From Desulfobulbaceae bacterium (GTDB lineage Bacteria > Desulfobacterota > Desulfobulbia > Desulfobulbales > Desulfobulbaceae), in assembly GCA_023544645.1 (NCBI GenBank), contig JAMJFO010000024.1, positions 1-47,568 on the forward strand: 47,568 nucleotides of DNA. The letters run 5' to 3'. Positions 1 to 47,568 of the stretch are shown piece by piece. Within the stretch, counting starts at the first letter, position 1. Each line of letters begins with the position of its first letter. The notes under the pieces were generated by a model. The model saw only the letters and a program-made list of their open reading frames with translations. It was not told the origin of the DNA and searched no databases. The translations under genes were made by a program, and so were the position numbers.

Positions 1-177
1 CAGCAGCTTTGCTGCCCGGTGTTCCTGGCAGCCCGGGAAAAGTGCCGGTGCAAGAGTGCCTTATGGGAGGATATCAGAAGCTTTTTCCGCAATTTCATCG
101 CCCCGTCCATGGAATTCATCTTGCGGGCCATCGGCCAGGGACTCAGGAAACAACACTATCAGGTGCAACTTGAATAG
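1..177 (+). CDS. 3' end of an unknown protein (partial)
   Basis: An open frame enters from the left edge and stops at TAG 175-177, giving a 58-residue C-terminal fragment. It has four cysteines early on (residues 4, 5, 15 and 17) and then a charged, apparently helical tail ending in QVQLE. The composition looks like real protein, and the other frames here are less convincing. The cysteine-rich start could be the last part of a metal-binding or Fe-S domain, but I do not recognise the family. It lies upstream of, and on the same strand as, the response regulator, with a 365-base gap, so co-transcription is uncertain. Confidence 0.45.
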   Translation, partial: QQLCCPVFLAAREKCRCKSALWEDIRSFFRNFIAPSMEFILRAIGQGLRKQHYQVQLE

Positions 178-542
178 TACAAGACGGGCAATCCGCACAA
201 TATCAAAGAACGGGTGTCTTTCAGCAACAAGGCTGGAAGAACGGTTGGTCAACTATTGCCCGAAGGACGAATTTTTAATGCCATTTCCGGCAATTTTTGC
301 CAGAATAGTTGAGCGAGCACCCATCAGGCTCGCCGCACAAGGCCGGACATGGCTAAAAATACATTTTCATCCCGAACTACCCATCAAAACGGGAGTGGCT
401 GGCATTTATCATTTTCGCGCGATACCATAACCTGTTCTGATTACATTGTAAACCGGTTATCCAATAGTGTTTGACTTCATCATGTTCATAACGGTACACT
501 AGAAAGACAAACTGAAATAATAACTCCAATACGAAAGCTGCA
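178..542. other. Intergenic region upstream of the response regulator
   Basis: No convincing gene is seen here; open frames on either strand have no start signal and no recognisable protein. A weak TTGACT hexamer lies near 470, but no good -10 follows it at the right distance. No sigma-54 -24/-12 element (TGGCAC...TTGCA) was found just upstream of the regulator. Confidence 0.4.
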
Positions 543-1934
543 ATGTCCTTTATTCTCATCGTTGATGATGAACTCAGCATGCGGGAATTCCTTAAGATCC
601 TGCTGGAAAAAGACGGCCACACCGTTGAGCTGGCCGCCGATGCCGCAACCGCGCTCAAGCTGGCTGCCGATAACGATTTCGATCTGGTCATTTCCGACAT
701 CAGGATGCCCGGGATGAGCGGGCTGGAAATGCTTGCCGAATTAAAAAAGAACCAGCCCGATCTTCCGGTCATTATGATCACCGCCTTTGCCTGCCCGGAA
801 GACGCCGTCAACGCCATGAAGAACGGCGCGTTTGATTACATCACCAAACCCTTTAAGGTTGACGAGATCAAGCAGGTCATCAAGTCGGCCACAACCAGGA
901 AAGCAACGGAAAAAGAAATACCCGCGACAGAGCTGTTTCATGACATAATCGGGCAGAGCCCGGAAATGATAAAAATATTTGACCTGATCAAGAGAATCGC
1001 ACCCACCCCGGCCAACGTCCTCATTTATGGAGAATCGGGAACCGGAAAAGAGCTCGTCGCTCAGGCCATCCATCGCTACAGCAGGGTGGCGGATGCGCCC
1101 TTTGTGCCCATTACCTGCAGCGCCATCCCGGAATCCCTGCTGGAGAGTGAGCTTTTCGGCCATGTCAAGGGATCATTCACCGGAGCAATCGCCAACAAGG
1201 ACGGCCTGTTTCAACAGGCGGACCGCGGCACGGCCTTTCTTGACGAAATCGGTGAATTAACCCCCATCATTCAGACAAAACTCCTGCGCTTTTTACAGGA
1301 AAGGGAATTCATGCCCGTGGGCAGCACCAGGACCCAAAAAGTCAATGTCAGGATCATTGCCGCCACCAACCGCAGCCTGGAGAAAGAAATTCTGGCCGGT
1401 AATTTCCGGGAGGACCTGTACTACAGACTTGCCGTCGTACCGATCAGGGTTCCGCCGCTCAGGGAGCGGAAAGGAGATGTCCCGCTGCTGGTCAACCATT
1501 TTCTTGAAAAATACTCCCGCCTGCTGGGCAAGAACATCCAGACTATTTCCTCCTACGGGCTCAAAGTACTCATGGAATATGATTTTCCGGGAAACGTCAG
1601 GGAGCTTGAAAACATCATCGAGCGCGGAGTCGCACTGGAATCATCCAATATTATTCTCCCCGAAAGCCTGGAACTGTCCACCCTTCGTCAACTGCAGCAG
1701 CAGGACAACAGCCATGGCAGCCACGCTCATGTCAAAACGCCTCTTTTCGTCGCTGCCGAAAATGAAAATGAACTGTATGAGCGCGGCATGGAGGATGTGC
1801 TTACCAGTCTGGAAAAAAAGATCATTACCCATGCCCTGGCAAAGAGCGGCAACTCAAAGATGCGGGCCGCGGAACTGCTCAAGGTCAGTTTCCGGTCGCT
1901 CAGGTACAAAACCAAGAAATATGACCTGGATTAA
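543..1934 (+). CDS. Sigma-54-dependent response regulator, NtrC/PilR family
   Basis: This 463-residue protein has the full NtrC layout. The receiver domain (about 1-120) has the acidic pair D8/D9, phospho-acceptor D52 in SDIRMPGMSG and conserved K102. The AAA+ ATPase domain (about 135-375) has Walker A GESGTGKE at 163-170, a GSFTGA loop at 210-215 that contacts sigma-54 (serine replaces the usual alanine), and Walker B FLDEIGEL near 232. A Fis-type helix-turn-helix closes the protein. Such proteins are phosphorylated by a partner kinase and remodel sigma-54 RNA polymerase at distant enhancers. The kinase is encoded 55 bases downstream. PilR is the closest match by layout, but no pilin gene is visible, so the target regulon is unknown. 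Confidence 0.93.
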   Translation: MSFILIVDDELSMREFLKILLEKDGHTVELAADAATALKLAADNDFDLVISDIRMPGMSGLEMLAELKKNQPDLPVIMITAFACPEDAVNAMKNGAFDYITKPFKVDEIKQVIKSATTRKATEKEIPATELFHDIIGQSPEMIKIFDLIKRIAPTPANVLIYGESGTGKELVAQAIHRYSRVADAPFVPITCSAIPESLLESELFGHVKGSFTGAIANKDGLFQQADRGTAFLDEIGELTPIIQTKLLRFLQEREFMPVGSTRTQKVNVRIIAATNRSLEKEILAGNFREDLYYRLAVVPIRVPPLRERKGDVPLLVNHFLEKYSRLLGKNIQTISSYGLKVLMEYDFPGNVRELENIIERGVALESSNIILPESLELSTLRQLQQQDNSHGSHAHVKTPLFVAAENENELYERGMEDVLTSLEKKIITHALAKSGNSKMRAAELLKVSFRSLRYKTKKYDLD

Positions 1935-1989
1935 ACAGTGACCGCAAGTAACCGGCCGCGAAACAGAACCTGCCAGCATAGAGCCGACC

Positions 1990-3705
1990 ATGGCATTTTC
2001 TGATTTCTTCAAGAATATCACTCCGATCAGAGATACCGACGAACAGCTGCGAAGCCACATCCTCTGGTTCATCTTCATCCGGGTTCTACTTTTCACCCTG
2101 CTGCTCGGGATAACCTATGTTTTTCATTCCAAGGACAGGCCGATCATCCTGCCTCCTTTTTTTGTCATCCTGACCTTCATCCTTGTTTTATACGGTTATT
2201 CGATCGCTTCAGCCCTTTATCTGCAGAAACAGACCATTCACCTGCGAAGGTTCGGATTGGTCCAGCTGCTGTCCGATACGATCTTCATGGCCCTGCTGGT
2301 TTATGCAACAGGATGCAGCCAGTCCATATTCACCGCGGTCTTCATCCTGCCCATCATTGCCGGCGGCCTGATCCTTTACCGGATCGGCGGCCTGATACCG
2401 GCTTCGGCCGCGACCATCCTCTACGGGTTTGTTCTTACACTGGAATACCTGAACTATATCCCTGCTTATTTTCATGATGCCAGGTATATACCGCTGGAAG
2501 ATATCCAGGTGGCCATGAACGTTTTTGCCGTCTACGGCCTCACTTTTTTTCTCATCGCCCTGCTCAGCGGCATGCTTGCCCAACGCCTCCGGAAAACCGA
2601 AGACGCCCTCACCCGGACTGAACAGAAATTTGACCGGCTCCTTCTCCTGTATAAGCAGATCTTTGATGATATTATCACCGGGATAATCACTGTTGATAAC
2701 GCCGATGTTATCACCTCGTTCAATCCTGCCGCGGAAAACATCACCGGCTATCCGCAAAAGGATATGGTCGGAAGGCGGCTCAAGGATATCTTTCCCCAGT
2801 TATGCACCGACAGCGGTGAACGTCATGTAGCCGATCTGGAGAAAAAAAACGGCATCAACATCAGAATCGGCTTCTCCTGCTCCACCCTGCGCATGTCTTC
2901 CGACCCAGCGCTCAAAGAGCCTGAATGCACCAACTGCAAAGTTATCACCCTCCAGGACATCAGCCGGGTGGAGGAAATGGAACAACAGGTGCGTAAAGCG
3001 GAAAAAATGGCCGCCATTGGTGAACTGAGCGCTTCCATCGCCCATGATTTCAGGAATCCCCTGGCAGCCATTTCCGGATCCGCGCAGATACTGGATATTG
3101 AATTGGACAATGGCCGGCCTAATGAGACGACTACGCAGCACAGCCTGACCAAAATTATCCTGCGTGAATCGGACAGGATGGCCAGGACCATCACCAATTT
3201 CCTTGACTATGCCCGCCCGGCGGCTCCGGCCCCTGAATGGTTTAACCTGCTCAAGCTGGCCACGGAAACAGCCGATGCCATTTCAAAAATAATGCGCAAT
3301 GAAAACATATCATGCCGGATTCAGCTTACGATTCCGGACAGACTGGAGATATACGCGGACAGACAACTCATCCAGCTTGCCCTCGGACACCTGCTGAAAA
3401 ACAGCTGCTATGCCTCGCGAAAAACCCAGGCCCCCATTTTTCTCTCCGCAATTGACGAAGCCGACGGCAACCAGATCATCATTGAAGTAAAAGACCGGGG
3501 TGAAGGCTTTGCCGCGGAACTTAAAGAAAAAATGACGGATCCGTTCTTCTCAACCAGAGAAGACACTGCGGGACTCGGCCTGGCCATAGTTCAACAGATC
3601 GTGGCAAGCCATGGCGGTGAAATGGAGATAAACGGCGACGAAAACCAGGGCTGCATCGTACGGGTTACCCTGCCGATTCCGGAAGCTACTCCCGAACCAC
3701 TTTGA
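1990..3705 (+). CDS. Membrane sensor histidine kinase, PilS/NtrB-like
   Basis: This 571-residue protein pairs with the preceding regulator. About 190 N-terminal residues form roughly six hydrophobic membrane segments, as in PilS. A PAS domain follows (about 220-330, with [15 protein letters not shown]) and carries a CxxC-like pair near 313-316 (ECTNCK). The HisKA domain has the H-box [16 protein letters not shown] with phospho-accepting H352, and the HATPase domain has DRGEGF and GLGLAIV. It should autophosphorylate on H352 and pass the phosphate to D52 of the regulator. The order regulator-then-kinase reverses the commoner pilS-pilR order. Its last 20 bases overlap the 3' end of the convergent murA. 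The signal sensed is unknown. Confidence 0.9.
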
Positions 3706-4966
3706 TCCTGGCCCCCAGTTTGCGCATTTTTTCGGCCATGTTTTCATAGCCCCGTTCAAGATGATAAATTCTGGAAATCTCGGTAATCCCCTCGGCGGCG
3801 AGGCCGGCAATCACCAGTGATGCCGACGCCCGGAGATCGGTGGCCATGACCGGCGCCCCGCAAAGCTCCCCCCGCTTCTTTCCGGTGACAATGGCCGTAC
3901 AACCATCAATCTTTATATCGGCTCCCATACGCTGCAGTTCGGCAACGTGCATGAATCGATTTTCAAAAATGGTTTCGTGAATCACACTGACGCCCTCTGC
4001 CGTGGTCATAAGGGCCATGAATTGTGCCTGCAGATCCGTTGGAAAACCCGGATAGGGCATGGTCCTGATATCAACACTGCGCAGATTTCTTGAACCCTCC
4101 GTCCAACCGGGGGACGTGACAGTAAACGACGTATCATGTTCCTTGATCTGGATACCGGTTCCACGCAACTTTTCGACAAGCGAAGGCAGGTGATCCGGTA
4201 TACATCCCTGAACGGTCACCTCTCCCCCCGCGGCAGCAGCAGCGATCAGGTAGGTGCCGGCTTCAATCCGGTCTGGAATAATGGTGGCTTCAGCCTCGGC
4301 AAGTCTTTCGACACCGTGAACGGTAAGCCTGTCTGAATCACGTCCCTCTATTTCGGCGCCCATGCTCACAAGCATATCAATCAGGTTGCCGACCTCTGGT
4401 TCCCGGGCGGCATTCTTGATCACGGTTGTGCCGCTGGCGGTAACCGAGGCCATCAGGAGGTTCTCGGTGCCGGTCACGGTGGGATTATCGAAATAGACCA
4501 CATTGCCCTGCAGCCTTCCCTGCGCGGAAGCCTCAACGTATCCTTTTTCCAGGACCGTTTTCACCCCGAGCTGCTCAAATCCCCGGACATGATAATTTAT
4601 GGGACGAGCGCCGATGGCACAACCACCCGGCAGCGACACCCTGGCCAATCCCACCCTGGCAAGGAGTGGTCCCAGGACTAGCACCGAGGCCCGCATGGTC
4701 TTGACCAGTTCGTAGGGAGCCTCGGCTCCGGTCAGTTCCGAGGTGTCCAGGTAAACGGTTCCTCCCTCCCTTGACCATCGGGTGCCGAGGGTCTCAAGCA
4801 CCTTGAGCATTGTCCTGGTATCCCGCAGGTCCGGAACATTATGCAGCACATGCCGGCCGGGAGTAATAAGCGAAGCGGCCATAAGAGGCAATGCGGCATT
4901 TTTCGATCCGCTTACGGCAACCGTCCCGTTAAGGGGAACGCCCCCTTCCAGAATTATCTTATCCAT
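3686..4966 (-). CDS. murA: UDP-N-acetylglucosamine 1-carboxyvinyltransferase
   Basis: At 426 residues this is a full-length MurA, which transfers enolpyruvate from PEP to UDP-GlcNAc in the first committed cytoplasmic step of peptidoglycan synthesis. The N-terminus has the invariant K22-N23 pair (SGSKNAALP). The catalytic loop [11 protein letters not shown] keeps the cysteine (C116) alkylated by fosfomycin, so the enzyme should be drug sensitive. A Shine-Dalgarno AAGGA lies 7 bases before the ATG. Its start overlaps the end of prmC by 13 bases, so it is the last gene of a prfA-prmC-murA unit. Its 3' end overlaps the histidine kinase gene on the other strand. Confidence 0.97.
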
Positions 4967-5838
4967 TCCTTTTTTCCTTTTCTTCGTGCTTGCAAAAGCC
5001 GTTGCCGCCCGGACCAGTCCGGCAGAACCGCAACATGCTCATACTCATCAGCGACATGCTCCGCAAACAGCCTTTGCACCTTTTCCCCCTGGTCAGAACC
5101 GATCTCAATAAACAACCAGCCCCCGGGGAGAAGATACCGGTACGCCTGGTCAGCCAGCTGCCTTATCACCTCCAGCCCTTCCGCTCCTCCGGTCAGCGCC
5201 GCCCGCGGCTCCCACTCCCTGACTTCGGGTTCAAGGCCGGCAATATCGGCTTCGTCAATGTAGGGCGGATTAGCGACAATGAGTTCGAATTGCGCTGCCT
5301 GCCTCATGCCGGTAAAGAGATCGGAGCATACCGGGAAAATGGCATGTTCCCGTGCTAACCGGTGAAAGTTCTGTGCGGCAATATGCAGGGCATCCGCTGA
5401 ACTGTCAACCGCAATCACTTGACTGGCTTCCAGCTCCCTGGCAAGAACAACCGCGATAACTCCACTGCCCGTGCACATGTCGAGCACGGCCCCATGATGA
5501 AAACCGTTTTTTTTCAATACAGCCAGAACCGTATCGATGACAAACTCTGTTTCAGGACGCGGAACCAGTACCGCCGGTGAGACAATAAAATCAAGAGACC
5601 AGAATTCTCTGGAGCCGATAATATAGTGAAGGGGTTCGCGGGAAAGTCTTCGCTCGAGAATTTCATGGAACCGCACAAGATCACGACCTGGAATCTTCGC
5701 GGCGCCATCAAGGACCAGTCGGCTCCTGTTCAGGCCGAAGCAGAATTCAAACAGCTGGGCCGCGTCGGCATGGCCATTTTCAATGCCTGCCTGCCGGAGC
5801 CTGACGACTGTCTGTTTGTACAGCTGAGCAAATTCCAT
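4954..5838 (-). CDS. prmC: Peptide chain release factor N5-glutamine methyltransferase
   Basis: This 294-residue class I SAM-dependent methyltransferase modifies the glutamine of the GGQ motif in release factors 1 and 2 and so speeds peptide release. It has an N-terminal helical domain, the SAM-binding motif [12 protein letters not shown] near 119-130 and the substrate-binding NPPY at 190-193. The gene directly follows prfA, which encodes its substrate, after 48 bases. It overlaps murA by 13 bases, so the three are probably co-transcribed. No strong Shine-Dalgarno is visible before its ATG. Confidence 0.96.
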
Positions 5839-5886
5839 GTTCAGAACACACCCGACAGAAGGAGAACATGGCCGGGCATGGATGTG

Positions 5887-6954
5887 CTAGCAGGCTTTGA
5901 GTGCCTCGGTCTGATAATGCGTCTCCAGGGGATCGATTATATCGTCAAGCAGGCCGGCCATTACCTGATCAAGCTTGTACAGGGTCAAATTGATCCGGTG
6001 GTCGGTAACCCGTCCCTGGGGAAAATTATAGGTCCGGATCCTTTCACTGCGGTCGCCTGTTCCCACCTGGCTTTTCCGGTTTTCCGATACGGCGTCGTGA
6101 TGCTCCTGCTCGATCTTGTCCAGCAGCCTGGCCCGCAGGACCTGCAGGGCCTTGGCCTTGTTCTTGTGCTGTGATTTTTCGTCCTGACAGGTAACGACCA
6201 GACCGGTGGGCAGATGCGTTACCCTGACCGCCGAATCGGTGGTATTGACGCTTTGCCCGCCCGGACCCGAAGAACGATAGACATCGAATTTCAATTCATT
6301 GGGCTCGATATGCAGATCGACCTCGTCGGCCTCGGGAATGATGGCAACAGTCACCGCTGAAGTGTGAATACGCCCCTGGGTTTCAGTTTCCGGAACCCGC
6401 TGCACCCGGTGGACACCGGATTCATACTTGAGCCGTGAGTAAACCGAATCGCCGCTGATCAGGGCGATGATCTCCTTGAACCCGCCTATGCCGATGGGGT
6501 TGCTGCTCATGACCTCGACTTTCCAGTTCCTGGTTTCCGCGTAGCGGCTGTACATCCTGAAAAGATTGGCCGCAAAAAGGGCTGCCTCATCACCACCGGT
6601 GCCGGCCCGTATCTCAAGGAAAATATTCTTGTCGTCGTTGGGATCCCTGGGGAGCAGCAAACGGCGGATATCCTGCTCAAGTCCCTTCTTCTTTTCCTTC
6701 AGCTCCGCACGTTCCAACTGGGCCAGTTCATGCAGTTCCGCATCGGCAGCGTCATCATGCAGCAGTTCTTTATTACCGGCAATGTCATTTTCTATTCGCC
6801 GGTATTTCTGATAAAGGGTGTTCAGCTTCGAAACCCGGGAATGATCGCGGACCACCTGCTGATATTTTTTCTGGTCGCTTATGAGCTGCGCATCGGAAAG
6901 CAGCTGTTCAAGCTCATCCAGTTTTTCCTGTATGTCAGCAAGGTTTTCAAACAT
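5887..6954 (-). CDS. prfA: Peptide chain release factor 1
   Basis: This 355-residue protein is RF1, which reads UAA and UAG and triggers peptidyl-tRNA hydrolysis. The GGQ motif lies at 232-234 within [17 protein letters not shown]. The codon-recognition tripeptide is PET at 188-190, of the RF1 P-x-T type rather than the SPF of RF2. The N-terminal coiled region is rich in lysine and glutamate, as is normal. It is followed by prmC, the enzyme that methylates Q234. An intrinsic terminator separates it from rpmE upstream, so it probably has its own promoter, which I could not place. Confidence 0.97.
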
Positions 6955-6976
6955 GTCAATTGCCCGTCAAAAAGAC

Positions 6977-7015
6977 AAAAAAAACCACATGGCAAGGCCA
7001 GACCTCACCATGTGG
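6977..7015 (-). terminator. Intrinsic terminator after rpmE
   Basis: CCACATGG (6985-6992) and CCATGTGG (7008-7015) form a perfect 8-bp stem with a 15-base loop. On the - strand the stem is followed by eight Ts (complement of 6977-6984), the pattern of a Rho-independent terminator for rpmE. An A-run on the other side means it could work weakly in both directions. It lies 12 bases past the rpmE stop and 23 bases before the prfA start. Confidence 0.8.
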
Positions 7016-7026
7016 AAAAAATTCGA

Positions 7027-7257
7027 CTATTTCTGGTCTTTCTGGTCTTTCTGGGCCAGATGCTTGGCATACTTTTTCTTGAACTTCTCAATTCGCCCGG
7101 CGGTGTCAACCAGCTTCTGCTTGCCGGTAAAGAAGGGATGGCATGCGGAACAGATTTCAACACTGATCTCGTCATTCACCGAACCGAGCTCAAACTCGCT
7201 TCCGCAGGCGCATTTTGCCTTAATTTTGTGGTATTCAGGATGGATTTCAGGTTTCAC
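7027..7257 (-). CDS. rpmE: 50S ribosomal protein bL31, zinc-binding form
   Basis: This 76-residue bL31 begins with the family's IHPEYH signature. It has the four zinc-coordinating cysteines (C16, C18, C36, C39) of the C+ form, which is made under zinc sufficiency. The start is GTG at 7255-7257, preceded by GGAGG about 10 bases upstream; no ATG would keep the conserved N-terminus. The C-terminus ends in a lysine/glutamine-rich repeat (QKDQKDQK). It lies between rho and prfA, as in many Desulfobacterota, and is followed by a strong terminator. Confidence 0.96.
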
Positions 7258-7363
7258 GGTTACTCGGCCTCCAGAAATATTTCGTTACTGATTAATTCAT
7301 ACACTACAATGAGAACTTATCATATTACAGCGTCTGAATTAATTTTTAAAGAGAAAAGAATGA

Positions 7364-8611
7364 TCAACTGTTCATCGAGGCAAAAAATTCGTCATTGGTT
7401 GTAGTCTGGCGCATCCTGTCGATGAGGAATTCCATGGCATCCGCGGGATTCATGGAAGAAAGCAGTTTTCGCAATATCCATATCCGGTTCAGATCGTCCT
7501 CGGGGATCAGCAGGTCTTCCTTGCGTGTTCCGGACTTCTGGATATCAATGGACGGATAGATACGGCGATCAGACATTTTACGATCCAGAACCAGCTCCAT
7601 GTTACCGGTGCCCTTGAACTCCTCAAAGATCACGTCGTCCATCCGGCTGCCGGTTTCAATGAGGGCGGTGGCAAGGATGGTCAGGCTGCCCCCCTCCTCG
7701 ATATTACGGGCAGAGCCGAAAAACCGTTTGGGACGGTGCAGGGCATTGGCCTCCACACCGCCGGACAGGATCTTTCCGGAAGCGGGAGTTACCGTGTTAT
7801 ATGCCCGCGCAAGCCGGGTGATCGAATCCAGCAGAATTACCACATCCCGCTTGTGCTCAACCAGCCGTTTTGCCTTTTCGATGACCATTTCAGCGACCTG
7901 GATATGCCTCTGCGGCGGTTCGTCAAAAGTTGAACTGACGACCTCGGCAGCAACATTACGCTTCATATCGGTAACCTCTTCCGGGCGTTCATCGATCAGC
8001 AGGACAATGAGAGTGATTTCTTTATGATTATGGACTATGGAATTGGCAATTTTCTGCATCAGAACCGTCTTGCCTGTCCGGGGAGGAGCAACAATCAATC
8101 CGCGCTGTCCCTTGCCCAGCGGCGCCATGATATCCATCACCCGCATGGAAAAATTGTCCGGCTGGTACTCAAGCTTGATCCGCTCTTCAGGATGCAGAGG
8201 CGTCAGGTTAACGAACAGCGTTTTGTTCCTTGAAGCTTCGGGCGGTTCAAAATTAACCGTATCCACCTTCAGCATGGCGAAATAACGCTCGTTATCCTTG
8301 GGCGCGCGAACTTCGCCTTCAATGGTGTCGCCGGTTCTCAGATTGAGCCTGCGGATCTGGGACGGGGAAACGTAAATATCATCGGGGCCGGGAAGGTAAT
8401 TGTAATCAGGCGCCCGCAAAAAACCGAATCCATCCTGGAGGACTTCAAGGACACCGCTGCCGCGCAATTTCCCGTCCTGATCACCCTGTGCCTTGAGTAT
8501 GGCGAAGATGAGCTCCTGCTTCCGCAGCGAGCTGTACCCTTCAATTTCGAGTTCTGCCGCCATTTCGACCAACTCGTTGATTTTCTTGTTTTTCAGTTCA
8601 GACGGGTTCAT
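7364..8611 (-). CDS. rho: Transcription termination factor Rho
   Basis: This 415-residue protein is Rho, the hexameric RNA-dependent ATPase that ends transcription at Rho-dependent sites. It has the N-terminal Rho_N helical domain ([16 protein letters not shown]), the cold-shock-like RNA-binding domain ([22 protein letters not shown]), and the RecA-like motor with P-loop APPRTGKT at 175-182 and [13 protein letters not shown]. Length is normal, without the large N-terminal insertions of some phyla. GGAGG lies 12 bases before the ATG. A long leader of about 470 bases with no gene precedes it, as is usual for rho, which represses its own synthesis. Confidence 0.97.
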
Positions 8612-9083
8612 TGATTGGTTTTTCCTCCAGAAATAAAAAATGGTGTTGGTATGGGATATGCGGGATGCCGCTCAGTATCAGATAATACTCCGACAATAAA
8701 GCCCCCGCTTTATCATCGTTTGCCACGGCTTTAATTCAGCAGATAGCAAAAGCATTGGTGTTGTTGCCGCGCGATTTTTGCGCCTATTATTCAATCTTTT
8801 CGTTATTCAAATAAAACTGGAAAATGGCAGGTACAATTCAGGAACAGTTATCAGGCTTCAAGTATTTTCAGATATACTGCGATATACTCTTCTCTACAGC
8901 ATGCAATAAATATTTTATGATTTTTCAGGATAGTGAAACCGATCGGCAGGATCGCTTAATTTGAGCACCTTTTGATAGGGATTCAATATTGTCTTTCCAG
9001 ATATCTGTCAATAACTTTCTTGCGATTTTTTACTTTTGCCGCCCGTAACCGTATAAGTTCATGGCCTCATCACCTTTGCCTGA
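8612..9083 (-). other. Untranslated region upstream of rho
   Basis: There are 472 bases between the coaE stop and the rho start with no supported gene on either strand. The stretch is AT-rich and has no strong hairpin with a T-run. A long leader is typical of rho genes and may hold the sites through which Rho terminates its own transcript; here that is inference. A weak promoter candidate lies at its far end. Confidence 0.45.
8983..9011 (-). promoter_or_regulatory. rho: Possible rho promoter
   Basis: On the - strand a perfect -35 hexamer TTGACA (complement of 9006-9011) is followed after 17 bases by TATTGA (complement of 8983-8988), which keeps only the TAT of the consensus. It would give a leader of about 365 bases. 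The -35 is good and the -10 weak. Confidence 0.3.
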
Positions 9084-9093
9084 TCAGGCAAAG
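9074..9093. repeat. Perfect 20-bp palindrome at the coaE stop
   Basis: CTTTGCCTGA followed by TCAGGCAAAG is a perfect 20-bp palindrome spanning the last codons and stop of coaE. On the - strand no T-run follows, so it is not a classic intrinsic terminator. It could be a transcript-end stabiliser, a Rho-associated pause hairpin or a protein-binding site. Confidence 0.6.
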
Positions 9094-9686
9094 TGACACT
9101 CCAGCCACCCTGCCAGGTGCGCCGTTTGCATCCGGGTCAACAGCCAGCAGTTCCGGTTATCAATAACATGATCGGCGCGCATGGCTTTCTCCCCGATTGC
9201 CATCTGAGCGGAAACAGCCTTGGCCGCCTCATCCGGAGGGACATTATCTCGACCGCACACCCGCCGGCAGCAGGTCAGCCGGTCGGCGTACACCACAACT
9301 GTACGCAGGAATGCATCCTCCCAACCCGCCTCGAAAAGAAGGGGCACATCAACCAGAACCGGCCCCTCAATATCTTTTGTTCTGCGTCGCAGCAAATCCA
9401 GCGCTAGCGGATGAATGAGCTTGTCCACCTGCAGACGCATTCCATCATCTGCAAAAATGGCTGATCGCAAGACGCTCCGGCGCAGCCTGCCGTCCGGTCG
9501 AAAAAAAGATTCATCCACACAGGCCTTCAAAGCAAGCCATCCCGGCATTTCAACCTCCAGAAGCTCCCGGCAGACCTGGTCAATGTCTATCCGCGGCAAA
9601 CGGGCATATGCCGCCCAGAAGCGGCTGACACAGCTCTTGCCGGAACCGATGCCTCCGGTAATGCCGATTAAATGACTGCCACTCAT
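9084..9686 (-). CDS. coaE: Dephospho-CoA kinase
   Basis: This 200-residue P-loop kinase carries out the last step of coenzyme A synthesis, phosphorylating the 3' hydroxyl of dephospho-CoA. The Walker A motif GITGGIGSGKS lies at about residues 8-18, followed by DIDQVCREL and the lid region around RLTCCRRV. Its ATG overlaps the rluD stop by 4 bases (ATGA), so it is translationally coupled to rluD. Some framework residues differ from the usual (VCREL for the common ARE/VVRE), but the P-loop and length fit well. Confidence 0.94.
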   Translation of the reverse strand: MSGSHLIGITGGIGSGKSCVSRFWAAYARLPRIDIDQVCRELLEVEMPGWLALKACVDESFFRPDGRLRRSVLRSAIFADDGMRLQVDKLIHPLALDLLRRRTKDIEGPVLVDVPLLFEAGWEDAFLRTVVVYADRLTCCRRVCGRDNVPPDEAAKAVSAQMAIGEKAMRADHVIDNRNCWLLTRMQTAHLAGWLECHFA

Positions 9687-10636
9687 GGTTTTTCTGCAAC
9701 CATGTTGCGACGCAACCTGTCAAGGAGAAGCTCCATATCAGGCCACAGGGGGGCAGAAAAGGCCATGGGCTCACGGGTAACAGGATGAGCAAAAGAAAGA
9801 GCGGAAGCATGCAGCAGCTGTCTTGATACAGGAATCCCGATAGAATCTGGGACACGACCTCCATACAGAAAATCACCGGCCACCGGGCAGCCCAGCGAAG
9901 CCATATGGACCCGGATCTGGTGGGTCCGGCCGGTTTCAAGATCCAGCTCAACAAAACACATCCCCGAATCAAACCGTTCAAGAACCCGGTAACGTGTTGC
10001 CGCGTAACGCCCACCTGTATGCCGCACAGCCATTTTTTTCCTTTTCACCGGATGCCGCCCGATGGGAGCCGCAATCCTTCCCGTTGTAGCCGGTGGACAG
10101 CGCAGCAGAAGAGCATGGTATGTCTTACTGATGCTCCGGTTGCGAAAATCATCCGTCAGTTGGCGCAGGGCGGCATCAGACTTGGCAACCAGCATTATTC
10201 CCGAAGTATCCTTGTCCAGGCGGTGCACAATACCGGGGCGCTGCTCCTCCACCCCGGGTAGGGCGTCGCAATGATACAGCAACCCGTGAGCAAGAGTTCC
10301 GCTCCGATGACCGGCGGCAGGATGCACGACCAGTCCCGGCGGCTTGACCAGCACCAGGATATCCTCGTCTTCATGGAGAATGGCAAACTCAATCTTTTCC
10401 GGTATTAATTCCGATGAGGCCTGGGGCGGAATCGAAACCCTGATACGTTCTCCGCAACGAACGCGATACCCGGCCTTATTCGGCCTACCGTCCACAAGCA
10501 CCTGGCCGCCGTGGATAAGTTTGCCCAGGGAAGATCGCGAAAATTGCGCCAGTTGAAGCGTCAGATACATATCAAGCCGCGCACCGGCCTGATCAGGAGA
10601 AACGGTAAAGGAAAAGCTTGGCAGGCTTTTCTGCAT
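9683..10636 (-). CDS. rluD: Ribosomal large-subunit pseudouridine synthase, RluD family
   Basis: This 317-residue RluA/RluD-family pseudouridine synthase has an N-terminal S4 RNA-binding domain (about 15-75, ARLDMYLTLQLAQFSRSSLGKLI) and the catalytic motif GIVHRLDKDTSG, with the essential aspartate at about D141. RluD makes pseudouridines in helix 69 of 23S rRNA; the exact targets here are inferred from the S4 domain and length. It is coupled to coaE by a 4-base overlap and lies downstream of carD after 62 bases without a clear terminator. Confidence 0.93.
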   Translation of the reverse strand: MQKSLPSFSFTVSPDQAGARLDMYLTLQLAQFSRSSLGKLIHGGQVLVDGRPNKAGYRVRCGERIRVSIPPQASSELIPEKIEFAILHEDEDILVLVKPPGLVVHPAAGHRSGTLAHGLLYHCDALPGVEEQRPGIVHRLDKDTSGIMLVAKSDAALRQLTDDFRNRSISKTYHALLLRCPPATTGRIAAPIGRHPVKRKKMAVRHTGGRYAATRYRVLERFDSGMCFVELDLETGRTHQIRVHMASLGCPVAGDFLYGGRVPDSIGIPVSRQLLHASALSFAHPVTREPMAFSAPLWPDMELLLDRLRRNMVAEKP

Positions 10637-10698
10637 TGCATCAAAGGGGGAAAAAATTGGAGTTGAGGAAAAAGAGAGGGAAGGAATCCAGGGCGGCG

Positions 10699-11178
10699 CT
10701 AACTGAAAATCTTTTCAACCTCTTGGGCAACATCCTGTTCATCTTCTTTCCTCGCAAGAGAAATTTCCTTAACGAGAAGGCTTTTGGCCGTATCCATCAT
10801 TTTTCGCTCACCATAAGACAACTCCTTATCATCACTGAGCAGATAGAGATCCCGAAGGACAGCCGCAACTTCAAACACCGAACCGGTTTTGATTTTTTCC
10901 ATATAATCACGGTACCGGCGATTCCAGGTCTGCGAACTGATTTTGATATCCCTCTCCATGAGAATGTCAATGACCTGCTCAACCTCTTCCCGAGAAATAA
11001 TGGCCCGAAGTCCGACATTACCGCTGTTCGCGGTCGGGATCATGATGGTCATATCATTTTCCAAAATCCTCATTACATAAAATTTCTGGCCGATACCGCC
11101 AATCGTCTGTGTCTCAATGGCCTCGATAACACCAACACCATGGGCTGGATATACTGCCATATCACCGGTTACAAACAC
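10699..11178 (-). CDS. carD: CarD/CdnL-family transcription regulator
   Basis: This 159-residue protein has the CarD_CdnL_TRCF domain at its N-terminus (MAVYPAHGVGVIEAIE), which binds the RNA polymerase beta subunit. An all-helical C-terminal domain (about 75-155) inserts at the upstream edge of the promoter bubble. Such proteins stabilise the open complex, notably at rRNA promoters, and are common in Deltaproteobacteria. The start is GTG (11176-11178), with an ideal AGGAGG five bases upstream. It sits among translation genes, which suits a role in tuning ribosome synthesis. Confidence 0.94.
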   Translation of the reverse strand: MFVTGDMAVYPAHGVGVIEAIETQTIGGIGQKFYVMRILENDMTIMIPTANSGNVGLRAIISREEVEQVIDILMERDIKISSQTWNRRYRDYMEKIKTGSVFEVAAVLRDLYLLSDDKELSYGERKMMDTAKSLLVKEISLARKEDEQDVAQEVEKIFS

Positions 11179-11329
11179 ATATTCCTCCTGGAAAATTGTT
11201 CAATAGACGCGCATTCCGCTCGAGAAGACACAAGAATGCTAACTTGACAAATGAACAATATACCATATTTTTCCCTTTTCGCAAAGGGTATTGTAACCTA
11301 CCGGAATGAAAGAAAAAACAAACGCATGT

Positions 11330-11935
11330 TCACAGCGCAGAGGTTTTTCCGCTGTTTATACTGTTCATTGCCGAACTGATTCCTTTCTCAATAAACAGAC
11401 TGACCCCTTGGGCAATCAGGTCCAGATTGCGCTGAAAGAGATCCCACTCTTCAGCCATAAAACCGGACAATACGAATCGCTCCACCGGCATGGCAGCTGT
11501 TTCCTCCTGATTGCGCGGATGCCCGATGCCTATTTTCAACCGGGCAAAATCACTGGTGCCCAGCTGGTTGACCAGGGAACGAATACCATTGTGCCCCCCT
11601 GCCCCGCCGCCACTAACCATTTTGATCCTGCCGCTGTCAAGGTCAAGGTCGTCGTGCAGCACCAGCAGATTGTCGAGATCCAGGTCAAAATACCTGGTAA
11701 ACGAAATAACGCAATCTCCTGAACGGTTCATATAGGTCATGGGCTTCAGGAGAAGCACCTTCTTTCCTGACAGCCGGGCAGAGCAGAAATGGCCCTGCAT
11801 TTTCTCAGTGCGGATTTCCAGGCCATTTTTTGCCGCAAAATAATCAAGGGCGATAAACCCGGCATTATGGCGGGTTTGTTGATACTGCGTACCCGGATTG
11901 CCAAGACCGACAATCAGCACCCTCTCTTCAGACAC
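11330..11935 (-). CDS. pth: Peptidyl-tRNA hydrolase
   Basis: This 201-residue enzyme frees tRNA from peptidyl-tRNA dropped by stalled ribosomes. It has the N-terminal signature GLGNPGTQYQQTRHNAGF with catalytic H23, then LLLKPMTYMNRSG and LVLHDDLDLDSGRIK, and GGAGGHNGIRSL near the middle. The start is GTG at 11933-11935, with AGGAG six bases upstream. It follows rplY across an intrinsic terminator, so it probably depends on read-through or its own promoter. The rplY-pth neighbourhood is widely conserved. Confidence 0.96.
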   Translation of the reverse strand: MSEERVLIVGLGNPGTQYQQTRHNAGFIALDYFAAKNGLEIRTEKMQGHFCSARLSGKKVLLLKPMTYMNRSGDCVISFTRYFDLDLDNLLVLHDDLDLDSGRIKMVSGGGAGGHNGIRSLVNQLGTSDFARLKIGIGHPRNQEETAAMPVERFVLSGFMAEEWDLFQRNLDLIAQGVSLFIEKGISSAMNSINSGKTSAL

Positions 11936-11958
11936 GGATTTCTCCTAGTTTAAAAATC

Positions 11959-11990
11959 ATAAAAAAAAAGCCGGAAATTTTCCGGCTTTT
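11959..11990 (-). terminator. Intrinsic terminator after rplY
   Basis: AAAGCCGGAAA (11967-11977) and TTTCCGGCTTT (11979-11989) form an 11-bp stem with a minimal loop. On the - strand it is followed by a T-run (complement of 11961-11969). It lies between the rplY stop and the pth start and should end the prs-rplY transcript. Confidence 0.82.
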
Positions 11991-12063
11991 GGCAAAAATT
12001 ATGTGAACTGACCTATATGCCGGGCCGGCAGAGGAGAGAGTCCGAAGCCGGCCGTCGTTTCCC

Positions 12064-12618
12064 TTACACCACGAGCACGAAAGGCTTGGCTCTCTTGCTG
12101 AGCATTTCCACCTTTTCCGGAAGCGCGATATCATCAAAAGTCAGGGATTCCCCCCGGCCAAGGCCTTTGATATCAACTTCGACATAATCCGGAATATCCA
12201 AGGGACATCCCTTCAACTTGATGGCAGTAGCCACCTTCTGCAGCTCACCGCCCAAATCAACTCCTTTAGGGGTGCCGGTATATTGCAGAGGCACGGTGAA
12301 AACGGCAGGTTTTTCGAGATCAATCTCCAGAAAATCGATATGAACCAGACTATCGGTCACCGGATTTTTCTGGATCTCCTGGACGAGAACATGACGCTGG
12401 GGCTTTTCATCACCGTCTATCTCCAGGGTGACGACTGCGTTCCGGCCATGGATAGCATACAGTTTCTTAAACATTTCAATGGCGTCGCACTGCAACGCCA
12501 CGGCATCGGCGCCGCCACTGTACAGCACCGCCGGGGTTTTGTCTTTCATTCGTAGTTGCCGGGATGCACCTTTGCCGAACACGGAACGAAATGCCGCCGG
12601 CATATTGACCTGGATCAT
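12064..12618 (-). CDS. rplY: 50S ribosomal protein bL25 (CTC form)
   Basis: This 184-residue bL25 is of the long TL5/CTC type. It has an N-terminal 5S-rRNA-binding beta-barrel (KGASRQLRMKDKTPAVLYSGG) and a C-terminal extension with the family's VPLQYTGTPKGVDLGGELQ and GLGRGESLTFDDI. It binds 5S rRNA in the central protuberance of the large subunit. The Shine-Dalgarno AAGGAGGT before the ATG is nearly perfect, as expected for a ribosomal protein. It follows prs by 45 bases, the standard prs-rplY pair. Confidence 0.96.
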   Translation of the reverse strand: MIQVNMPAAFRSVFGKGASRQLRMKDKTPAVLYSGGADAVALQCDAIEMFKKLYAIHGRNAVVTLEIDGDEKPQRHVLVQEIQKNPVTDSLVHIDFLEIDLEKPAVFTVPLQYTGTPKGVDLGGELQKVATAIKLKGCPLDIPDYVEVDIKGLGRGESLTFDDIALPEKVEMLSKRAKPFVLVV

Positions 12619-12663
12619 GGGTAAACCTCCTTACCTCTCAATATAACTTGTTAATTGCAGTTT

Positions 12664-13602
12664 TTATACAAACAGGTAACTGACAGAATCCTCTGAATGA
12701 ATACGACTGATCGCTTCACCAAGCAGCTCCGATACTGACAGCACCTTTATTTTATCACAATTTCGTGCATCTTCTCTCAGCGGGATGGAATTGGTCACCA
12801 CCAGGGACTTGATGCACGATTGCTCCAGCCGTGTTATAGCCGGACCGGACAGCACCGGATGGGAACAGCAGGCATGCACCTCTTTTGCCCCCCTGTCCAT
12901 AAGCTTTGCGGCCGCTCCACATAATGTTCCGGCGGTATCGACCATATCATCGAGCAGGACGGCGGTCTTGCCGGACACATCGCCAATGACATGCAATGCT
13001 TCGCATTCGTTGGCCCTTTCGCGGCGCTTGTCGATAATCGCCAGTTCCGCGTTCAACCGTTTGGCAAAGGCCCTGGTCCGTTCCACCCCGCCGGCATCGG
13101 GCGAAACCATGATGACATCATTAAAACTCTCCCGAATATACTTCAGGATCACCGGCGCGGCATACAGGTGATCAACCGGAATGTTAAAAAAACCCTGGAT
13201 CTGTCCGGCATGAAGGTCCATACACAGCACTCTTCGCGTTCCCACAGCCATGAGCATTTCGGCCACCGCCTTGGAAGTGATGGGCACCCTCGGCCGTACC
13301 TTCCTGTCCTGGCGGGCATAACCATAGTATGGGATAACCGCGGTAATTCGCCGGGCTGAAGCTCTGCGCAAGGCATCAATCATGATAATCAGCTCCATCA
13401 GGTGATCGTTGACCGGCGGGCATGTCGGCTGCACAACGAATACATCCGTACCACGGACGTTCTCCCCTATTTCCACGGAAATTTCACCATCGCTGAATTT
13501 TTTTACTTCAGCTTTTGAAAGGGGTTCGCCGAGATACTTACATATCTCCTCGGCCATTTCCCTGTTGGCATTACCACTAAAAATTTTCATTCGATTTGGC
13601 AT
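12664..13602 (-). CDS. prs: Ribose-phosphate pyrophosphokinase
   Basis: PRPP synthetase makes phosphoribosyl pyrophosphate from ribose 5-phosphate and ATP for nucleotide, histidine and tryptophan synthesis. The frame extends upstream to a TTG at 13659. I chose the ATG at 13602, preceded by GAGG 8 bases upstream, giving 312 residues, the usual size, beginning [20 protein letters not shown]. Visible motifs include [12 protein letters not shown], the ATP-binding [10 protein letters not shown], the flexible [12 protein letters not shown] loop and the PRPP-binding [10 protein letters not shown]. It lies between tRNA-Gln and rplY. Confidence 0.95.
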
Positions 13603-13732
13603 ATCCCCTGCCTCTTCAGTAATGATTGCCGGCCGCGTAAAACGCTGAACCTCCGACAATGGGCGTTTTTCGCCGTTGCTTGCGCCGCAAGCTCAAATTA
13701 TCCAACAGACCTGTTGCAAAGTCATCAATGTC

Positions 13733-13807
13733 TGGCTGGGGCGGCAGGATTCGAACCTGCGAATGCAAGAGTCAAAGTCTTGTGTCTTACCGCTTGACGA
13801 CGCCCCA
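13733..13807 (-). tRNA. tRNA-Gln (anticodon TTG)
   Basis: On the - strand the sequence folds as a cloverleaf with acceptor stem TGGGGCG/CGCCCCA, an anticodon arm CAAGA-CTTTGAC-TCTTG reading TTG, and a T-arm GCAGG-TTCGAAT-CCTGC. The CCA end is encoded (complement of 13733-13735). It lies between ispE and prs, as is common in bacteria. It is the substrate of the glutaminyl-tRNA synthetase encoded about 5 kb away. Confidence 0.96.
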
Positions 13808-13832
13808 TTCCTATTACCGACATAAAGGGCGG

Positions 13833-14747
13833 TCAGGACTGCAAGGGATCGACAAGGAATGTGCCCCGATATTCCCTTTGCAGCTCCTGCGCGCAGGCAG
13901 CAGCCTTTTCCGCCTTGCCCGCCCCAAACAATCCAAAAACAGTCGGGCCGCTGCCGGACATCATCGCTGCAGCGGCTCCGCTGTGGATCAGCCTCATCTT
14001 GAGCTGATCAATTTCCCGGTAATGGCTGGATGTCACCTGTTCAAGGTCGTTGACCAGCTCACCCGGCCTGATGGCTCTGCCGGCAAACTTGCGCTGCGCA
14101 TCACCAACCGCATCCGGGTTATCAAAATAACGCAGGTTATTAATATTTTGCCCAACTGTCAATGCAAATTTCTCATAAACCCATTGGGTAGAAACGGAAA
14201 AACCCGGATTTACAACAAGAATACGAAATCCGGACAGGGGCACAGCCTGATGAAGTTTTTCACCTATGCCCGTTGCCCAAACAACAGGTTGCCGGGCGAT
14301 AAAAAACGGCACATCCGCCCCGAGAAGCAGTCCCATCGCCCGCAGTTCACTTTCCGGGCATGCAGTGGCATACAGCTGGTCGAGCCCCAGGAGAACGGCA
14401 GCGGCATCGCTTGATCCACCTCCAAGGCCGGCAGCTGCCGGGATGGACTTGTACAGGGTGATGGCTACGCCGGTCCTGCCGCCCCGCAACCGATCCTGCA
14501 TTTTTTGCTGAAATATCCGCGCTGCCCGAAAAGCGAGATTGGTTTCATCCGCGGGCAGATCACTGTCCGGGCAGTGCAACTGAATGCCGGCCGGTATTTT
14601 TTCCAACTCGACCCGGTCATACAAAGAAATCTTCTGCATCAGGGTGGCGAGATAATGGTAGCCATCCTCCCGGCGCCCCGTCACCCTGAGATACAGGTTG
14701 ACCTTGGCCGGGGCCAGCAGGCTGACCCGGTTTTGCGACAGCCCCAC
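13833..14747 (-). CDS. ispE: 4-diphosphocytidyl-2-C-methyl-D-erythritol kinase
   Basis: This 304-residue GHMP kinase is the fourth enzyme of the MEP route to isoprenoid precursors. The ATP-binding motif PAAAGLGGGSSDAA lies at 103-116. The N-terminal APAKVNLYLRVTGRREDGYH holds the catalytic lysine region, and GADVPFF holds the catalytic aspartate. The start is GTG at 14745-14747, with AAGGA five bases upstream. It lies 10 bases after the DUF1844 gene and just before tRNA-Gln and prs, a conserved arrangement. Confidence 0.96.
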   Translation of the reverse strand: MGLSQNRVSLLAPAKVNLYLRVTGRREDGYHYLATLMQKISLYDRVELEKIPAGIQLHCPDSDLPADETNLAFRAARIFQQKMQDRLRGGRTGVAITLYKSIPAAAGLGGGSSDAAAVLLGLDQLYATACPESELRAMGLLLGADVPFFIARQPVVWATGIGEKLHQAVPLSGFRILVVNPGFSVSTQWVYEKFALTVGQNINNLRYFDNPDAVGDAQRKFAGRAIRPGELVNDLEQVTSSHYREIDQLKMRLIHSGAAAAMMSGSGPTVFGLFGAGKAEKAAACAQELQREYRGTFLVDPLQS

Positions 14748-14757
14748 TCTTTTCCTT

Positions 14758-15090
14758 CTATCTGTGGGCAGCGCTGTCTTTTGCCTTCACAAACCGCATC
14801 TTGAGATCATACAGGATATTGGCCAGCAGCTGATTCTCGTCCTTATCGAGATTCCCCGTGGTCTTGTCGCGCAACAGGGCCAGGGTATCGATGGTGTGCT
14901 TGACCAGTTCCAGATTCACTGTTTTCTCCCCGCTTTCCGGATGGGTCAGCTCACCGAGATGGAAAAGCGCCGTGGTATTCAGCGACAGGACAAGGCTGGT
15001 AAAGGTCACTTCCGGCATAACGCATCTGCCGGCTTCATTCCTGACCTTTCCTTCGGGACACGGTCTGCTGTTTTGCGGCTGTTCACTCAT
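14758..15090 (-). CDS. DUF1844 family protein
   Basis: This 110-residue cytoplasmic protein has the DUF1844 signature (VTFTSLVLSLNTTALFHLGEL, then NLELVKHTIDTLALLRDKTTGNLDKDENQLL). A short N-terminal stretch with two cysteines (C11, C23) precedes it. The biochemical role of the family is unknown. It sits 10 bases before ispE and 51 bases after serA, and in Deltaproteobacteria the family is often found next to ispE or serA. Co-transcription with both is likely. Confidence 0.9.
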   Translation of the reverse strand: MSEQPQNSRPCPEGKVRNEAGRCVMPEVTFTSLVLSLNTTALFHLGELTHPESGEKTVNLELVKHTIDTLALLRDKTTGNLDKDENQLLANILYDLKMRFVKAKDSAAHR

Positions 15091-15141
15091 GACTGATCAC
15101 CGTTTGCATAATTCCGACAGGCTCCCGGACAACCGGGACTG

Positions 15142-16740
15142 TTAGTTTTCGTATTTCGGCAGCTCCACAACCATGGCATCTTCAATATGCTCAAGGGCGC
15201 GGACCTGGCCCAGCAGCTCCTTGGAAATCCGGGCATCCGTATTCAGCAGAATAACATTCTGCCTGGATTCCTCCTCACGGCCGACGGTCATGAGAGAAAT
15301 ATTGACATTGGCGGCCCCCAGGGTCGTTCCGAGGGCGCCGATAACACCCGGTATATCTTTATTATACACCAGCAGCATTGGCCCGGAAGGAAGAGCTTCC
15401 AGGCGAAACGAGTTAAGCCGCACCAGGCGGGGCTCTTTCTTGCCGAAAACTGTTCCGGCCATCATGTTCGTCCCGTCGGTGGTCTTGACCGTTACCCGCA
15501 TGAGGTTGGTGAAATCAGAAGCCTGTTCACTCCTGGACTCAACGACCCGGATGCCTCTCTCCTTGGCGATAAGCGGCGCATTGACGTAGTTAACCGCATC
15601 CTGAAGGATCGGGGTAAACAATCCCTTGAGGAACGAAACCGTCACCGGGTTAGTATCCAGGGAAGCCAGATCGCCATTAAACTCAATATTGACTTCCTCG
15701 ACTCCGCCCCGGGCTATCTGCATATGCAGCGAACCAAGCATTTCGCCCAGGGTGATATACGGTCCCAGCGAAGCCAGAACATCATCACTGACCGAAGGCA
15801 CGTTGACTGCATTGCGAACAACGCCTTTCAGGAGATAATCGGCCACCTGTTCGGCAATTGCCGACGCCACGTTCTCCTGGGCTTCACTGGTGGAAGCGCC
15901 CAGGTGCGGTGTGCAGATAAAATTCTTCAGGCCAAGGAGCGGAGTTGTTTCAAGACTTGTAGGCTCCTTCTCAAACACATCCAAGGCAGCGCCGGCGATC
16001 TGTCCCTCGGACAGCGCTTTATACAGAGCTTCCTCATCAACGACCCCGCCGCGGGCGCAGTCAACGATCATGGCGTCATTCTTCATGTTGGCAAAGAACT
16101 CGGTGGAAAGCAGATGATGCGTTTCCTTGGTCAACGGCGTGTGCACCGTTATAAAATCGGCCCGTTTCGCCAGCTCCGTCAGGTCAACAAGTTCGACACC
16201 GATCTTCTCCATCATTTCCGGGGGCATATGCGGATCATAAGCGATGACTTTCATCTTCAGCCCCTGGGCGCGGTTGGCGACAATGGAACCGATGCGGCCG
16301 ATACCGACGATGCCCAGCGTCTTGCCGGAGACCTCCCGACCCATGAAGCTTTTCTTTTCCCACTTGCCGGCCTTCATGGAAGCGGTTGCCTGGGGAATGT
16401 TGCGGGCCAGGGACATGAACATGGCAATGGAATGTTCAGCCGCCGTGGTGGCGTTGCCATCCGGTGCGTTCATCACCACAATCCCCTTCTGGCTGGCAGC
16501 GGGGATATCGACATTATCCAGGCCGATGCCGGCGCGGCCGACCACCTGCAGCCTGGTGGCGGCTTCAATAATATCCTCGCGAACCTTTGTCGCACTGCGG
16601 ATAACAAGTCCATCGTACTGAGGGATGATTGCCTTCAGTTCTTCTGGCGGCAGGCCGGTTTTAACGTCTACTTCAAGGCCGGCGTCCCGGAGAATTTTTT
16701 CTCCAACGGGCGCCAGATTGTCACTGATCAGTACCTTCAT
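15142..16740 (-). CDS. serA: D-3-phosphoglycerate dehydrogenase
   Basis: This is the first enzyme of serine synthesis, oxidising 3-phosphoglycerate with NAD. I chose the ATG at 16738-16740, preceded by GAGGAG five bases upstream, giving 532 residues; a longer frame to 16779 adds 13 unrelated residues. The NAD-binding motif GIVGIGRIG lies at about 143-151, and CTPHLGAST holds the catalytic histidine. An allosteric-substrate-binding domain (about 320-450) and a C-terminal ACT domain (about 455-532) for serine feedback mark the long form. It probably starts the transcript running into DUF1844 and ispE. Confidence 0.96.
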   Translation of the reverse strand: MKVLISDNLAPVGEKILRDAGLEVDVKTGLPPEELKAIIPQYDGLVIRSATKVREDIIEAATRLQVVGRAGIGLDNVDIPAASQKGIVVMNAPDGNATTAAEHSIAMFMSLARNIPQATASMKAGKWEKKSFMGREVSGKTLGIVGIGRIGSIVANRAQGLKMKVIAYDPHMPPEMMEKIGVELVDLTELAKRADFITVHTPLTKETHHLLSTEFFANMKNDAMIVDCARGGVVDEEALYKALSEGQIAGAALDVFEKEPTSLETTPLLGLKNFICTPHLGASTSEAQENVASAIAEQVADYLLKGVVRNAVNVPSVSDDVLASLGPYITLGEMLGSLHMQIARGGVEEVNIEFNGDLASLDTNPVTVSFLKGLFTPILQDAVNYVNAPLIAKERGIRVVESRSEQASDFTNLMRVTVKTTDGTNMMAGTVFGKKEPRLVRLNSFRLEALPSGPMLLVYNKDIPGVIGALGTTLGAANVNISLMTVGREEESRQNVILLNTDARISKELLGQVRALEHIEDAMVVELPKYEN

Positions 16741-16802
16741 TACTCTCCTCTTGGAACCTGTTATTGCATATATACTCATTGATTTTTAGACAAGAAAGAG
16801 GA

Positions 16803-16831
16803 AATATAACGTTAATCCGTACAGACGACAA
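16803..16831 (-). promoter_or_regulatory. serA: Probable serA promoter
   Basis: On the - strand TTGTCG (complement of 16826-16831), 17 bases, then TATATT (complement of 16803-16808) match the sigma-70 consensus at 4/6 and 5/6. It lies about 60 bases upstream of the serA ATG in the divergent serA-gltX gap. Confidence 0.5.
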
Positions 16832-16898
16832 CAAGAAATTATGTCCGGCCCTCAGCGTCAGGTCATGGTGTTTTTCCATGGGGAAAGGAGCTTCTGCC

Positions 16899-16927
16899 TT
16901 GAATAAACCACTGTGACACGATATAAA
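16899..16927 (+). promoter_or_regulatory. gltX: Probable gltX-glnS promoter
   Basis: TTGAAT (16899-16904), 17 bases, then TATAAA (16922-16927) match the sigma-70 consensus at 4/6 and 5/6 with ideal spacing. It lies 84 bases before the gltX ATG, so the leader is short. No T-box-like structure is apparent. Confidence 0.6.
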
Positions 16928-17011
16928 GGCCTCGACTGAAGGCTGCACGATCAGCAAAAAAATGAACCATCCGGGTTTACCACCGGATGCCCTGATAAAA
17001 GAGGAATACCC

Positions 17012-18502
17012 ATGACTGAAGTCCGCGTCCGCTTTCCACCCAGCCCCACCGGTTACCTGCATATCGGCGGCGCCCGCACCGCCCTGCTCAACTGGCTGTA
17101 CGCCAGAAAGACCGGGGGCAAATTCATCCTGCGTATCGAAGATACCGATGCCGAACGCTCGACCCAGGAGTCCATAGAGGGCATCCTCGACGGTCTGCGC
17201 TGGCTCGGCCTGGACTGGGACGAAGGCCCTTACTTTCAGACCGAGTATGCCGAAGATCATATACGGGCCGCGCAGGAACTGATGCAATCCGGTCATGCCT
17301 ACAAATGCTTCTGCACCAAGGAAGACCTGGACGCAAAGCGTGAAGCGGCAATGGCCGCCAAAAAGGACGTTCGTTATGACGGCGCCTGCCGCAACCTGAG
17401 CCCCGAGGAAATTGCGGACAAGGAAGCAGCAGGGATCCCCTCGGTGGTCCGCTTCAGGGTGCCGGAAAAACAGGGCAACGCCGGCTACGACGACAAGGTG
17501 CTTGGCCGCATCGAACAGTCCTACAGCGAAATCTCCGACTTTGTCATTGTTCGCTCCAATGGAAATCCCCTCTACCTGCTCTGCAATGTGGTGGACGATA
17601 TCCGTGACCGGATAACCCATATCATCCGCGGGCAGGACCATAAAGACAATACCATCCGCCAGGTCCTGCTGTACGAGGCTCTGGGCGCGTCAATCCCGGT
17701 TTTCGCCCACATGCCGCTCACCCTGGACACGCAAAAGGCCAAAATTTCCAAACGCAGTCATGGCGAGATTGTGGCGGTTCAGTGGTACCGGGCCAACGGC
17801 TTTCTTCCCTGGGCCGTGGTCAACTTTCTCTGCCTGCTCGGCTGGTCCCCCGGGGACGACCGGGAAATATTCTCCAGGGAGGAGCTCATCGAAGCCTTCA
17901 CCCTGGAGCGCATTAACAAGTCCAATGCCATATTCAATTACCGTAAAGATGACCCGAAATTCATCACCGACCCGAAACTGCTCAACATCAACGCTCATTA
18001 CCTGCGTGCCATGCCCCTCGACGAACTGGGCGCTCTGGTAAAAAAAGAGCTTGAAGCGGCCAGCATCTGGAACGAAGCCTATGATTCCTCCCGGGAACAA
18101 TGGTATCTCAAGACCCTGGACCTCATCCGGGAGCGGTTCTACACCCTGAAGGATTTTGTCACCCTGGGCCGGGCCTACTTTGCCGAGGACTACAGGATTG
18201 ACGAAAAACCGCTGAAAAAAAATATTCTCAAGCACCCGGACCTCAGGCAATGGTTCCCCATGCTGGCGGACCGGTTTGCTGCGCTGGATGCCTTTGACAA
18301 GGAAACAGCCGAAGCCGCCACCAGGCAGCTGGCCGAGGAGCTGGACATCAAACCGGGTATTCTGATCAACGGCATGCGGACCGCGCTGACCGGCCAGTTG
18401 GCCGGCCCAAGCATGTTTGACGTGCTGGAGACTTTAGGAAAAGACCGGGTTGTGCAACGACTGCGCAACAGCAACCGCCTCTTTGAGACCACAGAAGGAT
18501 AA
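17012..18502 (+). CDS. gltX: Glutamyl-tRNA synthetase
   Basis: This 496-residue class I synthetase charges tRNA-Glu. The HIGH-type motif appears as HIGG (17-20) in FPPSPTGYLHIGG, the normal form for bacterial GluRS. The KMSKS-type loop is KISKR at 244-248. A full C-terminal anticodon-binding domain follows. GAGGA lies about 7 bases before the ATG. It is followed after 12 bases by glnS. With a dedicated glutaminyl-tRNA synthetase present, this enzyme is probably discriminating and need not mischarge tRNA-Gln. Confidence 0.97.
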   Translation: MTEVRVRFPPSPTGYLHIGGARTALLNWLYARKTGGKFILRIEDTDAERSTQESIEGILDGLRWLGLDWDEGPYFQTEYAEDHIRAAQELMQSGHAYKCFCTKEDLDAKREAAMAAKKDVRYDGACRNLSPEEIADKEAAGIPSVVRFRVPEKQGNAGYDDKVLGRIEQSYSEISDFVIVRSNGNPLYLLCNVVDDIRDRITHIIRGQDHKDNTIRQVLLYEALGASIPVFAHMPLTLDTQKAKISKRSHGEIVAVQWYRANGFLPWAVVNFLCLLGWSPGDDREIFSREELIEAFTLERINKSNAIFNYRKDDPKFITDPKLLNINAHYLRAMPLDELGALVKKELEAASIWNEAYDSSREQWYLKTLDLIRERFYTLKDFVTLGRAYFAEDYRIDEKPLKKNILKHPDLRQWFPMLADRFAALDAFDKETAEAATRQLAEELDIKPGILINGMRTALTGQLAGPSMFDVLETLGKDRVVQRLRNSNRLFETTEG

Positions 18503-18514
18503 CAGGGAACAATC

Positions 18515-20227
18515 ATGCCAAAAACCACTGGTAACGAACTTCCATCCCTTGATGAAGGAAGCAGGAAACTGGATTTCATCCGGGCCATCATTGCCGAGGA
18601 CCTCAAATCCGGCAAACACCGGCAGGTAGTCACCCGTTTCCCCCCGGAACCCAATGGCTTCCTCCACATCGGCCATGCCAAATCGATCTGCCTCAACTTC
18701 GGCATTGCCCGGGAAAACAACTCAATCTGCCACCTGCGCTTTGACGATACCAACCCAGGGAAGGAATCCACCGAATATGTCGAGGCCATCAAGACCGATG
18801 TGCACTGGCTGGGATTCGACTGGGGAGAGCACCTTTACTATGCCTCCGACTATTTTGACCGGCTTCATGACTATGCCGTCCAGCTCATCAACATGGGCAG
18901 GGCTTACGTCTGCGATCTGAGCGGAGACGAGATCCGCGAACAGCGCGGAACCCTGACCGAACCGGGAAAGCAGAGCCCGTACCGCAACCGCTCGGTTGAA
19001 GAAAATCTTACCCTTTTCAGCCGCATGCGAAACGGTGATTTTGCCGATGGCGCCTGCGTCCTGCGGGCAAAAATAGACATGGCCTCACCAAACATCCTCA
19101 TGCGCGATCCGGTGCTCTACCGTATTCTCAAAACCAGCCATCACCGGACCGGCGACAAGTGGTGCATCTACCCGATGTATGACTTCACCCACTGCCTTTC
19201 CGACATGATTGAAGGCATAACCCATTCACTCTGCACCCTGGAGTTTGAAAACAACCGGCCGCTGTACGACTGGGTCCTCTATACCCTGCAGACCCCCTGT
19301 CACCCCCGGCAGATCGAATTCGCCCGGCTCAACATCAACTATACGGTGATGAGCAAACGCAAACTGCTGCAGCTGGTCAACGAAGGCCATGTCAGCGGCT
19401 GGGACGATCCGCGCATGCTGACCATCTCCGGGCTCCGCCGCCGCGGCTACACGCCGGCGTCCATCCGCGGCTTCTGCGACACCATCGGTGTCGGCCGCAA
19501 GGAATCATGGATCGACATGGGTGTGCTGGAAAACGCGGTCCGGGAAGACCTGAACGATACCGCGCCGCGGGTCCTCGGGGTGCTCAAGCCGCTGAAGGTA
19601 GTGATCACCAACTACCCGGAGGACCGGGAAGAGGAATTTATCGCCCAGAACCATCCCAAGGACCCGGACATGGGAACAAGAACGGTGCCTTTCTGCCGGG
19701 AACTGTTCATAGAGGCGGATGACTTCATGGAAGACCCGCCCAAAAAATTCTTCCGTCTGGGACCGGGCCGCGAAGTACGGCTGCGTTATGCCTATCTCGT
19801 CACCTGCCGGGAGGTTGTCAAGGATGACAAAGGTGAAATAATCGAACTCCACTGCACCTATGACCCTGAAACCCGCGGAGGTTCAGCGCCGGACGGACGC
19901 AAGGTCAAGGGCACCATCCACTGGGTCTCGGCCCGGCACGGGATCCCTGCCGAGGTTCGCCTGTACGACCGCCTTTTCACCGTTGAGCACCCGGACATGG
20001 ACAAAGAAAGGGACTTCAAGGAATTTCTTAATCCAACATCACTTGAAGTACTTGACAACTGCGTACTTGAGCCATCGCTCAAAGACGCCTCGCCGGACAA
20101 CCGGTACCAGTTTGAGCGCCAGGGCTACTTCTGCCTTGATGCCGGAGACTCATCGCCGGACAAGCCGGTCTTCAACCGCATCGTCACCCTGCGCGACACC
20201 TGGGCAAAAATGACCGGAAAAAGATAA
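18515..20227 (+). CDS. glnS: Glutaminyl-tRNA synthetase
   Basis: This 570-residue class I synthetase charges tRNA-Gln directly. It has [15 protein letters not shown] with HIGH at 51-54, the KMSKS-type MSKRK at 279-283, and the two C-terminal beta-barrel anticodon-binding domains. Bacterial GlnRS is thought to derive from an ancient transfer from eukaryotes and is absent from many lineages, which use amidation of Glu-tRNA-Gln instead. It follows gltX by 12 bases, so both share one transcript. Its natural partner, tRNA-Gln(TTG), is at 13733-13807. Confidence 0.97.
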
Positions 20228-20356
20228 TACCTGGATGGAGCAGGAACAAAAGCTTTTTTGCAAGGATCATTAACGCCGAATAAAAAACTTTTCAACACCT
20301 GTCATCATGGACATACATAAGTGATCCAGGCAGGGAGGAACCCCTATTCCCGTGCC

Positions 20357-23300
20357 CTACTCATTTGTGCCGTGGATAATGATACCATCGGAACCAACCG
20401 TAAAAATATCAGTGGTTTCCATGCTGCCCCAAACACTCTTCAGTGAGCTGTCAGAGCCAAAATCAACAACCTGCACACTATTGCCGTCATAGTAAATAAA
20501 TGTATCATCCTGGCCGACGGCAAAGACGTCGGTTTCCGAACTGCACCACAAGCCATACAGATTGCTGCCCGTTGCCGATTCCAGAAACCTCCAGCCCAAG
20601 CCGTTATACTGCAGGAACGTTCCTCCCTGTCCCACAACAAACACGCTGGTCTCGGAACAGCCTCGAACACTGTACAGATCATTGGTTGTCGGAGACGCCA
20701 TGGAGCGCATGGCAATGCCGTCATAATGAAGCATTATCCCGCCCTGTCCGACCAGATACACATCGTCTGCCGAGCGGCCCCAGACACTGTACAGATCCTC
20801 CTTGACCTTATTTTTAATACTGGCCCAGCCGGTTCCATCATAGTTGAGGAAGGTACCGCGCTGACCGACAGCGTACATCTCTGCCTGCGCGGCGCCCCAC
20901 ACATCGTACAGCGTCCTGCTGGTCGGAGAAGCCATGGCGTCCCAATCCAGGCCGTTATATCGGAGAATAGCTCCTCCCGTACCGACGGCAAATATATCGG
21001 TGATCCGCCCACCCCGGATACTGTTCAGCGTGGTTGTTACCGGAGAGTCCATGGCATCCCATTCATATCCATCATAATGCAGGATCGTTCCCAGCATGCC
21101 GACGGCATAAACATCCGAGGCTGAGCGGCCCCAGACACTGTTCAAACCTTCAAGAGCGGCTACCAGTGACTGCCACTTCCCACCGTCATGGTAAAGTAGA
21201 GTCAGATCCTGACCTGCAGCGAAAACTCCTGTTTGCCAACTGCCCCAAACGCAGTTAAGATCTTTTACCGTCGGGGAGTTCATTGCACTCCAGCCTTGAC
21301 CGTCATGGTGGATGATCGTGCCGGCTGAACCCACAGCATAGATGTCGGAAAAAGAGGTTCCCCAAATCCCCTTCAGATGCCTGGTAGTCGGCGAGTCCAC
21401 CTTATTCCATTTCTTGGCGCCGCTTTTGAGAACAATCCCATCCCGGCCGACGGCATAGACCTCGAAACGTGAGCTTCCCCACACACCATACAGATCATTT
21501 TTGGTGGCGGATTTCACCGTGCGCCACCGGGCGCCGTCATAACTGGCTATGGTGCCCCGTTCCCCAACAACATAGATAGCGATATTATTGGTGCCGGCAT
21601 CAAAAATTCCCCAGATTCCATGGAGATCATTATTGGTCGGCGATTCCATCTCGGTCCAGTTGGCCCCGTTGTAATGGAAAATGACCCCATGCTGGCCCAC
21701 GGCATAGACATCAAGTGGCGAGAATCCCCATACGCCCTGCAGATCAGTGCCAAGCGAGGCCATGACGTTCCAGTCTATGCCGTCATAATGCACAATGACG
21801 CCGCCGGAACCCACCGCAAAAACATCAACCCCATTACTGTCCGGATCAATGCTTCCCCATACCCCGAACAGATCCTCCTCGGTGTTGGCATCCATAAAAC
21901 TCCAGTCCGTGCCGTCATGATGGAGGATCATGCCGTCCTGCCCGACGGCAAACACCTGTGGCGAGCCGGCATCCGTCCAGACACCGTTCAGGTCTGCCGA
22001 AGGAAGTTTGTCCCCCAGAGTCCACGCCATTTCATCAAACATACGGTCTTCAGGCGTCGGCCCTTCTCCTCCGCCGGGAGGAGCGAGGAGGGTCAATGTA
22101 ACCTCTATAGCAGCGGGGCTGGCAAAAGCGTCCAGACCTGTCACGGTAATTACGCCCGTATATGTGCCGGCGGCCAGTGACGTTACATCCGCCAGCACTG
22201 TCACCTTGTCGCCCCCGGAGCCGGAACCTGCGATAATCCCTGATACCGTGCTCATGGATATCCAGGGATGGCTGGCAGCAGCGTTCCAGCTCAGGGTCGC
22301 CGAGCCCCCATTGGCAACGGTAAAGTATTGGGGAACAGGTGTGGTTCCGACTTCGGAAACAAAAGACAATGAACCGGGCATGACAGATACTATGGAGGAA
22401 GGGTGTATCGTCAGCGCAACGTCGACGACCTCTTGCATTCCGGTATCCCCGATGAAAAGAATGCTTCCTTTATGAACACCCGGCTCCAGGCCGGTTTTAT
22501 TTACTTTGACATGCAGCCTGTTTTCCTTCCCCGGCATAACAATGCCGTTGGAATGGGATAAACCGGAAAGGCTGATCCAGCTTTCATCTGCGGCGGCCTG
22601 CCAGTGCAGGGACATGTTGCCGATATTGGTTACAGTTATTGCCTGCCTGGCCGGATTTTCTCCACCTTCCTCGGCTTCAAAAGACAAGACGGATGGATCA
22701 ATCTCCATACCCACATACCCGTAGACTCCCTCCTCATAAAGGCCATACACTTCAACGGTGCCGGTCGTATGCGAGGCGATATAGAGTTTATTGGCCGCAC
22801 CTGCCGCCAACCCCATCGGTATCATAAAGAGATCGTCAACCAGGTCATTGACAAAACCTATATAGTCGCCGTTATTTTCATAGACAAGGACCATATTCAG
22901 CTGGGAATCCGATACATAGATTCTGCTGCGCGAGTCTGTGGTTATTCGCTGCGGCCACAGCAGCTGCCCTGCTTCTTCTCCATAATTACTGAAGCTGCGG
23001 CGATAATTACGGTTCAGGTCAAAAAACTGAACCCGGGCTCCCCCCGCACTGTCAAGAACCACTATTTCCCGGGCCGCGGCATCAATGGCAATGGAGAGAG
23101 GCCGGTAAAACTGGCCGTCGCCGGTCCCCTGCTCTCCCAGTGCGCCGATCAGCACACCATTGACCGAACTGTATATCCCGACGGCATGCTTCCATTTATC
23201 CACCACATAGACGTTTCCGGCCGGATCAATGGCAATATCGTTGGGCTGGCTGAATTCCCCGTCTCCTTTGCCAAGTTTGAAGAGCAGGTTGCCATCTGGA

Positions 23301-23707
23301 TCAAAAACCGCAACATTGCCGCTATTATTGTTGCCGACATATATCCTGCCCCCTGCATCCACGGCCACACTGACAGGTTGGGCCAGCCCGCTGACACTGC
23401 GCAGCAGACTGCCGCCGGAACTCAGGACAACAACCCGGCCGGCATACGAATCAGCAATATATACTCGACCTTCTTGATCGAGAGCGACATCAGTGGGTGA
23501 TGTTATATATCGGGAGAGCGGGGCCAGCCTCTCCACGTTGGACATGTTGTCCGGAGGGGGAGCGGATTCCTCTCCTCCACCCAGGTCCAACCCCATTCCC
23601 ATGGCTGACCCGCCGAGGCAAAGCATGAGCAGGGCGATCATCACTGCAAGTCGTTGGCATCTTCTTCCAGCCTTGGTAATCTGCCGTATTATTGCCGCTG
23701 TTTTCAT
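20357..23707 (-). CDS. Secreted multi-propeller protein (NHL, BACON-like, 14 tandem repeats)
   Basis: This 1,116-residue protein starts with a signal peptide (basic residues, then a hydrophobic run ending near LGGSAMG at about residue 36). Residues 65-330 hold six NHL repeats (for example DEGRVYIADSYAGRVVVL-type blades), enough for a six-bladed propeller. Residues 333-545 look like two BACON/Ig-like domains, each with an LSW/LHW...W(I)S pattern. Residues 570-1116 are fourteen repeats of about 39 residues of the form LxxVWGsxxxDVyAVGxxGtIlhYDGxxW, which also resemble propeller blades. No enzyme motif is seen. It lies 129 bases downstream of the giant cytochrome on the same strand, so a joint cell-surface role is likely but inferred. 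Confidence 0.85.
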   Translation of the reverse strand: MKTAAIIRQITKAGRRCQRLAVMIALLMLCLGGSAMGMGLDLGGGEESAPPPDNMSNVERLAPLSRYITSPTDVALDQEGRVYIADSYAGRVVVLSSGGSLLRSVSGLAQPVSVAVDAGGRIYVGNNNSGNVAVFDPDGNLLFKLGKGDGEFSQPNDIAIDPAGNVYVVDKWKHAVGIYSSVNGVLIGALGEQGTGDGQFYRPLSIAIDAAAREIVVLDSAGGARVQFFDLNRNYRRSFSNYGEEAGQLLWPQRITTDSRSRIYVSDSQLNMVLVYENNGDYIGFVNDLVDDLFMIPMGLAAGAANKLYIASHTTGTVEVYGLYEEGVYGYVGMEIDPSVLSFEAEEGGENPARQAITVTNIGNMSLHWQAAADESWISLSGLSHSNGIVMPGKENRLHVKVNKTGLEPGVHKGSILFIGDTGMQEVVDVALTIHPSSIVSVMPGSLSFVSEVGTTPVPQYFTVANGGSATLSWNAAASHPWISMSTVSGIIAGSGSGGDKVTVLADVTSLAAGTYTGVITVTGLDAFASPAAIEVTLTLLAPPGGGEGPTPEDRMFDEMAWTLGDKLPSADLNGVWTDAGSPQVFAVGQDGMILHHDGTDWSFMDANTEEDLFGVWGSIDPDSNGVDVFAVGSGGVIVHYDGIDWNVMASLGTDLQGVWGFSPLDVYAVGQHGVIFHYNGANWTEMESPTNNDLHGIWGIFDAGTNNIAIYVVGERGTIASYDGARWRTVKSATKNDLYGVWGSSRFEVYAVGRDGIVLKSGAKKWNKVDSPTTRHLKGIWGTSFSDIYAVGSAGTIIHHDGQGWSAMNSPTVKDLNCVWGSWQTGVFAAGQDLTLLYHDGGKWQSLVAALEGLNSVWGRSASDVYAVGMLGTILHYDGYEWDAMDSPVTTTLNSIRGGRITDIFAVGTGGAILRYNGLDWDAMASPTSRTLYDVWGAAQAEMYAVGQRGTFLNYDGTGWASIKNKVKEDLYSVWGRSADDVYLVGQGGIMLHYDGIAMRSMASPTTNDLYSVRGCSETSVFVVGQGGTFLQYNGLGWRFLESATGSNLYGLWCSSETDVFAVGQDDTFIYYDGNSVQVVDFGSDSSLKSVWGSMETTDIFTVGSDGIIIHGTNE

Positions 23708-23836
23708 TGCCTGTTTACCTCACGTCTCTATTGCTGCTCCCAAACCGCTGCCTGCCCGATATCCTCTGACATAAAGGATCTCCGCATATTCTGATTCGGA
23801 AGTTCCGTACAATTATCTTTATTGCTTTTGCGCGAC

Positions 23837-26800
23837 CTATTCCTTTTCATCCGCACCCAGGTCAATGCCCGAACCCAGGGGCCTGGCATCGCCATCAATA
23901 TCGTCCGATGGAGCGCCGGCAGCTGTTCCCTGGTCAACAACGGGCGATCCGGACTGGAGATGGAAATCTCCAGCCGTAGTCGGCGCGGGATTTGTCTCGT
24001 AATCAAAGGAGACGAAGTTCGGGTCTGTGGCTGTGTCCGTATAGGACTGTGAATCAACCGATCCATCAATTTCAGGGTTAATCTCCCCTGAGGAATGGTT
24101 GCCCCAGATGATGGAGTTGACAACAGTCTCCACCCCATTGGCCCGTAATCCACCACCGGCTGAGGCATAATTGCCACTTAACGTGCTGTTAAGGACATAT
24201 ATTGTCCCGCCCAGTGCCGGGGCAGGGCCATCATTGCTGTTGCCCACCCCGCCGCCATCAGCCCAGCTGGCATACACTTTGTTGCCGCTCAGGATACAGT
24301 TGGTGATATTTGCGGTTGATGTCGTCGAAGAGAGATTTATGCCGCCGCCATGGGACCAGGACTTGTTGCCACGTACATAGCTCCTGGAAATATTCAGGGT
24401 AGTACTTGCCGGGGTTGCTCCGGCAGTAAGGAATATACCGCCGCCCTTGCCGCCAGCGGCAGGTGTTGTCGAATTATCAACCGCTTCGTTTGCCTCAATG
24501 ATGCAGTTGTCAATGGTCGAAGTGAATGCAGCGGAAGCGGCATACAGAGCTATACCTCCGCCGTTCTGACCGCTGGCTGTTGTCTTGTTGCCGCTTACAG
24601 TGCTGTCAGACATATCCAGATATGATGCGCTGGCATAAATTCCGCCACCACCGTTCACACTGGTGTTGTTGCTGACGGTGGCGCCAATAATGGTCAAGGA
24701 TGAGGTATCGCTGTAAATACCCCCGCCGGACTGCCCTGCCGTGTTGGCATCAATTTCCGTATTCAGGATTGTTGCCGCAGAACCGCCTGCAACTGATATT
24801 CCTCCTCCATCATCAACCGCGGAATTACCTGTTACAATACAATCCGAAATGGTGGGAGCGGACGACCCGAGAATATTCAACCCGCCGCCGTCACCATTCC
24901 ACGGATCAAAAGAATAAGTTCCGGCGCCGTTCTGAATGGTAAAACCATCTATGGTGGAACTGTCGCCATTCCTTACCAGGACAGTAGATTGATTCGTTGT
25001 TCCGCCGTTGCCGTCAATGATGGTTACAGAAGCCCCGTTTTGCGAGCGCAGAACGATATCCTTGTTATCAAGCACCAGATTTTCAGTGTATGTGCCGTCA
25101 CAGACCTCGATAACCTGGCCGCTTGCGGAAGCATTGATCGCGGCCTGAATAGTTGTGTAATCAGCGCCGCTCGAACAGACTGTCAGATCCGCGGCGCCAA
25201 CATCGTCATCGGTGATGGTTACCGTATGGACGGTGGTCGAACCCTGGGTTGCATTGGTCGGGGCCCCCATGGTGAGGACAACCGTTTCATCCGGCTCATC
25301 CAGCTCATCCGGGATAACCGTTACCTGGATATCGGCGCTCATAGCGACGGCAGGAATAATGAGAGGACTGCCGGTTATCGTGTAATCGCCCTCAGCACCC
25401 TCTGTTGCCGTCCCGCTGACGGTAAAGGGTACGGATACGTCTCTGCCGCTGACAACATTCAACTGGACGGTGACCAGAACAGTCTCACCGGTTAAAGGAG
25501 GATCTTTTTCAATCACTGATTGCGAATCACTGGCAAAGCTGACCGTTGGCAGGTCATCATCATCGGTGATGGTTATGATCTCTTCCGTGTCCGCACCTCG
25601 GGTGGCATTGGTCAGGGTGCCCATCTGGACAATGATGGTCTCATCATCTTCATCAAGGCTGTCGTCAACCGAGGTAACGGTTATACTGCCGTCGATGGAG
25701 CCGGCCGCTATGACAACCGGGTTGGCTGAAAAGCTGAAATCATCTCCGCTTGTTGCCGTACTGCCGATACCGGCGGCAAAAGGTACGGTAACGTCGCAAA
25801 AACCAGCTTCGCTCAACTGGAAGTTAATCGTAGCGCTGCCCCCTGCTTCATCGATGGTGTTGCCGGGAACAACAGAAGTTATGGTTACACTGGGCGCGGT
25901 TATGTTAACCGTCGAATCATCTGTGGGGGCCCCATACGCAACGTAGGTGCCGTCAGAGGCATAAAATCGGTAGCTGAGGCTGCCGTCACCGTCATACCCG
26001 TATTCCAGATCCATGGTCCTGGTGAAATGCTCACCGTTGCTGTAATCGCCATCGCCGTCTCCGGCAGGGTCCATGGCCATCTTTTCGCCGGCATCGTCAT
26101 AGTCACCGTCATTATTCAGGTCGATCCAGACCTGGATAACTGTTGGCGCTTCATTATCAGCTTCCGTATATTTCACCCGGAATTCATAGGAACTGCCGCA
26201 GGAAGCGCTGTCCGGATGCACACCGTCAGTGTTGTAATCGGGCCCTCCGGTCCAGCTCAGCTGGGGTACATTTTCGCCTGCGATTCCAGGGACTTCATCG
26301 GCGCCAACATCGTATCCGTCAATCTGCGGCCTTGACTCGCCATCAATATCTACACCCAAGGGCGTTGACGGAACTTCAACATAATCAACCGCCGGGGAGA
26401 TGCTCCGGAGATGGTAATTACGGTTAAGGGCGTCAATGAAAAGCGGGTCGCTTCCTGAAATAAGGCCGTTCATGGTGGGTTTTTCGCTGCCGGCAAAATA
26501 GGGATAATCATCAAACTCGGCATCGGTATCGTTGGAAACGATCGTATCGGTGATGGCGCCACCTCCATTGACAAAGTAGGCAATATGGCCCAAACCTGAT
26601 GCAGCATTGTTCGACCAGGTGATGGAGTTTTCGATGATGAAGTTGCCGTTATCACTGAACAGGGCGCCGCCGTTACCGACAGTGGCTTCGTTGTGCGCAA
26701 TGGTGGAAAAATTGACGGCAAAGGAGCCTTTAAAGTATGCACCACCACCCTGTTGCGCCTTATTCTGTGCCAAGATCGAATTTTCCATGGTCATCGGCCC

Positions 26801-29800
26801 GCCGGCAGCCATCCGGCGCAGACCGCCGCCATTCGTGGCGGCAGTGTTACCGGTTATAGCGCTCCTGTTCAGGGCAATGCTCCCGTTGCCGGTAAAAAAG
26901 ATGCCGCCACCCTCTCCCCCGGCAAGATTATCTCTGATGGTGGTGTCGGTAAAGGTAACGTCCGCATCAAAGGAAGCGCCCCCTCCACTGCCGGTGGCCT
27001 CGTTTTCATAGATATCCGTGCGGTAAAAATCCGCACAGTCCCAGCTGGTTGCGGTAAAACCTCCACCGGTTACGCATCGATTTCTGTATATCATGGAATC
27101 GGTAATGGTCGGACAACCCGGGACGGGATCGTGAATTGATATTCCACAACCGGAACCGTCAATGGTGTTTTCATTGTCGTGAATCCAGCAATTGATGATG
27201 GTGGGCGCGGCAATGCTTATTGCGACCCCCTTGGTGCCGCCGGTGATCTGAAATCCGTCCAGAACGGCGGTCATGCCGGTTGCCGAGCCGAAACTCACGA
27301 CAGTGCCTGTATCCTGAACCGTGGTGAATTCAGGCCCGCAGACTGATCTGACCACCGTGTTATTATCATAACGATCAAAGACAATGGCGGGATAGGTCCC
27401 GGCGTCTACTAAAATTGTTTGAGCGCCAGTGGTGTCATCCAGGTAGGACTGTAATGTACCGGCAGGATCAGAGGCATAAACGATTCGCGGACCAGTCGTC
27501 GCATCAATAACGGTAAAGCTGTGAGCATCTGTTGGTGTGCCGGATGCGACATTGCCCTGATCATCATAGGCGACAAACAGGTAGTTCAGGGTTCCGTCAC
27601 CGGCATAATCCGGAGTGAGAGTTTTTGAGAAATTTTCACCGGTGCTGTACAAGCCATCGCCGTCGCCTACAGGATCCATGGCCAGTTTTTCTCCAGTATC
27701 GGAATAATCACCGTCATCATTCAGATCAACCCATACCTGGATCAAGCCCGGCGGATCATTGTCAACATCGGTATAGTTGACAAAAAAGGTAAAATCAGAA
27801 CCGCTGACCTGGGTGTATGGGTTGACTCCTTTGTCTCCACAGCTGGTGTAGGTCACCCAATCCAGCATAGGCGGGTGATCTGCCGAAAAGGGAAGCAGGG
27901 TGATGAATTTTTCAATTTCATGCACACCCGTTGCCACATCGGTTCCATCAGAGGCGTGGAACATATATCCAATACCATCATCACCGCCGACGCTGTTCAG
28001 CTCCAGGGTTAAAGTGTAGATTTTGCCGTCGTAAACCCAGGTGTCGCCGGCATCCGCCTCTTCCATGGTCAGCTTTTCATCGACGGTGTACGTCTCGTCA
28101 TCGTTGAGATCTATCCACAGCTCAATGGGACTTGGCGCTTCGTTGTTGAGATCGGTGTAGAGCACCCGGAAGGTAAAAAGGGATCCGGTCTCTGCGCTGT
28201 CCGGATCAGCGCCGTCATCGGCGTAGCCGGTTTCTCCGGTCCAATCGAGTACCGGGGCTATCTGGCTGTATTGAAAAGGATCCCTGTCTCCATATCTGGT
28301 GCCGCCATGACAATGCGAACAGAGGTTGCCGGCAGAATTACCATTCCAGGTTTTCCCGTCGCTGACAGCAAGAGGCAGGTCCTGGGGTTCCGGAGGATAA
28401 GTGGTGGAAGAAATGTTCTCATCCGTATTCGTATACCAGATTTCCAGCCCCGGTTCACGGTCGATAAGCTTGCCGTCACGAAGCATTGCCAGCCGTTCGG
28501 ACCCATGGACATTATGGCATACCACACAGGTCATCTGGCTGTTATTTCCTAAAGTGTAATTATAATCCGCCGGATACATCGTGTTTTTATTATTAAGATG
28601 AGAAAAATGCCTGTTTGTATTTCCGTCCATGGTATTGGTATTGCGATTCGACGAGTTAGTGAAAGGACCGGAATCGTGACAACTCACACATAATCTGTAC
28701 TTTTCTACGCCGTTGTCACTTGAACTACTCCATGGCCAGGGAACCACCATGGGCACCTCTCCGGCAACAAGACCCAGCCTGTAGCCCTGGTAATATTCGG
28801 TGGAGTCGCATCCATCGCTGCAGTCAAAGGTTCTGGCAGCAGCATCAATATGCGTAGAAGAAAAGTCATGACAGGCGCCGCACTCAACAGGCTTGGCCGC
28901 TCCGTTGACCAGAATCGGAGGCATGATGGCCCCCTTGTAGGAATAGGGTTCGTCGGCGGCGAGGCCGTGGCCGGTCTTGTAGAATCCCCAACCGATACCA
29001 TAAATATATGCACCGTCCTCATCACCGATGACATTGGGTGCAGTTGTTGTTCCGGTACCATCCACCAGGTTGTTGGCCGCTTCCTCGTCGTGGCAGCCCG
29101 CACACCATTTCTCCTTCCCGGCCTGCAGGGTCCGGTCACTGTTATAGACTCCGCTGTGCCAGTTATCTTTTGCACCAATGGATTCATTGACGGTGTTTAC
29201 CCCATTATATGTGCCACCGGGACTGTGGCACTTGTCGCAGATATCGGTTTGGGCCAGGGTATGCCCTCCGGTTTCATCCTGGTTTTTAAACAGAGGCATC
29301 GTATAGATATCATGACAGGTATCGCAATAGATCGGCTTGAGCGTTTCGTTGTAATACTGCATCGGCCCCATCATGTCGGAATGGCCGTTACTGTCATTTT
29401 CCGTATGGGTGGAATGGCTCCAGGATGAACCGGCCCCTGCACTCGTTCCGTCAGCCTCATCGTTGGGGAACATCATATCATCATCGTAGGAATGCCCCGC
29501 GTCATGGCCATGACACTGGGAGCATCCTCCGCCGGGACCGCCATGGATGAATCCGTTTTTATGGCTGTGACACCGTATGCAGCTTGACCCCTGGGGTCCA
29601 TGGGTGTGATCACCGGCACTTGTGTTCTGATGATAGGTTGTCTGGGTGTGACAGGCTTCGCAGATGCCGTCGTAGGTGGTATCGCCGTCAGCATAGGAAT
29701 TCACTCCCTCGGTCTGGAAAAGCCTGACCGATCGGACAATATCGCCTTTATCGAGACCTATGATATTTTTCAGGTTTATTTCTTTTCTGACCAGCTTGCC

Positions 29801-30427
29801 GTAAACAATGCCGATGGTGTTATCAAGCCGGAGATGTGCAGGATCAACCGGTCCGGCAATTACCATTGCATCAGAGGTGTTGCTGACAATCCGATACCTG
29901 ACGGTGAGGTCATTGATGTCAGGAAAAAGGATATAGCCTACGAATTGATTTGTCTGCCAGGCAGGGGCACCAATCACCTCAATGACGAAATTGTCCGGAT
30001 TGCCGGGATCCTGATAAAATTGCTCCATGGCGCCGCTGTAGAGAAAAGCCGCGGGGTCGGAAGCCTGCTCCTGGGTGTGCGGATCATGACAAACCCAGCA
30101 TTCAACTGCCCATTCCCCGTACTCAGATTTGTTTCCCTTGAGGTAGGAATGCGTTTTTACCGACTCGGCATCATCATCTTTGTGGCAGTTTCGGCACAGG
30201 TTGTTACGGGGGGTATCTTCAATATCGCCGGTTGTCGGATCGCCTACCCAATCCGGCAGCAGAACTTCACCGCTGAACCCCCCGTGCATTCCATGACAAT
30301 CATCGCACCCCACGTTTTCTGCCGCGAAATGGGGATATCCTTCCGAATAGCTCTCTGATGCCGCGAACAAACCTGTTGCCAGAAAGAAAATAATATTGAA
30401 AAAGAAATATTTTTTACCAGGATTCAT
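23837..30427 (-). CDS. Giant 13-haem c-type cytochrome with beta-helix and Calx-beta domains
   Basis: This protein of about 2,196 residues has an N-terminal signal peptide (KKYFFFNIIFFLATGLFA) for export, where c-haems are attached. Thirteen CxxCH haem motifs (including CDDCH, CRNCH, CWVCH, CEACH, CIRCH, CSQCH and CSHCH) lie in the first 710 residues, with many extra histidines for the second axial ligand. Then come two Ig-like WIDLND modules (about 728-975), a parallel beta-helix (985-1380), a third WIDLND module (1390-1510), two Calx-beta domains (1515-1745) and a second beta-helix to the end. I give the ATG at 30427; a TTG nine bases upstream has better Shine-Dalgarno spacing (GAGGGG). It is probably exported to the periplasm or cell surface for electron transfer; the acceptor is unknown. 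Confidence 0.9.
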   Translation of the reverse strand: MNPGKKYFFFNIIFFLATGLFAASESYSEGYPHFAAENVGCDDCHGMHGGFSGEVLLPDWVGDPTTGDIEDTPRNNLCRNCHKDDDAESVKTHSYLKGNKSEYGEWAVECWVCHDPHTQEQASDPAAFLYSGAMEQFYQDPGNPDNFVIEVIGAPAWQTNQFVGYILFPDINDLTVRYRIVSNTSDAMVIAGPVDPAHLRLDNTIGIVYGKLVRKEINLKNIIGLDKGDIVRSVRLFQTEGVNSYADGDTTYDGICEACHTQTTYHQNTSAGDHTHGPQGSSCIRCHSHKNGFIHGGPGGGCSQCHGHDAGHSYDDDMMFPNDEADGTSAGAGSSWSHSTHTENDSNGHSDMMGPMQYYNETLKPIYCDTCHDIYTMPLFKNQDETGGHTLAQTDICDKCHSPGGTYNGVNTVNESIGAKDNWHSGVYNSDRTLQAGKEKWCAGCHDEEAANNLVDGTGTTTAPNVIGDEDGAYIYGIGWGFYKTGHGLAADEPYSYKGAIMPPILVNGAAKPVECGACHDFSSTHIDAAARTFDCSDGCDSTEYYQGYRLGLVAGEVPMVVPWPWSSSSDNGVEKYRLCVSCHDSGPFTNSSNRNTNTMDGNTNRHFSHLNNKNTMYPADYNYTLGNNSQMTCVVCHNVHGSERLAMLRDGKLIDREPGLEIWYTNTDENISSTTYPPEPQDLPLAVSDGKTWNGNSAGNLCSHCHGGTRYGDRDPFQYSQIAPVLDWTGETGYADDGADPDSAETGSLFTFRVLYTDLNNEAPSPIELWIDLNDDETYTVDEKLTMEEADAGDTWVYDGKIYTLTLELNSVGGDDGIGYMFHASDGTDVATGVHEIEKFITLLPFSADHPPMLDWVTYTSCGDKGVNPYTQVSGSDFTFFVNYTDVDNDPPGLIQVWVDLNDDGDYSDTGEKLAMDPVGDGDGLYSTGENFSKTLTPDYAGDGTLNYLFVAYDDQGNVASGTPTDAHSFTVIDATTGPRIVYASDPAGTLQSYLDDTTGAQTILVDAGTYPAIVFDRYDNNTVVRSVCGPEFTTVQDTGTVVSFGSATGMTAVLDGFQITGGTKGVAISIAAPTIINCWIHDNENTIDGSGCGISIHDPVPGCPTITDSMIYRNRCVTGGGFTATSWDCADFYRTDIYENEATGSGGGASFDADVTFTDTTIRDNLAGGEGGGIFFTGNGSIALNRSAITGNTAATNGGGLRRMAAGGPMTMENSILAQNKAQQGGGAYFKGSFAVNFSTIAHNEATVGNGGALFSDNGNFIIENSITWSNNAASGLGHIAYFVNGGGAITDTIVSNDTDAEFDDYPYFAGSEKPTMNGLISGSDPLFIDALNRNYHLRSISPAVDYVEVPSTPLGVDIDGESRPQIDGYDVGADEVPGIAGENVPQLSWTGGPDYNTDGVHPDSASCGSSYEFRVKYTEADNEAPTVIQVWIDLNNDGDYDDAGEKMAMDPAGDGDGDYSNGEHFTRTMDLEYGYDGDGSLSYRFYASDGTYVAYGAPTDDSTVNITAPSVTITSVVPGNTIDEAGGSATINFQLSEAGFCDVTVPFAAGIGSTATSGDDFSFSANPVVIAAGSIDGSITVTSVDDSLDEDDETIIVQMGTLTNATRGADTEEIITITDDDDLPTVSFASDSQSVIEKDPPLTGETVLVTVQLNVVSGRDVSVPFTVSGTATEGAEGDYTITGSPLIIPAVAMSADIQVTVIPDELDEPDETVVLTMGAPTNATQGSTTVHTVTITDDDVGAADLTVCSSGADYTTIQAAINASASGQVIEVCDGTYTENLVLDNKDIVLRSQNGASVTIIDGNGGTTNQSTVLVRNGDSSTIDGFTIQNGAGTYSFDPWNGDGGGLNILGSSAPTISDCIVTGNSAVDDGGGISVAGGSAATILNTEIDANTAGQSGGGIYSDTSSLTIIGATVSNNTSVNGGGGIYASASYLDMSDSTVSGNKTTASGQNGGGIALYAASAAFTSTIDNCIIEANEAVDNSTTPAAGGKGGGIFLTAGATPASTTLNISRSYVRGNKSWSHGGGINLSSTTSTANITNCILSGNKVYASWADGGGVGNSNDGPAPALGGTIYVLNSTLSGNYASAGGGLRANGVETVVNSIIWGNHSSGEINPEIDGSVDSQSYTDTATDPNFVSFDYETNPAPTTAGDFHLQSGSPVVDQGTAAGAPSDDIDGDARPLGSGIDLGADEKE

Positions 30428-30436
30428 GATTGACAA

Positions 30437-30911
30437 TTCCCCTCAAAATTACCCATTCGGATGCAATTCGATAAAGTCGACCCCTTTGCATCTTCAACAA
30501 AAATCTGCATTACCCAGCACCAATAAATTTTCACAAAATTGCCGATATATATAAATACTATAGTGGAAAACAGACCCACTTGGTATGCGACAAATGGTCG
30601 CACGAAAGGGTGTTGCGTAAACCCGCCTTAAATGATTCTGAAGAGAAATAAACGAAAGAAAAGTCAGGATTATTCATCATTTGCAATCACCCCCATAATC
30701 ACAAACTTTGAAATATAACCGGAGGCAACCTGATATAATCTATTCCGGCTGACCAGAAACAATACTTGTCAAGTTTTCTGGAAGCTTCAACTTAACTATT
30801 TATAGTTAATTATAGCACCTGTTGGCGAAAAATAAAACATGGATGTCGATATTTATATCCGTTCATCCCTATTGTAGACCTCAATTATTTCAACCTCAGA
30901 AAGGAAATACC
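30437..30911. other. AT-rich intergenic region between the cytochrome and helicase genes
   Basis: About 475 bases have no supported gene. The region holds a small palindrome with an adjacent extended -10 on the - strand (30792-30817), described separately. It should contain the promoter of the cytochrome gene and anything driving the small + strand frame at 30912. Confidence 0.5.
30792..30817 (-). promoter_or_regulatory. Extended -10 with overlapping palindrome
   Basis: TTAACTAT (30792-30799) and ATAGTTAA (30802-30809) form a perfect inverted repeat with a 2-base gap. Overlapping it, the - strand reads TGCTATAAT (complement of 30809-30817), a perfect extended -10. No good -35 is seen, which extended -10 promoters may lack. 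Placed at the -10/start region, the palindrome could be a repressor operator. It would give the cytochrome gene a leader of about 380 bases. Confidence 0.35.
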
Positions 30912-31022
30912 ATGACAGAACAGAAAAACACAAAACCAAACGTGGCAGGAAATGCAAAATACGATTCTGGAAAATTCCTACAGAAACTGGTGGTTGTCCG
31001 CCTCCAGTGGTGGATGGAGTAA
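30912..31022 (+). CDS. Small hypothetical protein or gene remnant
   Basis: A 36-residue frame begins at ATG 30912, with a good Shine-Dalgarno AAGGA six bases upstream, and ends at TAA 31020-31022. It is hydrophilic and lysine-rich at first, then VVVRLQWWME. The strand is opposite to both neighbours. The well-placed ribosome site followed by an abrupt stop suggests either a true short peptide or the 5' stump of a gene cut by rearrangement next to the defence genes. I do not recognise it. Confidence 0.3.
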   Translation: MTEQKNTKPNVAGNAKYDSGKFLQKLVVVRLQWWME

Positions 31023-31089
31023 ACCTGTTGCACGAATACGGTTCCCGGAAAAAAGGTCGAAAATAAGTTGGAAAGTTTGCGCGACGCCG

Positions 31090-33900
31090 TCAGAGAAACG
31101 ATCTTTGACGATTGACCAGAACCCGCAAGATGGTATCCAATACCTCGTCGAGGTTACCGCCGATATCCTCGGCAAGGAAACGGAGGACGAAATACCCGTT
31201 TTCCTGCAGCAACCTGTCCTTTCGACGATCACGGCGATAAGCGGAAGGATCAGCCAGATGCTGGGCACCGTCAAGCTCGATCGCCAGGCGGGAATCGGTG
31301 TCGAGCAGATCGACCTCCATTCGTCCCCGTCCGTCGAAAGGGATAGGCAACTCCACATTCAAAAGAAATCTGCCGGCAGTTTGCGGCAGGGATTCCAGCC
31401 GCCGGTATAAAAACGCTTCGCTCGCGCTTCGGGCCCGGTCAACTCCTATGGCCCCGGGAGAGATCCGGGAGGTCGCATTGAGGAACAGGGTGGCAAGCGG
31501 CCTGTCCACCCCGTCGTGAATCAACCGCCGAACGCTGCCGGCATAATTTTGTTTCCAAAGCGGATCCGCTGGTAGCGCTACTTCGGCCGGCCAGCCGGGA
31601 GCAGCGCTGGCGGGGAGCTGAATAGTATAGCCGATCGCTTCATATCCCCGGCAGCGACGTTCAAACATTCTTGCCAGCATCGGCGCCTCGAGATCGGCGT
31701 AATCGTAGATCCTGACTTCGCGCTTACGGTCATGCAGACGGTGCAGACGCCCGGCATACTGGGCAATAATGCCCCGCCACGATACGGGCAGGGCAAGAAA
31801 CAGGGTATCCAGCCGAGCTTCGTCGAATCCTTCCCCGATAAAGCGGCCGGTTGCCAGCAGGACCCGATTCCCGTCTTCCGCAACCGCGGCCAGCCGATCC
31901 CTGGCAGCCTGCAACTGCCTTTTGCCCATGCCGCCCCGCAGGACGATTACCTGGCGGACTTCCCCTTGCAAGCGTTCTTCCAGCAATTTGAGATGTTCCC
32001 TGCGCTCGGTCAACACCAGCGGAAAGCGTCCTTGCCTGACCGCCTCCACGATATCCTCACAAAGTATCCGGTTCCGTTCATCATCCGCAATCAGCTCGCT
32101 GTACAACTGATGGAGCGGGACAGGGGCATCGGTGTCCGCCTCCAACCGGGAGGAAAACGAGGTCGGGCGAACCAGCACGGTATGGGCAAAGGGCCGCGCC
32201 AACGCCTCCTGCCTGGGTTCAACACGATACCGCACCGGCCCGCATTGCATGAATATAATCGGATGATGCCCATCCTTGCGGACCACGGTGGCGGACAGCC
32301 CGGTGACGAACCTGGCTTTGGCCCGCCTGGCGGCAAGCTCGAAGCTACGCGCCGACAGATGGTGACATTCATCCACCACCAGATGTCCGTAGTCACCGAC
32401 CAAATCATCGACCCGGCCCTTGCGCACCAGGCTCTGGATGACAGCAACATCCAGCGCGCCCGTTACCTTTCGGCGGCCTCCGCCGATGCGGCCAATATCC
32501 TCCATCGGCAAATCCAGGAAGGTCGATAAACGTTCAACCCACTGCTCCAGCAGCTGTCGCCGGTGGACCAGGACCAGGGTATTGACGCCGCGTTGGGCGA
32601 TAAGCCAGGCCGCGATAACCGTCTTGCCGAAGGCCGTTGTGGCCGACAAAACCCCTGTATCATGCGCCAGCATCGCCCTGGCGGCTGCCATCTGCCCGGG
32701 CCGCAACTCCCCTTGAAAGGCGACCGGGAGCGGTTTGCCCGGGCAGCGCGCATCACGAGTTTCCGGCCGCACCTGCAACTCCTCCAGCAGGCGCGTCACC
32801 TCTTCAAGGCAACCTCGCGGCAGGCCGATATGATGTGGATAGTCTTCGGCGCAGGCGATGATCCGTGGTGTGTTGTAGATCGACCGACGCATTGCCTGGG
32901 CCTTGTAGAATTCCGGATTCTGAAAGGCCGCCAGACGCAGCAACCGGTTGCGAAGGCCGGGAGGAAGTTCCTCCTTGGCCAGGTAGATCTGATCTTCCAG
33001 CACGAGTTCCAGGCCCTCGGGCAAGTTCGTAAGGGGCGGCTCTTTTCGCCGGCGCGAGGGTGACAGGGACCAGGGCGCCTTGTCGTCTTCCTCGTCTGTC
33101 GGTGCAAGACGGACACCGGTCACTCCGCCTTGCGATTCCGCCTGCCGGACGATTTCCTCCGCCTGCCCCAGACCGATTTTTTGGACGGAGGCCAGGAAGG
33201 CCCATTGGTCCGGGTAAGGAACAAAAGAATCGTCGAGAAAAAGGGAGTTGCCCCGGGCCCGAGATTCCTTCTGCAACGGCAGAGCGATAAGATTGCCCAG
33301 CCCCCCTTGGGGCAGAGTGTCCTGGTTGGGGATGAACCGGTCGTATGAATCAAAGCCGATATCAGGCCGCTTCGCCATGGTCTCGGTGAGGAGAGAGGAG
33401 GCCAGTTTCCGGGCCAGCGCCGCCGGCATCGGTTGCTGGAAAAAGAACCAAACATGGCCGCCGTTACCGGAACGCGACCGCTCCAATACCGCCGGCACCT
33501 GCAGGCGGCGACATGTTTCCAGGAAGGCTCCCACGTCTTTCCGCCAGTATTCCTTGTCAAAATCGACGGCAAGCAGGAAACAGCTCTCATCCAGCAACAT
33601 GGGATAGAGCCCCATGACAAATTCCCGGCCCGCCTCGTCCTGCCCGGAAAGATGCCAGCGGACCACTTCATCCGTCACCGGCAGAAACCGCTGATTGGGG
33701 CATTGAACACACTTCACCCTTCTCTTGTCGCACAGGCCCCGAACCCATTCGTTGGCACAGGCCGGCTGGTACCCAGCCTTACCGCTTTTCCGGCTCTCAA
33801 ACCGGCGGGGGTAGACATCTTCCCGGCCGCGAAAGAGACCGCGGAACAGACCAATCTTGACCTCCGCCGGCGAATTGTTATGCACAATGGACTCAACCAT
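31090..33900 (-). CDS. Primase-helicase-nuclease fusion (AEP-TOTE type, SF2, DUF559-like)
   Basis: This 936-residue protein joins three activities. Residues about 40-230 resemble the archaeo-eukaryotic primase domain of TOTE-type conflict proteins. It has a Cys cluster (C48, C57, C64, C67), the metal-binding DFD at 113-115, SGNGGH at 144-149 and the downstream GNLIALPLQ. Residues about 395-790 are an SF2 helicase with Walker A TTAFGKT (421-427), DECH (510-513), SAT (536-538) and a QYAGRLHR motif VI. Residues about 815-936 resemble a DUF559/VSR-like PD-(D/E)xK nuclease (EVD at 862-864, IELDGAQH at 874-881). It is the last gene of the block, 36 bases after the Pif1-like gene. A defence role is inferred; function is not shown. 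Confidence 0.85.
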   Translation of the reverse strand: MVESIVHNNSPAEVKIGLFRGLFRGREDVYPRRFESRKSGKAGYQPACANEWVRGLCDKRRVKCVQCPNQRFLPVTDEVVRWHLSGQDEAGREFVMGLYPMLLDESCFLLAVDFDKEYWRKDVGAFLETCRRLQVPAVLERSRSGNGGHVWFFFQQPMPAALARKLASSLLTETMAKRPDIGFDSYDRFIPNQDTLPQGGLGNLIALPLQKESRARGNSLFLDDSFVPYPDQWAFLASVQKIGLGQAEEIVRQAESQGGVTGVRLAPTDEEDDKAPWSLSPSRRRKEPPLTNLPEGLELVLEDQIYLAKEELPPGLRNRLLRLAAFQNPEFYKAQAMRRSIYNTPRIIACAEDYPHHIGLPRGCLEEVTRLLEELQVRPETRDARCPGKPLPVAFQGELRPGQMAAARAMLAHDTGVLSATTAFGKTVIAAWLIAQRGVNTLVLVHRRQLLEQWVERLSTFLDLPMEDIGRIGGGRRKVTGALDVAVIQSLVRKGRVDDLVGDYGHLVVDECHHLSARSFELAARRAKARFVTGLSATVVRKDGHHPIIFMQCGPVRYRVEPRQEALARPFAHTVLVRPTSFSSRLEADTDAPVPLHQLYSELIADDERNRILCEDIVEAVRQGRFPLVLTERREHLKLLEERLQGEVRQVIVLRGGMGKRQLQAARDRLAAVAEDGNRVLLATGRFIGEGFDEARLDTLFLALPVSWRGIIAQYAGRLHRLHDRKREVRIYDYADLEAPMLARMFERRCRGYEAIGYTIQLPASAAPGWPAEVALPADPLWKQNYAGSVRRLIHDGVDRPLATLFLNATSRISPGAIGVDRARSASEAFLYRRLESLPQTAGRFLLNVELPIPFDGRGRMEVDLLDTDSRLAIELDGAQHLADPSAYRRDRRKDRLLQENGYFVLRFLAEDIGGNLDEVLDTILRVLVNRQRSFL

Positions 33901-33936
33901 GAGTTCTCAATATGCAGCTATTGCCGCTGTTTATAG

Positions 33937-36417
33937 CTAATTCCCTTCCGCCAGGCTGTTAACATAATTCCGATGGGCAAAAACAAGCTTGATTTCACCG
34001 TATGAATAATCGTCACCCAGGGCTTTTTTGATTTCACCGAGAGTCGCGTCCTGCATGGCAACAATTTTTTGCTCGATAATCTGCTTTTTCTCCGCGTCAA
34101 CAAGCCTGATCACATCAAGCTTCCCCTGGTCGACGAAAAACCTCAGATGCCTTTCGATGGTAGACCTGACCAAGCCCCGCTTGGCGGCAATCCGTTCAAC
34201 GGACAACCCGGACATGAACATGGCAAAACTTATCTGTTTGGTATCGCTCCTGTCCGACCTTTGCTTTTCCGGCGCCGGCTTCCCTGCGGGTTCCGGAAGC
34301 GCGACATCTGTTATGCCGTGCTTTTTGCGGTATGCGGAAACAAGCGCTACCAGTTCTTCGCCGTATTTTTCGGCGGTCCGCGCCCCGATTCCATGTATCT
34401 CTTGCAAAGCCGTGAGAGTATCAGGCAGGTTGACGGCGATCTGAATGAGAACACGCTGGTGCAGAATGCGAAACATGGGAAGTCCGTCAGCCTGGCCCCT
34501 CGTGGTACGCCAGTTTTTTAACTCCTGGAATAATTCAGGATGACCGACATCCGCTTCAGAGTAAATTATTGACTCCGCCTTCTTCCCACCGCCGGGTTTA
34601 TAATTGATTTCCGCAGCGGAAATTGCCCGCAGGTAAGGGGCAGGAGCAAAACCATTCCGGCAGGATTGCACGGCGGCAAGTTTTATGACTGTTTCCTTGT
34701 GCAGGGTGTTCAGCGCGCTGCGTAAATTCCTGCCAAGCTCCTTGTTGTCGGTATCAATATGAACACCTTCCAGGAAAGCCATCAGAATTGCTTCAATTTT
34801 TTCTTGGAAATATCCGGATGCCCTGGTCGTTCTTTCCCGGATAACCGGATCTGATTCCGGCAAGGTATCCCGCCCAAGAAGCGCCTGAAGCTGGCGCTTA
34901 AAATTCTCGCCGACCACAAATATTTCCGTACTTGCCTTTTGTTGCAACGCAGGCAAATCAACAGCGCCGGGGAGGTGGACAACCTGAATATTTTTTGTCA
35001 ACAGCCGGACAAAACGGTTCAAGAGGGATTGTAAATCCTTACAATCAAAGCATGCCAGCAGCAGACGCTGCTGATAGGCGATTTTCGCCGCTGCCAATTG
35101 CTTTCTGGTGGGTGGATTGCGGGCCGCGTTATTGGTAAAATCCGCAACCGCCGCGTCTGTTTTAACAGCTTTGGATGAAATTGGTGTACTGAGCACCATG
35201 CCTTCCAATGTTTTGCACCGACTGAGCGCCACGTAGACCTGTCCGTGCGCAAAAGCTGCCCGGGCATCGATGATGGCTTTCTCAAAAGTCAGCCCCTGGC
35301 TTTTATGAATAGTAATGGCCCAGGCCGGTTTCAGGGGAAACTGACGAAAGACGCCGATCTTATTTTCAACAATATTCCCGGATTCAGGGTCAACCGAATA
35401 TTGAATGTTTTCCCAGTTGACCGGTTCAACAACTATATCTTCCGCATCGCCGGGACATTTAACCCGGATACTCTCGCTTGAAATCTTTGTTACCGCACCT
35501 ATCTTGCCGTTGTAGTACAACTTATCCGATGAGGAATCATTGCGGACAAACATTACCTGCGCCCTCTCTTTAAGCTCAAGCAACGCCGGGGCGGGATAAC
35601 TGTACTCAGGAAACTCTCCCTCAACCTCAGCTTCAAAACAGCGATTTTTCCCGGCTAATGCCGCAAGCCAGTCCTGGTTGATGGCATCCGCCCTGCGGTT
35701 ATGGGTGCAGAGGGTTATAAACCTTTCCCGATCTTTCAGTTCAATATCAGGCACATGGCGCTTGTTGAGCTCCCGCAGGGAAACATGATCCAGGTTATTG
35801 TTTCGTACCCGATTAAGGAGCTGGATGAAGACAGGATCTGATTGGCGGTAAATATGCTGCAGTTCAATGGGGATCAGTTCTGTCTGTTTGAGAGCATTGC
35901 TGCTGAAAAAATAAGGGGAATCATAATATTGTCGCAGGATGGCCCAGTCTTCTTCCTTGACCACCGGGGGAAGCTGGTGCAGATCACCGATCATCAGCAG
36001 TTGCACGCCGCCAAAAGGCTCATGACTGTGCCGATACCGGCGCAGAACCGCGTCCACGCCGTCAAGAAGGTCCGCGCGCACCATACTGATCTCATCAATC
36101 ACCAGCAGGTCGAGACTTTGCATGATCTCAACCTTTTCCTTTTTGATTTTTTTCCGGTGAATATGCTCGGCGCTCTCCTGTCCGGGTATGAACGGGCCGA
36201 AAGGCATCTGAAAAAAGGAGTGGATAGTGACGCCGCCCGCGTTGATGGCGGCAACCCCTGTTGGAGCGGTAACAATCATCCGCTTCGGCGTTATCTCTTT
36301 AACGCAGCGGAGAAAGGTTGTCTTCCCGGTACCGGCCTTGCCTGTCAAAAAAATATGGCAGCCCGTCTCCCTGATAAAGTCGCCGGCTAAGTGTAATTCC
36401 GGATTTTTCGGTTCCAT
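33937..36417 (-). CDS. Pif1-like helicase with HRDC and C-terminal HTH domains
   Basis: This 826-residue SF1B helicase has Walker A GKAGTGKT at 26-33, the Pif1-type APTGVAAINAGGVTIHSFF, DEIS at 108-111, GDLHQLPPV, and the C-terminal TIHKSQGLTFEKAIID and YVALSRCK motifs. After a linker, residues about 632-697 form an HRDC domain and 727-826 a RecQ/YpbB-type helix-turn-helix domain. Pif1 enzymes unwind forked DNA and G-quadruplexes, and HRDC adds binding to single strands or junctions. It starts 6 bases after the SNF2 gene and ends 36 bases before the primase-helicase gene, so it sits tightly inside one transcript. Pif1-HRDC-HTH proteins also occur alone, so a defence role rests on context. Confidence 0.9.
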   Translation of the reverse strand: MEPKNPELHLAGDFIRETGCHIFLTGKAGTGKTTFLRCVKEITPKRMIVTAPTGVAAINAGGVTIHSFFQMPFGPFIPGQESAEHIHRKKIKKEKVEIMQSLDLLVIDEISMVRADLLDGVDAVLRRYRHSHEPFGGVQLLMIGDLHQLPPVVKEEDWAILRQYYDSPYFFSSNALKQTELIPIELQHIYRQSDPVFIQLLNRVRNNNLDHVSLRELNKRHVPDIELKDRERFITLCTHNRRADAINQDWLAALAGKNRCFEAEVEGEFPEYSYPAPALLELKERAQVMFVRNDSSSDKLYYNGKIGAVTKISSESIRVKCPGDAEDIVVEPVNWENIQYSVDPESGNIVENKIGVFRQFPLKPAWAITIHKSQGLTFEKAIIDARAAFAHGQVYVALSRCKTLEGMVLSTPISSKAVKTDAAVADFTNNAARNPPTRKQLAAAKIAYQQRLLLACFDCKDLQSLLNRFVRLLTKNIQVVHLPGAVDLPALQQKASTEIFVVGENFKRQLQALLGRDTLPESDPVIRERTTRASGYFQEKIEAILMAFLEGVHIDTDNKELGRNLRSALNTLHKETVIKLAAVQSCRNGFAPAPYLRAISAAEINYKPGGGKKAESIIYSEADVGHPELFQELKNWRTTRGQADGLPMFRILHQRVLIQIAVNLPDTLTALQEIHGIGARTAEKYGEELVALVSAYRKKHGITDVALPEPAGKPAPEKQRSDRSDTKQISFAMFMSGLSVERIAAKRGLVRSTIERHLRFFVDQGKLDVIRLVDAEKKQIIEQKIVAMQDATLGEIKKALGDDYSYGEIKLVFAHRNYVNSLAEGN

Positions 36418-36423
36418 AGGCCG

Positions 36424-39400
36424 TTAATTTTGATAATCCCCTGCATATAAAAACATTTCGGCGTCCCGCAGCAATTCTTCCATCATGCTTTCGGGCACCG
36501 ACGGACATTGACTGACGCTTAATGATTTGGTGATGAGATCCGCTTCAGGCTGCGTCAACAGACCTTTGGGCAGGGCCTCGCCATACACCCAGACACCGGC
36601 CTCTCGCGGCTCCACCTGATCGTTTAGGCCGGCCCGGTCGGATGCCGCGGCAAGCAGCGAGGACAGAAGCAACTCCACGGCGCTGCTTGAGAGCTTCTGC
36701 CCCGCAAGGACCTGAGCGGCCTGAAACTTTTCCATGGCAACGCTCATTAACCTGGACGGCTTTGTATCATCCGTATCCCGAGCCGCATCATAATACGTCT
36801 GCCCGGCCGCCACAGGAGAAGCGGAACCCAGACGGGAAAGACCATTCAGGGTACGAAGGTCGATGACCGCGACCGGAACCGTTTCCGATGAGAGTTGAGC
36901 AGCCATACGGTCCGCATCCGCATCCACCTGGTCAATAACCGCCAGCAAACCGCCGCCCGAGCCGAGAATCCGTTCAATCCTGCTGCCGAAAGCATCCTGC
37001 AACTCCTCAACACTATGAGCAATGGCCTCTTCCAGGCGTTTATCAGGTTTATTCTCTCCTGCCCGGCCCTCACCTGAGCGTTCCGGAGTCGGATCAGCAG
37101 CCTCAACAAAATCCTGCTCATCTTCGATTACAGGTTCCGGCTTGTTGCCGCCCGCGTAATCAGGGAGATCCTCCAGTAAATTATCCAGCAATTTTCTGGA
37201 AACACCGACAACGTCTTCACAGGCATCCTCTGAAACGACATTATCAAAGAGATCCTTTTTATTTTTGACCATCTCGAGGATCCGCTCTTCATACGACCCA
37301 CTGGCGACCATGGTTATAATCTGCACTTTTCTGGTCTGGCCGAGTCGATGGACCCTGCCGTTGCGTTGCTCAAGAACCGCGGGGTTCCAGGGCACATCCA
37401 GGTTGACCAGGACCGACCCGCTCTGCAGATTCAAACCTACCCCGCCGGCATCCGTGGACAGGAAGACCTGCACGCTGTCGTCTTCCCGGAAACGATCCAT
37501 TAAGGCGCCTCGTTTGGCAGTAGGAACCCCGCCATGCAGACGGACATAACCGATGTTCATCCTCCGCAGTCGTTTTTCCACCATCCTGGTCATCAGCTCC
37601 CACTGTGAAAACACCACCGCTTTCAGTCCCGACTGTACACATGCCTCATCCAGGATTGCGGCAAGTTCATCGATTTTGGGAGATCCCTCGGTTTCCTTGT
37701 CAACCAGACCGGCTGCATTGCAGGCCATTCGCGCCTGTTGCAAGGCAGCCATCAGCCGATTCTGTTCGGTAGGCGTCAAGGGGCGGCGCTGGGCAATCTG
37801 CCCGAGATTCCCGGCAGCGCTCATGGCAGAGTCGTGCAACTCCATCTGCTTAGCAGTCATTTCGATATCAAGGCGCTGCTCTATTCTGTCCGGCAGCTGA
37901 TCGTGAACCAACCGCCGGTCGCGCCGGAGCATGACCGGCGCCAGGCGCTTCCGGAGCACGGAAAGGTTGCGGTACCCCAGCACCTTGCCCCGCTCATCGG
38001 TCAAATGAAAGTCGATCATATACTTCCACAGAGGCCCAAGGACACCGGGGTCAACTACCTGCATCAGGCTGTACAGCTCTTCCAGCCGATTCTCCAGCGG
38101 AGTGCCGGACAGAACAAAAGCGTATCTGCTTGGTATAAGCTTGACCGCCGAGGCGATTTTGGTGCGCCAGTTTTTTATGCGCTGGGCCTCATCCAGGATA
38201 ATCAGATCCGGCCGCAGACTTTCGTTAATAACAGAAAGGTCCCGCAGGATAAGCTCATAATTGATAATATGGAAGGTGTCCTGACCGCGATACTGCACGC
38301 CGCGTTTTGCCGGCGGCCCCTGGATGATCTGGCAGGAGAAATCAGTAAATTTACCGATTTCTCTCGCCCATTGCTGCTTCAGGGAAGCGGGACAGATAAT
38401 GAGAATCTTCCGGACATTTTCACATGTACACAGCCAGGCCGCTGCGCTGATGGCCTGGAGGGTTTTACCGAGCCCCATGTCATCAGCCAGCAGGGCCCGG
38501 CCGGTTCCAGCCAGAAAGGCTGTTCCTTCAACCTGGTAGGGATAAAGCCTGGCACGAACTCCCGGGACCCTGCCGCTTGATCGAATCCGGCCGCGAATCT
38601 CCTGCGACCGTATTGTATGCGCATCATCGGCAGCAAGCTTGCGCGCATGCGCAACGGCATCTTCGCCGATGTGAATATCACCCCGTTCGTCGGCGATTTC
38701 CGTAAACCGGAAAAAATCATCAGGAACACGACCGGTAAAGCTTCCGGATGCATCAAAATAGTCATTCAGGATAGACTGGACGTTTTCCGGAACAACCGGA
38801 GGCCGATGCAGGCGGACCTGTGGGGCATTTTCAACATCCCAGGCAAGATAGACATATGAAAAGGGGGCGGGTTGCCCCTGCAATTCGCCATAATTTTTCT
38901 CTTTTCGAATCTTATGCAGCACAGCTTCAATGTGCTTGCAGGTGCCCAATTGATTGCCAGCAAAGTCAGGACAATTACAATAATTAGCCCGGCGATGGAG
39001 ACTGCGGATAGTAACACGGTAACTTTTCGGAAAATGGGTGGATGACTTGATGGATGCGGCCCGCCAGACACCGAACCACGGTTCTCCGCTGGTTGGCTCG
39101 ACCTGCACCTCCGAACGACCCCGCTTGACCCGTTCTTTTATGGCGCTGTCGGCTGCGCCAAGAAGTTCATTTACCTCACCGCATTGGTCGGCATAAGCGA
39201 AAAGCACTGCCGTAATATGTCTGCAAACAGACTGCCCCTGATCATCATTACAGCTGCACCGGAAAGCAAGGTCATCCTCCTCGGTCAGCCGAACTTCAAC
39301 ATCGCAGGGAAGGTCCGAGTCAGTATCCTCTACCTGCCCCCAGAGCAAAGTATGATCCTGATCTACCTCAATTACCCGGTTCTCCTTATAATAATTGAGT

Positions 39401-39492
39401 CCCCGGCGAATAGCTTCAGCATCCGCGATTGCCTGTAAATCTTCTCCGTCAAAAAAATACGGGTCTTTATCGTGTGTATTTACTTGAGTCAT
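36424..39492 (-). CDS. SNF2-family ATPase with two SWIM zinc fingers
   Basis: This 1,022-residue Swi2/Snf2 motor has two N-terminal SWIM-type zinc fingers: C79/C81/C90/H92 and C172/C174/C185/H187 (NCPDF...CKH). The ATPase has DDMGLGKT at 337-344, DEAQ at 434-437 and a C-terminal helicase lobe ending in QRNGRVHRLGQTRKV. An acidic linker and an alpha-helical tail of about 250 residues follow. Snf2 enzymes move along double-stranded DNA and remodel bound proteins. It lies 82 bases downstream of jetD and 6 bases upstream of the Pif1 gene, with a promoter candidate in the jetD gap. Confidence 0.9.
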   Translation of the reverse strand: MTQVNTHDKDPYFFDGEDLQAIADAEAIRRGLNYYKENRVIEVDQDHTLLWGQVEDTDSDLPCDVEVRLTEEDDLAFRCSCNDDQGQSVCRHITAVLFAYADQCGEVNELLGAADSAIKERVKRGRSEVQVEPTSGEPWFGVWRAASIKSSTHFPKSYRVTIRSLHRRANYCNCPDFAGNQLGTCKHIEAVLHKIRKEKNYGELQGQPAPFSYVYLAWDVENAPQVRLHRPPVVPENVQSILNDYFDASGSFTGRVPDDFFRFTEIADERGDIHIGEDAVAHARKLAADDAHTIRSQEIRGRIRSSGRVPGVRARLYPYQVEGTAFLAGTGRALLADDMGLGKTLQAISAAAWLCTCENVRKILIICPASLKQQWAREIGKFTDFSCQIIQGPPAKRGVQYRGQDTFHIINYELILRDLSVINESLRPDLIILDEAQRIKNWRTKIASAVKLIPSRYAFVLSGTPLENRLEELYSLMQVVDPGVLGPLWKYMIDFHLTDERGKVLGYRNLSVLRKRLAPVMLRRDRRLVHDQLPDRIEQRLDIEMTAKQMELHDSAMSAAGNLGQIAQRRPLTPTEQNRLMAALQQARMACNAAGLVDKETEGSPKIDELAAILDEACVQSGLKAVVFSQWELMTRMVEKRLRRMNIGYVRLHGGVPTAKRGALMDRFREDDSVQVFLSTDAGGVGLNLQSGSVLVNLDVPWNPAVLEQRNGRVHRLGQTRKVQIITMVASGSYEERILEMVKNKKDLFDNVVSEDACEDVVGVSRKLLDNLLEDLPDYAGGNKPEPVIEDEQDFVEAADPTPERSGEGRAGENKPDKRLEEAIAHSVEELQDAFGSRIERILGSGGGLLAVIDQVDADADRMAAQLSSETVPVAVIDLRTLNGLSRLGSASPVAAGQTYYDAARDTDDTKPSRLMSVAMEKFQAAQVLAGQKLSSSAVELLLSSLLAAASDRAGLNDQVEPREAGVWVYGEALPKGLLTQPEADLITKSLSVSQCPSVPESMMEELLRDAEMFLYAGDYQN

Positions 39493-39515
39493 ACCTCATC
39501 CCAAATTCACAAATT

Positions 39516-39545
39516 ATTATAGACAGTTATTCCAGTTCCTTCCAA
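39516..39545 (-). promoter_or_regulatory. Probable promoter of the SNF2-Pif1-primase/helicase unit
   Basis: On the - strand TTGGAA (complement of 39540-39545), 18 bases, then a perfect TATAAT (complement of 39516-39521). The start codon follows 23 bases later, so the leader would be very short. It separates the helicase trio from the jet operon, though read-through from jetD is also possible since no terminator is seen between them. Confidence 0.55.
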
Positions 39546-39574
39546 CAAGCCAAGCTGCGTTATTCGCCTGTGGT

Positions 39575-40426
39575 CTACTTCAGCAGCAACACTTCCTGTT
39601 CCAGACCAACCCCCCAACGGTCCATCAATTCAACGATAACACGAACCTGAGGGTCATCGTTTTTCCTGAGCCTGGCGAGAACGGCGGTATTTTCGCTGAT
39701 GAGTTCTCTCTTGCCGTATCTAAACAATAAAGTCTCCAAGTCAGGCGGAATGTAAACTTCTGTCCTGCCGGGACAAGCTGCTTTCAGACGCAAAAACTCA
39801 TCCAGGCCGACAGGATCATAGTCTCCGCAATGTATGATCCGGGCTTGTTGCATTGCCGGGGAGGCCAGCCAGTCAATAACTTTACTGCTCAGCCGCCCTT
39901 GGGCGTAAATGGCTATATCGGCCCCTATGTCAAGTTTTTCGAAATTCCAAAAAACTTCAAGATTTTCCACAAAGGCAATGATTCCCGAAAATCCCCACTG
40001 TGTTTCCCCATCGAGACGGAGAGAGGCAACGCCAGCCGTTTCTGTCCAGCCGGCAACCGGCAGGACCTTATTACCGAAGTGCAGCGTACTGTTATGAAAT
40101 CCACGCAACAAAACCGCAATCGGTTGAGCTTTCCGTGCTTTTTTTGAATCCCGCAACTCGGCTACGGCCCTGCTGCGGGATGATAATTTTTTATTAATTC
40201 CCTGCAGCCCGGATGGGTACGTTCTGGCAATAAATGATTCAAGAGCTTTTGCATCATGCAGAACTATCCGCCTTCCCCCTCCACTGGGTTCTGCCAGCAG
40301 AACTTCTGCATCATACAGACTCTGCAGGCGGGATCTGTCCCGAGCGCTCAACCGACTTTCTGCAAGATATCCTTGTGCCTGCAGCCGCATAAGTTTTTCT
40401 GCAAGGGAATCAACCGCCATCTTCAT
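39575..40426 (-). CDS. jetD: Wadjet JetD-like nuclease subunit (Toprim, DUF2220)
   Basis: This 283-residue protein is the nuclease of a Wadjet/MksG-type complex, which cuts closed circular DNA after loop extrusion. The Toprim-like catalytic core is visible as FVENLEVF (E154) and HCGDYDPVGLDEF (D202, D204). The DUF2220 C-terminus ends PPDLETLLFRYGKREL. I chose ATG 40426 (AAGGA four bases upstream), which overlaps the jetC end by 17 bases. A longer frame to 40756 only shadows jetC. It is shorter than the roughly 380-400 residues common for JetD, mainly at the N-terminal arm. Confidence 0.87.
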   Translation of the reverse strand: MKMAVDSLAEKLMRLQAQGYLAESRLSARDRSRLQSLYDAEVLLAEPSGGGRRIVLHDAKALESFIARTYPSGLQGINKKLSSRSRAVAELRDSKKARKAQPIAVLLRGFHNSTLHFGNKVLPVAGWTETAGVASLRLDGETQWGFSGIIAFVENLEVFWNFEKLDIGADIAIYAQGRLSSKVIDWLASPAMQQARIIHCGDYDPVGLDEFLRLKAACPGRTEVYIPPDLETLLFRYGKRELISENTAVLARLRKNDDPQVRVIVELMDRWGVGLEQEVLLLK

Positions 40427-43115
40427 TTTTCCTTTCGATGCGCACCAGGGCGGTTTTCGGATCGAGCATGATCCGGCCCTTTTTTTCACGCAGAAAATAG
40501 AGTGAATCAGCAGCTTCCATTGCTTCAGGGCTTGCCAATACCGCGACAAATCCCATTTTCCGCGCTTCTTGAACAATTGCCGCCAGATTTTCCCGGTCAA
40601 GGCTGGAGGCTTCATCAAGATAGAAAGGTATGGTAACCTCTTTGTCTCCCAGCAGGCCTTTAAGGAGCAACAGATTAATAAGGACCTTGATGGTGATCGT
40701 CGTGCCGTTGGATTCAATGGAATCAAGGTGGGCGTAACGTCGGATTTGTCCATCAACGCTGGTTACCTCGAAATGCAGGTCAAAAAGATCGGCAAGTTCC
40801 ACACGCTGGTGCTTTTTGAGCAGATCACCCAGCTGGCTGTGTGCTTCGCTGACAGCAGCTTTGTCTGCAAACAGGGGGGAGATTTCAGCATCGACCATGG
40901 TTTTAATTCTTTTGGTCCATTCAGGATGCTCACGCAAGATGAGCCGTAGCCGTGCCAGGTTTGAAATAGAAATACGCCCCAGCCGGCGATTGAGTTCATC
41001 TATCCGGGTGATAAGCGTTTGCAGGTCCCGCTTCAGGCCTTTAAAGGAGCTCTGAAGACCTGCAACCAGGCTCTTCCAGAGTTCCTGAACAGCATTTTCC
41101 CGTTCTGCGATGGCCTCGATTTCGGCGCGAAGATTGGCCAGTGTGGCGGATTCGTCTTCTCCAAGATATTTATCATACGTGCGCTGATTAATACCTTGGA
41201 AATATTCGCTGAAGCGCTGCGAGATTTCGGATTGCTCTCTGCTTTTTTGCTCATACATCTCAAGAAGCGATTCAATGTCCCGGTCTTCATGGGCAAAGGA
41301 TTCAAGAGGCCATGAGGAATCCGGTTTGGACAGTTTCCTGAGCCTTTGCACAAGAGTGTCGCGCTTTGTTTCGATTGTTTTGAAAACTTGGCTAAGGGAG
41401 CGCTCTTCATCTCTCAGGGATGATTGCCGGTCCTTGAGCTGCTTTATTGTTCCATTCAGTTCTTCCAATTGATTATTGAGAGCACCTAAGGTTTTCTTAT
41501 TCTTTTCAAATTCAGGAAGATCTTTCTGGTAGTTTCTATAACGGGTCAGTCGATCGGCAATTTTCTGCCACTCTTTTTGCAGTTCCTGTTTTTTTCTTTT
41601 TGCCGGCTCAACATTTTCTGCAGCATCATAAAGCTGTTTCTCCCGGGCAAGAGCCTTTTTCTGCTCCTCAATACGTGTATCGAGTATATCGGCATCACGA
41701 TACGAAGAAATATCAGGCGGATTCAAGGAGGAGAGAACAAGGCGGATCCGGTGGTCATGATAAACGCCTTCCCGGACGTGTCCAAGGACATGTTCCAAGG
41801 TGTCCTTAATTTTTTGTTCATTCAGGAGTTCTATTTCATCTTCACCTTGTGTTAACCCCAATAAATCCGGGTTGATCAGCTTGAAAGCATTTTGTATATC
41901 TTCTTCGGGAAGCATCTGGAGGATCCTGACGGCGGCAAGACGGGAAAACTGGTCACGCTGCTTTTCAAGCCCTGACAATTCCGCCTGCATTCTGGATATC
42001 CTGGCTTGCATTTGAGGAAGGGAAATGTCAGATGCCTGCCCGAGAGATGCGTCGAGCTGTCCCAGCTTCATTTCCAACAGATTGCGCCTGGATTCTTCAA
42101 AATCGACCAGGTAATCTTGAAATTCTTCCGCACCCTTCTGGTGTCTTTCAATGGCGCCCAGGATTTTCCCAATGGACTGATTAACTTGTTGCTGTTCCCG
42201 GTCGCTTTCCTCGATCTTTTTGAAAATGGATTGTTTTTCATCTCTGAGCTGATCAAGGCGGTCTTTGATTTTCTTTTCCTGCCGGGAGAATCCATCCTCT
42301 TGAAGAGAATAGGCGTGAGAGATTTCCTGCCACAGTCCTGGAAGCAGGCGACGCAAACTGTCCCGTGCTGCTGCAAGTTCAAGAACACGCCGTACATCGT
42401 CGGCAATTGCTGTCAGTTCCATCAATTCCCTGGCTTCCCGGCAGACCTTGGTATATTGGCTTGAATACCCTATTTCCAGATCGATGGCACGTTGTTGAAA
42501 TTCACCCTGGTGGATTTCCAGAAGAAATTCTTTCAGTTCATTCTGGCGAAGATGGGCAAGGCGTAGCAGATTACCAAACACGGCGCGAAATCGTTCATAA
42601 TGATCGCGTTGTCGGATCGGCACCAATCCAAGGTTTATACCACGATTATCACCTAATCCAGTGAGGGCGGCTCGCAAATGGCGCGGTTCCAGCAAACGAA
42701 AATCCCTGGCAGCCAGACGGGATCGTATTTCATCCGAAGGGCGAATGCATCGCGCATCATCAAGATAATCGGCGGGATCATACATTCCCTGATAGGAATA
42801 ACGTTGAAATTCATAACCGCGGATGGGTCCCAATCCCTGGACGCCGACCACCTGGTAACCGGTCTGGGTCAAACATTCAAACAGAATGTAACTGTTCTGA
42901 TCGGGGAAGTAGTATTTTCTCGTTTCGGACATCTCCCGGGAAAAGTGCATACTGCGCTGGTCGTCGATGTAAAGAAACTGGAGAACGGCAATCAGTGAGG
43001 TTTTACCAACGTTGTTGGGGCCGATCAGATGCAGCGGATTGATTAATTCAATCTCGCCATAGTCGTATTTGCCGGAACGCACGAGTATCAGTCTTGATGG
43101 GCCGACGATGTTCAT
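40410..43115 (-). CDS. jetC: Wadjet JetC-like SMC ATPase
   Basis: This 901-residue MukB/MksB-like SMC protein has Walker A GPNNVGKTS at 32-40, followed by long charged coiled-coil arms (about 230-340 and 470-730). A second head half has the signature SNGTTITIKVLINLLLLKGLL and Walker B FYLDEASSLD (D834/E835). In Wadjet it is the ATP-driven loop-extruding motor that recognises plasmid-sized circles. It overlaps jetB by 4 bases (ATGA) and jetD by 17. It is shorter than the roughly 1,100 residues of many JetC proteins, with shorter arms. Confidence 0.9.
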   Translation of the reverse strand: MNIVGPSRLILVRSGKYDYGEIELINPLHLIGPNNVGKTSLIAVLQFLYIDDQRSMHFSREMSETRKYYFPDQNSYILFECLTQTGYQVVGVQGLGPIRGYEFQRYSYQGMYDPADYLDDARCIRPSDEIRSRLAARDFRLLEPRHLRAALTGLGDNRGINLGLVPIRQRDHYERFRAVFGNLLRLAHLRQNELKEFLLEIHQGEFQQRAIDLEIGYSSQYTKVCREARELMELTAIADDVRRVLELAAARDSLRRLLPGLWQEISHAYSLQEDGFSRQEKKIKDRLDQLRDEKQSIFKKIEESDREQQQVNQSIGKILGAIERHQKGAEEFQDYLVDFEESRRNLLEMKLGQLDASLGQASDISLPQMQARISRMQAELSGLEKQRDQFSRLAAVRILQMLPEEDIQNAFKLINPDLLGLTQGEDEIELLNEQKIKDTLEHVLGHVREGVYHDHRIRLVLSSLNPPDISSYRDADILDTRIEEQKKALAREKQLYDAAENVEPAKRKKQELQKEWQKIADRLTRYRNYQKDLPEFEKNKKTLGALNNQLEELNGTIKQLKDRQSSLRDEERSLSQVFKTIETKRDTLVQRLRKLSKPDSSWPLESFAHEDRDIESLLEMYEQKSREQSEISQRFSEYFQGINQRTYDKYLGEDESATLANLRAEIEAIAERENAVQELWKSLVAGLQSSFKGLKRDLQTLITRIDELNRRLGRISISNLARLRLILREHPEWTKRIKTMVDAEISPLFADKAAVSEAHSQLGDLLKKHQRVELADLFDLHFEVTSVDGQIRRYAHLDSIESNGTTITIKVLINLLLLKGLLGDKEVTIPFYLDEASSLDRENLAAIVQEARKMGFVAVLASPEAMEAADSLYFLREKKGRIMLDPKTALVRIERKNEDGG

Positions 43116-43663
43116 GTCTTTTGCTCCTCGGTCTGCGGAACCTCATGCTGTTTCAACATTTCCAGACAGAGGTCGAAGAAGCGATATGCCGGTGCGCGGA
43201 AACGGAATGTATTCTCCGTGAGGCGTTGGCAAAAACCGAAACGATCCAGTTGGCGCACAATGACACGTAAGCCGTCCTCATCAAGGATGCCGGATTCCTT
43301 GAGATACGCCCGAAAGCGGGCCGCCTTGAGATGAGGCAGATCGGGAATGGCAAAGGTCTGTGTCATGAGTGTGTCGACAATCGGTTGACCATTATCGGCG
43401 ATAGACTCGATGAGGATAAGAACGAACAACGCCATGCGGGAGGCTTGAGGACTCAGGCTGTCTTTGCCGCGGAAATAAAAAAAATCACGGGGATGCTGCT
43501 CCAGCCGGAAGCCGAGATGCTTGAAAAGATCATGATAGGCATCCAGATTCTCCCGCAGTGATAAATATGTCCCGCCGTCTTCGGCACATAGGTGCCGCCC
43601 TCGTCGTAGGGCATCGAAGATTTCACTAAGATACGGCAGCGCAAATGGACTATTTGGGCTCAT
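43112..43663 (-). CDS. jetB: Wadjet JetB-like accessory (MksE/DUF4194-like)
   Basis: This 183-residue protein matches the KITE-type subunit that bridges kleisin and SMC heads in MukE/MksE/JetB complexes. It is built of two winged-helix-like halves: LRENLDAYHDLFKHLGFRLEQHPRDFFYFRG, then a C-terminal half with ILDEDGLRVIVRQLDRFGFCQR. It overlaps jetA and jetC by 4 bases each, so the three are translationally coupled, and its place between kleisin and SMC is the expected one. Sequence identity to named families is weak by eye; the call rests strongly on the order. Confidence 0.82.
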   Translation of the reverse strand: MSPNSPFALPYLSEIFDALRRGRHLCAEDGGTYLSLRENLDAYHDLFKHLGFRLEQHPRDFFYFRGKDSLSPQASRMALFVLILIESIADNGQPIVDTLMTQTFAIPDLPHLKAARFRAYLKESGILDEDGLRVIVRQLDRFGFCQRLTENTFRFRAPAYRFFDLCLEMLKQHEVPQTEEQKT

Positions 43664-44877
43664 AGGCGTTTTCCTATTCGAAGAGGCCGAGCGACCAGGA
43701 AAATGTCGGAAAGAGCGTATCGCCGATCCTCCTCGGCAAACTGCATTTCCCCCGTATCACCAAGATAAATACGACCGTAAGCTCTCACCAGTTCTCCAGT
43801 GGTTGCTTCTGGATATTGCTCTAATAACCAGGCAATAAGGTCGGGAATCGGCAAGGAGGACTCCAAACGGGAATATAATTCTGACGACATAATGAACTCA
43901 TGGACTAATGTCTCATCAGCATCAGGGAGAGGTTCAGGAGCGGTTGGCTCATATCCGTGCACATCATGAAAAAACGCCTCCAAAGAGGTATCCGAAAAAG
44001 TCCCTTCGATCCTCCAAATCGGGATGGCAAACAAAGCATCAAGCTGCAGGCCTGCAAGTCCTGCACGGTCGATCCTTTCCAGGGCAAGGGATGCCCCACG
44101 CACCAACTCACTATCCCGTTTGAGAGAAACATAGAGGGGTTCCACCTCTCTCATGGATTCATAAAAATTTTCGGCTACTTCCCGGCGAAATCGCAGTAAC
44201 CGTGCCCGGCAGCGAGAAAATTCACGGTAAAGTGCACCGTCGAGGATAAAAGTTTTGCTGTTCGTCAGCAGACTGCGTTCTATGTCATCAAGGCTTGCAT
44301 CCATTGCCTTTTTTACATCGATCAAGTCACGCAGCGGCTCCAGGTGACGGCTCCAGAGTCGATTGATGATCTCAAAGCGCTCCCGAATACTACGTTGATC
44401 CCTATTGGATTTAAGCTTGAGAACCTCAGCAATGATTGCCTCGCGATTTGCGTGAGAATCCTGACGAATGCGTTCTATTACCTGTGAGATGTCAGTAAGC
44501 GCCCGTGCGGCCTGGTTGTTCAACTTCTGGAGAGATGCACCATCCAATTCGCTGCGCAGATCCTCCATATCAGTCAGATATCCTTGAATAACTTTGGCGG
44601 AAGTGAGTCGGTGTTCACGAAGAAGAAATGACAGAAGCGCACGAATTGGGGAGGTGAGCTCGAAGGTGGCGGTGGCATCAGGGACCGGCTCAATGATGCC
44701 GAGGGATATAAGTTGATTGATGACCGTTGCGGAGCTGGGATCACCTTCAGTGCGAGAAGCATCAATCAAATCCCGCAGATCCGCTTCTGTCAGCCCAGTG
44801 CTGCAGTAGAATAGATCGATCAGCAGAGAATAATGTCGACCTGCAAAACGGAAAAAACTTTGAGGATTTGTAGCCAT
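43660..44877 (-). CDS. jetA: Wadjet JetA-like kleisin (MukF/MksF-like)
   Basis: This frame encodes the first subunit of the operon. I chose ATG 44877, so that the protein (405 residues) starts MATNPQSFFRFAGRHYSLLIDLF, close to the family's FF..L.......Y...L.L opening. The frame stays open upstream to 45078, but that part runs into an IS256-family end and overlaps its transposase in another frame. A winged-helix region (about 20-110), a helical middle and a C-terminal winged-helix-like part fit a kleisin. The end overlaps jetB by 4 bases. An alternative ATG at 44946 is possible. No clear Shine-Dalgarno precedes 44877, so the start is uncertain. Confidence 0.78.
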   Translation of the reverse strand: MATNPQSFFRFAGRHYSLLIDLFYCSTGLTEADLRDLIDASRTEGDPSSATVINQLISLGIIEPVPDATATFELTSPIRALLSFLLREHRLTSAKVIQGYLTDMEDLRSELDGASLQKLNNQAARALTDISQVIERIRQDSHANREAIIAEVLKLKSNRDQRSIRERFEIINRLWSRHLEPLRDLIDVKKAMDASLDDIERSLLTNSKTFILDGALYREFSRCRARLLRFRREVAENFYESMREVEPLYVSLKRDSELVRGASLALERIDRAGLAGLQLDALFAIPIWRIEGTFSDTSLEAFFHDVHGYEPTAPEPLPDADETLVHEFIMSSELYSRLESSLPIPDLIAWLLEQYPEATTGELVRAYGRIYLGDTGEMQFAEEDRRYALSDIFLVARPLRIGKRL

Positions 44878-44959
44878 ACGATTGATTTGGTTTAAGCAAA
44901 AGGTAAAGGTAAAGTACCAGCCTTGTTCTCTTCGCACAAGGAACATAAGAACCTGATAT

Positions 44960-45658
44960 GGCCTTGTAAAAGATTTTGTGTAAACAGCTCCGTTGATCAT
45001 ATTGTTGGCATTCTGTCTTCGAAAATAATAGTAAATTGATTCAAGGATGATTTCCAGTTTCTTATCGGCATAGTCCATTTTTTCTCAATATTCTTCAGAG
45101 CCAGATAGAGCAGTTTCAGCATAGAATCATCATTTGGGAACGATCCCCGATTCTTCGTTACCTTCCGTAAAGACATGTTTACGGATTCAATAGCGTTGGG
45201 TGTATAAATTGCCTTGCGAATATCTGGCAGATAGGAAAACAGGGGGTAATCCGCTCCCGGTTCGCCGCCAGGATTTGCCGATCGAGGGATGGTTCTTGTT
45301 CCATTTTTCCTCGAACAGTTCAAGGTTCATCTCAGCTTCTTCAACCGTAGGAGCTTGATAAATGGCCTTCAGGTCGGCAGCGACCTCCTTGCGCTGTTTC
45401 CAGGAAATATAGTTCAGGGTATGTCGTACCATGTGAACCAGGCAAAGCTGAACCTGGGTATCTGAAAAAACGGTCTCACGCGCTTCAAGAAAACCTTTGA
45501 GGCCGTCAACGCAGGCGATAAAAATGTCCTGAACACCACGGTTCTTCAACTCGGTCACAACCTGCAGCCAGAACTTGGCACCCTCGGTCTCGGCAGTCCT
45601 CATGCCGAGAACTTCTTTAATCCCCTCAAGTTTGACACCAATGGCTAGGATTCTGTCG
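44960..45658 (-). pseudogene. Truncated, frameshifted IS256-family transposase remnant
   Basis: Two overlapping - strand frames match the C-terminal half of an IS256 (MULE-type) transposase. The first holds NRILAIGVKLEGIKEVLGM, DIFIACVDGLKGFLEA and VQLCLVHMVRHTLNYI. The second holds YLPDIRKAIYTPNAIESVN and LKNIEKKWTMPIRNW, ending at TAA 44997-44999. A frameshift near 45265-45290 separates them, and sequence before about 45658 no longer matches, so the N-terminal half is missing. Past the stop lies GCCTTGTAAAAGATTTTGTG (44961-44980), typical of an IS256-family terminal repeat. No matching repeat is seen at the other side. The element is dead, and its end lies about 80 bases before the jetA start. 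Confidence 0.82.
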
Positions 45659-46056
45659 GAGTTCGCCCCCCCAAAATGGGGCGGCCACTAACAGACTCCT
45701 AGAAAAGGAAGTGCTTGCAAGTCGTCAAATGAATGATTGAAGGCAAACTGACAGATGCGGTGAAACAAGAGATTAGTTACAGACCAAGGTTGTCGAGACG
45801 GCCGACAGTATTCAATTTGTGGTCATCGAGGAGATGAGAATAAGAATGACCTTATAGACATATTTCAGCCTTATAAAAGGTATTTCTTTCCTCTTGCGCG
45901 GTAGATATCCTTCCCAGTTTTCCGGCCTTTTTTTGGGCGCAATTTATAAGCAAAACACTGCCACTTGGAGCTAATTCATGCTAATTACAGCTAGAGATCA
46001 AGCAAAAAGAAACACGGGGAAACAACCAAGGGATCAACGACTTGCATGATTTTTAG
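45659..46056. other. Gene-poor junction region with an inverted repeat
   Basis: No complete gene is supported. At 45664-45683 CGCCCC and GGGGCG form a hairpin around CCCAAAAT, flanked by GGAGT (45658-45662) and ACTCC (45695-45699). This looks like an end or a junction of another mobile element at the exact place where the IS256 similarity stops. On the - strand a 33-codon open stretch at about 45888-45990 (YKLRPKKGRKTGKDIYR and so on) could be the tail of a lost basic protein such as an integrase, but it is too short to name. Confidence 0.4.
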
Positions 46057-46106
46057 TGGTGCCCCCGGCAGGAATCGAACCTGCGACACCAGGATTAGGA
46101 ATCCTC
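46057..46106 (-). tRNA. 3' half of tRNA-Arg (anticodon CCT), probable attachment site
   Basis: On the - strand the sequence carries anticodon loop TTCCTAA (CCT), a full T-arm GCAGG-TTCGAAT-CCTGC, acceptor half-strand CGGGGGC, discriminator A and encoded CCA (46057-46059 complement). The D-arm and 5' acceptor strand are missing: the expected 5' GCCCCCG does not occur upstream, and AT-rich DNA begins just past the anticodon stem. A tRNA that keeps only its anticodon-to-CCA part is the usual trace left by a tyrosine-integrase element at its far end. It is not a working tRNA gene. Confidence 0.75.
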
Positions 46107-46375
46107 GAACAATTCAATTATATCAAACAGATACATACATTAAGCGCAATTTTAGGCGCAATTCGATCGGAGTTAGTTTCTCACCCCTATCCTTATCGTT
46201 AATTTTGAGATATATCTCAAAATTCCCAAATATTAGCAGTACGAAATTTACTCCCTATCCCACATCAATAACCATCTAACACATAAAATCTGGATAGTCT
46301 GCAGATACAGTCCCCCAAGATTTCCCTGTATAAAATCCTCAGATACATCTTAATTCTTAAATATTGGAGGACATG
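46107..46375. other. AT-rich region before the ClpP-like gene
   Basis: About 270 bases have no gene. It contains two nearby GCGCAATT copies (46144-46163; another is at 45938-45945), a perfect 24-bp palindrome at 46201-46224, and a TATAAA at 46329-46334 without a good -35. The promoter of the ClpP-like gene should be here. Confidence 0.45.
46201..46224. promoter_or_regulatory. Perfect 24-bp palindrome, possible operator
   Basis: The 12-base half-site AATTTTGAGATA is followed directly by its exact reverse complement. There is no loop and no T-run, so a terminator is unlikely. A symmetric AT-rich site 150 bases before a gene start fits the binding site of a dimeric regulator or an element-specific recombination protein. 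Confidence 0.5.
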
Positions 46376-46939
46376 ATGGCTAAAAATAATGGTGACAGTA
46401 AAAATTCCCTTAGTGATTATGGCATTATCTATTTATCAGGAGAAATATCTACCAGCACATCGGAGAGCATCTGCAGAGACATTATTGAGTACAACATTAA
46501 GGGTGAGGTTGATCACATACAGATGATTATCAACTCACCAGGAGGATCCTGTCCTGCTGGCTTTGCGATTATTGATATTATGGAATGGTCCGCAATCCCT
46601 ATCTTCACAACCGGGCTTGGCATGATTGCCTCAATGGGTTTGCTGGTTTTTATGACAGGCAAAGCTGGTCGACGAGTTATTACCCCGAGAACATCTATTC
46701 TTTCACACCGCTTTTCTTCCATCTCAGCTGGCAACCATAGCCAACTGCTTGCGGGAAGAAAAGAGGAAGATCTGGAACACACCAGGATCGTTAATCATTA
46801 TCTGCAATACACATCAATAAAAGATCCGCAGGAACTTGAAGATAAACTTTTACGCGATGTAGATACTTGGTTGTCCGCTAATGAAGCAGTCAGCTATGGC
46901 ATTTGCGACGTTGTAGAGTCGGTAAAGATTAACTCTTAG
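46376..46939 (+). CDS. Orphan ClpP-like serine protease
   Basis: This 187-residue protein has the ClpP/crotonase-like fold and a complete catalytic triad: S86 in GMIASMGLL, H111 in TSILSHRF, and D163 in DVDTWLSANEAVSYG. The oxyanion strand INSPGGS (53-58) and the C-terminal SANEAVSYGICD also match. I chose ATG 46376, with GGAGG five bases upstream. It lacks the usual neighbours tig, clpX and lon and is more divergent than housekeeping ClpP. It lies next to the tRNA-Arg fragment and before a gene cut by an IS3 element, so it is probably mobile-element cargo. Whether it works with a Clp ATPase or alone is unknown. Confidence 0.88.
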   Translation: MAKNNGDSKNSLSDYGIIYLSGEISTSTSESICRDIIEYNIKGEVDHIQMIINSPGGSCPAGFAIIDIMEWSAIPIFTTGLGMIASMGLLVFMTGKAGRRVITPRTSILSHRFSSISAGNHSQLLAGRKEEDLEHTRIVNHYLQYTSIKDPQELEDKLLRDVDTWLSANEAVSYGICDVVESVKINS

Positions 46940-46962
46940 AAAGATCCCATACAGGTGACATC

Positions 46963-47100
46963 ATGATTAAAGAATGTATTTCATCGCATAAAAACCAATC
47001 AACAATGCTGAAGGATGGTGGATCAAGCGAACCTTCCTGCAGGCCATATTACAAAAACAACCTTGTGACCTGGTCAAGTAAAAATGGACACTTTTGTTAA
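46963..47100 (+). pseudogene. 5' stump of an unknown gene disrupted by the IS3-family element
   Basis: An ATG at 46963 with a strong ribosome site (AGGTGA, five bases upstream) begins 23 bases after the ClpP-like stop, as in an operon. The first 34 or so residues (MIKECISSHKNQSTMLKDGG and on) are unlike anything I recognise. From about 47065 the frame runs into the end of the IS3-family element and stops at 47098-47100. The natural continuation is presumably on the far side of the element, outside the window. It was probably the partner gene of the ClpP-like protease. Confidence 0.45.
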
Positions 47101-47568
47101 GCGGCTTTTTTCAGAAGCCACAATTCCTCGAATTCTTTTGGGCTGACATAACCCAGATAGGAATGACGCCGATTGCTGTTGTAAAACATTTCAATGTAAT
47201 CAACGATGTCTCTTCTGGCTTTCTGACGGGTCTTATAGGTTGAGAAAAAGACTCTCTCGGTTTTGAGGCTGCCGAAAAAACTCTCTGCCACCGCGTTGTC
47301 CCAACAATTGCCTTTCCTACTCATGCTGCTGAGCATTTTATGGGTTTTCAGCATTTCCTGAAAATCGTTGCTGCAATACTGGCTTCCTCGATCCGAATGA
47401 AAGATCAGGCCCGCAGCTGGGCGACGACGCCAGATTGCCATTCGCAAGGCATTGATGATCAGCGCTCTGGACATCCGGTTACTCAGAGACCAACCCACAA
47501 CCTGACGGGAGAATAGATCCAGGATAACGGCCAGATACAGCCAGCCTTCGTGGGTCCAAATGTATGTG
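47065..47568 (-). mobile_element. IS3-family insertion sequence (right part outside the window)
   Basis: The element's left end is placed near 47065, where the host frame from 46963 is broken and a TGACC...ATGGACAC end-like sequence begins. The rest is the OrfB transposase. The exact boundary and target duplication cannot be fixed without the other end. Confidence 0.65.
47097..47567 (-). CDS. IS3-family transposase OrfB (partial, at window edge)
   Basis: The C-terminal 156 residues of an rve-type integrase core are visible. The frame enters from the right edge as [26 protein letters not shown] and continues to the stop at 47097. Of the DDE triad, the second aspartate (FHSDRGSQY) and the glutamate (NAVAESFF) are present, while the first lies just outside the window. 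The closing [18 protein letters not shown] is typical of IS3. The sequence just past the stop (about 47065-47096, with GGTCAAGTAAAAATGGACAC) looks like the element's terminal repeat. It is intact as far as visible, so the element may still be mobile. Confidence 0.9.

Follow-up and report, generated by a model that had tools for sequence, protein, structure and literature searches.

The window, by which we mean the whole stretch of 47,568 nucleotides that was analysed, contains a complete gene for a multihaem cytochrome with a long C-terminal stalk, followed by a second gene for an exported-looking protein (Table 1). Open reading frames read in the window showed that a single unbroken frame spans the cytochrome gene, and a plausible ribosome-binding site lies upstream of it, within GAGGGGAATTGTCAATC-ATG. 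Coding of the same interval on the plus strand was rejected, because stop codons interrupt the plus frame throughout. The minus-strand orientation was unstated in the earlier note on this DNA. Horizontal transfer of the gene was also considered, and the base composition (52.8% G+C vs 53.2% in neighbouring housekeeping genes) gives no signal of it. No RNA families were found around the gene. At the N-terminus of the protein lies a putative Sec signal sequence, and the most hydrophobic 15-mer of the whole protein starts at residue 8. The N-terminus, read directly, has no lipobox, and no outer-membrane anchor or C-terminal sorting signal is recognisable in the sequence. The earlier note had proposed an order of haems, two modules with a WIDLND motif (W-modules), a beta-helix, a third W-module, two Calx-beta domains and a second beta-helix, and the HMM and Pfam placements agree with it. 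About 1,490 residues of adhesion-like modules lie C-terminal of the last haem, as was also claimed there.

Table 1. Features of the cytochrome gene and its neighbour in the window
Feature	Residues	Position	Strand	Basis or remark
Complete cytochrome gene, 2,196 aa		23837..30427	minus	ATG at 30427, stop at 23837-23839
Putative Sec signal sequence, FFFNIIFFLATGLFA	1-20	30368..30427	minus	predicted by eye
13-haem head	41-707	28307..30307	minus	CXXCH count and conserved His
Small beta-domain between haems 3 and 4	about 125-212	29792..30055	minus	pLDDT about 70-87
W-module 1	724-844	27896..28258	minus	HMM; acidic loop IDLNDDETY...DEK
W-module 2	852-973	27509..27874	minus	HMM; loop VDLNDDGDY...GEK
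Right-handed beta-helix 1	about 1004-1385	26273..27418	minus	sequence; homology to PF13229-positive relatives
W-module 3	1387-1509	25901..26269	minus	HMM; loop IDLNNDGDY...GEK; GEVED match 1431-1454
Two Calx-beta domains	about 1512-1742	25202..25894	minus	PF03160, two stretches
Right-handed beta-helix 2	about 1746-2196	23840..25192	minus	NosD, choice-of-anchor Q matches
NHL beta-propeller, two BACON domains and C-terminal repeats, 1,116 aa		20357..23707	minus	exported-looking

The head contains 13 CXXCH motifs (at residues 41, 78, 110, 256, 283, 302, 368, 397, 442, 516, 580, 634 and 703), the number of haems that had been counted earlier. Shuffling residues 21-723 in 2,000 trials gave a mean of 0.05 such motifs and a maximum of 2, and a Pfam profile search matched the cytochrome to PF14522 and PF09699. 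In an alignment of 17 heads that share 38-49% identity, 12 haem sites are each present in at least 16 heads and the last one in 14. Outside CXXCH, exactly 13 histidine columns are shared by 15 or more of the 17 heads, and the next best column by 10. In the cytochrome of the window, the further near-invariant histidines are residues 33, 93, 117, 289, 295, 308, 338, 341, 487, 526, 607, 610 and 641. Since 13 haem sites occur beside 13 near-invariant extra histidines, bis-His ligation is proposed throughout, and the sequences suggest it for all 13 haems. An AlphaFold model of the head has a pLDDT of 37 overall, and the small beta-domain between haems 3 and 4 alone is confidently modelled. Comparison of this model with solved folds (Foldseek) returned only small-beta-barrel matches at E values of at least 0.02, which were set aside. 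No convincing solved cytochrome relative of the head emerged from sequence or family-profile comparison. A match to the DmsE decahaem family (E=2.9e-4, far under the cut-off) was dismissed as generic haem-motif similarity.

The filament cytochromes OmcS, OmcE and OmcZ have all-bis-His ligation, and the same ligation inferred for the head is consistent with its polymerising into a cytochrome filament that the stalk decorates or caps. Such a filament is, in our judgement, quite unlikely, because no solved filament cytochrome matches the head in sequence or gives a significant match to its family profile, and because tails of about 1,490 residues, one per subunit, would crowd the structure.

The W-modules are predicted as tandem Ig-like domains with a pLDDT of 91. 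The closest solved relative of the predicted model is the xanthanase module 6fhj/6fhn (Z 13.6, rmsd 1.7, 104 residues), which lacks the acidic loop although it is the best structural relative. The modelled W-module has an Ig-like fold into which an acidic loop resembling that of EF-hands is inserted. Across the modules, this loop conserves Asp at position 1 and Asn or Asp at position 3 (each 32/32), as well as an aromatic residue at position 8 and the Glu (each 31/32), and it agrees with the EF-hand loop at positions 1, 3, 5, 6, 8 and 12/13. The earlier note had called for a comparison with dockerin and EF-hand calcium loops. The likeness is real but confined to the loop; identity with either domain was rejected because the predicted fold is all-beta, and a profile search gave no EF-hand or dockerin match to the cytochrome or its W-modules. 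The suggestion that the module is a new Ig-like family stands as regards the fold, but the family is not wholly new, given the xanthanase module and the GEVED domain (PF20009). GEVED and the W-module have an acidic W-x-D-x-N-x-D-G loop region in common, although the GEVED profile aligns to the module in part only. The whole cytochrome scores 26.7 bits against a gathering score of 24.4, with its best stretch covering profile positions 2-25 only, and one relative scores 44.9 bits over positions 2-66 of 78. When W-modules are taken singly, 9 of 32 match GEVED at E<=0.01. GEVED is a stalk domain in CshA-type fibrillar adhesins (PMC10952558).

The Calx-beta domains match PF03160 with E=1.8e-12 and 47.7 bits (cut-off 27). 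Beta-helix 1 closes with a VDIDGxxRP...DVGADE cap, and beta-helix 2 contains a choice-of-anchor Q match (NF041518) at residues 2154-2194 (E=2.4e-13, 50.1 bits vs a cut-off of 25). Matches of the beta-helices to NosD (5.2e-6) and pectinesterase are weak in this cytochrome, and PF13229 (Beta_helix) is strong in its homologues. Pectate lyases and pectinesterases have a beta-helix fold. This fold, the weak pectinesterase match and the origin of the W-module's closest solved relative, an accessory module of xanthanase, would fit a secreted redox enzyme in which the beta-helices bind a substrate, polysaccharide or other, and the head supplies or takes up electrons for its chemical conversion. We regard an enzyme as improbable, because the helices match the NosD/Beta_helix/choice-of-anchor type, which is common in surface proteins, and not a specific enzyme family, and profile searches found no catalytic domain. 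A periplasmic electron reservoir, with a stalk that spans the periplasm or binds peptidoglycan or lipopolysaccharide, would be in line with an outer-membrane export signal not being demonstrable from sequence. It is highly improbable, since Ig-like, Calx-beta, beta-helix and choice-of-anchor modules are typical of extracellular proteins, and the stalk, at roughly 40 nm as estimated from module counts, is longer than the usual periplasm. This very large protein probably leaves the cell.

The earlier note had considered that the haem and beta-helix regions might prove to be separate genes in close relatives. Instead, the head and W-modules occur in one chain in 19 ORFs from nine other families, eight in the same order and one outside it, and most of these ORFs also have a beta-helix. 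A local fusion or an assembly artefact is ruled out by relatives that are collinear nearly end to end (residues 8-2194 and 8-2196 aligned; contigs L046 and L048). On the evidence of these alignments, the protein is a true single-polypeptide fusion that is conserved in distant relatives. Most members of the family belong to a single order, probably Desulfobulbales. The head is also joined to unrelated tails among the relatives, and the tail types on related heads comprise W/beta-helix, Ig/beta-helix, and thrombospondin-type repeats with a propeller and LamG. PF22113 is present in two other-tailed relatives only (L071, E=7e-13; L072, E=5.5e-8). One head looks recombinant. In a tree of heads, the tail types mostly cluster with the head tree, and thus the tree by itself is no proof of frequent swapping. 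Tail diversity bears on a further explanation, in which the protein is a secreted electron store or relay, bound to exopolysaccharide through its beta-helices and Ig-like modules without direct contact with a partner or mineral. Beta-helices often bind polysaccharide, every domain of the protein is acidic (pI 4.0-4.8), and the choice-of-anchor Q domain is followed by no PEP-CTERM, LPXTG, T9SS or like cell anchor, the protein ending two residues later. All three points agree with a matrix-bound relay. Nevertheless, we think it unlikely, as it leaves unexplained the diversity of tails, which looks more like target specificity.

The NHL-propeller gene lies 129 bases downstream of the cytochrome gene. 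An NHL gene is beside the cytochrome gene on the same strand in the window, at the second cytochrome copy of the genome and at 13 of 22 other loci, and this neighbour is present at most loci with adequate flanks. No electron-conduit gene was found within the window. The host genome encodes two DmsE-family decahaem/MtrB-like pairs and the type II secretin GspD, and a pattern search found 904 haem-motif DNA sites in it, compared with 145 in a reversed control.

We favour, as the probable reading, an exported and outward-reaching multihaem cytochrome whose stalk docks the head to matrix, partner or mineral. Sec would carry the pre-protein across the inner membrane, the periplasm would be the site of haem attachment and bis-His ligation, and the type II system is one route that could then export the protein. 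Calcium may be bound by both the acidic loops and the Calx-beta domains, which would make the stalk stiffer. Attachment to polysaccharide, to the surface of a partner or to a mineral could fall to the beta-helices and their caps, which could instead tether the protein to the cell. Electrons might reach the head from conduits in the outer membrane, for which the DmsE-family/MtrB-like pairs of the genome are candidates, and be passed outward, or they might flow in the opposite direction. The probable role of the NHL protein is that of an extracellular partner or of a factor in assembly. A more tentative and extended proposal, which is possible but which we would not assume, is that these proteins are "electron-carrying adhesins", with a conserved 13-haem head, stalks that recombination exchanges between genomes and that point the same electron outlet towards various partners or surfaces, a dedicated NHL companion and a stiffness set by calcium.

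Of wider interest is how such bacteria select an extracellular electron partner and keep hold of it. The proteins described here look like an uncharacterised family of surface cytochromes, which may grip a target while passing electrons to it. With the electron carrier and a presumed binding stalk on a single chain, differing stalks on related heads and a recurrent neighbour gene, the specificity of electron transfer for a partner or surface would become directly testable by swapping domains. In addition, 13 haem sites and 13 histidines followed by W-modules provide a signature for metagenome searches.

In the library of papers searched, none on multihaem cytochromes came up under the words Calx-beta, beta-helix, Ig-like or choice-of-anchor. 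Other large cytochromes are already known to have pectin-lyase-like or fibronectin domains. The fusion has precedents, and its rarity as stated in the earlier note is not supported. The multihaem cytochrome MHC-C of ANME archaea is extracellular, very large and equipped with a pectin-lyase-like domain in the same polypeptide; partner recognition was proposed for it (PMC9012536, Chadwick et al. 2022). It resembles the cytochrome of the window in combining multihaem and beta-helix regions on one chain, a likeness of architecture. However, its pectin-lyase-like domain is N-terminal, whereas here the haems are N-terminal and two C-terminal beta-helices lie behind Ig-like spacers. OetF is a fibronectin-domain cytochrome of an extracellular electron transfer system in syntrophic sulfate reducers (Desulfobacterota), and its adhesion-like domains were suggested to function in matrix binding or partner recognition (PMC10553843, Murali et al. 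2023). This likeness is again one of architecture; OetF has fibronectin domains in place of W-modules, beta-helices and Calx-beta domains, and the cytochrome described here differs in having an NHL neighbour and no conduit gene in the window. In Desulfovibrio ferrophilus, NHL genes are clustered with multihaem cytochromes thought to be at the outer surface (DFE_0448-0451 and DFE_0461-0465; PMC9769857). The NHL beta-propeller genes alongside multihaem cytochrome genes are the shared feature, a matter of gene neighbourhood, and a stalk is undescribed there. Deletions of outer-surface multihaem cytochromes in that species, some of them NHL-clustered, left Fe(III) oxide reduction unimpaired (PMC9769857), and such genes alone are thus no proof of a role. 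MtrC/OmcA-type proteins are likewise multihaem electron carriers with small beta-domains, but the cytochrome of the window is without PF22113 or a lipobox and instead combines 13 haems in one head with a long stalk.

A single uninterrupted reading frame encodes a protein in which a 13-haem head is followed by a long adhesin-like stalk. All 13 CXXCH motifs lie within residues 41-707. Shuffling residues 21-723 2,000 times gave a mean of 0.05 motifs and a maximum of 2. The stalk combines beta-helices and Calx-beta domains with three W-modules, Ig-like modules that carry a WIDLND motif and an acidic loop. The N-terminus has the highest hydrophobicity of any 15-residue stretch in the protein and fits a putative Sec signal; it lacks a lipobox. 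No known anchor was found after the C-terminal choice-of-anchor Q domain.

Features of the cytochrome gene, its product, the neighbouring genes and head-stalk relatives (L numbers, loci of relatives)
Feature	Position	Strand	Remark
Cytochrome gene	ATG 30427 to stop codon 23837-23839	minus	2,196 residues
W-module 1	residues 724-844		after last haem
W-module 2	residues 852-973
First beta-helix	residues about 1004-1385
W-module 3	residues 1387-1509
Calx-beta domains (two)	ending at residue 1742
Second beta-helix	residue 1746 to C-terminal end
TOTE-type primase-helicase	31090-33900	minus
PIF1-like helicase	33937-36417	minus
SNF2 helicase	36424-39492	minus
JetD_C protein	39575-40756	minus	divergent Wadjet/Mks condensin set
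MksF-like	40410-43115	minus	same set
MksE	43112-43663	minus	same set
MksB-like	43660-45078	minus	same set
Transposase fragments	45187-45603; 47097-47567	minus	Mutator family; integrase-core
L046			2,708 aa
L047			2,775 aa
L048	1734-20526		3,303 and 2,861 aa, tandem pair
L056			2,624 aa
L060			2,739 aa
L061			2,930 aa
L063	893-10027		3,044 aa
L068	1490-8170
L084-L086			1,466-1,537 aa, shorter forms

The earlier note read the cytochrome and the adhesin-like modules as one fused polypeptide. This reading is borne out by relatives that have the same layout in single reading frames, and a search for head and helix as separate genes in close relatives found none. Head and W-modules share one frame in 19 ORFs, which come from eight further families of the order and from one that lies outside it; the named contigs belong to Desulfobulbaceae and other deltaproteobacterial MAGs, which makes Desulfobulbales the probable order of the host. 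The common layout is a head, two or three W-modules and mostly one beta-helix, to which four further W-modules and a second helix are often added. Heads usually have 12-13 CXXCH motifs. One W-tailed relative (L063) has 23, with extra haem segments inserted in the head. The distribution of W-modules is patchy. Within the order, 16 of 258 genomes have them, spread over 12 of 69 genera; a phylum-wide sample of 395 genomes gave 5, the window's own included. Both W-module genomes of one other family (f41) also have the haem head. Two complete giant genes share one contig in L048 and in L060/L061 (G071:C161), which suggests local duplication.

Across 17 aligned heads (38-49% identity to the window head), 12 of the 13 haem sites are retained by 16 or more and the last by 14. 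Its three exceptions include a misaligning CX3CH and one within a masked stretch. Exactly 13 further histidines (33, 93, 117, 289, 295, 308, 338, 341, 487, 526, 607, 610 and 641) are kept in at least 15 heads, the next most conserved in 10. Because 13 haem sites stand beside exactly 13 such residues, the simplest reading gives each haem one distal histidine, and all 13 would have bis-His ligation. Known long-range electron carriers also have such ligation. Wider haem motifs in relatives sit at fixed places: haem 1 is CX3CH in L047 and L068, and haem 11 is CX4CH to CX5CH in L046, L048 (1734-10319), L060 and L061, both being CXXCH in the window protein. No convincing sequence match of the head was found among solved structures; the only part with a predicted fold is the stretch from haem 3 to haem 4, which holds a small beta-domain.

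Other tails are also found on related heads. That of L070 combines Ig-like and beta-helix domains, those of L068 and L072 have thrombospondin-type-3, propeller and LamG domains, and that of L071 is largely without domain match and has two W-modules near its end. Along the head, identity of L068 to L047 of the same genome falls from 88% to about 30%, whereas identity to L072, from another genome, climbs from 40% to 78% and then drops back to about 60%. The N-terminal half of L068 thus resembles L047 and the C-terminal half L072, which is direct evidence of intragenic head recombination. The exchange is real, but the head tree, in which tail types mostly form their own clades, gives no sign that it is frequent.

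A 124-position pattern is common to 32 W-modules, and an AlphaFold2 model shows tandem Ig-like domains at pLDDT 91. The proposal of a new Ig-like family therefore holds for the fold and only in part for the newness. Among solved structures, an accessory module of a bacterial xanthanase comes closest on both counts, in sequence (E=2.7e-9) and in fold (Z 13.6, 1.7 A over 104 residues), and the W-module region borders on the Pfam profile GEVED, a stalk domain in fibrillar adhesins (PMC10952558). Unlike the xanthanase module, the W-module has an acidic loop, D-x-N/D-D-D/N-G-x-Y...E, with Asp at position 1 and Asn/Asp at position 3 in all 32 modules, and an aromatic at position 8 and the closing Glu each in 31. 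Its spacing is close to that of an EF-hand loop, yet it is set in an all-beta fold; it plausibly binds calcium.

An association absent from the earlier note is that with an NHL beta-propeller gene with BACON domains, whose product looks exported. It is the first gene downstream of the cytochrome, in the same orientation and separated from it by 129 bases. On contig C145 of the same genome, an NHL paralogue (45% over 590 residues) comes after a second giant gene, which begins within a W-module at the contig edge (5' end lost). A same-strand NHL-propeller gene occurs in 13 of 22 other loci, usually adjacent, and several of the remaining loci have truncated flanks. In D. ferrophilus, NHL genes cluster with outer-surface cytochrome genes, and Fe(III) oxide reduction was unimpaired after cytochrome gene deletions (PMC9769857).

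The host genome has genes for two decahaem cytochromes of the DmsE family, each adjoining a porin-like gene (one above the NCBIfam MtrB/PioB cut-off, the other above Pfam's only), for a type II secretin, and for other giant multihaem proteins, whose 1,019-2,354 aa contain 32-39 CXXCH motifs (L013, L081 and L082, on contigs C113, C115 and C117). Haem-motif DNA sites number 904, against 145 for the reversed pattern. The genome thus has the means to move electrons across the outer membrane, and this gene set supports, without proving, such a role for the window cytochrome. Several of the giant proteins have in common a segment that resembles the haem 4-6 part of the window head. A probable defence island adjoins the cytochrome gene (31090-45078, minus strand), and the contig end, with transposase fragments, is lower in G+C (44%).

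Most likely, the protein would be exported by Sec, receive its haems in the periplasm and then cross the outer membrane. A stalk stiffened by calcium could hold the 13-haem head near the cell or away from it, and the beta-helices may bind matrix, a partner, mineral or the surface of the cell itself. Large cytochromes with extra domains are already known: ANME MHC-C has a pectin-lyase-like domain (PMC9012536) and OetF has fibronectin domains (PMC10553843). The window protein is therefore a variant on a known theme and not a new kind. Within the literature searched, the bacterial head-plus-stalk family, the 13+13 histidine signature, the differing stalks and the NHL neighbour seem to be new.

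Follow-up and report, generated by a model that had tools for sequence, protein, structure and literature searches.

A half tRNA-Arg(CCT) gene as a probable junction between two tRNA-targeting mobile elements in a Desulfobulbaceae genome

For elements integrated at tRNA 3′ ends, the part of PMC5704250 used here describes a three-step history, integration, decay to a CIME and accretion of a newcomer at the common site, which leaves a chimeric internal att where the decayed element, still keeping its att, abuts another. The locus reported here resembles such CIME/ICE/IME accretion, and its junction, together with an array found in a relative, matches by analogy what is known of ICEs and cis-mobilizable elements that accrete in tandem. 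Unlike the cases in that part of PMC5704250, it belongs to an uncultured Desulfobulbaceae-related genome, involves tRNA-Arg(CCT), is known from sequence alone and has its outer ends beyond view. A second comparison is offered by Dehalococcoides, for which the section of PMC3146451 cited here reports tandem ssrA repeats and 15 islands without integration modules. In both cases the 3′ end of an RNA gene is repeated many times in direct tandem orientation, and many islands lack an integration module, whereas a serine recombinase and the tmRNA gene are concerned in Dehalococcoides, and a tyrosine recombinase and tRNA-Arg here. Finally, the tRNA-site islands of Islander, as outlined in the portion of PMC4383910 considered, have a regenerated tRNA at one end, a displaced 3′ fragment at the other and a tyrosine integrase. 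The same components were found here, although only one end per contig is visible.

The window, that is the whole stretch of 47,568 nucleotides that was analysed, carries near its right end the 3′ half of a tRNA-Arg(CCT) gene, from the anticodon stem to CCA (Table 1). It corresponds to nt 28-76 of the tRNA and is identical over this length to the intact gene at C63:54495-54570 (E 5.4e-19). Here C63, C60 and C95, without prefix, are contigs of the window's own genome, G000, and L-numbers designate fetched loci. The first-pass annotation had described a 50-base 3′ part; the half tRNA is real, but base 46106 is G in the window and C in the tRNA, so that the exact repeat is 49 bases long. Neither ARAGORN nor Rfam called a tRNA at 46057-46105. 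A search with the 27-base 3′ end, allowing up to 3 mismatches, returned exactly two copies in G000, the window half and one intact gene (0 matches with reversed controls). The latter, called tRNA-Arg(cct) by ARAGORN, is the sole intact copy found in G000. Presence of the 3′ half alone is also what a split or permuted tRNA gene, with its 5′ half elsewhere, would give. This explanation was rejected, because an intact tRNA-Arg(CCT) exists and the window contains no 5′ half (0 matches in two pattern searches); integrase arms moreover flank the half, and we give it practically no credence. An open frame antisense to the half runs from 46046 to 46279 on the plus strand (GAPGRNRTCDTRIRNP...). Spurious frames of this kind are often annotated over tRNA genes.

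The first-pass annotation had read the half as the mark of an integration site, and had proposed that an intact tRNA-Arg(CCT) with the same 3′ part should be found next to an integrase gene. Such a gene is present on C63, with 49 nt in common with the window, and the integration-site reading stands. Downstream of this tRNA, a terminator-like stretch precedes a 93-codon ORF, which is followed by the integrase gene (beginning 421 nt past the tRNA), HU, and genes for two uncharacterised proteins of 117 aa (d117) and 203 aa (m203), after which the contig ends at 57401. The integrase is a 351-aa tyrosine recombinase (PF00589, E 3.3e-31). Identity as an integron integrase (IntI) was ruled out, with scores of 64 bits for TIGR02249 (cut-off 265) and 46.5 for NF011946 (cut-off 435), both far below the cut-offs. 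The nearest relative in plasmid records is 38% identical. No match in viral_contigs was obtained with integrase peptide patterns and two arm patterns, a weak negative for the integrase since the peptide patterns are exact and narrow. As for the 93-codon ORF (L005 14714-14995), the initial 49 residues are similar to the N-terminal part of the integrase and the remainder looks like a coiled coil; no Pfam match was found for it, nor any counterpart in the other mapped loci. It may be an accessory protein that binds the arms, or the product of a deletion.

Relatives of the integrase were found in 31 of 73 genomes of the bacterial family (E ≤ 1e-20), and d117 in 17 of the 73. In the mapped loci, the integrase lies directly 3′ of tRNA genes for Arg(CCT), Arg(TCG), Leu(GAG), Leu(CAG), Leu(TAA), Leu(CAA), Pro(CGG) and Pro(GGG), commonly with HU-d117-m203 downstream; about 28 kb separate integrase and d117 in G010. 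No tRNA was present within the fetched stretch beside the integrase relatives of L099, L105, L113/L151, L119, L148, L155, L158, L160-L162 and L171. G000 itself has a second integrase, 84% identical, at tRNA-Arg(TCG) on C60. C63 and C70 each end inside elements; one G060 contig carries both a half and, about 66 kb away, an intact tRNA with an integrase. A limited literature search found no earlier description of this integrase/HU/d117/m203 element family.

The first-pass annotation had placed a bounded element at higher coordinates, on the 5′ side of the half, and a P-type arm was detected exactly there. It contains a repeat with a 12-nt period scoring 10/11, a value reached in 0 of 200 shuffles, and an exact 21-mer of this arm is unique to the site within the window (0 expected). 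Just before the integrase gene, a perfect 11-mer repeat of period 12 was seen in 11 of 16 tRNA-to-integrase intervals (0/200 shuffles each), and two further intervals scored 10/11 (1 and 2 of 200 shuffles); in the remaining three, L039, L104 and L170, arm repeats did not exceed shuffles. Eight other P arms gave 3/200 (one arm), 12 to 19/200 (four) and 71 to 103/200 shuffles (three). They are singly weaker, because shuffles reach similar scores, and their support comes from the alignment of the window with five copies in G006, a genome described below. The C63 integrase has TTCCGTCCAAAA arms and the window arms are of TTGCGCCYAAAA type; likewise, TTCCGTCC-type repeats accompany the C63 and C60 integrases, and TTGCGCC-type ones the window. 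Since the arm types differ, the window halves possibly belong to another lineage than the resident integrase, and on this sequence comparison the window site may have been made by integrases other than those of C63 and C60.

Table 1. Features on either side of the tRNA half, in window coordinates
Feature	Position	Strand	Evidence
Fragment with start of element core gene d117, colinear with C63	30883..30956	-	74 bp, 82%, E 7.7e-12
Nucleotidyltransferase-region cargo fragment, also in G006 array	30955..31064	-	110 bp, 78%, E 3.4e-17 to L036 16841-16949
SNF2 helicase, PIF1/HRDC helicase and PrimPol-like genes	31090..39492	-	Pfam and PADLOC
Four-gene Wadjet/MksBEF-like block (472, 183, 901 and 393 aa)	39575..45078	-	MksE PF21980 E 4e-31, 183-aa protein
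Mutator/IS256-type transposase fragment	45187..45603	-	PF00872 E 6.4e-32, profile positions 202-315 of 379
Integrase C-terminus remnant (residues ~329-351)	45776..45848	-	63 bp, 81%, E 1.3e-11 to C63 integrase 3′ end
P′-side arm and integrase N-terminal coding remnant, left-hand element	45846..46023	-	blastn to L036 cassette ends, E 2.6e-20, 2e-15, 3.6e-12
tRNA-Arg(CCT) 3′ half, attachment-site core	46057..46105	-	49/49 to C63 gene; nt 28 boundary also in 5 same-genus copies
P-side arm, two direct arm-type repeats (ATTGCGCCTAAA-ATTGCGCTTAAT) at ~46138-46162	46106..46162	-	Aligned with 5 L036 arms
ClpP-like protease, right-hand element cargo	46364..46939	+	PF00574 E 5e-32
IS3-type transposase fragment, contig end	47097..47567	-	rve PF00665 E 8.7e-27

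On the right-hand side, the ClpP-like protein reached the cut-off of none of the listed NCBIfam models for ClpP. The IS3 fragment at the contig end has an 82% identical copy on C95; joining the contigs through it was tried and given up, the match being at 82% only.

The sequence on the left of the half is also that of an element. The whole junction, 45855-46162, aligns unbroken to a cassette junction of G006 (313 bp, 72.5%, E 9.8e-37). The integrase on this side is reduced, its first ~25 codons being fused to the last ~20 by an internal deletion; the C-terminal remnant was also seen by tblastn (65% over 23 aa, E 7.8e-5). The d117 fragment is 15 kb from the half, in the expected order and orientation, and abuts the 110-bp piece that is similar to G006 cargo. 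A HU-like match at ~45.74 kb (20 bp, E 0.074) is too weak to count. No half or arm closing the left element at its outer end was found by three patterns, or by the arm+half model on G000 (E ≤ 10). Because the P′ arm, the deleted integrase and the d117 fragment all lie left of the half, the defence block (31-45 kb) is probably, on sequence grounds, inside a second, decayed element which abuts the first at the half. The first-pass annotation had put this block outside the element, a placement which the left-hand remnants disfavour. The Wadjet/Mks-like genes are divergent, with weak PADLOC matches only, for JetC (SMC-like) and JetD-like proteins; we take the order of the four genes to be JetA-B-C-D.

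It is worth weighing these remnants against the simpler view of a single island on the right, bounded by the half and the C63 tRNA, with everything on the left, defence block included, being chromosome or an unrelated neighbour. This view accommodates the existence of an intact tRNA beside an integrase, the 49/49 match of the half to that tRNA, and the P arm on the right side. It does not accommodate the continuation of element sequence to the left (P′ arm, N- and C-terminal integrase remnants and d117 fragment), and we consider it improbable. We favour, with considerable confidence, the explanation that the half is the attachment-site core of tRNA-targeting integrative, probably conjugative, elements, and that the site is a chimeric junction formed by tandem accretion, with the ClpP element on the right and a decayed Wadjet-like/helicase element on the left. 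A tyrosine recombinase would join a circular attP, composed of P arm, tRNA 3′ half, P′ arm and integrase gene, to the part of tRNA-Arg(CCT) from the anticodon stem to CCA. Each insertion would restore the tRNA by means of the 3′ half that the element brings, and displace the older 3′ half to the far end of the element. The P arm on the right of the half would then be the end of the ClpP-carrying element, which runs off the contig, and the P′ arm with deleted integrase on the left would be the start of the older, decayed element that now holds the Wadjet-like/helicase block. Site-specific recombination as the cause, and this order of events, are what we infer from the arrangement. It appears to be ordinary island biology, with a slightly unusual tandem organisation.

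We also infer that the window would follow the C63 tRNA at one locus. No contig joins the two, and the final 1.1 kb of C63 gave no match to the ends of other contigs. Window DNA from 14000 to 31000 was compared with 7 genomes of the genus: 6 of 6 relatives hold parts of its first 6.2 kb (serA, gltX, glnS), and the DNA beyond is found in essentially none. In the window, glnS lies on the chromosomal side. What follows glnS varies among relatives, with multihaem or NHL-type proteins being frequent, as in the window. There, a 2199-aa protein at 23837-30436 (minus strand), with cytochrome c7, paired CXXCH and Calx-beta matches, adjoins an NHL-repeat protein. No tRNA was present in the post-glnS stretches fetched from relatives. 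The G006 equivalent of the C63 locus (kin758-tRNA, on its contig C45) is empty, the tRNA being followed by a 1218-aa kinase; this kinase, sought as the right flank in G000, had no match there at E ≤ 1e-60. In G004, another tRNA-Arg(CCT), beside two glgC-like genes (named by eye), is directly followed by an apparently chromosomal gene. These uninterrupted G006 and G004 loci indicate that empty sites exist. On the sequences compared, synteny in relatives gives no tie between window and C63.

The half could be a stray copy, brought about by integration at a secondary site, rearrangement or misassembly, the junction not lying at a tRNA-Arg gene at all. The glnS side without tRNA-Arg in the fetched relatives would fit, as would a contig that stops within an IS, of which another copy, 82% identical, exists in G000, and the difference between window arms and those of the resident integrases. 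Set against this, the gene order after glnS is highly variable among relatives in any case, and the half is identical to the sole intact tRNA. We regard a stray copy as rather unlikely; accretion at the tRNA remains our preferred reading.

A pattern scan of genome_contigs had a sole match, CAMYLK010000032.1, a contig of an uncultured Desulfobulbaceae (G006, of the same genus as G000; L036 = G006:C32:10001-27634, with the array at L036 9184-17634). Five tRNA-Arg(CCT) halves were found there in 6.7 kb, on one strand, every one starting at nt 28. The units between halves measure 1.3-2.2 kb, far smaller than the ssrA islands in the cited section of PMC3146451. Their cargo consists of AAA-DUF4143, Fic, mobile mystery proteins A and B (above cut-offs) and another Fic; past the last half comes a nucleotidyltransferase-like unit, named by eye, for which the one protein tested gave no family match. 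Units 1-3 have common ends of about 290-390 bp, 79-95% identical, with the integrase cut after the first codons, and units 4 and 5 are without P′ arm. Units 2 and 3 possess both arms and halves, and no integrase or tra ORF; unit 1 is cut by the contig end. A scan of the 73 genomes with model R1 under strict filters, counting matches that reach model position 3 or lower, gave 11 places spread over 7 genomes; G006 has five of them, the window is another, and G043, G021, G056, G040 and G039 contribute one weaker match each. Most remaining matches covered the tRNA part only. A dense array of halves was thus seen in 1 of 73 genomes, and the half at the G039 site is a different one, tRNA-Leu-like by eye. 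At the G043 and G039 loci (L089 and L094), a related AAA-type ATPase gene stands beside the arm and tRNA half, the half being Arg-type in one and Leu-like in the other. On another G006 contig (L039, G006:C70, 3844-7941), a complete tRNA-Arg(CCT) lies about 4 kb from a 5′ half of such a gene (nt 6-38), with similar sequence upstream of both, the reverse of the usual 3′-half duplication.

Integron gene cassettes are likewise tandem small units with their own cargo, toxin-antitoxin-like cargo included, and a common recombination site. They differ in that the site here is a half tRNA with phage-type arms, and the integrase is far below integron cut-offs. The integrase-less units of one or two genes flanked by tRNA-Arg(CCT) halves (with cargo such as Fic, mobile mystery A/B, AAA-DUF4143, nucleotidyltransferase and perhaps ClpP-like), with their common integrase-deletion end, might represent in this lineage a putative integron-like gene capture, for which an ICE integrase at the tRNA would act in trans, a speculative idea that we think has little chance of being right.

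Conjugation genes were found with related elements. In G021, a related arm and half at a contig end is accompanied by the T4SS proteins TraC, TrbI, TraK, TraE and TraL and by TrfA, MqsRA and AbiEii proteins; in G047, an HD-domain protein and a coupling-protein-like (T4CP-like) protein (PF12696, E 1.9e-17) come after m203; and G000 has a TraC gene on a separate contig of 5.9 kb, colinear with the tra genes found where the ~66-kb G060 island ends in the half tRNA. Given these F-type conjugation genes, we read the tRNA-targeting elements as probably an integrative, conjugative family. The conjugation genes of G021, G047 and G000 are not physically linked to C63 or the window, so that the ICE status of these two loci is by extension from relatives.

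The analysis thus describes an integrase/HU/d117/m203 element family that uses at least 8 tRNA genes in this bacterial family. With it, the defence block of the window would move from beside an island to within a decayed mobile element. In the five-unit array of G006, stepwise tandem accretion would be open to test on a small scale; each insertion should swap the 3′ half of a working tRNA.
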